This document shows positions 1-64,000 of a DNA stretch of 64,000 bases, piece by piece. Below the pieces are notes generated by a model, which made no database searches, was not told the origin of the DNA, and saw nothing but the letters and a program-made list of their open reading frames with translations. The position numbers and the translations under genes are program-made. Each line of letters opens with the position of its first letter. The stretch's first letter is position 1. The DNA is from Beroe forskalii (taxonomy: Eukaryota; Ctenophora; Nuda; Beroida; Beroidae): contig WFMF01000311.1 in NCBI GenBank assembly GCA_011033025.1, positions 146,536 to 210,535 of the forward strand, given 5' to 3'.

Positions 1-438
1 TCAAAGAACATTAGTTCTACATTTCATTACTGCGTAGCGCCATAAATTTGACTGACATCAAGTGGAAATCTAAATACTGAATACAATACACCTCAGTTTC
101 TGTTGGATTTTATCATTATACGTTGATAATTTTCTGGATTTTATACATGAAACATAATATATTATGAACTTGGTTAGTTAATTTCTTGTAATTTTGTAAA
201 TACATTTTTCTTATTTTGAGTGGAACACTTTAATCTAAGTTTACAAGTTTATCATATTAAACATGCAATATAAAATGAAGCCAAATTGTAAACTTTCATT
301 TCATTTCATTTGTTGTACTAGCAATTGTTTTTTGAACCGCATTGAATTATTATCTATTCCTGCCTGTAACTAAATAACAGTACTCCCTCCCACACGCAGG
401 TCTGGCGACCCTCGTTATGTTCAAGGTTTATATATAAT
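1..438. other. AT-rich intergenic sequence, nothing recognised
   Basis: No open frame with coding character, tRNA-like fold or tandem repeat is visible. The segment ends at the hairpin-bearing terminus of a foldback-type element at about 439. Confidence 0.5.
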
Positions 439-1600
439 ACTAGCAGGCCCGGTGGGCCTGCTATAACATAGCTCACTCGGCGGCGCTACGCGCCGCCTCG
501 TTCGCAAATTCTTACCAAAAGCCAGCCGAATGATGTTAGGTTGATAGGAACCGAAGTTGCCGAAGTGTGTTGTTTAATGGCGCATAGGTGAATGGCAATG
601 TCACCCTATGTTACCCTATCCACGCCGCACGCGTGGGTAGGGTAAGACTTAATGAGTAACGCATTGCATTTGACTGATGTTGCCGTGAATCATTCTTTTT
701 TCGCATACTGATTACGGCTGCGTAAGAATTGGAAAATTCCTTTTCCAGAATAATTCCCCGTCACCTTTGTCTTATAGCGTACAACGATACAAACTTGGAT
801 GATAGATGGTTTTAATGCACGCTCGCCGGACAACGTCCATTGACAAAACATGTTTTCTAATGATGATAAACGTTTACTAAGGAATAGGAACTTGACATTG
901 ATTAAACATTTCAAAATAAAAGATATCTAGGCCAATAGGCCATGCGTGACGCGCGCTCATACTAAGCGCAGCAAAATCAAATTCATTATCTAACGCCGCG
1001 CATTTTCTCTTCAAGTATGTTACTCAATCTCAAATAACTTTGCAACAAATAGAGCCGCGCGCAGAGTTTCAGCGCGCAAAATTAAAATGCGCGCTCGTTT
1101 TGTTCATTTCGTTAGTTCAACAATTTTGTTTCCCTTACGTTTACGTGAAGTGCTCTGAGTCGAAGTTTACTTTTTGAACCTACCATTTATTTAAAAACAC
1201 GCCGAGACCGACTTACGGACATTGCTCGATGCGAATTTATTTCATCAGTTGAACTCTACTGCTCAGAGATTATTTTCGTAATAATTTCCTACTTTCCTAA
1301 ACTTCCAATAACTGTCGTCCTAAATATTCCTACATGCCTCATGAACAACAAATTTAAAAACATCAACATTTAAAAGCAACATCTCGACTGCAGCTTAAAA
1401 CACTTACGTAATGGTAACACTACTTTACGAAATACTTTATGTTGCACGTGCGCAATTATCCAACTCCATAGCAACAGCACCTCATTTCTCCCTTTTGCCT
1501 TCGTTTCTCTTGATATTTTCTTGGCAAGCTCAAATTTAATTCGGTGCGGAAGCACAAACATAATTCACGTGCTCTTACGAAATTATTATTAACTTATTAA
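439..1600 (-). mobile_element. Non-autonomous DNA element, minus-oriented copy with hairpin terminus
   Basis: The terminus starts ACTAGCAGGCCCGG and holds two perfect hairpins in a row: a 9-bp stem at 442-462 and an 8-bp GC stem at 479-497. The terminal sequence recurs inverted at 2822-2841. A stretch at about 1445-1562 (key words TTTCTCCCTTTTGCCTT and GGCAAGCTCAAATTTAA) recurs inverted at about 2555-2675. Two related copies therefore face each other. A hairpin next to CTAG recalls Helitron or Helentron 3' ends, but no Rep/helicase ORF is present, so the class is inference. The inner boundary is approximate. Confidence 0.5.
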
Positions 1601-2414
1601 GATACTTTTTACGAGCAAAATCTATTCAAAGCTATTTTGCACTGTAATTCCTTGTTAAACGAATACTGCAACTTGCATGGTTGCCAAACCGAGCATGGAA
1701 GGGATATCTGAAAAGCTGAAATTTACCTTTTCATGTAGGTAATGGTAACATTTGTGCCCACTGCTAAAGCAAATATCAGTTTTGTAATCTTTCAATAAGT
1801 TCTTTTCTTCGAGATTGTTTGGATTTAGAGTTGAACATTTTACAATTATTGTGGTTTTATTGTGTAGGTAATAATCTGGTAGAGTGTTCTAGTTATGATA
1901 TGCCATGATTATTTACGTTACATCATCTTTATATTCTTGTTTCTATCTATTCGGTTAGAATCAAATTCAATGTATTTGATTTAATCTACTAATTAAAATT
2001 TAAAACTACAATGGTCAATGTATGATTGAAATAATGATCTTGATTTCTCACCATTTTTGTTTTAATATTATGCTTCCGTCTTCCTGTGTATTTCAGAGGT
2101 CGATGTGATTCATCTGACCATCTGTGTCCAGTTACTAGTTACATCCTTATCCCTTATATAGGAATAGAATAGATTGAAAAACGATGTTATTCGAGATCCA
2201 AGTAAGCCTATTTTAGATAGTTTTGTTGTTCACACCTATGAATTAACTGGTGTTAATTGACAGTCTTTACTTCTTCACTCTAATCTTCTAATAAAGCTCA
2301 CTTGTTTGCAATACTAAATCATCTGTCATCTGTGTTGATCCATGTGAAATGTCAAATTGTGCGTAAAAAATCATCATGCGTAAAACATATAATTTATATT
2401 GATGAATATGTAAG

Positions 2415-2841
2415 TGTATAATTCCCGCCCTGGCCAGGGCGGTAACCCCCCGCGGTAATAAAAAAGACTGGCCAGGGTATATATTAGACGAACGAGTGTC
2501 ACAGGGTGATAGCATCTTATATATAAAGTAAATTCACACGTGAATAATGTTTGTCTGTGCGGGCGCACACCATTAAATTTGAGCTTGCCAAGTAAATATC
2601 AAGAGAAACAAAGGCAAAAGGGAGAAATCGAGGCGCCGTTGCTATGGAAACCAATTTTCGCACGTGCAGATGATAATCAGTTCTTTGAGAGTGCTTTCTG
2701 ATACGTTGTTGACTGCTGCATTGTAGCGTTTGAAAGAACGGTGTGTTTACTGTTTTTCAAATGAAATTCAAGATCTGAAGATAGAGGACGGGTATGGCTA
2801 GCATCGAACGAGGTGGCGCGAAGCCCAACGGGCCTGCTAGT
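2415..2841 (+). mobile_element. Second copy of the hairpin-ended element, plus orientation
   Basis: Related by inversion to 439-1562. The right end has the stem GCCC-AAC-GGGC followed by CTGCTAG, matching the inverted left terminus apart from a change in the hairpin loop. It shares about 115 bp with 1445-1562. A CCGCCC/GGGCGG hairpin at 2425-2442 lies near its inner side. No protein is encoded. It may be a short derivative of the longer copy. Confidence 0.45.
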
Positions 2842-2869
2842 AAGATATAAGATTAATAATATATAATAT

Positions 2870-3750
2870 CATGATAATTGGGAGCAAATTTAAAACGATG
2901 AGATCTCAAGAACGGGAAATGGTAGAGCCATGATCGAGGTCAGGTTTTGTTGATCTAAGATGGGAAAATGTTATAGGCTATAAGAGAAGTTCTGGTGACG
3001 TCATTTTCACGTCACTATGACGTCATCAACTTGAAATTTGATTGCTTTTTAGCGAAAATAGGCTAATTTCGAGTGCATTTTTCACCAAGAAGGAAAGGAG
3101 ATAGCGGTCTGATTTTTCAGAATGATTTTTAACTGCCACTAACAACGAAGGTGATACGCCGCTCCATTTAGCATGCAAGGTTACAACCGCATCTCTATTT
3201 TAATATAATGCTGTTATGTGGTGTGTCAGTGAGTTAGTGATTAGTAACGAGGGATATTTCCGTCCTGGCAAGGACGGCAACCCCCTCACAGTAAGAAAAA
3301 AAAACAAAAAAAAAGAAAAAAAAAAACTTGCGTTTGAAAAGGGTGAAGGAAGCATCTGAGAGCTTTGCAACCTATCTTAAACGATTCCTCGTCAAATTTT
3401 ACGTAGGAGTCGACCCCTCTCGAGTGAATGCGTATACCAAAATCTCGAGATATCCTCCCCTCGAACGTAACCTTGCCAGGACACTATACTTACAAGAAAT
3501 AGTTGGGAATATTTATATACTTACTTATATACTTATAGCTGATAATTTAGGACCAAATTTGAATCGCTGAGATATCGAGAACCACAAATGGTAGAGCCTT
3601 GATCGAGGGCGGGTTTTTTCAGCTAAGATGAAATTGTGGCTTAGGCTATATAGGAAGTTTTGCGGATCGATTTTTTGCTGTTATGACGTCATCAAAATCG
3701 ATTAAATCACGATTTTTAGCGAAAAACGTAATTTTGGACCACTTTGAAGC
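2870..3750 (+). repeat. Two diverged direct copies of a ~180-bp dispersed repeat
   Basis: Copies at about 2880-3065 and 3550-3725 share blocks such as GAGAT-TC-AGAAC, AATGGTAGAGCC-TGATCGAGG and TATGACGTCATCAA-TTGA. Between them at 3260-3277 is a CCGTCC/GGACGG hairpin followed by CAACCCCCTCACAGTAA and an A-rich run (3297-3327). The same hairpin-plus-CAACCCCC module occurs at 2425-2450. No coding capacity is visible. This looks like old transposon sequence of unknown class. Confidence 0.5.
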
Positions 3751-5064
3751 ATTGTATCTGAAAAGTTTTCTACCGCGTCATGTTTTCCCGCTTATGTAGC
3801 ATCAAGACCTCGAGATTTAGCCACAAAAGAAGTTTCATGGTGATTGGTGAAAAAATGAGGTCGTGGGGGGCCTCCAAAAATCGAGGATCTTTACTAGGCC
3901 AAAATATGGTGACATTGAGCATCTATATCTCAGCTCACCAACATTGCTCCATCTTTTCCAGGCGTATCAATGTTATTTCTCAATCAAATATCAAGGGTAA
4001 AAAGTTTCAAGTCTTCCCGATTTAAGGAGAAGGTGGTGGCCCCTCAAAACGTAAATTTGAGCCGCGCGAAGAAGTCGAAAATTTGGCTAAGTCCAATTTC
4101 AGGCCGAATTCCAAAAGTGCAGGGCTGTTGTGCTATACGATAGTGACTGAATCAACATTTTGATTTACTTGGTACTCGAATAGAACAAGAAATGGCCAAT
4201 GGAAATGAAGGGCACGTGAGTTCACGTGGACGTTTTGTAGAAATTAGGCAAATTTGAAATTTGAGTCTTAAGACCGAATTTTCGACTTGATTTGATTGAA
4301 ACAAGTCACAATGCAATAGACAAAAACCTCTTACAATTAAAAGGCGGCGCCCCTGTGACTCTGTGAGGGGGTTGCTATGACGACCGCTTGCGGTTTTGTC
4401 TGAGGTTAGTATATTAGTGTGGTGCAAAATTTTGGGATTTTTCGAAAAAACTACCAAAAGTTTGTCTACCAAATTCCAAAATAACTGTGCCTAAATCTTT
4501 AAATTAATCGCCAACCTCAATGTTGGGTGCAACATTTGTGGATTTTTTTTGCGAAAAATTCTAAAAAATTAAAAAGCACCGGAATTAAAATCTTAAAATG
4601 AAAATGCAAATATCCCTCGTAATGCACTATTCAAAATTTTACTTGTTGTCATGGCATGAACCATAGGAACGACTATTTTCTAGTTCAAAGCTAAAATAGT
4701 GTATTACTTAGTTCCAATTCCCGGTCCTTGCTGTTCCTGACTCTTGCCGAGACATGTGTCATTAAGTTGTCAATTCACTGTTGAAATTATAAAACAGTAA
4801 CTTATATTTTAGTCCATCCTCATAATTGATTGAAAAAGTTATACAGTTACGAGCAGACTTTCAGTGCATGAATTTATACTTTTCTACGTGGTTCTGTGTT
4901 GCAGGGCACCAATGAACAATATTTGTTAACAAAAATACAATCTCAAGGTCTTGCTAAAAGGTACGTCTATGTTTTGACTTTTCGATGAAAATTATTGCAT
5001 GAATGCTTGCTCTGTTGATCATCAATGAGATGATCAGTTTCCTAATCATGTATTCATCACTGTT
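3751..5064. other. Intergenic sequence, no gene recognised
   Basis: Several 60-150 codon frames are open here but none shows a domain, splice context or codon pattern. A minus-strand relic of the CAACCCCCTCAC module lies near 4360-4375. The rest is AT-rich and unassigned. Confidence 0.4.
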
Positions 5065-5890
5065 TATTGATACTAAAAGGTGGAACCACCCGAAACGACC
5101 CGAAACCACCCGAAACCACCCAACCCACCCGAAACCACCCCCGAAACCACCCAACATAACTCCGAAACCACCCGAAACCACCCGAAACCACCCGAAACCA
5201 CCCGAAACCACCCGAAACCACCCGAAACCATCCGAAACCACCCAACCACGCGAAACCACCCAACCCACCCAACCCAGCCAACGGTGGGTTGGGTGGTTTC
5301 GGGTGATTTCGGGTGGTTTCGGGTCACTCACATTTAAGTAATATTTTGGGTCGTTTCGGGCTGGTTTCGGGCTGGTTTCGGGATGGTTTCGAAATTTTTG
5401 CATAAATTGGGGAACTTAAAACACCGAAACGACCCAAAACGACCCAACCCACCCGAAACCACCCAAAACCACCCGAAACCAAACCACACCCAAAATTCAT
5501 ATTTTGGGTTGGTTCGTTGGGTTGGGTCGTTCCAAACAAAGGTAAAATTTTGGCTCGTTTCAAAATTTTTGCATAAATTGGGGAATTCTAACCACCAAAA
5601 TGACCCAAAACGACCCAACCCACCTGAAACTATCCAAAATCCATATTCTGGGTGGGTTCGGGTGGTTTCAGGTAGTTCAAATTTAAGTAAAATTTTGGTT
5701 CGTTTTGAGCTAGTTTCGAAATTTTTTGCGTAAATTGGGGTATTCAAACCACCTGAAACCAGCCGATTCCACACAAAATATGAATTATGCACTTTGTGCT
5801 GTTTCGTATGGTTTCGAAACAGCCCGAAACAACCCAAAACAACCCACAACAATCCGAAACCACCCAAACGATGAATTTTGGGTTATGGTG
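5065..5890. repeat. GGGTGGTTTC minisatellite with alternating orientation (array 1)
   Basis: A 10-11 bp unit (GGGTGGTTTC, variants GGGTTGGGTGG and GGTTTCGGGCT) is repeated with repeated strand switches: CCACCCGAAA orientation at 5083-5280, the complement at 5281-5330, GGTTTCGGGCT at about 5350-5395, then further switches to 5870. The array edge, GATACTAAAAGGTGGAACC at 5069, reappears inverted at the edge of the array ending near 8165. The G-rich strand has closely spaced GGG runs. Long open frames in all six phases are by-products of the repeat, not genes. Confidence 0.9.
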
Positions 5891-8015
5891 GACTGACGGT
5901 TTCTAAACTGGCAATTGTGATCATATCAATCATTCTCCTCCGATATGTACATTTTGATACTCTGTCGATTTTACGTTAACTTAGTGTGTAGGTACCATTA
6001 CTCCAATCTCCATTATATGATGCATAGCTCTGTTACCAAATAGAATGAGGAAATTTGGTAACTTTCCGAAATTTAATGATCACATGCAATGATGAATCAT
6101 GAACTGATCATGTGCCACGTGCAATGTGCATGGATTACGTTTACGAGCACAATTGCATGGAAGTAGTGGCATAAAGCTCTGCAAATTCTCAAATATTACG
6201 TAGTCATAGACCAGAGATTGTGAGACATCTGAAATCCGAAATTTATATCAACGGCCGTGCTGAAATTCAGCTTGCTGTAGGTACGATATAAGTTATTGGA
6301 TCATGCTGAAAATCAAAGAGAGGCTTGCAAAAGAGATGAAATATCACACACAAACTCGTCCACTCGTTAGGTATAGTTTTTTATTTTGTTACAATTACAT
6401 GCGCTGTTTCTTAATTAGTTAATTGCCAAAACCTCGATACCATGTCCGTATTACCCGACATACAATTCAAGGGCTGCCTGTAATAACTTATCATTGCACA
6501 ATACACAAGTAACATTTGATACACGTCTGTAAGTGTACATTGTGGGGATTTCTATAGTCCCACCGCCCACGTGATTATATATCAAGTAACATTAACAACA
6601 AAATATAATGTTGGAATGTAGTATTTGAACATTTTCATAAAGGTGAATAAGATGAATAAGATGAACGTACGGTCGAATTACATGCAAAAGGTGAATATAA
6701 GTGCACGGGCCGTCTGAGCAATGAAAGTACTGTAATGCAACGAAATGAAGGATTCTTACGCAACCAATGACACATTCGCGATATTTCCCTAACTGCCGCT
6801 GAACTTGCCCGGGCATGTTATGCGTCGCGCGCGAAAAATAGGCGCAAGAATTGTTACTGTTACTGACAGTGTCAGGGGCATATTGTTCGTGTGGGACTTA
6901 CTATTTGTGCGCGATGTTACCCTCGGCAAAATCTTCCATCATTTCAAACAAATGTCAGATGTTTCGTTGTGAATTATATTTTGAATGTTTTAATGAATCA
7001 GAATTTGCACACTCGGGCTCAAGTAAAGTGATGCAATCATCATAAGTGATAGTGTTGTTTTAAGAACATTTTGGGTCAAAAAAGTGTTACCACGCATGGT
7101 TTTCAAAAGTTCAAAGCACCTTTGCTCCTTTACTCTTTTACAGTAAAACTTCTCAAACGTTGAATGGTCGTTTGGTTTGCCGTAGACTACAGCCCCAGTG
7201 TGGACGATTTTCTTTACAAGAACTACCTATTTCTCTGTAGATTAAAACCACCATATATGCAATTACCCGGCCACTGAGGATCTTTCGTGAGCCATTTCAC
7301 CCTTTCAACTTATTTTACAATCTGATGCTTCTGACCTATGATTTATGAAGATACATATCAATAACGAGCTAGGCCGTCGGGCTCGTTCTTCGTAGCTCAA
7401 GCTGCCACAGGTCATCAATAAGTCAATACACGTCTTGTTCCTGATTAACGATTTTAAGTCGAGCTCAGTGTTCAACCCATGTTAATAGTGATAATATAAT
7501 AATGCTGTTATTTCTCCGAACCTCGCTCTTGCATTGAATAGTCGTTGTATTTTGCCACAAGAACTTTCTGTTGGTTTTAAAATTCTTTGAAGATTTATAC
7601 TCAAACTTTCAACATTTCCTTTCTAGAAGGGTAAATCTCTCAAATAAGCTCCCGAGAATGATAGGTATTGGATAATGGATATATCACAGTCAATTCATTG
7701 GCCCAGACTATTATTCAGTGTCACATGAATATAAAATCTGCCGCAAAATTCGCTCTCCAGGTATTATACATATTATTGATACACGTATGGATTGGGTCAC
7801 GCTGAATTTGAGCAGAGCCGTGGACACTGGACATATCCATGAGGAATCTCAATTCTTACTTGCACACACGAAGTGAAATAGCCCATGTCAGTGTCAACTG
7901 TGCAACATGCTGGAGGATGGAAGTCACGCTACTGATACTGTACTACAGTTATACCATCCGAATTGGAAACTTTTGCCATGGGCTTTCCTTGAATTCACAG
8001 TGTATCGGGTTGATT
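5891..8015. other. Unique spacer between inverted minisatellite arrays
   Basis: No gene recognised. There is a CpG-rich patch at about 6780-6850 and a palindrome-like string near 7370-7390 (GAGCTAGGCCGTCGGGCTC). Small open frames at 6592-7045 and 7839-8201 have no domain or splice support. Confidence 0.4.
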
Positions 8016-8156
8016 CACGTGGGTTGGGTGGTTTCGGGTGGGTTGGGTGGTTTCGGTGGGTTGGGTGGTTTCAGGTGGTTTCGGGTGGTTTCGGGGCTAT
8101 ATTGGGTGGTTTCGGGTGGGTTGGGTGGTTTCGGGTGGTTTCGGGTGGTTCCACCT
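8016..8156 (+). repeat. GGGTGGTTTC minisatellite (array 2)
   Basis: Tandem GGGTGGTTTC and GGGTTGGGTGG units in plus orientation. They end in GGTTCCACCTTTTAGTATC, the exact inverse of the left edge of array 1. The interruption GGGGCTATATTGGGTGG is shared with the end of array 3 and, with changes, with array 1. Confidence 0.9.
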
Positions 8157-8279
8157 TTTAGTATCAACGAAAATGTTGTAACAGAGGTGCTACACTTTTA
8201 GACGATAATCAGATTTTCCAACCTTATCCAGACCAATTGAAAAATTTATTGACAGGCAATAGTATCAACAGTCGAAACT

Positions 8280-8848
8280 GGGTGGTTTCGGGTGGGTTGG
8301 GTGGTTCTGGGAAGGTTGGGTGGTTCCGGGAAGGTTGAGTGGTTTCAGGTGGGTTCGGTGGTTTCGGGTGGATTCGGTGGTTTTGGGTGGTTTCGGGTGT
8401 TTTGGGTGGTTTCGGGTGGGTTGGGTGGTTTCGGGTGGGTTGGGTGGTTTCGGGTGGGTTGGTGGTTTCGGTGGGTTGGGTGGTTTCGGGTGGGTTGGGT
8501 GGTTTCGGGTGGGTTGGGTGGTTTCGGGTGGGTTGGGTGGTTTCTGGTGGGTTGGGTGGTTTCGGGTGGGTTGGGTGGTTTCAGGTGGTTTCGGGTCGTC
8601 CCACATTTTAGTTAAATATCAGCTGGTTTCGGGCTGGTTTCGGGCTGGTTTCGGGCTGGTTTCGTATTTTTTGACAAAATGTTATAGTAAAAACAATGTT
8701 TTTGGGTGGTTTCGGGTGGGTTGGGTGGTTTCGGGTGGGTTGGGTGGTTTCGGGTGGGTTGGGTGGTTTCGGGTGGTTTCAGGTGGTTTCGGGTGGTTTC
8801 AGGTGGTTTCGGGGCTATATTGGGTGGTTTCGGGGTGGTTTGACCGTC
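8280..8848 (+). repeat. GGGTGGTTTC minisatellite (array 3)
   Basis: More than 30 units, mostly plus oriented, in two blocks (8280-8600 and 8700-8848). Between the blocks is a GGTTTCGGGCT sub-array followed by a T-rich spacer, an arrangement also seen near 5350-5410. It ends GGTTTGACCGTCAG; array 1 ends close to GACTGACGGTTT, so the outer borders may also be inverted copies. Confidence 0.9.
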
Positions 8849-9347
8849 AGAACTATTAGATGTACGCCGTACCTCATTTTCATCTGTAAGAAAATAAGAA
8901 TAGACGCAACAAACGGATTGATAACTTAATAAATGTAAAATCTTTAAGGCAGCTGGATTGTGTGACTTGTGTATCTCAAGGCGTGTAAACTAACTTCCTA
9001 GAATTTTTGGTCTGACTCACCCCAGAGGTTCGGAAAGCCTTCTCATTTTGTTCCACAAATATCTTCAAATGCTCTTATTCGCAGAATAAAAGCAATGAAA
9101 ACAACTTAAATGACACCAAAACTATAAAAGTATAAACTTTGTGCACATAAACGTATCTTCGATGTAAATTGTCGGTAGCCGAAGCCCGAAGTGTTTTTGA
9201 TGAATTTTGATATTCAAGATTTCAGCCTTCAAAAACCAGGGTATCGGGTGCCAGAGGGGTGGAAAATCACCCCAAACCTTTCCAAACTTGTATATTCTGT
9301 TTGAAGGCGTCTATACAATGCCGAAATAATGGAAAAATTACGTACAA
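8849..9347. other. AT-rich spacer, nothing recognised
   Basis: No coding exon, RNA gene or tandem repeat is seen between the minisatellite and the poly(T) run at 9348-9372. Confidence 0.4.
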
Positions 9348-9971
9348 TTCGTTTTTTTTTTTTTTTTTTTTTAAACCTCAGTGTCCCAAAATCACTATCA
9401 GATTTCAGATGGCCACAAACTGACCGCACAGAAGCACAACCCCTGTCAGCAACTAAGAGTGCTCTAGCATCAGAGGTTATGCTCCCCGCGGAGCAGCGTG
9501 GGAATGGCCAGGAGCCACCCATCTCAAAAGTGGTGATTTTTGAATAGGACAAAGAGTATTCCACGCTACCACCACACTCGAGGCCCGGGCTGGGGCCATG
9601 TCATCAAGACTAAGTCTAGTTAACACACTAACACGGTGTTAGCGGCACTGCAAGAACAGAGGTGGGCATTGGGCAACCTGCATGGAGATACTCTTGCAAC
9701 ATAAAATATAAGAGAACTCACCCAGAAAAATGGAATCAAAAAGAAAATGAATAATGAATTAATGTAATTGGTGAATATGAAGTGGAAAAAAACGAAAAGA
9801 AAAGCTGAAAAGGACAAATATGATAGCTCTATGACCGGCTCAACAGAGTAAATAGTACAATATAACTTAATAAGGAATAGAAGCTGACAAGAAGAATAAT
9901 AAAGACACTTGCAGGGCCTGGCCAAGCAAATCAGGATATCATCCCTGCCTCTTCTAAGGCGGTTCTAACTG

Positions 9972-10300
9972 CTAGCCTGTCTCCCCGCAATTCACAAGTC
10001 TTACCCAATTTTTGAAATTTATCCAGTCTAGGGGCTTTTGATATTGAAACTGCTTACTAATATACCATTTTGAAACCATGTTGATGTAGTTAATAATGGA
10101 GTTATCGTGATTACAAGTAATAAAGAAGTAATTATTCCGATCACGATAGTTGTTGTCTAATTTCATTGTTATAAAAGTGTTCAGTCTGGACTTAAAGGAG
10201 AGAGTATGTGGGCACTGGAGGAAGATATGATCCAGTGTCTCAAGGTTTATTTGACACTGACAGCAGCGGACTCACTTTGTCTATATTCATCTTAAACCTC
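9972..10300 (-). pseudogene. Tx1-clade LINE ORF2, C-terminal fragment
   Basis: The minus frame reads RCCQCQ...ETLDHIFLQCPH, the zinc-knuckle-like motif typical of the C-terminus of L1/Tx1 ORF2, and continues about 65 residues to a stop at 9972. It is cut off upstream by the antisense LINE at about 10262. It is most likely the continuation of the ORF2 remains at 12410-15724. Confidence 0.7.
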
Positions 10301-12408
10301 ATGTATCTACTTGTCAATATTCTCATAAGGAGCTTATATTGGAATTGTATAAGTTTATAGTTGATAGTTGTTTAGCTGACAAGAAGAAAGAACTGTTCTA
10401 CAAATCGAAATTGTCAAGCTATGATAATTCTCAGAAAAGTCTCTACAACTTTGTAAACACATTTCTAGATCAAACTCCTAGCATAACTCTTCCTGATAAA
10501 GACTCCCTTCAAACGGTTGTGAATGACTTTAACACTTTCTTCAGTGAAAAAATTGATAAAATACACCTCAATTTCCCCAAATTGAGCGACGAAAATAGTC
10601 CATCAACAAGTGATTTTCTTCCAGGAACAGTACTCAGTGACTTTGAACCTACTACTGTTGATGAAATTCTTGAAATCATTGAGGAAACTAAGATCAAGAC
10701 ATCAACAAATGACCCATTACCTGCATTTATCATTGAAGACAATCTGCATGATCTACTTCCAGTGATATGTAACATTGTTAATAGCTCCTTATCATGTGGC
10801 AGCATTGATGGTGAGAAAACAGCGCACCTGACACCACTAATCAAACATCCATCCCTGGATAGTTCATGCCCAAAGAACTATAGACCAATATCTAATCTAT
10901 CTTTCATTTCGAAACTCATTGAAAGGATTGTTCTCAGGAGATTAAACAAGCACTTGACAGCAAATAATCTTCATGAACCTCTTCAATCTGCTTACAAAAA
11001 GTTCCACAGCTGTGAAACTCTTTTGATTAGAATTGTCAATGATATCTTAATTGCCAGCGATGAGAATAAAGGCACCATTGTTATGTTATTGGATCTCAGT
11101 GCAGCTTTTGATACTGTGTACCATCCCAAATTGATAAAAGTACTGAAAGAAGAAATTGGAATAGATGGTACAGCTTTAAAATGGTTCAAGAGCTTTATCT
11201 GTGGTCGCTGTCAAAAGGTTAAAGTAGATGGTTATGAATCTGAAGAGATCATTATAAAGTTTGGAGTGCCTCAGGGTTCAGTGTTAGGCCCAGTTCTCTT
11301 CAACATCTATATAAGGTCTATATATCAAACTATCAAAGATGTATCGTTTTTGGTTCATGGGTTTGCTGACGACCACCAAGTATATAAGTCATTCTTGAGA
11401 GAGCAAGAACACAAAATCCTTGTGAAAGAACTGCCATTATGTTTCACTGCCATTGACAAATGGATGGCAAGCCACTATCTTCAGCTTAATCCTGGAAAGA
11501 CTGAGATAATTGTCTTTGGCAAGCCCAAACTTCTATCTGAACTGAAAATTCATGGGACATTCCTAACTCCTTCAACTTGTATTAGATTTGTTTCAACTGC
11601 AAAAAGTTTAGGATTTACTCTGGACTCTAAACTGAGTATGACTTCTCAGATAATGAAATTGAAGAAAAATTGTTTCAGAATGATGAGAAAAATTGCAGCA
11701 ATGAAACGATTCCTCACGAAGAATCAGTGTGAAACTCTTATTCATGCACTTGTTTTCTCCAGTCTTGATTACTGCAATTCTTTGTATTATGGGATCAGTT
11801 CAAGTAACATGAAGCAACTACAGATGATACAAAATCGTGCTTGTAGGATCCTCCTTGGACTCAAGAAAACTGAATCTGTCAATGACCATCTTCAAGAGTT
11901 GCATTGGCTAAGAGTTCAGGAGAGAATCGAATTCAAGGTTATTTTGTTAACATTCAAATGCTTGAATAGTCTTGCTCCATCCTATCTGTCTGATACATTG
12001 CAATACAACAACATCAGTGGAAGTCGCACTCCAACACTTAAACAGACTTCATTTAAATCAGCCGCTGGTAGTCAATCTTTCACTTCTAGTGCGCCTACTC
12101 TTTGGAACAAACTCCCATCTGAACTTAAAGAATGTACTGATATTGGGATTTTTAAGAACAAACTTAAGACCTTTTTATTCAAGAAAAGTTTTAATATCAC
12201 AACCAATTGAAAATTAATTAAATATACATTGGAGAACATTTTGATTATGATGCTTTGAATCAACATGCCTTATGCATGTTTTTTTGAAATTTTGATTTAA
12301 ATGTTTCTTTCCAGCTCTAATAGACAGCTGTGCATAAAGGGTTAGTTTTAACTTCTTTCGTTGCTGTCTTTAAGCCACCATAGTTTATTATTATTATTAT
12401 TATTATTT
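10262..12408 (+). mobile_element. 5'-truncated CR1/L2-type LINE nested in the Tx1 LINE
   Basis: An open frame is readable from about 10262 to 12210, followed by a roughly 190-bp 3' region and a (TTA)n tail ending near 12408. The tail abuts Tx1 sequence on the right, while the left end abuts the Tx1 C-terminal fragment, so this element inserted antisense into the Tx1 copy. A short-repeat tail rather than poly(A) fits CR1/L2-type elements. It lacks the endonuclease region. Confidence 0.8.
10339..12210 (+). CDS. Reverse transcriptase of CR1/L2-type LINE, open frame
   Basis: An uninterrupted frame of about 620 codons. Counting from the first in-frame TTG at 10339, the fingers motif YRPISNLS is at 181-188, the first catalytic aspartate in LDLSAAFDT at 251-259, PQGSVLGP at 311-318 and the catalytic FADD box at 342-345, followed by thumb and C-terminal regions ending near residue 623. 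The frame is already open upstream, so the stated start is only the first listed codon; the true N-terminus, including the endonuclease, is lost by 5' truncation. The lack of stops suggests a fairly recent insertion. It encodes the reverse transcriptase for target-primed integration. The sister copy at 42682-43818 belongs to the same broad group (shared VPQGSVLGPVLFNIYIRSIY). Confidence 0.85.
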   Translation: MELYKFIVDSCLADKKKELFYKSKLSSYDNSQKSLYNFVNTFLDQTPSITLPDKDSLQTVVNDFNTFFSEKIDKIHLNFPKLSDENSPSTSDFLPGTVLSDFEPTTVDEILEIIEETKIKTSTNDPLPAFIIEDNLHDLLPVICNIVNSSLSCGSIDGEKTAHLTPLIKHPSLDSSCPKNYRPISNLSFISKLIERIVLRRLNKHLTANNLHEPLQSAYKKFHSCETLLIRIVNDILIASDENKGTIVMLLDLSAAFDTVYHPKLIKVLKEEIGIDGTALKWFKSFICGRCQKVKVDGYESEEIIIKFGVPQGSVLGPVLFNIYIRSIYQTIKDVSFLVHGFADDHQVYKSFLREQEHKILVKELPLCFTAIDKWMASHYLQLNPGKTEIIVFGKPKLLSELKIHGTFLTPSTCIRFVSTAKSLGFTLDSKLSMTSQIMKLKKNCFRMMRKIAAMKRFLTKNQCETLIHALVFSSLDYCNSLYYGISSSNMKQLQMIQNRACRILLGLKKTESVNDHLQELHWLRVQERIEFKVILLTFKCLNSLAPSYLSDTLQYNNISGSRTPTLKQTSFKSAAGSQSFTSSAPTLWNKLPSELKECTDIGIFKNKLKTFLFKKSFNITTN

Positions 12409-12409
12409 A

Positions 12410-13637
12410 TGTCGGACTTATCAAGGGTTTTACACCAGTCTTTGAGTGGAGTGAGACAATCTGGATTGTGACTAATGGTGATAAGCTCCCTAAAATATTG
12501 TCCCTTTAAAGGGCCTTCACGCACCCTGTTTGTTATCATAGATAGATTCGTCTCCATGTTCAACACTCCTGGTGTATTATGTATCCTAAAGAACTCTTTA
12601 ATCGCCCACTTTATCATGGTGTACTCGCTCTCAGAGATGCTATCAGGTGGTACATTCCACTTAGCGCAGAGTTCACTGAGTGACAAGAGAGTAGGAGGGT
12701 TTTGGAGTTTTAAGAATTGTGAAAGATAGAGAACCCCGCTGCCGATAAGCGTATCATTCCATAGAGGCTTTTTCCACGCCCCAGTGATCACCTTACTACC
12801 CCAAACACAGTGATCAATCCCACTGCCAGATTTACCCGCAGTTTTATTTTTCAACCCGCAAACACAATTCAACATATCAATTAAAAATTTTCCTGTAGGC
12901 TTCGCTCTATAATTTTCAATAGAAATTAATGGATAGTTAGGGTAACGAAGCTGGTTGACTATGAGATCCTTCCATAGATGGCTAAAGGAGTTATCAAAAA
13001 TTTTACCAATTACGGATAATTTAAGACTAAGGATGAAGTCATCAATGTTGAACAGTCCTAGACCCCCCTGACGTGACTGAGTCACCACATCTCTCCTAAT
13101 TTTGTCCCTTTTACTACCCCATAGGAAGTTAAAGATAATGGTATTCAGCTTATTTATGATCGTTGGATGGGGTCTAGGTAATGGAACTATGACATAAACA
13201 ATTTGAGACAGAATAAGTGACTTGATAATTGTGACTTTCCCAAAGAGGGTTAGATCTCTCTTACTCCATATCTCAGCCCAGGACTTCGCCTTTTCGAGTT
13301 TACCGGTGTAGTTAAATTCTACAATTTCCTCCACAGAACTCTTGTTACTAAAGGTAATACCCAGAGCCGTGAAGGAGCTCTTAAGAAACTCATCTCCAAA
13401 CTTCGCCTTTAAATCCCTTAAAAGGTTTAAGTTATACTGCGACTTGCCCAATGGGACGCAACACGTCTTTCCTACATTGGGGTTACAACCCGAGTGGAGC
13501 CCGAAGCTCTTTAGTTCTCGAATAACTGCATCAACTGTATGGAAATTTGCTTGGAGAAATATATCAGTGTCGTCTGCGAACAGGCTTAAGAGAATATCCA
13601 CCCCATCAATCTTAATACCGTTGACAACTTGACATAA
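12410..13637 (-). pseudogene. Tx1-clade LINE ORF2, RT palm to thumb region
   Basis: The minus frame carries LSLFADDTDIFLQ (RT catalytic box) followed by the thumb and a long C-terminal region. It is in the same frame as the segment above 13638, from which it is separated only by a TGA at 13638-13640. At the low-coordinate end the frame runs into a polyasparagine stretch, which is simply the (TTA)n tail of the nested LINE read in antisense. Confidence 0.8.
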
Positions 13638-14715
13638 TCAGAGTTTATTAGAGACGACTTGGGCTACTAAAAGAAACAGGAGGGGTGAGAGGGGGCTTCC
13701 CTGATGAAGTCCTCTCAAAAGATAAATTGGACTACTTAGATGCCCATTGACATTAATTGCATAAGACATACACCCGTGGAACGCAACTTTTATTAGTTTA
13801 ATAAGATACTCACCAATTCCCATTGCCTCCAGTACTTTAAATAGAAAACCGTGCTCAATCGAGTCGAAGGCCTTTTCGAAGTCGACTTGAAGCAGCAGCC
13901 CTTCATCATTGGGATGTTGATTGAAGTGCTCTAGGACTAAGCTCATCAGGATGAGATTGTCTGATGCGCTTTTCCCAGCTTGGAACCCTGCTTGAGCTTT
14001 ATCAATGAGGTGTGGGATAGTTTTGATCAGCCTGTTCTTAATAACATGAGTAAAGATCTTATAATCTACGTTTAGTAGCGTAATAGGTCTCCAGTTCTTA
14101 ATAAAACATAGTTCAGGAGGAGATTTGGGTTTGGGTAAAAGAGTTAGAATACCAATACGTTGCGAGGGCGTCATTGTCCCCCTGGAAATCGACTCAGTAA
14201 ATGAGTTATAAACAATTTCTCTAATTTCGGGCCAAAATTCTTTATAAAATTCCGCTGAGAGTCCATCCCAGCCGGGGGATTTATTACATTTAAGTTTACT
14301 TGTAACGTGATCCAACTCGGTAATAGTAATATCTTCATTAATATCGTCTGAAATAGAAGGATCCAGAACTCTTAAGTTGCTACTATGAATGTAATCATTG
14401 ATCCCTGCAGTGATGGGGTTAGTGGAGGAGTAGAGCTTCTGGTAAAATGATACCACATGATTGGATATCTCCTGCTGATCGAACAGGACATCCCTGCCAG
14501 GAGTGATCAACTTGTTAATAGTTTTCTTCTTACCATGGAATTTCTCCAGCCCAAAGAAATACTTCGTTGATCTCTCACCCTCCTCCATCCACTGCACCCG
14601 GGATCTCGTGATAATTCCCTGAACATCCTGGTTAATGATAGAGTTGAGCTCAATCTCAAGGTCAAATAATTTCTTACGCAAGTTATCGTCTGTAATGAAA
14701 TCTGGAGTATCCTTA
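13638..14715 (-). pseudogene. Tx1-clade LINE ORF2, RT fingers/palm region
   Basis: Motifs in order: WMEEGERSTKYFF, NWRPITLLNVDYKIF, AGFQAGKSASDN, QVDFEKAFDS and LHQGSPLSPLLFLLVA, then an in-frame TGA at 13638. The frame differs from that of the endonuclease segment; the shift lies at about 14711-14730, where the duplicated-looking string CCTTAATACTTTAATACC occurs. Confidence 0.85.
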
Positions 14716-14719
14716 ATAC

Positions 14720-15724
14720 TTTAATACCACCGATCTCCTGTTCAATACAGACCCTCCTGGAACCACGATTTTTCTTCATATTGCTACCATATCTTATAGC
14801 ATAATCCTTCACCCTGAATTTAATGGTGTCCCAGAGACCAGAGTAAGAATCATAACTAGAGTTAGAGATGTCATTTATGAGATTTCTTACACCCTCCTTG
14901 AATACCTCATGCTGTAGTAAAGAGTTATTCAGCTTCCAGTACCCCCTACCATGGCGGATAGTAGACCCCTGGATATTCAGAGAGATGTAGCTATGGTCTG
15001 AACTGTAGCCATGGCTGATGTCAGAGGTACACACTGGGAAATTAATCAGATTAACGTCCACAAGGAAGAAGTCAAGACGTGTAGATGTCTTGTACTGCTT
15101 TAAATTGAAGTGTGTATACACACGATCATCACCTCTAGTCAATCTGAAAACATCGCTAAACCCATAATCATTTATCATATCATTAAGAAATTTCTGTGAC
15201 CTGTGACTGGCGTGACTGGATGCACCTCCCATCTTGTCAAGAGAATTATTTAACACGGCATTCCAGTCACCTGCCAGAATCACGTAGTCATTCCTTGAGC
15301 GACCAAGGGTTTCTAGGAACACATCTTTAAGGAATTCTACATCGTCATTGTTTGGGCTGTAAACATTCACTAGACAATAATTCATTGAGTCATATTCTAT
15401 TTCCAACAAGGTAGCTCTTCCTACGACAATATCAATTTTCTTATTAACTTTGACCTTAATTTTATTTTTTAACAGTACTATAACCCCGGTGGAGTTGGAA
15501 GCTCCATGGTTGAAAAGGACCTCACCTCCCCAGTCCCTCCTCCACGCCGACTCAGAACTAGGCGTGGAGTGGGTCTCCTGTAAGAAGATATCCTCCTCGG
15601 GCTTTGACTTAAGCCAAGTTAATACCGATCTTCTTTTAGATGGACATCCTAGCCCATTGCAGTTAAAAGAACCTATTTTCAAGCCCGGACACGCCCCTGT
15701 GTCTGTGTTACTCCCCCCGTCCAT
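14720..15724 (-). pseudogene. Tx1-clade LINE ORF2, AP endonuclease region
   Basis: Starts at ATG 15724. Endonuclease motifs in order: GSFNCNGLG, LQETHS, LVNVYSPN, LAGDWNAVL, TRLDFFLVD and the terminal SDHS. These match the apurinic/apyrimidinic endonuclease fold of L1/Tx1 elements, which nicks target DNA. The frame continues past the frameshift as a nonsense tail overlapping the RT frame down to 14507. The catalytic residues look intact, but the protein is uncoupled from its RT. Confidence 0.85.
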
Positions 15725-15730
15725 TGTACA

Positions 15731-16540
15731 GCTTATTGTTATATTCGTTGGCCGGATTTATAGTAGAGCAGAGATTCAATATGTCCACAAAACAAAAAAG
15801 GGAAACTAGGCACCCTACAAACCAAAAACAAAACCTAGAAAATGAAGGAGCTGAAAAAAGTGAGTAAGAGAGGAAAGCCAGTGTGAGAAAAAAAAGGACA
15901 TAAAATTGTAGATAGCCGAAAAATTATGCATATAATCCAGGGATAATATCTCAGTAGAAATAGTATAAAATTGTAGAAAATGGTACGTCAAGCTCTGCAC
16001 CATCTACGCACTAATTAATAATTGGTACACAATCATCATGTATACCTAACCATCTAAGGTAATGATGTAAGAGAGTAGTACAAGTACATTAAAAAACAAA
16101 CCAAGGAGATATCCTGTTTTTTTGTTTTCTCCTTTTTCTTCTTTTCTTTCTTCTTTTTAAACTTTTTCCCTTTTTCTTCTTTTTTTTCTTTTTTTTTTCT
16201 TTTTTTTTTCTTTTTTTTTCTTTTGTTCCTTTTTTGTTCCTTTTTTTTCCTTTTTTTTTCCTTTTTTCTTTTTTTAATCCTTTTTTAGGTGTTTTTTTTT
16301 CATTGATGCTCACGGGCTGGGGCCATGAGCTACTCTGTCTCACACCCCCTTGGCAGCTGAGGCTAAGTAAGACCTTAAGACAGTCTCTCACCGTAGCATG
16401 GCGTTTCTAAATGAGAGGAGATCCTCCAGTGTCGAACTGTCGACAAACTGAGAACTGTTAGCTACGCTCCCTTATAGTTATGCCGTATACACAGGCTATG
16501 CAGCGTGAGGTTATATAAATAATAATAAATTAAAGTTTTT
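15731..16540. repeat. LINE upstream sequence and pyrimidine (CTTTTT)n low-complexity tract
   Basis: 16118-16290 is almost pure C/T with a (CTTTTTT)n pattern; read on the minus strand it encodes a meaningless lysine-rich frame. On the minus strand it follows a short segment ending CATGGCCCCAGCCCG, a string also present in the Tx1 3' UTR at about 9587-9601, so it may be the A-rich tail of another retroposed fragment. No gene is seen. Confidence 0.5.
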
Positions 16541-16704
16541 CTTACACGCTTAGACATTGTCAAATAGATATCAGAGAGGGAAATATTCTAGCCATTTAAG
16601 CGTGACAACCTTCGAAAGCTAAAAACACAGATCACAAGAGTGTCACAGTTCCCACATATGTGCAAATTAACTCTGAAAAACTAAAACATAACAAAATCTA
16701 ACTT

Positions 16705-17850
16705 TTATGAGCAAATTCCATTGAATGCAATTTCAAAATAAAAAGTTTTCAGACACTTTTTAAATTCTGAAATCTCAGGGATGCTTCTAATTGAATAAGG
16801 TAAACTATTCCAAATTCTCGGGCCATTATATTTAAATGCAGCTTCAGTTCTAGAAAAATTAGGCTTAGGAGGAATTTTCAGAAGGAAAAAGTCATTGTCT
16901 AATCTAACACTGACTCTTTTTGTGTCCCGTACTGATATAAGATCACTCAAATATTTAGGAGCAAGATTGTTAACACATTTAAATACTAAAAGAGCTGTCT
17001 TAAATTTCACTCTATAAAGAACAGGCAGAAAATGAAGTTCTTTCAAGTAAGGGCTTATTGATGTCCATTTTCTTTTACCAGTTAGCTTGCATATGAACCT
17101 GACTGCGTTATTCTGAATCTTTTGAAGCTTTTGGAGATTTTTCTCAGTGATGATAGCATAAGAGGAATTACAATAGTCAATCATGGAAAGAATATGAGCA
17201 TGAACTAACTGAACCTTTAGGTCATGTGTAAGTCTTGCTCCTATACGCTTGATATTCCTTAAGTTCAGGTAACAAATTTGCGAAATATGGTTGATTTGAT
17301 CTTCCATACTCAGCCTGTGGTCAAAATAAAATCCAAGGTTCTTAGTAGCTAACACAGGGGAAACAGATACCTTTGAAGCAGATTCACTCAAATCAAGGGA
17401 TTCAATTGGACTAACATAATACCCAATATCTATGAATTCTGTCTTATCATCATTGAGCTTCAGAAAATTCCTAGTCATCCAGGCTTTGACCTCACCAAAA
17501 CATTGCTTAATACCAGTGAGGTCAGGTGAGGGACTGTTTACATCAAAAGAAAAATAAATCTGAGTGTCATCTGCATAGAGATGAACTGATAGACCATATT
17601 TAGAGATAATTTCTTCTAGGTCTTTTGTATACAAAATGAACAGTAAGGGTCCTAGAATGGATCCTTGTGGCACCCCTATTTCAAGAGGACATTCAGTTGA
17701 GAAGATTCCATTGATCATAACCTTAAACTTTCTATTTGACAAATATGATCTAATCCAATTATAAACGATTCCAGAAATACCATACTTGAGTTGCAGCTTA
17801 CCAAGGAGAAGTTTGTGATTGATCGTATCAAATGCTGCACTCAAATCTAG
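16705..17850 (-). pseudogene. LINE reverse transcriptase, palm to C-terminus
   Basis: Carries the first aspartate motif (LDLSAAFDTINH), GVPQGSILGPLLFILY and LYADDTQIYFS, then a thumb and C-terminal region ending LKTFYFEIAF. The preceding RT portion is in another frame; a one-base shift near 17845-17860 within the LLDLSAAFD codons separates them. It is otherwise free of stops. Confidence 0.85.
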
Positions 17851-18579
17851 AAGTAAAGGACAACATTTTCTTTTTTGTCCAACATAAGAAGAATATCATT
17901 CTGAATCTTGAGCACAGCAGTTTCACAGCTATGGAATCTTCTGTAAGCAGATTGGAAATTACTAAAGAGCATGTTATCCTCGATGTGTTTCACAAGCTGG
18001 TTGTGCACAACTTTTTCCAGAAGTTTTGAGATGTAAGGCAAGTTGCTGATGGGCCTATAGTTGTTCAAAACATCATGATCTAGATTGGCTTTTTTAAGAC
18101 TTGGTCTTACTACAGCTGTTTTGAAGGATTCAGGGAAATATCCAGTCTTGAGGGATTCATTCACAATGTAGTGTAGAACTCTGATCAGCTCTGGTAGGCA
18201 TTGCTTAAAGAGCCACACAGGGATGGCATCTAGTGTACAAAACTTTTCAGGAAGATTTTTGGCTAATTCAAGAACTTCTTCAGCTGAGACTTCCTGGAAT
18301 GCAGAAAAGCGAACTGATGCAGCACACGCTCCAGAGTCAGTGGTATTTTGAGCAGAGTTGAGTCCATCAATATTTTCTTCAATGTTTGAGTAGATTGACT
18401 TAACCTTGTTATCAAAGAAAGAACTAAAGTTTTCAGCAATTGTTATATCATCCTTTGCATTAGGCAATTTTCCAGTACCAACTTCACGATCAAGGAGCTG
18501 ATTTATGACCTTATATGTTCCTTTGGTATCACCCTTTACAACAGATAGTCTTTTGTCAAAATATGTATTCCTTCTCTGA
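17847..18579 (-). pseudogene. LINE reverse transcriptase, N-terminal part
   Basis: Contains GDTKGTYKVINQLL, a linker, PSLKKANLDHDVLNNYRPIS and HSCETAVLKIQND, typical of the region just before the RT palm in CR1/L2/Jockey-type elements. The open frame extends upstream to 18617, but those first 13 or so residues come from the signal-peptide exon of the host gene read out of frame, so they are not LINE sequence. Confidence 0.8.
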
Positions 18580-18630
18580 TCACAGTAAAAGTGATCGTTC
18601 CAACGGTAGTAGCACACACATAGTAAACAT
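18580..18630 (-). pseudogene. Truncated third copy of the two-domain secreted-protein gene (exon 1 start)
   Basis: From ATG at 18630 the sequence matches the first 50 or so bases of the genes starting at 30529 and 59606, including TTTACTATGTGTGTGC. One T is missing in the CTACTACTCG stretch, shifting the frame, and the match stops at the LINE junction near 18580. Nothing of the rest of the gene is seen beyond the LINE. Confidence 0.8.
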
Positions 18631-19461
18631 CTTGGTGCTCTTCAGTGTTCCTTAAACTTACGGGATGGGGTTAGTGATAGAAGGATTTATTAGATCACAT
18701 TGAATTGATAACATGAAGTACTGGCGAGTTATTTGTTATGGTTCAGCAGTAATACTATCTTCCTTACAAGACACATTTCAAAGGCATGAAATTTTGAGAT
18801 TTTTCGAAAAAATTCCCATATTTTTGTGCCTACAAAATCTCAATAGGTATGAAATCTTCATCATTTGTTAACAAGTAATTTTTCAAGTAATTTTCAAGTA
18901 ATTTTCAAATATAATTTGTAACAAATGCATTGTTATTCAAATCATACACACTCAGAAGTATGTTAATGGGTGTTGAGTAGGTGATGCGATGATAAGTTGA
19001 GCTTGATTCAGATGTTAATTGAGCCTAGGATATCAAGGTGATTAGTGGTTCATAGGAAGGCGTGAGCAGTGAGTGACAAAGATGAAGTGCCTGAGTCACT
19101 GTGCTGAAACAGAGAAAGGGGCGAAGCAAGGGGGAGAGCAATAGTGAGAAAGGGGGTTGGGGTGGGGTGGGTTGGGGTAAGGACTAGGGGATAGAACACC
19201 TGAAATCAAACAGAGGTCAACGTAGTGTGGCGGGAAGTGAGGCGGGATGGTGAAGAGGGTGCTGAGAAGCAAGGGGCGAAGAGCAAGCAGAATATTCGAA
19301 AAAATGTACTCAAATTTCGTAACCCCAAAATTTCGATCCCTATTAGTATTGCTCCATACAGTAAATTTATCTCGTAAGACACTCGGTTTTACTTAATATT
19401 CAGATAAGGAAACTAGCACTTGAATTCGGGCATCAAACTGTAGAATAACTGTAACATTAAA
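18631..19461 (-). repeat. Upstream region of the secreted-protein gene, third copy
   Basis: 18631-18872 and 19286-19461 match the upstream regions at 30100-30528 (plus) and 59607-60020 (minus). An unrelated block at about 18873-19285, partly G-rich (GGGGTTGGGGTGGGGTGG), interrupts it in this copy only. The shared homology stops at 19461. Confidence 0.8.
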
Positions 19462-19469
19462 CTCCGCGT

Positions 19470-19700
19470 ATTAGAAATTGGCGGACTGCTTGGTGACTCT
19501 TCGAGCTGCCGCGCACGTGACCAGCGCGTGACGTAACATGGGCCAATCAGAGGGCAGTAGGAGACGCTGGACGCGCGCGCAACTCAGCGCGTTCTCAGAG
19601 ACAGATAGTCCTCGAACGCAGGACAATTCATCCGCTGAAAGGTACTCACGAATTAGAGACAGGACGGCAGAGGACCTGAGGTATAGTGATTCCACCATAT
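19470..19700. promoter_or_regulatory. CpG-rich promoter-like segment
   Basis: Within 150 bp there are GCACGTGACC (E-box), GCGTGACGTAAC (CRE-like), CCAATCAG (CCAAT box) and a GCGCGCGC-rich stretch, followed by a possible splice donor AAAG/GTACTC near 19640. This is typical of an animal housekeeping-type promoter with a short first exon. No downstream coding exon could be tied to it, so the target gene is unknown. Confidence 0.35.
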
Positions 19701-20652
19701 CCCAAACTCTACTCCAACGTATATCAAGTATAAGTACTTTGGCTTTGCTTGTTGGAACACTCGACTTTACTGCCAAGCGGGACAAAATATGAGAGAGAAA
19801 TGAGCTTCAAGTTGATCAAGAAGCATATCTCATCTTTCAAGTAGTCTCCACGTGGGAGATAATGCAACTGTTTTCTGATGCGATGTTTTTCCAATCATAT
19901 ATCCTGTATAATAATATTTCCTTGTGTTTGAAGAATCATGACAGATCTGGATATTGTTAAAATCTTATGCTGTAAAAATTTGGAGCTGTTGTACCTTGTC
20001 TACCTTCAAATAGTCTGATCACCGTCTGATATCCAAAAAGCAAATTTGAAAGCTTGTTTATCATTAATTTATGCTCATTAAACTGAGTAATCACATTGAG
20101 GTACAAATAACGACGGAGAGACAAGGCTGCATAGATTGGCTGCCAGAGCCTGTTTCATAATAAGAAACACTATTATTGAACGTGTTGAAGTCCGACAAAT
20201 TGTCTTGATTATGCTTTACCTACATAGTAATTCGAAAAGCATGCTATAAGCATCAACACAACAATCTTAAATTTACACCATGTATCATTTCAGGTAACCC
20301 GACGATCGTCAGGTGGAACAAATACAGTGATCGGCTTACCAGGAATCGAAGTTCATGATCATGCCGCACCGCTGAGATTATTTGAAAATTTGAATTTATT
20401 CCTGAGCTCTGATTTTGTCAAAGCTTATAGCCCCGATAAAAATATTTCCTTGTGTTTCGATCCAAATGAGATTTACTAGAAGTGGCACAAAATCATAAAT
20501 TTGGTCGCTAAAACAGTAGCATTTTGGCTTGTTAACATCCCAAAAGCAATTTAAAAGATTTTGGGCACTCACAATGCGTTGATATAAGCCTGTTGTTCAG
20601 TTTAAAACAACATAATCATGATTTCAGGCGACTCGCATTCTACCGTCGGAAT
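19701..20652. other. Presumed intron of the TECPR1-like gene, no exon recognised
   Basis: AT-rich. Two similar strings, ATTTCAGGTAACCCGACGATCGTC (20288-20311) and ATTTCAGGCGACTCGCATTC (20621-20640), suggest a diverged repeat. No tectonin or PH-domain exon is visible on the minus strand here. Confidence 0.4.
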
Positions 20653-21497
20653 AGTCTTGAACTATTCCGACACGACCGGCTGGCCGGCCGGCTAGCCGGC
20701 CGGCTAGTCAATCAGCCGGTCGGCTAGCCGCCCGGCTTGCCAGTTAGCCGGCGGCTAGCCAACCGGCCAGCCGGCCGGCTAGCCGGTTAGCCGGCCGGCT
20801 AGTCAATCAGCCGGTCGGCTAGCCGCCCGGCTAGCCGCCCGGCTAGCCTCCCGGCTTGCCAGTTAGCCGGCCGGCTAGCCGGTCGGCTAGCCGATGAGCC
20901 AACCTGATCAGTCCGTGTCACATGAGATACGTAAGTGACCGATGTTACTATTCTGTAGGAAGTATTTTCATCCTGCAATCAGTCATATTCACGTAACACA
21001 CGTAAGTGAATGCGATCCCAAGTAGGAGAGCGATGTTCTCATCTTGACAAGGCATTACATGACGCGAGATACGTAGGTATACCGCGAGAACACGTTAACC
21101 CACTGAAGTACCGACTGAGAGGCAGTCCTGAAAATTTGGATACGCTGATTTCGAATATTTTGCTCTTAATACTGTCAGATGCCCGAGAAGGAAGGCAAAC
21201 GAAGGTTTGGAGAAGGAAGGCAAAGGGGTGTTGGACTGTTGGAGTAGGGGTTAGCCGGCCGGCTAACCGGCTGGCCGGTCGGCTAGCCGGTTGGCTCACC
21301 GGCTAGCCGACCGGCTAACCGACCGGCTAGCCGCCCGGCTAAATGGCAATTCGGGCGGCTAGCCGACCGGCTGATTGACTAGCCGGCCGGCTAGCCGGTT
21401 GGCTCACCGGCTGGCCGGCCGGCTAGCCGACCGGCCAGCCGGCCGGCTAACTGGCTAGCCGGCCGGCCAGCCGGTCGTGTCGGAATAGTTCAAGACT
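20653..21497. mobile_element. Foldback DNA element with GCCGGCCGGCTA-repeat arms
   Basis: About 845 bp, bounded by perfect inverted ends AGTCTTGAACTATTCCGACA / its complement. Each arm continues into tandem CCGGCCGGCTAGC units (20680-20895 and 21250-21480). The middle (20900-21245) has no RT or transposase. It lies in the intron after exon 12 of the TECPR1-like gene, starting 8 nt from the splice donor. Open frames over the repeat arms are not genes. Confidence 0.8.
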
Positions 21498-21505
21498 GCC
21501 CTGAC

Positions 21506-21645
21506 CTGAACTTGAAGGTAATTTCTCTCCACTGACTACACAGCATTCCCCCTTCCCATCCCCCTCTTCAGATTCCTCATCCTCCTCCTCCTCTTCGCTG
21601 TCTTTAAACATATCGTCCGGCTCACAGAAGTTGCAATCTGATGGT
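21506..21645 (-). CDS. TECPR1: TECPR1-like exon 12 (acidic linker)
   Basis: 140 nt, phase 2 in, phase 1 out (acceptor GTATTCCAG, donor TCAG/GTCAGG). Encodes PSDCNFCEPDDMF, an acidic run (EEEEEDEESEEGDGKG) and a Ser-rich end. Acidic linkers before a PH domain are plausible here. A foldback element begins 8 nt into the following intron. Confidence 0.6.
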
Positions 21646-22039
21646 CTGGAATACCTCAAGTTAGATGCGTCAAAAATATAACATCGCAAATTTACTAATT
21701 AAGTTGCAACTTGCTCCTTCTTAAGTTCTTAAAAGGAGAAATACCATTTATCGTAGAATAGTTGGAACTTAGAAGATGGGAAACTGAAAAAAAACCTTAA
21801 GAATCATCACATTCTCAATGAAATCTTTTGCACAAATGCGGAGGAATGGGGCTTCGACCGCCCAAGCTGGTTGATTGATTTATGAAATTGCCGGTTTCAA
21901 TGTCAGAGCAACGTTTTGTCTCGCTTCACAACTGTCCCGTTTGGAAAAATGCCAGAGCAACGGCACAAAACCGAACAAATTTTTCCTGAATACTTGTTTT
22001 AAAGCTAAACAACTATATGAGCAGCAGACAAACGGTAAC

Positions 22040-22286
22040 ATCATCCCCCCCCCCAAATAAAGCTATTGTCTGACCCTCAATAAAGCTATTTTTTGACCCC
22101 CTCCAAATAAAGCTATTGTCTGACCCCCCAATAAAGCTATTGTCTGAGCCCCCCCAAATAAAGCTACTGTCTGACCCCCCCAATAAAGCTATTGTCTGAC
22201 CCCCCCCCCCAAATAAAGCTACTGTCTGACCCCCCCCCCAAATAAAGCTATTGTCTGACCCCCCCCAATAAAACTATTGTCTGACC
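22040..22286. repeat. ~26-bp minisatellite built from the exon 11 donor region
   Basis: About nine units of CAATAAAGCTATTGTCTGAC with C-runs of 2-10 bases between them. In complement each unit carries GTCAGACAATAG, the same bases as the splice donor of exon 11 (GTCAGA), to which the array is directly joined. Confidence 0.9.
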
Positions 22287-22469
22287 CGGGATAGAGGGAA
22301 GCATCGACAGGGAGGGTGTACTGAGTCTTCATTGAGAGCAGGGAGAGGTTGCTCTCACTCGGCGGGATGCCCCCACTCACATAGTCCCTGGGCAGGATAG
22401 GGGGAGGTGGAAACCTCTCCTCTTCTCCTGCTACCTCTGCCTTATCATTGCTGTGCTTCAAGCTAGGGT
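22286..22469 (-). CDS. TECPR1: TECPR1-like exon 11 (proline-rich linker)
   Basis: 184 nt, phase 1 in, phase 2 out (acceptor TTTCCTCAG, donor CCGG/GTCAGA). Encodes a disordered-looking stretch (EEERFPPPPILPRDYVSGG ... YTLPVDASLYPG). No domain is recognised; membership rests on phase, order and position between propeller and the expected PH domain. The donor sequence is repeated as a minisatellite immediately downstream. Confidence 0.65.
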
Positions 22470-22741
22470 CTGAGGAAATTGCAGATAAAATGGTTGCAGA
22501 TGAAAAGTAATCAACAACATATCTGTTACGACGAAACATGTGCTGAGAAAACAGTTGAAGAAACCCTCAGATTACTGTTTTCTTTTACTTCTTTCAGTTC
22601 ATTTCTGAAAGCTGAAATCTAAAGTTTGGCCGATTGGGCTGAAACTTGCAAGACCTAAATGAGACATTAGTGACGTCAGAATTCCGAAACAACCCTCTTT
22701 TCGTCTTTTGTGTGGGCTGAAAAGTACATTTATGACCAAAC

Positions 22742-22832
22742 CTTCGATATCCTGCCATGACTGTCCGTTGATTTGAGTTGGTGTTATGTCCGTTCTGTTT
22801 ATTATTTTGTTGTCCTTATCTAGGCCCCACAC
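22742..22832 (-). CDS. TECPR1: TECPR1-like exon 10
   Basis: 91 nt, phase 0 in, phase 1 out (acceptor CTTTCAG, donor GAAG/GTTTGG). Encodes VWGLDKDNKIINRTDITP ... GQSWQDIE, the end of one tectonin repeat and start of the next. Confidence 0.85.
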
Positions 22833-23913
22833 CTGAAAGAGTCAATCAATGTTGGAATGAAATCCGCATTGAATTGTTAGTGATGCCACCAAGACCGTTA
22901 GACGGTTGGTAGTTCTCCTTTATTCTGCTTTCCTGCGGTAAAATCCAGCCCAGCGGGTTAGGGTCACTCGACCTGGCGAAGATATCGATTTCTTGAGACC
23001 CCCTAATCTCTGCAAAACGTCCATATTTTTCACCTCACGACACTTGATTTCCCAGTCCTAACTATAACCCTAACCTAACCCAACGCCTAAACCTTTTTCC
23101 CCAACCCAGACCCTAACCTTTGCCTTGAGTTGAAAAGAATCATGAGGTGAAAAGAATCGTGAGGTGAAAAGAATCGTGGGGTGAAAAATATCGTGATAGT
23201 GGTCCGTCCGATCCGCCAAGTCCCACGCGCGGCGTGCGCGCGCGTTCCATGCTTATTTGCGCGCTACAGTCCTCAAATGTATGATCGCGCATTCCAGATT
23301 TCGCCTGGAGGAAGTTGAATCCAGTAGATGTTCGAGCTCAAAATTGTCACAAAGATTACCGGTCAGCGCGTACGTAGCTCAACACAAGCAACCCGATACG
23401 TAACGCTGTTTCCAAGAAAATACAAAACTGAGATATTAAGTTTCACTTGCATTTTACCAACCAAGGGCAGAAGTGTCATGTATTTATGTTGTGGTAATTC
23501 GCAGTGATATGACGTCATACATTCATATCATAATGTCAATACTTGACATAGTAAAAGCCACAGATCGAAGAGTGGGAGGAGACAGAGAGAGAAGGAAAGA
23601 GCCCTCCAGGCTCCAGCGGTACAGACATGGTGATACTTTAATTAACGGAATCAGACGGAATTCATATAAAGTTCTTGTAAAAATTGTGACAAAAATCTAA
23701 ATAAACCTCAACCGGCTTCATGTAAAAATTGTGACGATTTTGTGACAATAATGCCCGAACACCTTCTCGTTGAATCAGCTGTAGATGCTTAGATGTTCGA
23801 GCTCAAAATTGTCACAAAAATGTGGTTGATGCCAATTTAGCTTTGCAATGAGTTAATTGACCTTTTTGATGAACTCTCGTACTACTTTGGTGATTATTGC
23901 AAAATGCAAGTAC
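22833..23913. other. Intron 9 of the TECPR1-like gene: telomere-like and short tandem repeats
   Basis: 23055-23120 has degenerate CCCTAA-type repeats (CTATAACCCTAACCTAACCC), followed by three to four 17-bp units GAGGTGAAAAGAATCGT (23125-23190). The block is edged by ATTTTTCACCTCACGA and its near-inverse, so it may be a small foldback element. A CpG-rich patch lies at 23225-23300. The string AGATGTTCGAGCTCAAAATT occurs at 23326 and again at 23790 as a direct repeat about 465 bp apart. Confidence 0.6.
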
Positions 23914-24069
23914 CTGGTTTTCGGGTCCGCAGGACAGGGATTTGAAGAATATCACCTCTCCTGGATTGAGGATCATGTGTATCCACTTGGAGGTGGAGTG
24001 GGTGTCGTGCCTATCTGTCAGTAGGAGTGTGTTGTGCACATGTACCTCACTCCCCTTGTGGAAAAATAC
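23914..24069 (-). CDS. TECPR1: TECPR1-like exon 9
   Basis: 156 nt, phase 0 at both ends (acceptor CTTCCCAG, donor CCAG/GTACTT). Encodes VFFHKGSEV ... SKWIHMILNPGEVIFFKSLS-CGPENQ. Joined to exon 8 it completes the strand GRVFF and begins the next repeat, whose VWGLD core is in exon 10. The join spans the 9-kb intron 8. Confidence 0.78.
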
Positions 24070-24251
24070 CTGGGAAGGTTTGTGTTGGGGTGATGACAAT
24101 TTTTGGATCATGACCTGATTAACTGACAGTATCATCGTGCTCAGTATCATCGTGTATTTAATCTACAAAGCTCAGTACAGAAGTGTAGCGGTGTAACCCT
24201 TTCATATCTCTGTGTTATAAATGGTAAATTCAGTTTACACAAGCACTCATT

Positions 24252-24745
24252 CATAGTAGTCAGGGATGAATTGGTCCAATATCTAAATCCGTTGGCTTTG
24301 AATGTTAAAAGCGATTTAGCAACTGGATATGTTATTTAAGACACTAAGGAAGCTAACTTGACTTGTCGACAATTTTGTATCAGCCGACCACACCCTTTTT
24401 TGACCGCGCCCATTTTGCACGTAGGAAAATATCCATAACTTCGGTTTCTTTTGGAGTTGAGAACAAATGTTCCACCTTAAAATGACCGCAATGGCCTCAT
24501 TATGCCAGGCGGATGATGGTTCCAAAGCCCTAGAACCTTCCGTTTTCGAGTTACAGCCCAAAAACTGATTTTACGTCACTCGCGAGGAAGCGCCTTGTGA
24601 AAAATGTAACTTTCGTTCCTTTTGGAGTTGAGAGCAAACCAACCACCTTAAAATGATCGCAATCAACACATTATGTCATTATAGGGGGTAGGTAACAGTA
24701 CTGAAGCCCTGGGATTTTCTGTTTTGGAGTAATAACTCAATAGAA
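24252..24745 (-). repeat. Inverted repeat bounding the intron 8 satellite block (left copy)
   Basis: Matches 32465-32875 in inverse orientation over about 400 bp, including CTTCCTCGCGAGTGACGTAA and CCATCATCCGCCTGGCATAA read from the right copy. This copy has an extra block of about 80 bp (24375-24455). The two copies enclose 7.7 kb of satellites and two ORFs. Confidence 0.85.
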
Positions 24746-24779
24746 AAAGAATTTTATTAGCTTCAAGGCATAATACACA

Positions 24780-26975
24780 TCTTTCAACTCGAAGCATACC
24801 CATATCAGCTCTTAGCATACCCCTCTCATTCTCGCAGCATACCACTATCAACCCATAACAAACCCCAATCAACCCACCACACACCCCATCAACCCATAAC
24901 ACACCCCTATCAACTCATAACACACCGCTATCAACTCATAACACACCCCTATCAACTCACAACATTCCCCTCTCAACTCATAAAACACCCCTATCAACTC
25001 ACAACATACCCCTATCAACTCATAACACACCCCTATCAACCCATTACACACCGCTTCCAACTCAAAACATACCCCAATCAACTCATAACACACCCCCACC
25101 AAGCCATCGACTCTTAGCTATTACTACTAAACGGGGGATGGATCCACAAGAGATCCAAACAGAGTCTCCAGCACGGAACCTCCCCCTAGGAGGTCCCTGT
25201 TGCCAGGGCTACTGTGGATGGCAACAAGTCCTTACCCCCGTATGGATTGATTGGGGTATGTTATGGGTTAAGAGGGGCATGTTACGAGTTGATAGGGGTG
25301 TGCTAGGAGTTGATAGGTGTATGTTATGAGTCATAACATACACCTATCAACACATAGCACACCCATATCAACTCGTAACATACACCTCTTAACTCATAAC
25401 ATACCCCAAATCAATCGAAAACATACCCCTATCCACTCTTAGCATACCTGTCTCAGCTCATAACATACCCCATCACCCCAATCAACTCATAACATACCCT
25501 AATCAACTCGTAAGAAACCCCTGTCGACTCATGACACACCTCTATATCAACTCATAAAACTATAACATATCATAATCAACTCATAACATACCCCTATCAA
25601 CTCGTAGCATATCCCTCTCAACTTGTAGCAACTAGCATACACTCTCAACTCAGAACATACCTCTTTCGACGGTTAACATACCCCAATAAACACACAACAC
25701 ATCCCTGTCAACTCATAACATACCCCAATCCACTCATTACCCAGCCCTATCACTCTATCAGTAATACTGTTAGGGTTGAGTTATGAGTTGAGAGGGGTAT
25801 GCTATGAGTTGATTGGAGTATTTCATGTGATGATATAAGGGGTATGCTACGAGTTGAGAGGGGTGTGTTATGAGTTGATAGGGGTGTGTTACGAGTTGAG
25901 AGGGGTGTGTTACGAGTTGAGAGGGGTGTGTTACGAGTTGAGAGGGGTGTGTTATGAGTTGAGAGGGGTGTGTTACGAGTTGAGAGGGGTGTGTTACGAG
26001 TTGAGAGGGGTGTGTTATAAGTTGAGAAGGGTGACTCATGAGTGGAGAGGGGTTGGTTATGAGTAGATTGGGATAAGGTATAAGTTGATAGGGGACAGGG
26101 GACAGGGGTATGTTACAAGTCGAAAGGGGTGTGGTATGAGATTATTGGGGCATGGTTTGCGTTTAGAGGGGTATGCTACGAGTTGATTGGGGTGTGCAAT
26201 GACTTGATAGGGGTGTGTTATGACGTGATTAGGGTGTTTTATGATTAAATAGGGGCATGTTAAGAGTTGACAACGGTACGCTATTACTTGATAGTGGTAT
26301 GCTATGAGTTGAAAGGGGTGTGTAATGAGTTGATTGGGGTTTGTTATGAGTTGATAGGGGTATGTTATGAAATGATAGAGGTGTGTTTTGAGTTGATAGG
26401 GGTGTTTAAGAGTTGAGAGGGGAATGTCATGAGTTGATAGGGGTATGCCATGAGATGACAGGGGCGTGTTATGAGTTAATAGGGGTAATGGTATGTTATG
26501 AGTTGATAGGGATATGCTAAGAGTTGATAGGGGTATGCTATGATTTCATTGGGGCGTGTTATGAGTTGACTTGATTAGGGTATGTAATGCGTTGATTGGG
26601 GTATGTTATTGTTATGAGTTGATAGCGGCGTTGGGTGTGTAATGAGTTGATAGGGGTGTTTTATGAGTTGAGAGGGGAATGTTGTGAGTTGATAGGGGTG
26701 TGTTATGAGTTGATAGGGGTGTGTTATGAGTTGATAGGGGTGTTTTAGGAGTTGATTGGGGTATGCTTTGAGTTGAGAGGGGTGCGTTATGAGTTGATAG
26801 GGGTGTGTTGTGAGTTGATAGGGGTGTGTTATGAGTTGATAGGGGTGTGTAATGAGTTGATAGGGTGTGTACTGTGTGGTGAGTTGATTGGGGTTTGTTA
26901 TGAGTTGATAGTGGTATGCAACGAGAATGAGAGGGGTATGCTAAGAGCTGATATGGGTATATATTATGCCTTGTA
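24780..26975. repeat. 21-bp satellite GTTGATAGGGGTGTGTTATGA with strand switches
   Basis: Over 90 units. Orientation is minus at 24780-25110, plus at 25240-25330, minus at 25331-25770 and plus at 25771-26975. A near-perfect long palindrome is centred at 25330. Because the unit is 21 bp it yields seven-residue repeat frames (for example GVCYELI), which are not genes. Locally the units vary between GAGAGG and GATAGG. Confidence 0.95.
25123..25190 (+). repeat. Dispersed ~65-bp repeat, copy 1
   Basis: TACTACTAAACGGGGGATGG and the bases after it recur nearly identically at 31833-31900, inside the same intron. No function recognised. Here it interrupts the 21-bp satellite. Confidence 0.8.
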
Positions 26976-26989
26976 GCTAATAAAAAAGC

Positions 26990-27440
26990 CCCCTGCCAGA
27001 TTAGAACAACGCCACACTAGGTATTGAATTCGCCACACTATATAAATAATCGCATTGTTAAGATTATATTCGCCACAGGCCACACCCTATGCGTTAATTT
27101 TCTAAGAATGCGTGTAAAGTGATGGGTAATATTCGCCACACTAGCATTATATTCGCCAAAGTGGTCGCGAGTTTATGAATACACGCAATGCTAAGGAAAT
27201 ATTCGCCTGTTATATAAACAATATTCGTAGACTATTTTTCGCTGTGCTATGAAAATATTCGCCTACTAGGTAACACATTTATTATTACAGAATATTTCGC
27301 CGTGTTAGGAAAGTATTCGCCTATTGGGTAACACATTCATTCTTAGAGAATATTTCGCCGTGTTTGGAAAATATTCGCCAGTTGGATATCAAATTTCTTC
27401 TTGGAAAACATTTCGCCGTCTTAATAAAATATTCGCCGTA
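26990..27440. repeat. ATATTCGCC repeat region
   Basis: About 15 copies of (A)TATTCGCC or TTTCGCCGTGTT. In 27210-27440 they form roughly 62-bp tandem units (AATATTTCGCCGTGTT ... AAATATTCGCCTATTGGGTA); upstream they are more scattered. Confidence 0.85.
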
Positions 27441-27679
27441 TGTTATGATAACATGTACACTAAATTACACACATCAACCCCACCCTGACCTTGATTCACA
27501 TCTGTACAAAATGTGTTCTTACTTGACTCCTGAAATTTTTCTATTTCATATTACGGTATGAGCAGATGATGTATTGATGTACACAAAGTTGCACTTAGCA
27601 ATACAGACCAACTGTGTGTAATGTAAATTCAAGCATTTATACTTTTCAGATTAAACACATCATAATGTCATATTGGGTC

Positions 27680-29045
27680 GTTATAGCCCAACGGAGAACC
27701 CGTTTTCATATCATCATGGGGGCATAACATAGCGAGGTTTAGAACATAGGAACCAGATTGACTACGAGGGGAGAGTGACTTAGAAGCAGTATTGGGATTG
27801 GGAGAGCTCGGCTTAGTTTGGCGTGAAAGAGCCCAACTTAGTATTGGGGATCCTAACTTAGTCTGGGGAGCCCGAATTTATATGACCAATGGAGGAGCCC
27901 GACTTAGTATCATATGGATCCCGACCTACCATCATGGGCAGTCCGAGTCAGTATGTGGAGCCAGACTTGCCGACAGAATTAAAGTGACATAGTGACTTAA
28001 TATAAGGAGCCCGCCTCATCTATTATGGGGAGCCCAACCCAGTATCATGGGGAACCGCAACTTACTTACTTAGTACTTTATTATGCACTACATTTGTTAA
28101 CCCAAACTAGTATAGGGTAGCCCAGGTTAGTATTCAGTGAATTAGTATGGGGAAGCCGACTCATTGTGGGAGCTATAACGAGCTGTGTCGTTATTGCTCC
28201 CACAATGACTGAAATCATAACGATTTCAGTCATTGTGGGAAAATCTCCCATATCCTGGTCAAAAAAACCCATATCCTGGTCTATAACATAATTATATAGG
28301 TCATTATCTGTGTTCTATCTAATGACGTTCAAATGAATTTAACAGCACATAAGCCAAGTGATAAAAGTTTTATCTGATCTTAACTGGCCTTTAATTCAAT
28401 CGGCCCCACTCTTACCGGCCATTTTTTTAACCGGCCTTTTGGACAAAAATTTCAGAGTTGTTTTTGTCCTTAAGCCGGTTAAATAACGGCCAATAAGGTA
28501 TATATACAACCACGAAATTTGGTGAAATTGCCAGTGTTATAAATCAATTTCATCGTTCATTTTTCGCCAAAATCACGTCTGGAGAAGGCCGACTTGTCGC
28601 CACGCTGAGCGTGACAGATCAGCAGTGTTCTGCCACTGGGCAATAATTACATAATTGTAATATCCCAATTCTGCAGAAAGGGGAGCCCGGATTAGTATTA
28701 AAGTATTAAGTGGAAGCGCAACTTAGCATGGGGGAGCCTTAACATTCATTAACTTAATCAAATACTCAAATAATCAAATAATCAATTAATGCTAAGTTGG
28801 ACTCCCACTTACTAAGTCGGGCTCCCCGGTCCCCCAAACAGAGTTGGATCGCACTAACAAAGTTAGGCTCCCCAGACTAATTCAGCCTCCTATACTAATT
28901 CAGGCTCCTCATACTATTACTAAGTTGGGCTCCCTCATACTAAGTCGGGCACCCCGGTACTATGTTCGGCTCCCACATACTAAGTCGGGTGTCCCCATGG
29001 CCCATATAATTATTCAGCCAGGCTCAATAACGACCCATACAATTT
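27680..29045. repeat. GGGGAGCCCGACTTAGTAT degenerate satellite with inverted arms
   Basis: Plus-oriented units at 27790-28165 (GGAGCCCGACTTAGTATCAT) and minus-oriented units at 28690-28995 (ACTAAGTCGGGCTCCCC). The outer edges also match in inverse (TTGGGTCGTTATAGCC at 27675, GGCTCAATAACGACCCA at 29020). The core holds a three-arm hairpin (28161-28239) and a CCGGCC-rich dispersed repeat (28285-28510). Confidence 0.85.
28285..28510 (+). repeat. Dispersed repeat with CCGGCC...TTGGACAAAAA motif, copy 1
   Basis: Related to 51710-52060: both have ACTGGCC or ATTGGCC, CGGCCCCACT, AACCGGCC and TTGGACAAAAA in the same order, plus a shared upstream TAGGTCAT-TCTGTG stretch. Confidence 0.65.
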
Positions 29046-29216
29046 GAAGCTTTAGACAATAAAACACAATCATAATATATTGAAATTTTAAAACTTTAAA
29101 ATATATTCGAATTTCATGAAGACTGACAGGAAGACAAAGAATCATTCATCTCAAATCCTGGACATATCCCAGGATAGGCGTCATCATCATCGTCATTCTT
29201 CATCACAGTCCGCTTA

Positions 29217-29369
29217 TCACTCCTTGACATCTACAGCTCTTTTATACCAGTAAGGCGGTCTCATGAACACCAGCAGAAGGGTGGTTAGGAGAAGGGAGAA
29301 CTTAAGGACCTGGAACAAACTCCGGGCTACCATGGATCTCTTCTTAGATTGGTCTGCAGTAGCTGACAT
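29217..29369 (-). CDS. Small single-pass membrane protein ORF, 50 residues
   Basis: ATG at 29367-29369 in a good context (GTCACCATG), stop at 29217-29219. The product has a basic N-terminal segment (DQSKKRS), a hydrophobic segment from about residue 20 to 35 (KFSLLLTTLLLVFM) and a short polar tail (RPPYWYKRAVDVKE). This predicts a small membrane protein; I do not recognise the family. It lies on the same strand as the host gene inside intron 8 and is 1.16 kb from, and divergent to, the secreted-protein gene at 30529. The corresponding stretch of the inverted duplication (about 63222-63370) is recognisable but frame-broken. Confidence 0.5.
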   Translation of the reverse strand: MSATADQSKKRSMVARSLFQVLKFSLLLTTLLLVFMRPPYWYKRAVDVKE

Positions 29370-29529
29370 GGTGACTCCTATGAAGGGAAATTATAATCTC
29401 CTTTGAAATACCTGTTGAATACTTATTAAATACTTGCCGACTTGAATACTTAAATACTTGCCGACTATTTGATATTTTGATAATACCTATCGAATACTTA
29501 TAATACCCAATGCAAAATCTAGCAAACAA

Positions 29530-29640
29530 AGCAAACAAACACAGAATCTCTGGTTGCAACGCCCTCTCAAGCCCTGCCTCTAGATCACCAAACCCCCTCA
29601 ATGGCTAAATTCCCTAATAACAAACAGCCCCAAATGGCTG
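29530..29640 (-). repeat. Single-copy ancestor-like unit of the 85-bp repeat
   Basis: One unit (complement of TAGAGGCAGGGCTTGAGAGG with flanks) that occurs nearly 30 times in tandem at 60650-63110. Just beyond, at 29755-29850, are two units of a 51-bp repeat that has five units at 60290-60530. Confidence 0.9.
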
Positions 29641-29989
29641 AGCTCACGCTCGTGAAGTGAAAAGCTCCCAGTGTGTAAGCTAGCTGCGTCCCCTTTCAAT
29701 GCTGGGGCTAAGAGTTTTTCTCCTTGCTTTGTCAAACTATTCCACATAATAATCAAAATAAAACATAATAATGTGTGGGGTGAAAAATAAGTCTCCCTAA
29801 TAATCAAAATAAAACATAATAATGTGTGGGGTAAGAAATAAGTCTCCCTACTCTCACGTGTTTCCTTTGTCAGCAAATGAAAAGAAAACATCGATTCAGA
29901 TTCCACGCTTTCACCCATAAAAGCAAACAACGCCCATATTTTGAAACATTCAAAACTCCCCTCACAATGTTGGCTCCAAGACTTTAATT

Positions 29990-30528
29990 CAGTAACTTTC
30001 TTTGCTGAATATTATTATTACTTTTTAAAACCTCCACACCACATGCACACGTGTGTATAGCTTGAGCTTATTGCTAGTTATTATTATCAATTCGTTTGTC
30101 ACAGTTTGCTTAATGTTACAGTTATTCTACAGTTAGATGCCCGAATTCAAGTGCTAGTTTCCTTATCTGAATATTAAGTAAAACCGAGTGTCTTACGAGA
30201 TAAATTTACTGTATGGGGCAATACTAATAGCGATCGAAATTTTGGGGTTACGAAATTTGAGTACATTTTTTCGAATATTACGTCATGTTAACGAATGATG
30301 AAGATTTCATACCTATTGGGATTTTGTAGGCACAAAAATAGGGGAATTTTTTCGAATAATCTCAAAATTTCATGCCTTTGAAATGTGTCTCGTAAGAAAG
30401 ATAGTATTACTGCTTTACCATAACAAATAACTCGCCAGTACTTCATGTTATCAATTCAATGTGATCTAATAAATCCTTCTATCACTAACCCCATCCCGTA
30501 AGTTTAAGGAACACTGAAGAGCACCAAG
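29990..30528 (+). promoter_or_regulatory. Conserved upstream region of the secreted-protein gene
   Basis: Nearly identical to 59607-60130 (inverted) and, in two pieces, to 18631-19461. No clear TATA box is seen. The sequence just before the ATG (AACACTGAAGAGCACCAAG) is kept in all three copies and is the likely 5' UTR. Confidence 0.5.
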
Positions 30529-30681
30529 ATGTTTACTATGTGTGTGCTACTACTCGTTGGAACGATCACTTTTACTGTGACCTCGGGGCAGGACACCATC
30601 GAATGTCTCAAAGCAGCGCACAATGGACTCAACTTCGTGTGGGATGATAGCCTGGATGCGATTCCTGACTCCCGCGATCGG
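30529..30681 (+). CDS. Two-domain cysteine-containing secreted protein, exon 1
   Basis: ATG at 30529 in CAAGATG context; 51 codons. Residues 1-20 form a signal peptide (MFTMCVLLLVGTITFTVTSG). The mature part starts QDTIECLKAAHNGLNFVWDD. The exon ends GATCGG/GTGAGG, phase 0, joining to the acceptor at 30884. The gene lies antisense in intron 8 of the TECPR1-like gene. Confidence 0.8.
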
Positions 30682-30883
30682 GTGAGGAATTGGTCAGGTT
30701 ATATAACCTCACCTAACTCTAGGCTAACCCTAGCCTTAATTATATTTCCTCAGGCATGACCAAATAAGTGCAAATTCGGTCTTTTTTTAAATTTTAACGG
30801 AGAAATTCAAATAACGTTGGAAATCACTTTGGACATAGACACATCAATCCTCCTGACATATAACCCATTGGATGGTATTCCAG

Positions 30884-31384
30884 GCCATCTTGACGCTCAT
30901 TATCCGTGGAACCTGTGAAGACTACATGCGGCAACCCCTTGCACTGATTCACACCCACGGTACAAACCCCCATGTGAAGTGTTTGTTGCACGAGGACGTG
31001 GCAGAGAGCATGATCACATGCAGATATCAGTTCCAATACAAGGAGGGGACCTGGAACTATGACGATGCTTCTGATCATAGGTCAGATGACGAGATATTGC
31101 AGTGCCTGATTAATGGCCAATCTGCGCTGGGCATCCCTTGGGACTTTGAATTGGCTGTCAAATCCGACATTGCAATGTCCTCTAGCTCCCAAATGGAAGT
31201 GCTTCTGTCACTAGCAGTCCTGGGCTCGTGTGAGAAGTATCTGACACAACCACTCCTCCAACCTGTAGCCCAGCTGGGCAAAGAGGGCACCCAGACAATG
31301 ATGTGTGCCCCTATGGACAAGGCCAAGGAGGATATGCTCTTCTGCGTCTACAAGTTCCAATACAAGGGAGAACACCTCAGCTAA
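30884..31384 (+). CDS. Two-domain cysteine-containing secreted protein, exon 2
   Basis: Acceptor GTATTCCAG; 166 codons plus stop, total product 217 residues. Two homologous domains with four cysteines each: C26, C62, C84, C97 and C125, C167, C192, C205 (spacings 36-22-13 and 42-25-13). Shared strings are IRGTCEDYMRQPL / VLGSCEKYLTQPL and ITCRYQFQYKEG / LFCVYKFQYKGE. There is no transmembrane segment after the signal peptide, so secretion is likely. I do not recognise the family. The paralog at 58666-59606 is about 95% identical at the protein level and intact up to an altered C-terminus, which implies selection or recent duplication. Confidence 0.8.
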   Translation, partial: AILTLIIRGTCEDYMRQPLALIHTHGTNPHVKCLLHEDVAESMITCRYQFQYKEGTWNYDDASDHRSDDEILQCLINGQSALGIPWDFELAVKSDIAMSSSSQMEVLLSLAVLGSCEKYLTQPLLQPVAQLGKEGTQTMMCAPMDKAKEDMLFCVYKFQYKGEHLS

Positions 31385-32464
31385 ACCCAGGATCTGTGAA
31401 GCATTCATTATATTGCAATACTTGCTGTTGAATAATACCTAAAAGTTTTCTTTCGTTCTGAAAAATTGTGTTTGATGTCTTATAATTCAGGTACAAAATG
31501 TGAACCATATCTAAACATCCCAAGAAGTGGTAAGGCTTCTAATGTACCTCATTTCGGAGTTTCATTTGGCAATAGGTACTCCTAAAATCTCAACAGGTTT
31601 TAGATTAGGTATCATCATGTAAGTAGGGTGTCATAATTATTGGCGCGGCGCTATTTTTGCACGGAAATTCTGCCCAATTAGACATCTTGCAGTTGCCATA
31701 TCTTCTGATTTATCAAATCCAGTGATCTTCATTTCATCCGAAAGAAAACACATTAATCTTGAACCCAGTACAAGTTTGAAGCTGTTCCTATCAATATTAG
31801 GAAGCGAGATACCTTATTACACGAAATTAAGAGATCTACTACTAAACGGGGGATGGATCTACAAGAGATCCAAACAGAGTCCCCGGCACGGGACCTTCTG
31901 CTCGGAGATCACTAAATTAAGGTGATCGACTCGAATTTCACCTTAATTTAGTGCTCCTTAATTTCTGCCCTTCTTATTTTCATTACACCCTCTTTCTGTA
32001 ACCTTAATTTTTGACAACACATCCAATTTGTCACTAAGTATAGCTCTAAAAAGAATAGAACGATTCGAAATCTAAATTGAAATAAAGGATAAATTAAATT
32101 TTCTTCTAATTCTTTTGCTGGTTCTGTGTTCTGATCAATTTCGATCAAATCATCGCAGCTTGAGACGTGAACCGTTTGATTCATCTTGACTTGATGTCTT
32201 ACAATATCTCAATATTGATTTTGAGTGCGGCGGAAGGAGCGCTGTACAAGGCGGCAGCCGACGTCTGTGTGCGGAGTATCAGTAATTTGAAGCTGACTGC
32301 TGTCTCTCAGATACCAGATCATGAAAAAGATGCTAAGTTTGAGGACCCCAGAAATGGGGTCTTGTCCCATTGCTCATTTTCTGGGCATTTTAGAGCATAA
32401 TGATAATATGTGTTAACAATTCGTATATAAACAATATGATGATTTTGATTCATCTGAGCTATTG
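31385..32464. other. Downstream flank of the nested gene; one weak ORF
   Basis: The second copy of the 65-bp dispersed repeat is at 31833-31900. A frame with an in-frame ATG at 32194 runs to 32400 (68 residues, with AADVCVRSISNL and SHCSFSGHF); it could be an exon, but no splice partner or domain is seen. Confidence 0.35.
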
Positions 32465-32875
32465 GAAATTCTTTTTTATTGAGTTATAACTCCAAAACAG
32501 AAGATCCCAGGGCTTCAGTACTGTTACCTACCCCCTATAATGTGTTGATTGTGGTCATTTTAAGGTGGTTGGATTGCTCTCAACTCCAAAAGGAACGAAA
32601 GTAACATTTTTCACAAGGCGCTTCCTCGCGAGTGACGTAAAATCATTTTTTGGGCTGTAACTCGAAAACGGAACGTCCTAGGGCTTTGGAACCATCATCC
32701 GCCTGGCATAATGTGTCCATTGCGGTCATTTTAAGGTGGAACATTTGTTCTCAACTCAAAATTGTCGACAAGTCACGTTAGCTTCCTTAGGGTCTTAAAT
32801 AACATATCCAGTTGCTAAATCGCTTTTAACATTCAAAGCCAACGGATTTCCATTTCACCCCTGACTATAGATAAT
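32465..32875 (+). repeat. Inverted repeat bounding the intron 8 satellite block (right copy)
   Basis: Inverse of 24252-24745. Homology runs from GTTATAACTCCAAAACAGAA on the inner side to CATTCAAAGCCAACGGATTT and CCTGACTATA on the outer side. Confidence 0.85.
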
Positions 32876-33029
32876 GTAACAGTTATGTAAAACAGTAGAT
32901 CGTACATAATAGGAATTCATGATGCCTGAAAACTCAAGGTCTAAAATGGGTTATCAGTTGTGGTAGGGTGCTTAAGCACCACAAAGAATGTTGCATAATA
33001 CACGGATTGATGTAACCTGAAACACCTAC

Positions 33030-33139
33030 CCTTCCCTTGCAGTCAATCATCCAGACACTGTCTGCAGACACGGCAATTGATGTGGGGTAGATGTCTGACA
33101 TGCCGCCCACCGACACCACTATCTCCAACCAGTCTGTGC
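33030..33139 (-). CDS. TECPR1: TECPR1-like exon 8
   Basis: 110 nt, phase 1 in, phase 0 out (donor AAGG/GTAGGT). Encodes GTDWLEIVVSVGGMSD ... SIAVSADSVWMIDCKGR, a tectonin repeat up to its last strand, which exon 9 completes. Confidence 0.88.
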
Positions 33140-33334
33140 CTGTTAATGAGGTTATCATTGCTACTTGAAACTATTCAAGTCAATTTGCTATCAATCATCG
33201 CATCTAAATTATTCTTTCTCGTTCAAGTGTACATACATAACATGGCAAATATACTTTTGCTTATTGCACAGAATTGCTCTCATTATAACCTCATAACGAG
33301 TGATAACAAGAAATGAGGCTCACACGATTTTCTC

Positions 33335-33515
33335 TCTGTCACTTATTCGAGTTATAGATGCTTTATCATGTCTCACCGTACAAGTTGTCACTGTCTCACT
33401 TATTGGAGTTAGGTATTGATAGCATTATCATGTCTCACCGTACAAGTTGTCGCTGTCTCACTTATTCGGGTTAGGTATTGATAGCATTATCATGTCTCAC
33501 CGTACAAGTTGTCAC
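33335..33515. repeat. 62-bp tandem repeat containing the exon 7 splice donor
   Basis: TGTCTCACCGTACAAGTTG occurs with 62-bp spacing at about 33370, 33432 and 33494. The last is the true donor of exon 7 read in complement; the other two are intronic copies, each preserving the last exon bases and the GTGAGA donor. Confidence 0.9.
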
Positions 33516-33631
33516 TGTCAATGCCAGTCCGTGTGATGAGTTCCCCCTGAGTGGTGATTCCCCACAGCTGTCCCCGCGGACCCACACTTAACTTGGCTAT
33601 CTTGAAGTCTGGCTGACACACCTCCACCCAA
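33501..33631 (-). CDS. TECPR1: TECPR1-like exon 7
   Basis: 131 nt, phase 2 in, phase 1 out (donor TACG/GTGAGA). A full tectonin repeat: WVEVCQPDFKIAKLSVGPRG then QLWGITTQGELITRTGI. The donor and the last exon bases are part of a 62-bp tandem repeat that continues into the intron. Confidence 0.92.
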
Positions 33632-33921
33632 CTGGGAAAAGTCACGTGTTACAAGAGTATTCATAGTCGAAGTAAAATGCAGTTTGGAAATCAGCTCTTA
33701 GTATAATATCACATTTCGTGTTTATTTTTGTACGTCACGTCCCATGGCAAGTTCTGAAGAGCGCACGACATTTCTTACGATCCTATATTAGTAAGGTTGC
33801 TCATTTCACGTGAAAACTCGAGATGCCCGTCCTGTTCCCATTCTAATTCGTGTAAAATCTTCAAAATCACATTTTAGAGTAACGGTTCTTACTTAGATAT
33901 ATTTTAAAAGTTTTAACTTAC

Positions 33922-34018
33922 TCGTCTCCCTCTGGGTTTATTCCGCTGATGTTAGTCCGCACATAAACACGGCACTCCTTAGAAACCCCCCAAACACAAA
34001 CAGGCCAGCCCTCACCAC
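33922..34018 (-). CDS. TECPR1: TECPR1-like exon 6
   Basis: 97 nt, phase 1 in, phase 2 out (donor CGA/GTAAGT). Encodes WPVCVWGVSKECRVYVRTNI, the second half of the tectonin repeat begun in exon 5 (VWGV ... VYVRTxI). Confidence 0.9.
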
Positions 34019-34284
34019 CTGCACATAGTATCATAACACGTTGGGGCAGGGGTCAGGCAAACTTACTTGGGGGTGCGAAAATAGGGAGATTTTTCGTGAA
34101 ATCCCCAAATTTCGTTCCACGTAAACATTTCTGGTTTGGTAATTATACGAGGCAGAAATCAATCTAATCAAACTATAACAGTATACTTAAGTACTAAGCA
34201 GCACTCTCAACACATCAATAGACTCAGTAACATTATACAATTCAGTATCCAAATAATAATCTAAAAAACAAGAAATCTACTTAC

Positions 34285-34367
34285 CTGGTAACATAGTCCC
34301 ACCCGCCGCCACGTCAAGAAACTTAATTTCACTTGGAATGTGAGCCCATGCTCCCATCTTATTGTAC
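34285..34367 (-). CDS. TECPR1: TECPR1-like exon 5
   Basis: 83 nt, phase 2 in, phase 1 out (donor CCAG/GTAAGT). Encodes GAWAHIPSEIKFLDVAAGG, the first half of a tectonin repeat (W-x-x-IP ... DVAAGG). Confidence 0.85.
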
Positions 34368-34542
34368 CTGAATGAGAAGTTATAGCTCCTTTGCAATTTG
34401 AGGATAGCAAATTTATCAAGCTTTCAGAAATCATATGGAATATTGGGCTATCTATATCTTTATCGAGATATACCTACGCGTGTGGCGATATTGGCCTATA
34501 TAACTATTGTTATAACTGCAATGCTTCTAGCTCAAGACTCAC

Positions 34543-34680
34543 TCGTAGTACTTTGCAAGTCGTTTGCGCCTGACGTAGGAAGTTCCTGTGTTCTGGAAGG
34601 AGAAAGCGGAGGTGAAGTTAGTAGCGTACTGCCAGCCGTCTTTGTCTGTGGGAACACCTTCTATGTTCCTATCCACACGC
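34543..34680 (-). CDS. TECPR1: TECPR1-like exon 4 (dysferlin domain, second part)
   Basis: 138 nt, acceptor CCCACAG, donor CGA/GTGAGT. With the split Trp codon it reads W-RVDRNIEGVPTDKDGWQY-ATNF ... SYVRRKRLAKYY, the C-terminal dysferlin motif (VD-G-P-DK-GW-YA-F ... VRRRRW-type end). Confidence 0.9.
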
Positions 34681-34690
34681 CTGTGGGTCA

Positions 34691-35331
34691 ATGAGACATG
34701 ATAAACATATTATGCGTCACAGTGTCCTTTCCAGGGCCTCACTTTTATACTTTTATTCAGATATCAAATTTGCATCAACGCTCGATTAACCTTCTCAGCA
34801 ATGATAATTCAGCCACTCGTACGCTAAGAATTTAATGATTTTTTTCGGGTCTGACGTTACCAATATTAGAACATTAATCTTGTAATTAGATGGCAGCATA
34901 TATTTCTATTTCTATGTGCAATTATCAGGTTGGAATCAGAGTATCTATACACTATACAATTGTTAGCTGGCGTAATGGTAAAGAGTCTGGCTCGTGATAA
35001 AAATTACCTCTAGTCTAAAGAGCCACATTTCGAGATATAATAGTTAATGGGTAGCTACTCATTCCATCTTCGCTACAATGAGAAGCTACCCATTGCAGCA
35101 GAGATGGAATACACTTCCTTAATAACCGTCACTGGCTTAATAAAACTTGATTTCCTCAATTCCTTTCATTGGCCTCACAGCTATTGGAATAGAAGTAAAA
35201 ACTTGTAAATGAAAAGTATGTATTATCTATAACATCTATATAGGTAATAAATTATGATAATATGTTTAGTCATATTAAATTTTTAACTTCACTACTTAGA
35301 TGTCATCTCCATTCGAGTACATGAAACTAAC
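34691..35331. other. Intron 3 of the TECPR1-like gene, no other feature
   Basis: AT-rich. A short inverted pair (GGGTAGCTACTCATTCCATC / AGAAGCTACCCATTG) lies at 35048-35099. Nothing else is recognised. Confidence 0.5.
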
Positions 35332-35447
35332 CAGACACTATCTGAGGCCCAATGCTGCGAGAGCTTTCTCTTGGGGACCCCATCTTCCCTGGCGACATTT
35401 TTCCATCCTCCCACCAAGTTCCACCTCTCCCACTCAAATTCATAGTC
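35332..35447 (-). CDS. TECPR1: TECPR1-like exon 3 (dysferlin domain, first part)
   Basis: 116 nt, phase 0 in, phase 2 out (donor TCTG/GTTAGT). Encodes YEFEWERWNLVGGW ... QHWASDSV(W). The opening YE...RWN fits the N-terminal dysferlin motif; the usual central W-SD stretch looks shortened, so a small neighbouring exon could be missing. Confidence 0.75.
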
Positions 35448-35634
35448 CTGCAGAGTGCAGGGCAGCGTAAAGATATTATACTGTTAAACAAGCAGTGTAG
35501 TTTGAGGTTACTTAGCCCACATTTCAATTTTTCTGCTGCTTCCGGAGGAAGGTTACTCAATCCATTTTACCAAGATACTGACTTCTAGTAAGTTCTTAGC
35601 CAATATGAGGGATATGTGAAATGTGAAATATGCT

Positions 35635-35945
35635 AATTGGCGAAACAGATAAAATGGGTATGTCCGTTTTGTCCTTTTTGTCCGATTTCCAAGGCAAACA
35701 AATCAGGCACAACAGACAAATCGGACAAAACAGACAAATCGGACAAAACAGACAAATTAGACAAAACGGACATGTCCGTTTTGTCCTTTCTGTCTACTTT
35801 AAAAAAGCAGACAACGCGGACAAAGTGGAAAAACCAGACAAAACAGCCTGTCTGATTAGTCCGTTTTGTCTTATTGGTCAGTTTTTTATGTGTCAGGTGT
35901 CTCATTCTTACTTTTTTCAAATTTCTGGACAAAATGCTAAAACGG
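35635..35945. repeat. 18-bp minisatellite CAGACAAATCGGACAAAA with inverted units
   Basis: Lies in intron 2 of the TECPR1-like gene. Direct units at 35710-35780 are flanked by inverted TGTCCGTTTTGTCCTTT units. A perfect palindrome, GACAAAACGGACA / TGTCCGTTTTGTC, is at about 35761-35786. Confidence 0.85.
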
Positions 35946-36046
35946 ACAGTGACACCCCCTACAATAAAATAGTTACTATCATTTATACAGAAAATTTCAG
36001 GACATCAGTCTTAACATTTCACATGACTTTTAAGCGGGAAGATTAC

Positions 36047-36187
36047 CTGGAATCTAATAGGCAAATCACACTCCTTCACAAATAGGTGGACATGGTATTC
36101 AAAGTCAACACCCCAGACACAAGTTGATGTAGCATCTATCATGTTGAAGGTGACTCCTGGTGGAGTATGGACTTGCCGCCAATTCTC
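36047..36187 (-). CDS. TECPR1: TECPR1-like exon 2
   Basis: 47 codons, phase 0 at both ends, acceptor ATTTATCAG, donor CAG/GTAATC. Encodes NWRQVHTPPGVTF ... TCVWGVDFEYHVHLFV ... DLPIRFQ, the first tectonin-like unit, leading into the dysferlin domain as in TECPR1. Confidence 0.85.
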
Positions 36188-36264
36188 CTGATAAATTGAA
36201 GCATGAAAATTTTATATGCTGAATACTGTGAGAATTGAATTGAAATGTATGCATTGGATATAAA

Positions 36265-36880
36265 TAGAATTGTTGGACCCCGATATGTCATCTGTACCGA
36301 TATGTCACCCGAAGTGTAATCAGTATACCACGTTTTATTACTTCATGTATCCGACACACGACTAATTTGATTAACTACAGACACTACTTCAGGTGACAAA
36401 TCCGTGTGGCTTCAAAAAACTCAAACACCAGTTTGTCATCCTTGTACCGATTTGTCACTAGAAGTTGAAGTGAACCTCATATAATGAAATATACACTATT
36501 GCATGGAAATTTCATGGAAGGTTTCCTCCTGCATTCCATGTTTGTGCCTGGATAGCATGATTCTTTATCGATCTTCATATCACAGAATAACATAGAGATT
36601 AATTTAGGGTAACTTATGATAAAGATACCTTGCAATAGTGTAGGTATATTTTATTATATGAAGTTCACTTCAACTTCTAGTGACAAATCGGTACGAGGAT
36701 GACAAACTGGTGTTTGAGTTTTTTGAATCCGCACCGATTTGTCACCTGAAGTAGAGTCTGCAGCCAATCAAATTAGTCGTCTGTCGGCTACATGAAGTAA
36801 GAACACGTGGTATATTGATTACACTTCAAGTGACAAATCGGTACGCGTGACATATCGGGGTCTAACAACAATCAACTGCC
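36265..36880. mobile_element. Foldback MITE with ~240-bp inverted arms
   Basis: Lies in intron 1 of the TECPR1-like gene. The left arm starts TTGTTGGACCCCGATATGTC and the right arm ends GACATATCGGGGTCTAACAA. Both arms carry several copies of TGACAAATCGGTAC or its complement, and about 90% of arm positions pair. The 120-bp centre has no ORF. No transposase is encoded, so the superfamily is unknown. Confidence 0.88.
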
Positions 36881-37219
36881 AACACCTTGATGAAAGAATC
36901 AAGATTCATTTGCCATATTGGCCCATATTCAACTAGCCCTCACCTTATAACTTTATCAGGACCAAAACAAAGGTTATTTCCACAGGGGTGGTTAAAAGGT
37001 TTGCTAAAGTAAAGCCAATTAAAATAGTAATTTAATGGCCAAGGTTGATTTAGGTCCAATGAAATTTTCAGAGTGTAAAATTTTTGATTTAATGACTGTT
37101 TAAAAAATGTCAAGAAGATTAGTTAATTAGTTAAAAAGGTTCAAAATGATTCAATATTTATCAATAAGGCCAGTTGAAAATGAGGTTGGCTGATTTACTA
37201 CTGAAATAAACAAACTTAC

Positions 37220-37312
37220 ATGTCTGTTCTTTGTTGCAATGTGAGAGAATCCTTTGCATCTCCATGGTATTGATCCACTATCAAGAGCCCATATGTCTTG
37301 ACCAAGGATCAT
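37220..37312 (-). CDS. TECPR1: TECPR1-like exon 1
   Basis: ATG at 37310-37312 in ACCATG context; 31 codons starting MILGQDIWALDSG and ending at donor CAT/GTAAGT, phase 0. The ILxxDIWALDSxG string fits the start of TECPR1 (first propeller strand). A further upstream non-coding exon is possible. Confidence 0.7.
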
Positions 37313-37659
37313 GGTTCATTGCTAACTCAAATATAAAGATTTGCTGCTCAAGCCAATCAATACCATCTGTATCTCAGATGCCAGGTTCTAGGCAATTTCA
37401 GCACCATATTATAGCAAGGTGGCAGCTGACTGACACCTAATTTTATTGTTTGTGTTCATCTGTATCATAATAAACTTAACAACACTACTTATTACAATCA
37501 AATTCCGGATGCTTATGATTACAGCACAGAGATCCTGAAGACGAATTTTGACTTATGTTTTCTGTAAGTCATTTTCGAAACTATTAGTAGATAGTGTGGT
37601 GTTGTTGTCATAGGCTTGAATCAATGTTGGTTATTTTGACTTTTACAAAATGAACAGTC

Positions 37660-38050
37660 TGATTGAATATCATAATAAACATATTTGAATTAAAAAGAAA
37701 ACTTTCTTCAAGACATCAATCTGCAAGACAATAAACATATAACAACAATTTAAGAATAAATCCTTTAAAACACATCGATCTGCAAGACTTTTCTCCAACT
37801 TTGGACTTGAACTTTGACACGATTTCTTGAGAAATACTATGTAAGAACAGCTAAATCCAAATGAGTCACACCTAGATGATTGGTGTGCAGGCATCTTCAG
37901 TCCAATACCTACCTCAGCTTTCGGGGTGTTTAAATTGTGAGAGCTTTTTATGAGGTAGGCCCCCCAGCAGTCACCCCCTGGTACCAGGGTGAAGCACGGT
38001 CAAGTGCAGTGACCACCTGCCTGATTGAAACTGATTAGAGGTCTTTAATA
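37660..38050 (-). repeat. SINE-like dispersed repeat, copy 1
   Basis: About 350 bp shared with 43885-43920 plus 44240-44605 (TGAACTTTGACACAATTTCT, AGTCCAATACCTACCTCAG, TTTAAATTGTGAGAGCT, CAGTGACCACCTG). A third partial copy lies at 42050-42235. No Pol III boxes could be identified, so the class is uncertain. Confidence 0.65.
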
Positions 38051-38369
38051 AACATAATATTCAATGTGTTCCTTCATGAAATCAAGTGAACACAACTTTG
38101 TGAATGAAACTCAACGTTGATAATGAATAAAATGATTTTAATAATTTCACACAACCATGCTAATCTACTGACAGTTTCAGAATTACACACTTGCATCGTT
38201 GGCCATTGATTGATTGAACCACAACTCATACATTGAAAAACACACGAAAATGCTTGCAGGGACATAGAAATAGAAATAGAAATAGAATAAATTATGGTAT
38301 TAAACCATCACACTTCCTTTCATTATATCAAAACATTAGCTTCCACTAAAAACACACCTTTTAACCCAG

Positions 38370-38425
38370 GTGTCCATTTATTCAAAAATTTATTCAAAAA
38401 TTTATTCAAAAATTTATTCAACAAG
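38370..38425 (+). repeat. 12-bp tandem repeat TTTATTCAAAAA, four units
   Basis: Four consecutive near-perfect units at 38375-38422; a short (GAAATA)n run lies at 38266-38287. Low complexity. Confidence 0.9.
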
Positions 38426-38499
38426 AATTGCGCCTGCAGGCTAAATTATTGTTTGTCCCGTTGCCTCGTTTTGCAGGCGCTTTATTTCCCTCTCCAACG

Positions 38500-38690
38500 T
38501 ACTTGAATTAACGCTACAAGACGTAATGGCACGTGGGTGAATTCTGTCCGATACACGTGCCAAATCATTGCGCTGCTCCCCCCCAATTCGTAGAACTCTT
38601 TGTAGATTTGGCCATTTTGTTTGCCCGCCATTTCATTACGTATAGTGCCATTTTTGTTACGCATCATCCTTTCTTTCTTTATTTGATGTC
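38500..38690. promoter_or_regulatory. Promoter-like segment upstream of the TECPR1-like gene
   Basis: Contains two CACGTG E-boxes, AGACGTAATG, TTACGTATAG and GTTACGCATCAT within 150 bp, about 1.2-1.4 kb upstream of exon 1 on the minus strand. It could be the promoter or first non-coding exon of the TECPR1-like gene, or serve the plus-strand ORF at 38811. This is inference from motif density. Confidence 0.3.
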
Positions 38691-38810
38691 AATCGATATC
38701 GCATGACAAACCATACTACCATAGTACTATTGTTGCAATTTATGGTTCATGTTGCATCACACCGTCCCTTTACATGATTTCATGAAGTCAAGACTTGGAA
38801 AAGAATTAAT

Positions 38811-39110
38811 AGGTACTTCGAACTGCTCAAGATTGACGATTCTGATATGATAACCGAGACAAATTTTTCATCGGAAGCCATGGTCATCATTGCTTGCACT
38901 CAAATTGCTCATTGTAAATTGTTTCTACAAGATCACTTGAAATCCAATAAGATATTGATGAGGAATTCTGTGACAGCGGGTCAGTTGATAGATAATAGAT
39001 TTTTCACCCGACTTATCCACAGGCCTTGGCCAAGTCTTATCATTGAAATTAATCAAGCAAGTTTAAAAAAGGAATCAAAATTTTCTAGGTCAGGATCACC
39101 GGAGCATTGA
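38811..39110 (+). CDS. Unidentified ORF or exon, ~100 codons
   Basis: Open from a possible acceptor (AATTAATAG/GTACTTCG) to a stop at 39110, with an in-frame ATG at 38847. The composition is protein-like (RYFELLKIDDSDMITETNF ... QLIDNRFFTRLIH). No domain is recognised and no partner exon found, so it may be chance. Confidence 0.25.
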   Translation, partial: RYFELLKIDDSDMITETNFSSEAMVIIACTQIAHCKLFLQDHLKSNKILMRNSVTAGQLIDNRFFTRLIHRPWPSLIIEINQASLKKESKFSRSGSPEH

Positions 39111-39239
39111 ACCCAAATAGCTGTAAGCTAGCTGCTGTGAGAACTGCACACGATGCCACTACACCAAATTGAGAAACTACACCGGCGCGAGTGATTTTAT
39201 AAAGGAGCAGTTGGTTAATGCACCTTGTGCCTGTAATGG

Positions 39240-39340
39240 TACGTTGTTGACGAAATCTCCCTCAAATATGTGGAAATCTCTCTCAAATTTGTGGACATCT
39301 CCCTCAAATTTTGTGGACATATCTCCCTCGGACTTTCCGG
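39240..39340 (+). repeat. ~24-bp tandem repeat CTCAAATTTGTGGACATCTC
   Basis: Four imperfect units of CTCCCTCAAATTTGTGGAMAT. No gene context. At 39446-39463 there is a short (GTAAA)n run. Confidence 0.8.
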
Positions 39341-40024
39341 GCACTTTCCAGAAATTACAGTAGTTGTATTGCAAATCTGGACCTGCTATGCACATATCCT
39401 ATATCTCATCTTCCCAAACACGATCTCTGCTAACCCTCTCATAAAGTAAAGTAAAGTAAAGTAAGTATAATGGTATTAAACCATCTCTAATTGCATACCC
39501 AATTGATCAATATCAAATATTAACAATTATTTAGCACCATTTCACTCCAGTGCCCATTTCATAGTAACATTAATAAAAAGCAATTTTACAGTAAATAAAT
39601 AAGAAGAAGAAGTTATTCAATGTGATAAAATTAAATTTAACTTCCACAATGACAAAATATCAAAATTGATAAAAACACTGAAAAGCCAGTAAAAATAGTT
39701 AGTCAAATAAACATGGTCAAATAATACCAAAAGGTAAAACCAAAAGGTAATACCAAAAGGTAAAACAAAAACGCAATTGGACTTTGGAGAGGGAAAAAAT
39801 TTATCCAAAATTCAATATTTATTCATATATTGTAAAAATACACTAAAAATATTTGAATTACAAATAAAAATTTCTTCAAGACAACAATTCAATTCATCAA
39901 TATGCATAGGCAGAATGCTACATACATTTTCACAATGATGTTCACACAAATCATTTCACAATGATTTTCAAATGAATATTGAATGTACTCGACGGACGTT
40001 GCCCCGTCTATTTCTTCTGACTGG

Positions 40025-40860
40025 ATGACCGGGCGAGGTTGCAAAGTGACGTCCAAATGTGGAACGTTGCGCCGCGCGCGAGGGTAGGGTAACTATAACA
40101 TCCTACCATGAATGTACCACACAATACAACTAAACATTCAAGTTAAAAGGGTAAACACCTGTGTAAGTTTTTCAGTTACAGTCGTAGGATGTTACCCTAC
40201 CCTCGCGCGCGCGGCGCAACGTTCCACATTTGGACGTCACTTTGCGCCAACAACAAGTCAGAAGAAAGGGACGGACATCGCCCGTCGAAGTTACAGTTGC
40301 AAAGTGACGTCCAAATGTGGAACGTTGCGCCGCGCGCGAGGGTAGGGTAACATCCTACGACAGTTGATCAATGATTCAATACCAAGTGAACAATTGACTA
40401 TATCTACTACTACTATTGACTATATCAATCTTGACATGATCTTGAATTGCCTGCGGAGTAAATTGGACATGGAGATGAGTGGATTGATATTATTCATAAA
40501 TTCAATGTTATAGCTGAAGTGGCCACTGGCCAGAATGCCACATTGCCACCTCTCTTGCACGAGAGTCTTTTTTGCGAGCGGCGTCGGATTTACTAAATTA
40601 TTTTTGTTCTAACCAGATCCATAATTTTACGCAACGCGCGCCGCCGCGCCGCGCTTTCACTTTCAGCTTTGCTTCGTAGGATGTTACCCTACCCTCGCGC
40701 GCCCGGCGCAACGTTCCACATTTAATTTGGACGTTGTAGGATGTTACCCTACCCTCCGCCGCGCACGCAAGGTTTTCCGCGGGGAGTATGCAACACGACC
40801 CTCCAAACCTCCGAGTGTTGCGCGCAGGGATGGGAGAAATCCATCAAATTTGGACGTCAC
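40025..40860. repeat. CpG-rich ~65-bp unit repeated in alternating orientation
   Basis: A unit running CAAAGTGACGTCCAAATGTG ... AACGTTGCGCCGCGCGCGAG ... GGTAGGGTAACATCCTAC is at about 40038-40105 (plus), 40184-40245 (minus), 40298-40360 (plus) and 40676-40735 (minus); further partial copies run to 40870. Each holds a CRE-like TGACGTC. In an AT-rich neighbourhood this composition is conspicuous. Confidence 0.85.
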
Positions 40861-40984
40861 TTTGCGCCCGTCGACGCCTTGCTCCAACGACGCGACGCCT
40901 CTGGTTAGAAGAAGCTTCCCTGCCCTAACTGGCCTGGGGTCCTGATTGAGCGCACAGAGTGCGCACTGCGCGGCGCGGCAAGCG

Positions 40985-41290
40985 CTAATCGACACCTTCC
41001 TAAGCCCGCATAGGTTTGTGTACGCGCGTGGCGCTCCTGTTCTGAGGAAGCGCGCCGCGCAATGCAAACAGGAATATACGTGTTTAGCAAATCGGGTCAG
41101 TCATCCATATAAACGGGAGCCTTCATTATCTATGACAATGACGTCACTCAAAAAATATAATTAAGCGCATCTAGCGCTTTAAGCAGTATTGCTAAACACG
41201 TATATCCCTGTGTGGCTCGCGCGGCGCGCTTCCCCAGCACAGGGGAAGCGCGCGGCGCGTACACACACCTATGCGGGCTTTAGCAGTAAG
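40985..41290. mobile_element. CpG-rich foldback element
   Basis: Arms at about 41000-41095 and 41188-41282: CCTAAGCCCGCATAGGTTTG ... ATATACGTGTTTAGCAA pairs with TTGCTAAACACGTATAT ... ACACACCTATGCGGGCTTTA. The loop contains TGACGTCA. Next to it, at 41290-41400, are degenerate GGTTAGGGT repeats. Confidence 0.75.
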
Positions 41291-42404
41291 GTTAGGGTTC
41301 TGGTCAGGGTCAGGATTTGTAAGGTTTAGGATAAGGATTAAGGTTAGGGTCTTGGTTAGGGCAATGGTTAGGTTTAGGATACAGAAAAATTGACGTTTAG
41401 ATCTGTGACGTCACTCAGAGCCGTTTATATGGGAGACATACCGCAAATCGACACCCCTGGTTAGGGGAAGAAGCTTCCGTTTATATATGAGAGACCAACC
41501 CTATTGAGTTAATCAAATCATATCATTTATGCGAATAAATGTGAATAGTAGGCTAATCTTCAGTGTAAACTTTGTACAATTATACCAAAAGGATCAATAT
41601 TCATGTTCAAAAAATGTATCAAGTGGCCGAATCGGCGAATCACTAAGCAGCTAATTTAATACAACAGACTGTTTTATGAATCACTGTTTTATTTGAAATT
41701 AGTAACAGGTGTGCAATGCAACGTGCAATTCAAGACAAAAGATATATATTCAACAATTTTGTCTCCACAATGGCTAACTTTTTAATTTTTGTTATTTAAT
41801 GGTGTTTTAGTTTATGCCATTATTTTGTTCTCTGGTTGTTAAGTTAATTTATGGTTAATAACATGATTATAACTCATATGTCAGGGCACTGTATTAAGTA
41901 ATACTGTATTTTACTATAGAATACTGTATTGTTCTTGTCTGACGTTGACAGACCCTCTCCAGAATCAGCACCACGCGTCAGCGGGTCATACATCATACAA
42001 CAATATTGTTCTACATATTCAAATTGTAAAGAAAACTTTCTTCTACAAAGCTGAGGTAGGTATTGGACTGATGGTGTGACTCACTAAGATCCTACTGCCC
42101 TCCACATTGCATTACTTAAAGGGATCATGTTTTTGTTCTAGTATGGAGTTGGAGATTAGAGAAAAGTCTTGGAGATTGATGTCTTATTGTCTTGAAGCTA
42201 GATTTCTTTTTAATTCAATTATATAGTCTTCTGCATCTTTTTGGTTTCTAATTTCAATGAACAAATGGATGATTAAAATTTTTACAGCACAATAACATGA
42301 TATATTTTTTTCATGCTATGAACTATTTGTTTGATGTGATTGGTCACTGATGCAGTGAAGCAAACAATTTGCAATAAGGAATCAACCCACACTATACATA
42401 TATC

Positions 42405-43885
42405 AAGTAAATAATAAATAAATAAATATTGGCAATTATAAAGCACTTCTTTTAAGCAAGCTTTCACACAGAAGTGCTTGAACCATATCAGTCAAAATAG
42501 ATTAAATCAAAAGTTGAAAATCCTAAAAAATCTAAAAGGGGAAATCTCAAGATGAAAAATCCTTAAAATCTAAAGGGGAAACATCAATAAATTACTTATC
42601 CCAATACATATTACCATAAAAGCGAAAGGTTATAAGATATTTTAAAGCCATAAAGTTTATCGTATATTTATGATTTTAAATCTAAGCTATCAGCTTTTTA
42701 ATTTCAAAGTCAGAAGCATTGAACAAATGAGTTTTGAGTAAAGATTTAAATGATTCAACATCACTGGCTGACACTACATGATTTGGGAGTCTATTCATTA
42801 ACTTAGGGCCTATGACACTGAAGCTCCTACTTCCATACAATGATCGGAAAGTGGGTACAATGAGTTTAATGGAATGACCGTGATGAGAGTAAACAAACAG
42901 TTCTTGCAGATATTGAGGTGACTGTCCAATGATTGACTTGTAAGATAAAAGTGCCAGCTTGAAAATCACTCGTTTCTTAATGCTCAGCCAGTGCAGGTCA
43001 TTCAGATCATTTTCCATATGGTCATGTTTGTATTTGCCCATAACGGTTTTGGCACACGCATTCTGAATCATTTGAAGTTGTGAGGTTAGCTTCTCTGAGA
43101 TACCAAAATATAGACCATTACAATAGTCGAGACATGAAACAACCAGAGAGTTAACAATTATCTTGAGTTGGTCTTTTGTCAAGAGAAAGCGGATTTTATT
43201 GATATTCCGTATTGTCCTAAAGCACTTTTTCTTCAGTTCTGTGACTTGTTTATTGAGAGTAAGCCCAGAGTCAAAGAATACACCAAGGTTCCTGAAATTG
43301 GACACAAACCTTATTGTCATACCAGATGGAAAATTAAGTCCACCAATTCCAATTTCATTCAGAGTCCTTCTGTTACCCAGTATTGCAATTTGGGTCTTGG
43401 ATCCATTTAACTGTAGATAATAATGATCCATCCAACACTTAACCTTTTCGAAACACCTTTGAAGTTCATAAACAAGTACAATACTCTGTAAGGATGACTT
43501 GAAAGATAGCATAATCTGATGATCATCTGCATAGCCCTCAATGGAAAATCCTAATTTCTGAACAAAACTGTAAATTGACCTTATGTATATGTTGAAGAGT
43601 ACAGGTCCAAGCACTGATCCCTGTGGAACACCAAATTTAATGATGATCTCTGCTGAAACTGTATCTCCAACTCTAACTCTTTGTGTCCTCCCAGTAAGAA
43701 AACTTTGGAACCAACACAGCACTGTGCCTCGTAAGCCTATTTCATGCTTCAGTATATTTAGAAGCAGTCCATGATCCACTGTATCAAATGCTGCTGATAA
43801 GTCAAGCATCATCATCACTGTGCAACTCTTTTCATCACTTGCAACCAGTAAATCATTCCAAATCCTAATAAGCAGAGTATCAACA
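42405..43885 (-). mobile_element. 5'-truncated CR1/L2-type LINE
   Basis: Minus-strand element with RT body, 3' UTR, a 9-bp perfect stem AAGCACTTC (42441-42449) / GAAGTGCTT (42471-42479) and an (ATTT)n tail at 42408-42430. The 5' truncation point near 43885 falls inside the SINE-like repeat (AAGAATAAATCCTTTAAAAC follows it), so it inserted into that repeat. Confidence 0.85.
42682..43880 (-). pseudogene. LINE reverse transcriptase, truncated but open
   Basis: The frame begins within ...LLIRIWNDLLVASDE and runs through LDLSAAFDTVDHG, FGVPQGSVLGPVLFNIY, the catalytic EGYADDHQI and a complete C-terminus ending at 42682. No stops or shifts, but the N-terminal RT and endonuclease are missing. Closest in the window to 10339-12210. 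Confidence 0.85.
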
Positions 43886-44610
43886 ATTAAAGAATAAATC
43901 CTTTAAAACACATCAATCTGCAAAACTTTGGGATAAAAATTTAGCCATCTTTGTACAGTCATGCCACAGAACTTTCCAACAGCTCTTTCCTAAGTCTTTG
44001 CCAGGATCCAAACGATATTCCTTCATCAGAGATCCAGACCAATCCAAACATTAAACAAATCATTATTAGAGCAAAAATGATATGGGGCCATGTTGTGGGG
44101 TTGAATGCATTTGATGGGTGCCCAATGCTCCCCTAACCACTAGATGGTGTTTTAGTTTCATAAGCTTCAAGTTCACTCAGGAATTTAAGTTCATCATTAG
44201 TCTTTGTCCAGTGTAAGGAATTCAAAGCTTCATCCTGTCAAACTAGATTGAAAGATCAAGACTGGACTTGAACTTTGACACAATTTCTTGAGAAATCATT
44301 AGTCTTTGTTCAGTGTAAGGAATTCAAAGCTTCATCCTGTCAAACTAGATTGAAAGATCAACTCTGGACTTGAACTTTGACACAATTTCTTGAGAAATTC
44401 TATGTAAGAACAGCCAAATCCAAATGAGTCACACCCAAATGAGTGGTGTGCAGGCAACATCAGTCCAATACCTACCTCAGATTTTGAGATGTTTAAATTG
44501 TGAGAGCTCTTATGAGGTAGGCCCCCAGCAGTCACCCTATGTTACCAGGGTATAGCACTGTCATTTGCAGTGACCACCTGAAACAGATTAGAGGTCTTTA
44601 ACACAGCCAT
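43886..44610 (-). repeat. SINE-like dispersed repeat, copy 2, with internal 107-bp duplication
   Basis: Continues the repeat interrupted by the LINE at 43885. About 107 bp (CATTAGTCTTTG ... TTTCTTGAGAAAT) at 44189-44298 is duplicated in tandem to 44400. The end from 44380 to 44605 matches 37790-38045. Confidence 0.7.
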
Positions 44611-45120
44611 CAAGAAATTAACTAATTAAGAAGCACACTTGGTGAAGAGCAGTTGATGGATCCTGGGGTTTTGTAATCCTGGGGACTGGGGTTTTGTAAC
44701 CCACACTATACTATGGTTAAACACCATTAATTATTCTATTTCTATTTACACCATGAATTATTTGCTTTTGAATTGAATTATTATTTTGTCCAACAGCAAT
44801 TTGCTCTGTTGCTTTTGTAAAATTGTGCTCTTAATCAATAGTGAATTTATGATTGATTTTGGAAGGTACTGACATTGTTTGATTATTAAAATTAATTTAA
44901 CAATTGAACTCTGCTATAGACATCAATTGCTGCCCAACCTACATATTATATGCATGCCCCAGATCATGAATTTCAAAATCGAAAACAGCAACATTTAAAA
45001 AAGCAACTCTACAGCTTCCACTAATGTTATATTTTTTTAATTATCTTGCTTAATTTCTTTGTCATACTCATATTATACCATGTATTAAATTCTAACTTCC
45101 TTCTCATTATTATTTGAGTT

Positions 45121-45844
45121 ATGAAGCTCTTGGTGATTATGGCATCTCTGGTATTTCTTGTCAGATGTGAGAAGACTTTTTTTGAATCTCCTAACACTTA
45201 CATTCAATATCGACATTGGGTTGTGAGTGAAAGAGGAATTTTAATGTTCTATTTCCGGACATTCAAACCAAATGCTCTATTGCTTTATACTGATGGTGGT
45301 TCAGGTTCTAATGACTTCTTGAAACTACAGCTTATAAATGAAAAGTTGGTGGTACACACCAATTTTGGTAGTGGAACTGAAACATTTGAGCTTGGAGAAA
45401 AGCTTTCCAATGGTGTTTTTCACTCTGTTCAAATCAACATTGAGGCTGGTCTGTTGACTGTATATTTAGATCAAACATTCAGCAAGGAGAAACAATTTGA
45501 CAACTCTGCAGCTGACAATATCCTTCAAATACAAACTGCTGTTTTCATTGGTGGAGTTAACAAATTCTACACAACTGAAACAGTTGAGAAAGATTTAGCC
45601 TTAGAACCAAGATTCACTGGATGCATTAAGGGACTCAAATTTACAAGAACTGATGGAGAAACTTTTGGGATCCCAAATGTTGAGAATGAAGAGGGTACTA
45701 AAGATGGCTGTGGAGAAACTTCCTGTGATAGCCTGTCCTTTACGGATTCCTGCAAGAATGGTGGGCGGTGTGAAGCACAAATTGATGGGAGTTACAAGTG
45801 CAACTGTGAAAGAACTGGATATTCTGGAGAAAAGTGCACTACAG
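45121..45844 (+). CDS. Neurexin-like protein, first coding exon (signal peptide, LNS/laminin-G, EGF)
   Basis: ATG at 45121; 241 codons plus one base to donor ACAG/GTATGT, phase 1, the usual phase between LNS and EGF modules. Residues 1-16 are a signal peptide (MKLLVIMASLVFLVRC). About 20-197 is a laminin-G/LNS domain (LLLYTDGGSGSNDFLKLQL, VFHSVQINIEAG, AVFIGGV, RFTGCIKGLKF, closing Cys near GCGE). About 199-241 is an EGF domain with six cysteines (SCKNGGRC ... CNCERTGYSGEKC). Signal-LNS-EGF is the start of alpha-neurexins, synaptic adhesion receptors; a CNTNAP- or agrin-like relative is the alternative. Later exons were not recognised in the following 19 kb. Beyond the donor the frame reads a few residues into a stop at 45891. 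Confidence 0.8.
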
Positions 45845-45984
45845 GTATGTTTTGTCTGGTGTTTTGTCAGGTGTTTTTCTGTTATTTGTAAATTTCTTGT
45901 TATTACCTTACATGAATAGAAAACCCACTGTCTATTGGATACATAAAGACACAATTTCAATGGAAAACTTTTACATAAATACAA

Positions 45985-46215
45985 AAAATGTGCACTCAGT
46001 GTGAAACATTTAAGAAGAGTTTGAAGACATATTACTTTGACCTAGCATTTTCTAAAATAGAATGATTCTTTGCTATATATATATTCTTGCTCGTATTGTA
46101 TTCCTAACCTAGTCAGCAAGTTTTTTCCAGGGCACGCTTAAATGACTAGAGTTCTTCCCCCACTGCGATATTAACTTAACTATGTCTAAGCGTGGAATAA
46201 ATGTTTTGATGTATT
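45985..46215 (+). mobile_element. 3' end of a CR1/L2-type LINE
   Basis: In frame it reads ETFKKSLKTYYFDLAFSKIE-stop, the last 20 codons of the RT ORF of the family at 16545-18579 (LKTFYFEIAF there). It is followed by a related 3' UTR with the same CACGCTTA (46133-46140) / TAAGCGTG (46187-46194) stem. It inserted just after the neurexin-like exon, in its intron. Confidence 0.85.
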
Positions 46216-46229
46216 TATTTAAATGTGCC

Positions 46230-46400
46230 CCCAATAGTCTTAAATTCGAGGAATAGCCTTAAATTTGGCCACAGTGTGCCCTCAATGTGCAAAGAGTTTT
46301 TCCCTCGGTGTGCTTGCCCTCAGTGTGAACCCAGTGTGCCTCATGCCCTCAGTGTCATGTGCCCTCGGTGTGCCCTCGGTACCAAGTTATCATGTCACGC
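46230..46400 (+). repeat. Imperfect tandem repeat GTGCCCTCAGTGT
   Basis: About ten irregular units of GTGCCCTCAGTGT or GTGCCCTCGGTGT, in the presumed intron of the neurexin-like gene. Confidence 0.8.
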
Positions 46401-47455
46401 CTTTTCTACTCAATACATAAGATAACCATAAGTGCCATAGAATTAAATGTTCAACCTTTGAAAAATAAGATGTTATAATTTATCCAATTGACTGTACGTC
46501 CAACTGACTATATGTCTAATAAAAGAGAAAACCCAAGTTCGTTTTTTTAGTGTTTCACTATGGGGTCCCCTTCGTCAATGCGATGAAGTACAAGCAATCA
46601 AGTTCAACAGGGTTTTCTGGCTATTATTTAATTCAAAGAGGTACTTTGGAGACATCAAGACATGTACCAATAAATGCCACAAAAAAAGCCAAAACCCCAG
46701 TGCAAAACATCGTTACTGATAACTGACTACAGAGTTGACGTTTTGTGACCATTTCATGGCTTTCTATATTATATGTTTTATACTTATTAGTAAAATTGGA
46801 CGCTCATGCATATCACTTAGCAATGTAATGGAGTTATGGAGGTATCTGCACCATACTTATTGTCACTGGAGTGGTGTGATAATTCTATAATGGTTTTCAA
46901 GCCAGTTATGTCACAATGTACCAACATTTAACCACTAGTTTCATGAGCTGTTTCAAAGTGCACCCTTTTCACAACACTCACTATAAATGTTCCTTCTATT
47001 GAGTTGACACTTGAAATTGATCTCCCTTGCCTTTGGAACAACCCCACCGAAACCACCAGCGGATAGCTTCCACTACTGAACCGGCTGAGTTTAAGGTGGT
47101 TATGTGACCATTAGTCGAGACATATGGGGCAGGGGGTAGGGGATCCGTTTAATACATGTAACTACTGTACTAACTATTGTTTCAAATACCCATATTATAT
47201 AACAACGCCATGTACCTACCACCATAATAACTTAATGATATATGCTGTGTTCCCATTCTGTTAAAGTTTGAGGGCATGAACCGTTACATGGCGTTTGTAA
47301 TTTGTTCTTGTTAAATTTCAATTTCAAGTCGAAGCAAAAGACTTGATTTGATTTAGTATGATACTGAGTTTGTAAAATCCCAATTCGAAAGATGACATTA
47401 TTAATTTAAAAGATCATAATAGGTTTGCTGTGACCCTCCAACTATGTAACCTAAT
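46401..47455. other. Unassigned sequence
   Basis: No LNS, EGF or other exon is recognised on the plus strand. AT-rich with no clear repeat. Confidence 0.4.
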
Positions 47456-47620
47456 GTCGTATCACCACCAAAACCGTTGGACGGGTAGTCAAGTAACCCT
47501 CGCGGGTTTGGATGTGGCCATTACATTTTTCTTTCATTTCGGGTTCCCGTACTCCCGTAGTCACATCCAACCCCGTTGGGGTTTCTTGACCAACCGCCCA
47601 ACGTATTTGGTGGTGATATT
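47456..47620. mobile_element. Small foldback element
   Basis: TATCACCACCAAAACCGTTG at 47460 and CAACGTATTTGGTGGTGATA ending near 47620 begin arms of about 65 bp that pair with several mismatches (GTAACCCTCGCGGGTTTGG / CCAACCCCGTTGGGGTTTC). A MITE relic is likely. Confidence 0.7.
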
Positions 47621-49680
47621 TGAAAAGATGAACGCCTTTCGAAGCAGCATAACTCGCCCTAACGCAGTTTAAACCCGTGTAACTCGCCCTCATGCAGTTT
47701 GAACCTGCATAACTGGCTCGAAACCACGTTATTCATATATAACAGCAATGATTTATACCGATCTTATTCTCCCCTTCCTCTGCTTTACTTTTAATTCAGG
47801 ATAACGTGTAACTGAAATACATCCAATACTCCAATAGGTGTGCAATGACCTAATAATATAGGTCCATTATATTGCCAAAGAATATAAACTTGAGCACTTA
47901 GTGAAAGGAAGTCAGATAATAGTGGTTCCTACAGTCGAAGTGGGTACATGTTGGGTATCCGTTAATGGGGTCTTTGATGGCTATTTGGTACCCAGGTCAT
48001 GCGTGACATGGAGCATAGAACTCGTATTATAAAGTGAATGTTGGAACTGTTGGAGGTGTTGAGGTTTCCTCGTGGTGAATACCGAAATGCTTATTCTATA
48101 TTTGGTAATCATTTCAAAAGATATGCTTCTATGCTCCAATGTCACAGCTATTCTTTGGTTACTCTGGATATTTAGCTTAAATTGGTTTTCTTGTCACTCC
48201 ACTGATGAGATCAGTTATCACCCACACACACACACACACACACACATGTATTATGGAGAGCTACTCACTGGACGGGTTACTATGCGGCTTCGCGCTGTGC
48301 AGCTGTTATATGTGTAACATGTCACTCTCACGAGATGGGATTGTGTCAAGACTATCCTCATGAGGATTCCCGATTACATGATGCCTAGAACAAACTGTAA
48401 CGCTAGTGCTCGGAATATTGAACAGGGGACAGGCTCATCAAAACATTATCTCATTTTAAAAAGAATGCAATTGTCGCTCAGTTAATTTGTAAGAAACTTG
48501 TTAGTGAAATTCTACGCTGAAAGTTTCTAATTTTCTGCGATTTTGAGCCTAAACCTTTCTTAATCAGTTTCAAAAAAGTATGTACTGCAAATGTACTGTT
48601 CACACATGAAGAGCATCATTAGAAGGTAGAAATAACATTACATATTTAGGAATTTCCAAGGATTAGATGGTATGAAGCTACAACCGTAACTAAATAATCC
48701 TTAAAGTGGGGGTCTGGGAGCAAAGCCCTCAGACGCCATTTTCATTGAATTAAGTCTCATCGCAACAAGAATTTAAACACAAATTTCGAAACTTAAGGTT
48801 ATTAAGTAAAACTTTTTCCTTAATAATCAATCAGCGAAGTTTATTAATTTTTCTAATCTTAGGTTCGGTTTCTTATTTTTTTAAATCCAAGGCCTAGTTT
48901 TTATTGACATTTTCTTATAAATTTTTAAAAACGAGTGTATATTAGGTATGTCACCGGCCACCGTCTTTCATTAACCTCCTGTATTTTTAACTACATACTA
49001 CAGTACGGAAGTGCTGTTCACATGATCAGTGATCAACCGTGTCTCAATAGTCAGTAGGAAAAACAGTGAAATGCAAAAAATTGAATAAACTTAAAAACAT
49101 AAATCATGTTTATAGATTTATGAAGAACCATACCCGATTTAACGACGAAATATTTTATGGTGTCATGATATTGCTGAATGTTAGCTCCTCTTTATTTGTT
49201 GCGATGTGTCCATCTTCTCCAATCGTACCGTTTAGCATCACCCAATGAAATTACCGTGCTAATTCCCTTCTTTCGAAGGGAAAAGCGGATGTTTTCTGAG
49301 GCAGCGATGAGACCTCCCTTTTCCTACGCCTTGTCAGCTCTGCCCTTTGATCACCCACATACAAAGGAAACCAAGCGCTCATTAGATCATAATCACGAAT
49401 GAAATAGCAGTACCCTACAGCTAAATTCAATAATTAAAGCTAAGTCAAAGCAATCCCGATCTATCATAATGATTCGCAAGTTATGTTCACAGACCAATTA
49501 TGCTAATAAGATTCAATGGATTTATAACTCTTTGTAGCACTATTACACATTGGCAGCGGCCCTAAATTACCGGTACTTTCAGCTCTGTTGATGCCTATGT
49601 GCAAAAAACGTGTGTTATTTCATTAATAGCTGATAATAGTGTGGGAGGAGGTAGCATAGTGCTGTAATGTCTCTTCTGTT
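47621..49680. other. Unassigned sequence with a (CA)n microsatellite
   Basis: (CA)n at 48222-48246. Small open frames (48072-48317, 49066-49402) have no domain or splice support. Confidence 0.45.
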
Positions 49681-49683
49681 TAG

Positions 49684-49793
49684 CCCGTGGGGGAATGCGT
49701 CTCAGCTGAAGATCGTGAGAACGTGCTATCATCCATCGCTACACCGAGTGAACCGACTTTGAAAAAAGAGAATGAGTTTCTTTGATGCGGCCG
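49684..49793 (+). CDS. Possible exon, unidentified
   Basis: Strong acceptor (CTCTTCTGTTTAG) followed by an open stretch to TGA: PVGECVSAEDRENVLSSIA ... ENEFL. Protein-like composition, but no domain. It could be a terminal exon of a plus-strand gene, perhaps the neurexin-like one, but that link is only positional. Confidence 0.25.
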
Positions 49794-50058
49794 CCTGAAA
49801 CACTCGATTACACTTTAACCCGCTCAACCAAGCATAGAACACACATTGCTTATTAACACACATTCAACATTCAACATTATGTGCATTGTGTGTGTGCGAA
49901 TGTGTGTGTGTTTATGTAGCGTTTCTCTTTCATCTAGCCGTAACAAGTTATATTACTCCTCATGTGGATACAGAGAGTCAAAATAACTCCGGCGTGAGGA
50001 GATTCAAGAAAAAACAACTTGCATAATTTCGTCTCAGCACTCCTTAGATTTATTATCT

Positions 50059-50285
50059 CTTGAGTTGATTTTATATCTGACTCCGGATTTGATCGAAGAA
50101 TTCAGCATGATGGAGATTATATACTGGAGTGCACTTTTAAACGCGAAGTGTATAATAGTGCTGAACTTGAAGGACTGTGTGGGAGACTTATCCCTGCCGA
50201 TGGTTTGATTGAGCGTGGAAAGGAATTGTGTCGCAAGGAAGATTGTTTTGAAGAGACTACTAAGCTCTCTGCTCATAAGTCATAG
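50059..50285 (+). CDS. Possible terminal exon, unidentified
   Basis: 75 open codons ending TAG at 50283-50285, rich in charged residues and cysteine (DGDYILECTFKREVY, LEGLCGRLIPADG, GKELCRKEDCFEE). The antisense frame at 50034-50276 is also open, so strand is uncertain. No domain recognised. Confidence 0.25.
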
Positions 50286-51420
50286 CCACTGCTTGGTATC
50301 TACTTTGAAACATGGGGAAACCCCTTCTGAATTTCCGTGTAGGCGAAATCTGTTGTTGTTGTTGTTGTGAAACCCACGGTGGGGCTGGCAATGTGCCGCA
50401 ATATTATATCAATATTACACAATACAAGTTTAACAATCCAACAAAAACATAAACTCATAAAGCACTGATTTTGCGTATTTAAGGAGTTTATCTTTATGTA
50501 ATATGTCGTGTAAAAGCATATGAAATATGGATATTACCAAGACTGCAGATCAATAACAAAATAGATAGAAACTGTCAAAACATAACTTTACTGAAAAACT
50601 CGCAAAACAATTTATTGCAAATCAAGAACAATACGGATAAAAAACAATACGGATAAAAAACATAAATCTTCTAAAAAACTCGATAAACCGTGATTTCTTT
50701 TATTAGTTATGGCAAAACGGTTCATATTACATTCATATACATTCATATCTCTGTCGCATCAGTCTCCAGATAAAGGCATAAAGCCTTTTTGCCTTTCCTC
50801 AACACAACTCACTGCCATTCATCATCCTTCTGTGGGCATGAACTCCGATCATTATATTATCACTACACAGCGTAAGCCGTAATCTGTGTAATGTAGGAGC
50901 TGATTAATGTTCTGAGACTTCACAATAATTTGGAGAAGTACACCTTTTCTTCTGGGGGTTCTTACCCAAAGAAAAAATACAAAAAAATCAAACATGGGTT
51001 CTCTAGAGTACAATGTCAGTAGCCTATTGAGTGTATTTACCTATTTATAAAGGTTATGTGTTGCATGTTATCGAATTAGGAACTATAATATTTTCTGTTC
51101 CATTATTATGTTATTATAGTGAGTGTTATTTATTGCATATAATATTCTATCATTATTATTAACAATATATCATATTGTTTATCTGTCACCAGATGGAATG
51201 AAGCTCATGACCAGCATGAAGTAGACTTGTGGAAATTAAATTGCACGGCAGTCAAGCCACAGATCTTAATCTGGTAGAGGCTTGTTTGGAATCATGCCAA
51301 GCTCGACCCCTCCTTTAATCTATATTTTTCTGTTTCCTAATCATACCATATTTGGAGCTGGATATCTGATGTACATGGTACCCTTCCGCCACTAATGCAC
51401 CAGACCATTTCATTCATTTC
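50286..51420. other. Unassigned AT-rich sequence
   Basis: (GTT)n at 50351-50366. A duplicated AACAATACGGATAAAA occurs at 50627-50658. No gene seen. Confidence 0.4.
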
Positions 51421-51604
51421 AGTCCTTTGCTGTTCGCCTTCGCAACACCTTTGTGTTGGGTATAATTGTTCGGAATTTGTGTGGCCATTGTGTGGTGACC
51501 CATTGTTTGAAATCTCTTCCAATGAAAAACCACGACACACTGGTACTCCAATTCAATACTTCGATAGTTCCCAGATCTCGAAGATGAATCATGATAATTT
51601 ATGA
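51421..51604 (+). CDS. Possible exon, unidentified
   Basis: Acceptor TTCATTTCAG at 51411-51420 followed by an open frame to TGA at 51604 in one phase (LCCSPSQHLCVGYNCSEFVW ... SQISKMNHDNL), with four clustered cysteines. No domain or partner exon. Confidence 0.2.
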
Positions 51605-51709
51605 AATGTATCTAGTACCTTAAAGATTTTTAGGACTCCCCATAAAGCTTAAGTAATCACGTTGCTAAACCACAGTACCTTATTGCCTTATGGTCTCTAT
51701 TTAGCTATT

Positions 51710-52060
51710 TTTTAATAACTGGCCTTTTTAACTGGCCGGTTATGAACCGGCCCTATAGACAAAAATCGAATCATTTTTGAACCATTTTAACCGGCCCCTT
51801 GGACAAAAAATGAAGCGGTAACCAGATCAAGGATTTTATACTTACTATGAATTAGCCAACAGAACCCATTTATACTCAATGAATTTGATCAAAAGCTCAA
51901 AAGACCCAAATTCCGGTCTGATGTCATAATTTAGGTCATGGTCTGTGATTTATAATGGCGTTAAATGTAATGATCATGCTGTATAATTGGCCTTCAATCT
52001 AACCGGCCCCACTTTAACTAGTCCTTGGACTTAAATTTCAAAGTCGTATTTTTATCTACA
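51710..52060 (+). repeat. Dispersed repeat with CCGGCC...TTGGACAAAAA motif, copy 2
   Basis: Two internal units (51715-51835 and about 51930-52060) related to 28285-28510. Each has GGCCTTTAA or GGCCTTCAA, CCGGCCC and a TTGGACAAAAA-like string. Confidence 0.65.
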
Positions 52061-52356
52061 AAAAAATCATGTCTTCAAGGGTTGAATACTTGTGTCTGGA
52101 ACTGATTTTTCTTTCTGAAATTCAAGCCACAGTCCCGTCCCTACTTATTGATAGACGCATCAAGCAAATTTTGGCAATTGCCAATGTAGAACATCAGTGT
52201 GGCTCAATTTTACATTAAATCATGGGATATTGTGGAAAACCATTCCTTAAATCCTCTCAACTGCACTACATGTTCTGATGAGACACCAATATCACAGTGA
52301 AATCACCACTCTTACAATGATAATTGTTTCATCACTTAGTCTTCAAAGAATTACAC

Positions 52357-52506
52357 TATTCCCACAAATTATCTGGAGATAAAGATAGTGCATTACAAAG
52401 ACGAACTTGTAAATGTGCCACGAAGAACCACTATGCTGGGTACAAGTCTTCCACCAACTTGTCAATGATAGACACAGGAGAACTGATACACTTTGAAGTC
52501 TTGTGA
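52357..52506 (+). CDS. Possible exon, unidentified
   Basis: After an acceptor-like CATCACTTAG (52347-52356) one frame is open to TGA near 52506 (LSGDKDSALQRRTCKCATKN ... MIDTGELIHFEVL). No domain recognised. Confidence 0.2.
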   Translation, partial: YSHKLSGDKDSALQRRTCKCATKNHYAGYKSSTNLSMIDTGELIHFEVL

Positions 52507-53740
52507 TTACCATAAGAATGACGTAATGATCTAACATTACGTAATCTTAACTTGTACATCCGGATAACATCGCCTTTCTTATCTTATGGAGTTATTCGAT
52601 TTGACAATACAGGGGCTATGTCGCCCTCCTCTACTTGACTCAGAAATGACAGAAAAGTCTGCCTCTTCTTGTGCTGCTAGTGTTTGATTGGTCACATGAC
52701 CCAAGCTCTTGTCAAAGACTGGTCGTCGTAACTTAAGTCTGTGATTGGTTAGAATCTCTGTTGCTTCAGTATGTGTGTCGGTGTCTTTGACAAAATTTCA
52801 ATGATGTGTTACAGCTCACAGTTGATTGAGGATTGAGTGATGATGTATTACCATGTTAATCTCAGTAGTGGGATTATGAGAATATTGACAGACATGGCAC
52901 TTTGTAGAGCCTCTTAAAGTGTTATGAGTTATCTCAATGTGTTATTCGAGAGTCTATCAAAGTGAAAGGCGTGGGTTTAGACTCATGCCGTTGGGGCTGA
53001 CATCCACTGGCTACTTGCCCAAAATTAACAATAACAGTCGCTCTGTTCTGAAATCTGTGATGGCTACGTTTAAATAAACTGTGGAATTTGGGCTGTGTGA
53101 TATGTGCTTGCCCTGAATTTAGTATTAACCATGGGACTGCACGCCCCCCTCCTAGTTTTTGAAAGCCCCCTTCCTCACTAGCTCGGAAAAGTGTGTAATG
53201 GCATGCTATTATTAACTGTTCACTGTATTATCTTTACTTTCTTACTTTGAGCGAAATAGGACACACGTTACAGCAGACCCCAGAACTTGAAGACAGTTCT
53301 CTCAACTATACTAGACTGTCATCAGAGCTACACTGGATATAAACTCCTCATTTCAGCTCTTAACTGCTCTGTGTACTATATCCAGCAACCGCGTATCTCA
53401 CTTATTAAACTTTAAAAACACTACGTCTTCTTAGTATGAATATCGCTGAAATACAGCGCAAAACGCTTTAGCACATTGGGTGTAGAATTTAAACACTATC
53501 TGACCTGATTTTGTTGTCTGGCATCATCTGAGAACCTTAGTGTTCGAATAATAGTGCTGAGCATTAAAAGGACTTGTCACATTTGTCAGAGTTGATGGAG
53601 TTAAACTCAGGCAATAAAATCCCTGATCGATATCATTGGGAAGGAAGGTCAAAATGGGGACGACAAAATCTCACAGAATTTTATGTCAATTTGTTTTTGT
53701 CATTTACAGAAGAAATCCTAAAAACTCAGGTAAATTGAGC
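52507..53740. other. Unassigned sequence
   Basis: No repeat, exon or RNA gene could be supported. Confidence 0.4.
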
Positions 53741-54125
53741 GATCCGTCGAGGCCAGTATCGCGCCAGTATCACTTGCGTGCTATGTCCTGGCTGCGTTAT
53801 TCCTGGCGTGCCTGGCGCGGTTCGTGATACTGGCGTGAGTACCGCGCCATTATCAGGCCAGTACCACGCCAGTATCGCGCCAGTATCAGGCCTACCTCAC
53901 GCCGTTATCACACGTAGAGTATCACGCCAGTATCGCGCCAGTAGCACGCCAGTAGCGCGCCAGTATGATCTGTGGGCATTAAGCCTTAGCGCCAGTAGCA
54001 CGCCAGTAGCGCGCCAGTAGCACGCCAGTATCGCGCCAGTAGCACGCCAGTATCACGCCAGTATCGCGCCAGTATCGCGCCAGTCGGAACTAACTTTAAG
54101 CCAGGACGCCAGTAACACGCCAGTA
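53741..54125. repeat. 12-bp minisatellite CGCCAGTATCGC / CGCCAGTAGCAC
   Basis: About 25 units, interrupted at 53960-53990 and 54085-54105. At the left end (53815-53840) units appear in the opposite orientation (GTGATACTGGCGTG), so the array starts with an inverted segment. Confidence 0.9.
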
Positions 54126-55530
54126 TATGATAGGCCACAATTCGTGCATTTTGGCTGAAGTGGACTGTGGAGCCATTGCTACCTTTGTATATCAAAGCTT
54201 AAATTTGTTACTTTACACGTCGCCTTTTTTCGCACTGTACGGTATTATGTACATAAAAAATTTGCTAATTCAATTAGGACATCCTTTGAATTTTTTTGGG
54301 GACTACCAATTAACAATGATATCGATCTGGGAATAAAATGCTTTATTGGTGAGTTATTGCGTCATTCTTGAACCCTTTTAATAATAAAACCAATTGTAGG
54401 GACTGTCTTAAACAGACCAACTCAATAATGCTCTGCGTTCTGCAGTAAACTTGGGAATTGATGAAGTCCAAAAAACGAGTGTTTTGCCTTCTGTGACCTT
54501 TATTGAGTTAGTGAATGGTTTTGATGATGGTATTCAGAGGGTTTCAAGCACGGAACTTAAAGACTCTGGGTCTGGGTTTGTTGGATGCTGGAAGACATGG
54601 ATGTCATTTGACACTATTCTTGTCTACCGTGTAATATAGCACTTGAGATATGAGCACATTGGGAAACACCCTGGAAATTAAATTTGAGTGAGTAGGGAAA
54701 CATGCATAGTATTATACAATAAGCACACTGCTAAACTAGAAACATGAGATCACAGGACACAAGCGCTGTTCACAATAAACAATCCGCATATTTTATAACA
54801 AAGGAAAATGCCGGTTAAGTCGCAGGCCTCGCGCCCCAAAAGAGACTAGTGATGTCATCACCGTGCTCCAGCTTGTTGAATTGATGACGTTAAACCGTCT
54901 ATTTTCTGTGCACGAACTTAACCCCTTCCTCGTCACCTCAGTCACCTCGCAAACACGACATTAGTGCAAAATTTACATTACGACTTACATTATATTTACC
55001 CTTAAAACAAATACCCGATTCTGTTAAATTACCAAATAATCGGTGTGCTATAATACGAGCTCAGTACACAGACTTTAGGCTACCCATCCAATGTATAGCA
55101 GTATATGATTGCATTTTTACACTCCTCTCTAGTCTCAGTAACAGTAGTAGGTCTACAGCCTGTGTGTGTGCACTACTGAGTGCCACACTATAATGACGCT
55201 GACGAGGTGTACAAATTACAGGACCAATTTACCGGGTCTCTGCTTTCTCGCCTTTGTGAGAGATCAAAGAAAACAAATCACTCACAGTTAATACACTCAC
55301 ATATTACACTCGGCCTAGCTACAGTTACTCCTATTCGCATAATCGCGTTACCAAGTGTGGAGGAGTGTTTGTGTCCGGCTGTTCGTGCGTCTGTGGGTAT
55401 TGTCAGACTTATCTGTGTTTAGTGTCTGTTCCGTAGTGAAGTTAAGGAGTTGAATTTAGGGAATTAAGAGATCCTTGTCTCTTCCCTGGCTGCTGTTAGT
55501 ATGGTATGCACTCATTGACACTGAACCATG
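54126..55530. other. Unassigned sequence
   Basis: Small open frames (54127-54336, 54451-54639, 55180-55422) lack domain or splice evidence. No repeat seen. Confidence 0.4.
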
Positions 55531-55532
55531 AG

Positions 55533-55693
55533 CTATCGACACACGGGCGTCAGGCACAGCTGCCATTCTCCAGTGTAGAAACACCGGCTGAAATGTGACT
55601 CTGAGCATCGGTCATTCAGCTCTGCTGAAGGAGGGATTCCACTCTTGAAATTCCTCTCTTCGCCTACATTCCCTTCGCCTACATTCTGCGTAC
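55533..55693 (-). CDS. Possible terminal exon, unidentified
   Basis: Minus-strand acceptor CTCATTTCAG followed by TQNVGEGNVGEERNF ... CSESHFSRCFYTGEWQLC ... VCR-stop. The GTAGGCGAA string is duplicated (15-bp repeat NVGEG/NVGEE). Four cysteines; no domain recognised. Confidence 0.25.
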
Positions 55694-55699
55694 CTGAAA

Positions 55700-55862
55700 T
55701 GAGCACCACATGTGTAACTTTTAAATAAACAATATACAATCACACTTCGCATGTACATACATGTGTAAGTATTAAGTAAACAATGTACACCTCACATGTA
55801 CATATTGTGTAAGTAAACAATATACACTTCACATACACGTGTAAGTAAACAAACTCCAACTC
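55700..55862. repeat. ~45-bp tandem repeat ACATGTGTAAGTA...AAACAATATACAC
   Basis: Four imperfect units (TGTGTAAGTA, TAAACAATRTACAC, TTCACATGTACAT). Low complexity; no gene. Confidence 0.8.
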
Positions 55863-57040
55863 TTCAGACTTCACACTCGAGCAGCAGTTCTCATGCATTT
55901 CACCACTCCTCTTTAACTCCGCGCTCAGAACTATAGGCGTCTCCTCGTTACAACTTACCAGGTTGTGCAATGATAATGACGGCTCCCACAGTCGCCTACG
56001 TTTAGAAGCATCCGAGTTACCATCCTGCTCCTAGACTCTTCTGGACTGTTCAGTGGAACTTGTCATGTAGGTGGCTTGAAGTCGTCAACATACCATTGTG
56101 AACAGTGGTAATGATGCTACTTTCAGTGGCCTGTTGTGTGTTTTCCACTTTGTAGAACGTACTGGTACAGTTTGAAATACGGTTGAATTTACGAGAAACA
56201 TGAGTTCTATAATTAGACATGTAAACACGGAAAAAGATGCATTCTAAAATTTAAAGATGATTCTACCTATATGAGAAATGAGACTGGTTTTTGAACATAA
56301 AGAGTTTGTGATTTGTAACTGGATCACATAAATAGTTGATGTAAAACGTTGAGTTGCTGTTTCCAGGCGTTTAGACTATGCACTGAGTGTGGGGCACCTG
56401 TGTCACAACGTACACTAAAACTCTGCAACTTATAACTACTATTCATAACGTCTAACTCACACTGTAACTTATAACTCGTACTTTTATAACGTTTATACAA
56501 TGTAAAAGTTGTCCCCATGAGTTACCTGCATTAAACAGTTAAACAGGACTTACTGGCTACCACTGACTACTGACATTGTCAATCAGTCAAGAGAGGTAAT
56601 TGAAAATCGGTCCTATTATTCCCCCTAACATGAGTCTCATGTACATACTGCTCTCCTCTATTTTGAATGTAACTACATTATTTTAGCAGAAAGTAAGGAC
56701 ATTATCCTCAATAGCTCATCGTTTTAGGAGTTGGACGTTAGAGAAGTACTGATGAAAACGTCTCCGGACTACATACCATGTAACTGTGTAACTGTCTTGC
56801 CATCAGATAGTTGGAGTATAATATATGCTGAATATTATACAGTATGATAATGGTAGTACGTGTACAGCAATCCATTGTGTACAGCCGTTCTCATTAAAGG
56901 TTTAAAGTTCTACCTCTGCTTATTACACTCTGTGTTCAATGATCCTAGGAGCAGTTGAACAGCACATTTAGAATCATTTGAGCATTTATTATTTTGACCA
57001 GTGGCCTGTTAATACAAAATTTTGTCGAAGGTGACTGATG
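55863..57040. other. Unassigned sequence
   Basis: A minus-strand frame at 55860-55970 (CNEETPIVLSAELKRSG) is open but unsupported. Otherwise nothing is recognised. Confidence 0.35.
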
Positions 57041-57590
57041 TTTTAGCACTTTATTAAATTTCCAAAAGGGAAAACAGACCCCCCCTTCACCCCCGATTCA
57101 CTAAACCCCTTCCCCTCCCCCACCCCTGCTCCCATTGGTGCCCCTTTCTTACTACAGGATTTTTCAGATGTCTCTCCTGAGCTTTCTGGTCTGCAGATCC
57201 CCCCATAAAATTTGATCATTTCACGACATTTTTCTTTTTTTGGCTCTTCATACCCTGCGTGCCGCCGGGTTTCCCCCAAAACCTCGCCCCCCTAATTTTT
57301 TTCCTTTTTTTTTTACTTTGCACCTTTTTTTTTCTCTCTGCTGGGGTTCCCCCCGGGATATAAATTTTTCCCTTTTCCCGATTACTTGTCCCTCCCAACA
57401 TCACAGTATTCACTGATACCTGACTCCTCTTAACCGTTGCCCCCCCTCACTTTTAAAAAGGCAATGATCCCAGTCAGCTCTTTCGATCCGTTTTTTGTTA
57501 AAAAAATTTAGCGGGTTCCCGGATCAAGGTGCAGTTTTCCTTTGGTTCCAGAAACACCCAAGGGGCCAAATTTAATTAAAATTTTACAAA
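57041..57590. other. Probable low-quality sequence
   Basis: Unusual density of C and T homopolymers (CCCCCC, TTTTTTTTT) compared with flanks, as in 58490-58730 and 63040-64000. Frames here should not be trusted. Confidence 0.5.
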
Positions 57591-57596
57591 ACGGAT

Positions 57597-58151
57597 ATGA
57601 TGTTTCACAGTATCTCGTCCATTTGGGGGTCATCCTTTACAAGTCCTGATAAGACTCCCCCACCACCAGCATTCACAAGACCTGCATTGTCTGCCAACTC
57701 GACACATATTCGAGCAGATGGCGGCTCAGGCTTTCATCTCTCAGTCAAATTACTTAATCGAGTAGACTCGAAACTTGAAACTCATCGCGCCCCTAATTCA
57801 GTACGATATGCATACTTTGATATGTGTTAATTTTGACAGATGGTGTGAGCTTATCATGTGTGTCTGAAATTTATTACCCCGGATTACCAGTTTAGAAGTT
57901 TAGAGGTCAACCCAAAATATACACTATTTCAGAAAATGTACAGAGATGTACTTATCAAATTAAGTGTGAGTGTGCTGAGCAACCTATATGCATGCACATC
58001 TCACAAAGCAAAACGATTAAGCAAAATTAAAGCTTTCAGAATTTTCAGAAGTCCTGAACAAAATTTGATCTGCCAAGTTTTGTTCAAGCACCTGCAAGAG
58101 CTTTCTGCTCAGGTTAAGAATGGTGTAGGATTACCTGCGCAAACTCACTAA
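57597..58151 (+). CDS. Two adjacent unidentified ORFs
   Basis: 57597-57830 includes SPDKTPPPPAFTRPALSANS and LSVKLLNRVDSKLETH; 57858-58151 includes RDVLIKLSVSVLSNLYACTS and LICQVLFKHLQELSAQV. The coiled-coil-like LNRVDSKLE string recalls LINE ORF1 proteins, but this is weak. They could be exons or retroelement remains. Confidence 0.25.
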
Positions 58152-58665
58152 TATTTTTCGAGCTATGTCCCACTATTTACGACATTACTGCAGTTTATCA
58201 TGGTGAATTGATGACGTTGATCCTTCCCTTACTCTCCTTAACGGCACACTACCCACTCTCTCACAGTTCGTGACTCCCATCCCATTTCCAAATTCTCTGC
58301 CGTCCTCCCACATCTTTTGAAGAGTAATATCACATATCCGAACTTGTAATATTTACACTCCGGATATAATACTTTATATTTATTTAAATGTATTTCAATT
58401 GTGTGAATCCAGAAATTTTAAATTTCGTGAATGAATTATAATTATTATGTCCACTGTGATGCGTAGTAATAGTATGTGTAAATCTGATTAAGTGGTTTCC
58501 TTCGGATCATTCAATTCCTTTTCTAATCTAGAAATAGCTTTTCCCCCGACTTAATCGTGTTTATATTAAAATTTTTTTTCCATTAACAAAAGAAATTTTT
58601 TCCTTTTATCGTTCGTTTTAAAAAAAAAAACTTAAACAATCGGAAAATGCTCTAAAAACCTTCTT

Positions 58666-59244
58666 TCAAAAATTGGGGGCTCTGCCCCTAAAAACCCCCC
58701 GCCAGGGGTTCTGCCCCCTTCTGAAAATTCTGGCTACGCCCCTGTTGCTGAGTTTTTCTCCCTTGTATTGGAACTTGTAAACACAGAAGAGCATATCCTC
58801 CTTGGCCTTGTCCATAGGGGCACACATCATTGTCTGGGTGCCCTCCTTGCCCAGCTGGGCTACGGGTTGGCGGAGTGGTTGTGTCAGATACTTCTCACAG
58901 GAGCCCAGAACTGCTAGTGACAGAAGCACTTCCATTTGGGAGCTGGAGGACATTGCAATGTCGGATTTGACAGCCAATTCAAAGTCCCAAGGGATGCCCA
59001 GCGCAGATTGGCCATTAATCAGGCACTGCAATATCTCGTCATCTGACCTATCATCAGAAGCATCGTCATAGTTCCAGGTCCCCTCCTTGTATTGGAACTG
59101 ATATCTGCAGGTTATCATGTTCTCTGCCACGTCCTCATGCAGCTGGCACTTCACATGGGGGTTTGTACCGTGGGTGTGGATCAGTGCAAGGGGTTGCCGC
59201 ATGAAGTCCTCACAGCTTCCACGTATAATGAGCGTCAAGATGGC
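58666..59244 (-). CDS. Second copy of the two-domain secreted protein, exon 2
   Basis: Acceptor GCTATTCCAG at 59245-59254, then the same two four-cysteine domains as 30884-31384, with all cysteines kept (SCEDF, VKCQL, ITCRY, ILQCL, SCEKY, MMCAP, LFCVY). The usual end GEHLS-stop is replaced: after GEKLSN a mobile sequence starting CAGGGGCGTAGCCAG reads through for about 27 residues (RGVARIFRRGQNP...) to a stop at 58666. The total product would be 241 residues. The added tail lies next to low-quality sequence. Confidence 0.75.
   Translation of the reverse strand, partial: AILTLIIRGSCEDFMRQPLALIHTHGTNPHVKCQLHEDVAENMITCRYQFQYKEGTWNYDDASDDRSDDEILQCLINGQSALGIPWDFELAVKSDIAMSSSSQMEVLLSLAVLGSCEKYLTQPLRQPVAQLGKEGTQTMMCAPMDKAKEDMLFCVYKFQYKGEKLSNRGVARIFRRGQNPWRGVFRGRAPNF
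58668..58745 (-). mobile_element. Fragment of a DNA transposon or MITE (CAGGGGCGTAGCC terminus)
   Basis: CAGGGGCGTAGCCAGAATTT followed by GGGGGCAGAACCCC in complement at about 58738-58690. Termini beginning CAGGGGCG are known from hAT-type elements. It marks where the duplicated gene stops matching the copy at 31384. The class is inference. Confidence 0.5.
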
Positions 59245-59459
59245 CTGGAATAGCATCCAATGGGTTATACGTCAGGTGGATTAATATGTCTATGTCAGGA
59301 GGGTTGAACGATTCCAAAGTGATTTCCAACGTTATTTGAATTTCTCCGTTAAAATTTAAAAAAAGACCGAATTTGCACTAATTTGGTCATGCCTGAGGAA
59401 ATATAATTAAGGCTAGGGTTAGCCTAGAGTTAGGTTATATAACCTGACCAATCCCTCAC

Positions 59460-59606
59460 CCGATCGAGGGAGTCAGGAACCGCATCCAGGCTATCATCCC
59501 ACACGATGTTGAGTCCATTGTGCGCTGCTTTGAGACATTCGATGGTGTCCTGCCCCGAGGTCACAGTAAAAGTGATAACGAGTAGCAGCACTCGCATAGT
59601 AAACAT
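59460..59606 (-). CDS. Second copy of the two-domain secreted protein, exon 1
   Basis: ATG at 59604-59606; 49 codons to donor GATCGG/GTGAGG, phase 0. The signal peptide MFTMRVLLLVITFTVTSG is two residues shorter than in the copy at 30529. The mature start QDTIECLKAAHNGLN is identical. The frame is intact. Confidence 0.8.
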
Positions 59607-60289
59607 CTTGGTGCTCTTCAGAGTTCCTTAAACTTACGGGATGGGGTTAGTGATATAGAAGGATTCATTAGATCACATTGAATTGATAACATGAAGTACT
59701 GGCGAGTTATTTGATATGGTAAAGCAGTAATACTATCTTCCTTACGAGATACATTTCAAAGGCATGAAATTTTGAGATTATTCGAAAAAATTCCAATATT
59801 TTTGTGCCTAAAAAATCTCAATAGGTATGAAATCTTCATCATTCGTTAACATGACGTAATATTCGAAAAAATGTACTCAAATTTCGTAACCCCAAAATTT
59901 CGATCCCTATTAGTATTGCCCCATACAGTAAATTTATCTCGTAAGACACTCGGTTTTACTTAATATTCAGATAAGGAAACTAGCACTTGAATTCGGGCTG
60001 TAGAATAACTGTAACATTAAGCAAACTGTGACAAACGAATTGATAATAATAACTAGCAATAAGCTTAAGCTATACACACGTGTGGTGTGGAGGTTTTAAA
60101 AAGTAATAATAATATTCAACAAGGAAAGTTACTGAATTAAAGTCTTGGCGCCAACATTGTGAGTTTTGAATGTTTCAAAATATGGGCGCTGTTTGCTTTT
60201 ATGGGTGAAAGCGTGGAATCTGAATCGATGTTTTCTTTTCATTTGCTGACAAAGGAAACACGTGAGAGTAGGGAGACTTATTTCTTACC

Positions 60290-60530
60290 CTACACATTAT
60301 TATGTTTTATTTTGATTATTAGGCAGACTTATTTTTTACCCCACACATTATTATGTTTTATTTTGATTATTAGGGAGACTTATTTCTTACCCCACACATT
60401 ATTATGTTTTATTTTGATTATTAGGGAGACTTATTTCTAACCCTACAGTCTACACATTATTATGTTTTATTTTGATTATTAGGGAGACTTATTTTTTCCC
60501 CACACATTATGTTTTATTTTGATTATTATG
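60290..60530 (+). repeat. 51-bp tandem repeat, five units
   Basis: Units of GGGAGACTTATTTCTTACCC then CACACATTATTATGTTTTAT and TTTGATTATTA. The other locus (29755-29850) has two units, so this copy has expanded or the other has contracted. Confidence 0.9.
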
Positions 60531-60649
60531 TGGAATAGTTTGACAAAGCAAGGAGAAAAACTCTTTGCCCCAGCATTGAAAGGGGACGCAGCTAGCTTAC
60601 ACACTGGGAGCTTTTCACTTCACGAGCGTGAGCTCAGCCATTTGGGGGT

Positions 60650-63110
60650 GTTTGTTATTAGGGAATTTAGCCATTGAGGGAGTTTGGTGATCTAGAGGCA
60701 GGGCTTGAGAGGGCGTTGCAACCAGAGATTCTGTGTTTGTTATTAGGGAATTTAGCCATTGAGGGGGTTTGGTAGAGGCAGGGCTTGAGAGGGCGTTGCA
60801 ACCAGAGATTCTGTGTTTGTTATTAGGGAATTTAGCCATTGAGGGGGTTTGGTGATCTAGAGGCAGGGCTTGAGAGGGCCTTGCAACCAGAGATTCTGTG
60901 TTTGTTATTAGGGAATTTAGCCATTGAGGGGGTTTGGTAGAGGCAGGGCTTGAGAGGGCGTTGCAACCAGAGATTCTGTGTTTGTTATTAGGGAATTTAG
61001 CCATTGAGGGGGTTTGGTGATCAGGAGGCAGGGCTTGAGAGGGCCTTGCAACCAGAGATTCTGTGTTTGTTATTAGGGAATTTAGCCATTGAGGGGGTTT
61101 GGTGATCTAGAGGCAGGGCTTGAGAGGCAAAACCAGATTCTGTTTTGTGTTAGGTTTTGAGGAATTTGAGCCATTGAGGGGGCTTCTAGAGGCAGGGCTT
61201 GGTGAGGGCGTTCAGAGGGCAAACCAGAGATTCTGTGTTTGTTATTAGGAATTTAGCCATTGAGGGGGTTTGGTGATCTAGAGGCAGGGCTTGAGAGGGT
61301 GTTTGTTATTAGGAATTTAGCCATTGAGGGGGTTGGTGGTCTAGAGGCAGGGCTTGAGGCGTTGCAGCAGATTCTGTGTTTGTTATTAGGGAATTTAGCC
61401 ATTGAGGGGTTTGGGTGTGTTTGTTATTAGAATTTAGCCACGCAGGGGTTTGAGTAGAGGCAGGGCTTGAGAGGCGTTGCAACCAGAGATTCTGTGTTTG
61501 TTATTAGGAATTTAGCCATTGAGGGGTTTAGTGATCAGGAGGCAGGGCTTGAGAGGCGTTGCAACCAGAGATTCTGTGTTTGTTATTAGGAATTTAGCCA
61601 TTGAGGGGTTTGGTGATCTAGAGGCAGGGCTTGAGAGGGCGTTGCAACCAGAGATTCTGTGTTTGTTATTAGGGAATTTAGCCATTGAGGGGGTGATCTA
61701 GAGGCAGGGCTTGAGAGGGCGTTGCAACCAGAGATTCTGTGTTTGTTATTAGGAATTTAGCCATTGAGGGGGTTTGGTGATCTAGAGGCAGGGCTTGAGA
61801 GGGCGTTGCAACCAGAGATTCTGTGTTTGTTATTAGGGAATTTAGCCATTGAGGGGGTTTGGTGATCTAGAGGCAGGGCTTGAGAGGGCGTTGCAACCAG
61901 AGATTCTGTGTTTGTTATTAGGAATTTAGCCATTGAGGGGGGTTTTGGTGATCTAGAGGCAGGGCTTGAGAGGGCGTTGCAACCAGAGATTCTGTGTTTG
62001 TTATTAGGGAATTTAGCCATTGAGGGGGTTTGGTGATCTAGAGGCAGGGCTTGAGAGGGCGTTGCAACCAGAGATTCTGTGTTTGTTATTAGGGAATTTA
62101 GCCATTGAGGGGGTGATCTAGAGGCAGGGCTTGAGAGGGCGTTGCAACCAGAGATTCTGTGTTTGTTATTAGGAATTTAGCCATTGAGGGGTTTGGGTGA
62201 TCTAGAGGCAGGGCTTGAGAGGGCGTTGCAACCAGAGATTCTGTGTTTGTTATTAGGGAATTTAGCCATTGAGGGGGTGATCTAGAGGCAGGGCTTGAGA
62301 GGGCGTTGCAACCAGAGATTCTGTGTTTGTTATTAGGGAATTTAGCCATTGAGGGGGTTTGGTGATCTAGAGGCAGGGCTTGAGAGGCGCAACCAGAGAT
62401 TCTGTGTTTGTTATTAGGGAATTTAGCCATTGAGGGGTTTGGTGACCTAGAGGCAGGGCTTGAGGGCGTTGCAACCAGAGATTCTGTGTTTGTTAGGGAA
62501 TTTAGCCATTGAGGGGTTTGGTGATCAGGAGGCAGGGCTTGAGGGGGTTTGGAGATGAGTTTAGCCATTGAGGGGGTTTAGAGGCAGGGCTTGAGAGGGC
62601 GTTGCAACCAGAGATTCTGTGTTTGTTATTAGGGAATTTAGCCATTGAGGGGGTTTGGTGATCTAGAGGCAGGGCTTGAGAGGGCGTTGCAACCAGAGAT
62701 TCTGTGTTTGTTATTAGGGAATTTAGCCATTGAGGGGGTTTGGTGATCTAGAGGCAGGGCTTGAGAGGGCGTTGCAACCAGAAGATTCTGTGTTTGTTAT
62801 TAGGAATTTAGCCATTGAGGGGGTTTGGTGATCTAGAGGCAGGGCTTGAGGTGTGATTCTGTGTTTGTTATTAGAATTTGTGAGGGGGTGATGAGGGGGC
62901 TTGAGAGGGCGTTGCAAACCAGAGATTCTGTGTTTGTTATTAGGAATTTAGCCATTGAGGTTTGGAGAGGGTTTTGTGATCTAGTTGAGGCAGGGCTTGC
63001 AACCAGACATTCTGTGTTTGTTATTAGAATTTTAGCCTGAGGGGCTTGGATCTGGGGGGGGTTTTGAGGGGGGTTTCCCAAAACCAGAATTCTGTGTTTG
63101 TTTTAGATTT
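60650..63110 (+). repeat. 85-bp minisatellite, close to 30 units
   Basis: Unit: GGGAATTTAGCCATTGAGGG, then GGTTTGGTGATCTAGAGGCA, GGGCTTGAGAGGGCGTTGCA, ACCAGAGATTCTGTGTTTGT, TATTA. Units are near identical in the middle and increasingly deleted beyond 62450. The paralogous site at 29530-29640 has one unit. Minus-strand frames (for example SLVATPSQALPLDHQTP) come from the repeat only. Confidence 0.95.
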
Positions 63111-63560
63111 TGCATTGGGATTATAAGATTAATGGGTAATCAAAAATTCAAAAGTCGGAAGAAATTTATTCAAGGGGGAAAGTTTTTAAATATTCAAGGT
63201 TTTTAAAAAGGAGAATAAACTTAAAGGGGCCTGTCAGCTACTGAAACCAAACCCAAAAAAGACCCGGGTAGCGGAGTTTGTTCCAGGTCCTTAAGTTCTT
63301 TTTCCAACCCCTTCGCTGGTTCGAGATTTATTTAAAAGAGCTGTGATGTCAAAAGGGGGTAAGCGGACGTATGGAATGGAAAGATGGACGCCATCTGGAA
63401 GTCCCGGATTTGAGAAGAATGATTTTTGTCTTCCGGTTTTTGAAACGAATATATTTTAAAAATTTAAAATTTCAAAATATGATTATTTTTTTGCAAAGTT
63501 TTAAATGTTTTCGTTATTGAGGGGTTATCCAGACAAAAAACCAAAAAAAGATTTGACTTT
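63111..63560 (+). pseudogene. Degraded inverted copy of 29040-29525, including the small membrane-protein ORF
   Basis: GATTTTGCATTGGG, CGGAGTTTGTTCCAGGTCCT, TTAAAAGAGCTG and GAATATATTTTAAA align in order with the complement of 29525 to 29040. Many single-base insertions, mostly in homopolymers, break the frame of the 50-residue ORF. Real decay and sequencing error cannot be separated here. Confidence 0.7.
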
Positions 63561-64000
63561 CCCTCTTTTGACCCCGACAATCATAGTTTTAAAGAGTTTA
63601 TCTTTTTGAGGGACAAACGGATTCGTAAGCTCCAAAGAAAAACGGGGATGAGGTTTTAAATAATGTCTTACCCCTAAAAGGGGGGATACTACAAAATAAA
63701 AAATACGAAAACGATTTTTTAAATTTAAAATTACAAAATAAAAAAATATTCTAAAAAAAAAAATTAAAGGATTGGCCCCAGATAACAAAGGGAGCAAAAT
63801 TTGCCTCAATTAATAAAGAAAAATTCAAAAAATTTTCCCCCCTTGAAAGGGGAATCACTAAAAAAAAAAGGACAAAGAACCTTAAAAAGGTTGAATGGGG
63901 GCCCCCGTCTTGTCTCCCATGGTCAAAAACGTGTATGGAACTTTAGCTTGGATGGTTATTGGCTTAGTTTGAAAAAAAAAAGCTTTAAAAAAAAAAGAAA
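63561..64000. other. Window end, probable low-quality sequence
   Basis: Very rich in A, G and C homopolymers; no match to the other copy could be followed beyond about 63560. No feature is supportable. Confidence 0.45.

Follow-up and report, generated by a model that had tools for sequence, protein, structure and literature searches.

The DNA at positions 30529 to 31384 of this Beroe forskalii window (the whole 64,000-nucleotide stretch that was analysed, bases 146536 to 210535 of the 210,535-base contig C372, so that the window ends where the contig ends) raises the question of whether it carries a real gene and, if so, to which family its product belongs and what that product might do. Read as two exons, the locus (copy 1) encodes 217 residues, which bears out the coordinates and length given in an earlier, sequence-only reading. 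It looks like a real gene for a small, probably secreted protein with two related four-cysteine domains (Table 1). The cysteines are residues 26-62-84-97 in domain 1 and 125-167-192-205 in domain 2, yielding spacings of 36-22-13 and 42-25-13, and the intron interrupts domain 1 only, leaving domain 2 in one piece; both features had been described in the same terms before. The intron was also considered as a candidate mobile intron-like element and rejected, as a genome search returned the copy 1 and copy 2 places only.

Table 1. Positions, within the window, of the family members and of the repeat upstream of copy 1.
Feature	Position	Strand	Description
Copy 1, exon 1	30529..30681	+	Signal-like N terminus and beginning of domain 1; 51 codons
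Copy 1, intron	30682..30883	+	GT-AG, phase 0, 202 nt
Copy 1, exon 2	30884..31384	+	Remainder of domain 1, linker, domain 2, stop codon
Dispersed repeat, ~205 nt, MITE-like	30192..30396	.	In upstream region of copy 1
Copy 2, exon 1	59460..59606	-	Two codons of the signal-like stretch missing
Copy 2, intron	59245..59459	-	
Copy 2, exon 2	58666..59244	-	Homology to copy 1 to about 58747, then 26 residues of unrelated DNA and a later stop
Fragment (third copy)	18580..18873	-	Upstream region and start of exon 1 (~50 nt, ATG at 18630) with a broken frame; abuts a reverse-transcriptase frame
Fragment, further upstream segment	19291..19460	-	Same truncated copy; ~417 nt from the other piece

Three intact proteins of the family were compared for hydropathy, namely, those of copy 1 and of two genes found elsewhere in the genome (C716 and C606). 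The best 19-residue mean at the N terminus is 1.88, 1.25, and 1.52, respectively, and the best value beyond the N terminus is 1.27, 0.68, and 0.68; the N-terminal value of C716 does not exceed the internal maximum of copy 1. The hydrophobic N terminus behind the predicted signal peptide is thus confirmed at the level of hydropathy. If cleavage is assumed to occur before QD, the mature copy 1 protein would be approximately 22.2 kDa. Two N-glycosylation sequons are present in the C606 protein, and none occurs in copy 1 or C716.

The two domains of copy 1 are homologous, far above chance. Their local alignment score is 110, a value reached by 0/2000 shuffles (mean, 23.2; standard deviation, 4.0; maximum, 53), and a tblastn search with domain 1 recovers domain 2 with E values of 1.3e-8 in copy 1 and 3.2e-9 in copy 2. 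The duplicated four-cysteine domain had been proposed as the family trait, and at least five further loci of the family lie elsewhere in the genome. Exactly four cysteines occupy the same four columns in 10/10 complete domains, a set in which some copies are nearly identical and some come from broken genes, and from which three incomplete domains were excluded. The 10-row alignment has six invariant columns, four non-cysteine (Leu, Trp, Gly, and Pro). The domain spans approximately 82 to 94 amino acids, and most members carry the marks CLKxxH, a Trp, GxCxx[YF][ML]x[QL]P, VxC, and CxY. Chou-Fasman propensities averaged over the domains weakly suggest a helix near the conserved Trp and strands near C3 and C4; they also weakly favor a strand in the segment before C2, against an initial guess of a helix.

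The genome (216 Mb in 1134 contigs) was searched at the protein level, and a consensus domain and three of the members, used as queries, all recovered the same set. In total, at least seven loci and one fragment were found, a set that the search tool gives as a lower bound, with at least five of the loci located outside the window on three other contigs. At an E value of up to 10, the consensus-domain search returned only two further matches, both at chance level (E values of 1.8 and 2.3). The C716 gene (L011 4850-5802) is intact and encodes 206 amino acids, with an intron between the domains. Three tandem genes are present at C606, with frames that need no intron; one, at 28.0 to 28.6 kb, is intact (207 amino acids) and two have frame breaks, which are one-base length differences, so that assembly error is possible. 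At C182, the match is limited to the first half of domain 1, after which the frame ends. The copy 1, C716, and C606 proteins share 29 to 41% identity and keep all eight domain cysteines. Both window genes (copies 1 and 2), the C716 gene, and the intact C606 gene have a signal-like start followed by two domains of exactly four aligned cysteines.

Three copies, two of them intact, had been counted in the window at first sight, a count that needs revision: one is fully intact (copy 1), one has an altered C terminus (copy 2), and one is a fragment. Copy 2, on the minus strand (59606-58666; 241 amino acids), has retained the complete coding region. Its homology with copy 1 extends as far as the final Leu-Ser codons; no stop is present at that point, yielding a 26-residue read-on into unrelated DNA. 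The frame break in the approximately 50 coding nucleotides of the fragment is a one-base deletion. The family had also been described as expanding; the number of loci bears this out only in part, and decay is as visible as gain.

The sequence surroundings of the copies include several repeats. The approximately 205-nt repeat upstream of copy 1 is present upstream of copy 2 as well, where imperfect inverted ends were detected (59726-59960), and in the fragment, where it is interrupted by approximately 417 nt. At least 37 matches to the repeat region, among 41 listed, lie on other contigs at 72 to 78% identity, a lower bound given that 40/116 candidates were scored. A satellite of approximately 80 to 85 bp occupies 60636-63022, beside copy 2 and near the contig end, where a single unit gave about 30 blast matches; a unit is also found upstream of copy 1, at about 29534-29626. 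Elsewhere in the window are low-complexity tandem arrays with open frames on both strands (4954-8989 and 24761-27016), a laminin G and EGF open frame whose start is signal-like (45118-45891), and several reverse-transcriptase frames (10261-18641 and 42682-43902), one beside an endonuclease/exonuclease-type frame, which are probably non-LTR retroelements. The reverse-transcriptase elements and the laminin G/EGF frame fit animal DNA. No Rfam model matched the window at gathering scores.

The order of events within the family was approached through a tree of the domains, in which one branch separates all first domains from all second domains (support, 93/96; present in 91% of bootstrap trees), a branch that the tool does not star, with a warning that long second-domain branches meet. 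Since first and second domains lie on opposite sides of the tree, the two-domain form is probably ancestral, and the internal duplication probably predates the split of the loci. The intron position differs among the paralogues, being in domain 1 in C372, between the domains in C716, and absent in C606 (L009 8012-8632); intron gains or losses within this small family would account for the pattern.

Our preferred reading is that the family consists of secreted, disulfide-locked two-domain binding or recognition proteins that would evolve by birth and death. The members would form a small family of soluble secreted proteins of approximately 21 to 22 kDa, in which the four cysteines of each domain would form two disulfides inside that domain. 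The simplest pairing would be C1-C2 and C3-C4, where C3-C4 would clamp a beta hairpin at the C-terminal end, and the result would be two rigid modules held by a linker. Such a protein could serve in extracellular two-headed binding or recognition, either in defence or at the cell surface or matrix, which is the least certain step, while copies of the family would be gained and lost. No functional site was recognised in the family sequences, and the suggestion in the sequence-only reading of a possible defence, adhesive, or mucosal role found no direct support. Copy gain combined with decay fits recognition or defence and, equally, dispensable orphans, and for that reason we assign the preferred reading a probability of about 0.4.

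Whether the copies are under selection bears on the dispensable-orphan side of that balance. Copies 1 and 2 differ by 18 synonymous changes over 140.7 sites and 12 nonsynonymous changes over 504.3 sites (Fisher p of 3.5e-6, on truncated site counts), giving a dN/dS of 0.17 (0.62 in exon 1 and 0.12 in exon 2). The dN/dS near 1 that had been named in advance as a mark against the family is therefore absent in this pair, a result weakened by the low divergence of noncoding DNA: gaps excluded, 7/195 aligned bases differ in the intron (3.6%; the copy 2 slice is offset by one or two bases at its ends) and 10/422 differ in the upstream region (2.4%). Because these values are close to dN (0.024), the case for purifying selection on the window pair rests on the high dS. 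The synonymous divergence of the pair (12.8% of sites; 30682-31381 versus 59459-58747) is several times that of the intron and upstream region; gene conversion or uneven mutation could lie behind it.

It is somewhat unlikely, in our estimate, that these genes form an orphan family confined to one lineage, weakly constrained, mostly decaying, and without an important role. Such a history would explain the one fragment, the copy without a stop, the two frame-broken genes, and the partial locus, along with the resemblance of the window-pair dN to intron and upstream divergence. It would also agree with the three C606 genes, pieces of which were compared with each other in four pairings; the dN/dS values of 0.63, 0.67, 0.74, and 0.87 are nearer to 1 than in the window pair and are a sign of fast or relaxed evolution. 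However, the C606 breaks could be assembly errors, and copy 1, C716, and one C606 gene have remained open over their full length with eight domain cysteines each despite their divergence. The dN/dS among these three loci also speaks against general decay (copy 1/C716, 0.33; C716/C606, 0.41; copy 1/C606, 0.47), though dS of 1.5 to 1.8 nears saturation.

A structural or adhesive function, in which the two disulfide-locked modules would serve as a component from which mucus or extracellular matrix is built, is likewise on the unlikely side. The signal-like start, the two cysteine-rich domains, and the calculated pI values of the assumed mature forms (4.8 for copy 1, 4.1 for C716, and 5.3 for C606) are consistent with such a product, but the protein is small, the repeats stop at two, no low-complexity segment is evident in the sequences as read, and the three proteins diverge rapidly (29 to 41% identity).

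Copy 2 itself might be an assembly artefact, e.g., a haplotype copy that was attached in reverse close to the end of the contig, as its start lies 4.4 kb from that end and adjoins the satellite array. We regard this as very unlikely, considering that copies 1 and 2 are only 93.7% identical across the approximately 1.63 kb they share (about 29747 to 31381 on the copy 1 side), that their introns differ by indels, that the 3′ end and C terminus of copy 2 are unlike those of copy 1, and that a third, fragmentary copy is present on the same contig.

To our preferred reading of a recognition protein, searches for known relatives added no named family. Against Pfam at E values of up to 10, where the HMMER filters discard most matches above about 0.1, copy 1 and the C606 protein gave no match, the C716 protein gave one chance-level match (E value of 0.18), and the 10 single domains gave one as well (E value of 0.16). 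No NCBIfam match was obtained for copy 1 or C716 at E values of up to 1. In the PDB, the best sequence match had an E value of 1.5, and the best profile match had an E value of 0.034 over 32 residues (the CAP protein 5wee), followed by a viral transcription factor (0.15) and chance-level matches to antibody light chains (0.47 to 0.74). Phage records yielded no relatives by tblastn at E values of up to 0.1. One profile-derived pattern matched six stretches in IMG/VR, and six copy 1 peptide patterns, which find close relatives only, matched six stretches in GTDB species genomes; none was confirmed in either set. In the accessible portions of a sponge-directed literature on secreted or lineage-restricted proteins, nothing was recognised as this two-domain family, and five peptide strings from the family did not occur in the literature searched. 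Across the libraries searched, relatives were found in one genome only. The family thus appears to match no known one in Pfam, NCBIfam, PDB, phage, IMG/VR, or GTDB, and the earlier statement that it could not be assigned stands for these libraries, where all matches were at chance level.

That the proteins are divergent versions of an already described fold, for instance a shortened form of CAP/SCP (PF00188), is highly improbable. The C-terminal hairpin is weakly and locally like 5wee in the profile search, and the N-terminal segment loosely resembles CAP proteins that this genome encodes. Both observations are outweighed by an HH comparison with 8/15 CAP matches of the genome (probability, 0.6%; score, 14.2, within the range of up to 30 column-shuffled controls, which reached 17.1 and then 13.5) and by Pfam, where neither the 10 domains nor any of the three full-length proteins matched CAP at E values of up to 10. 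CAP/SCP was therefore rejected as a distant relative. The CAP/SCP superfamily fold is an alpha-beta-alpha sandwich, and its Pfam model has 117 positions, whereas the orphan domain has approximately 88 amino acids. The CAP proteins of this genome include open frames with two CAP matches each (L040/L042 on C211 and L041/L046 on C294).

Small secreted cysteine-stabilised animal proteins that are restricted to one lineage are a kind rather than a family. The orphan proteins resemble that kind in their signal-like start, the even number of cysteines per domain, the internal domain duplication, and the gain and loss of copies, but show no sequence relation to any named protein of that kind. It is unlikely, although conceivable, that they represent an undescribed extracellular domain that became fixed in tandem duplicate in one lineage of early-branching animals and recognises microbes or self. 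If the domain is truly undescribed, the secreted repertoire of an early-branching animal would gain an extra small disulfide-locked module, one whose domain duplication is probably ancestral and whose introns are placed differently among its loci. As it stands, this is one more orphan secreted family, and its value lies in the domain alignment and cysteine pattern, which can be searched for in other animals.
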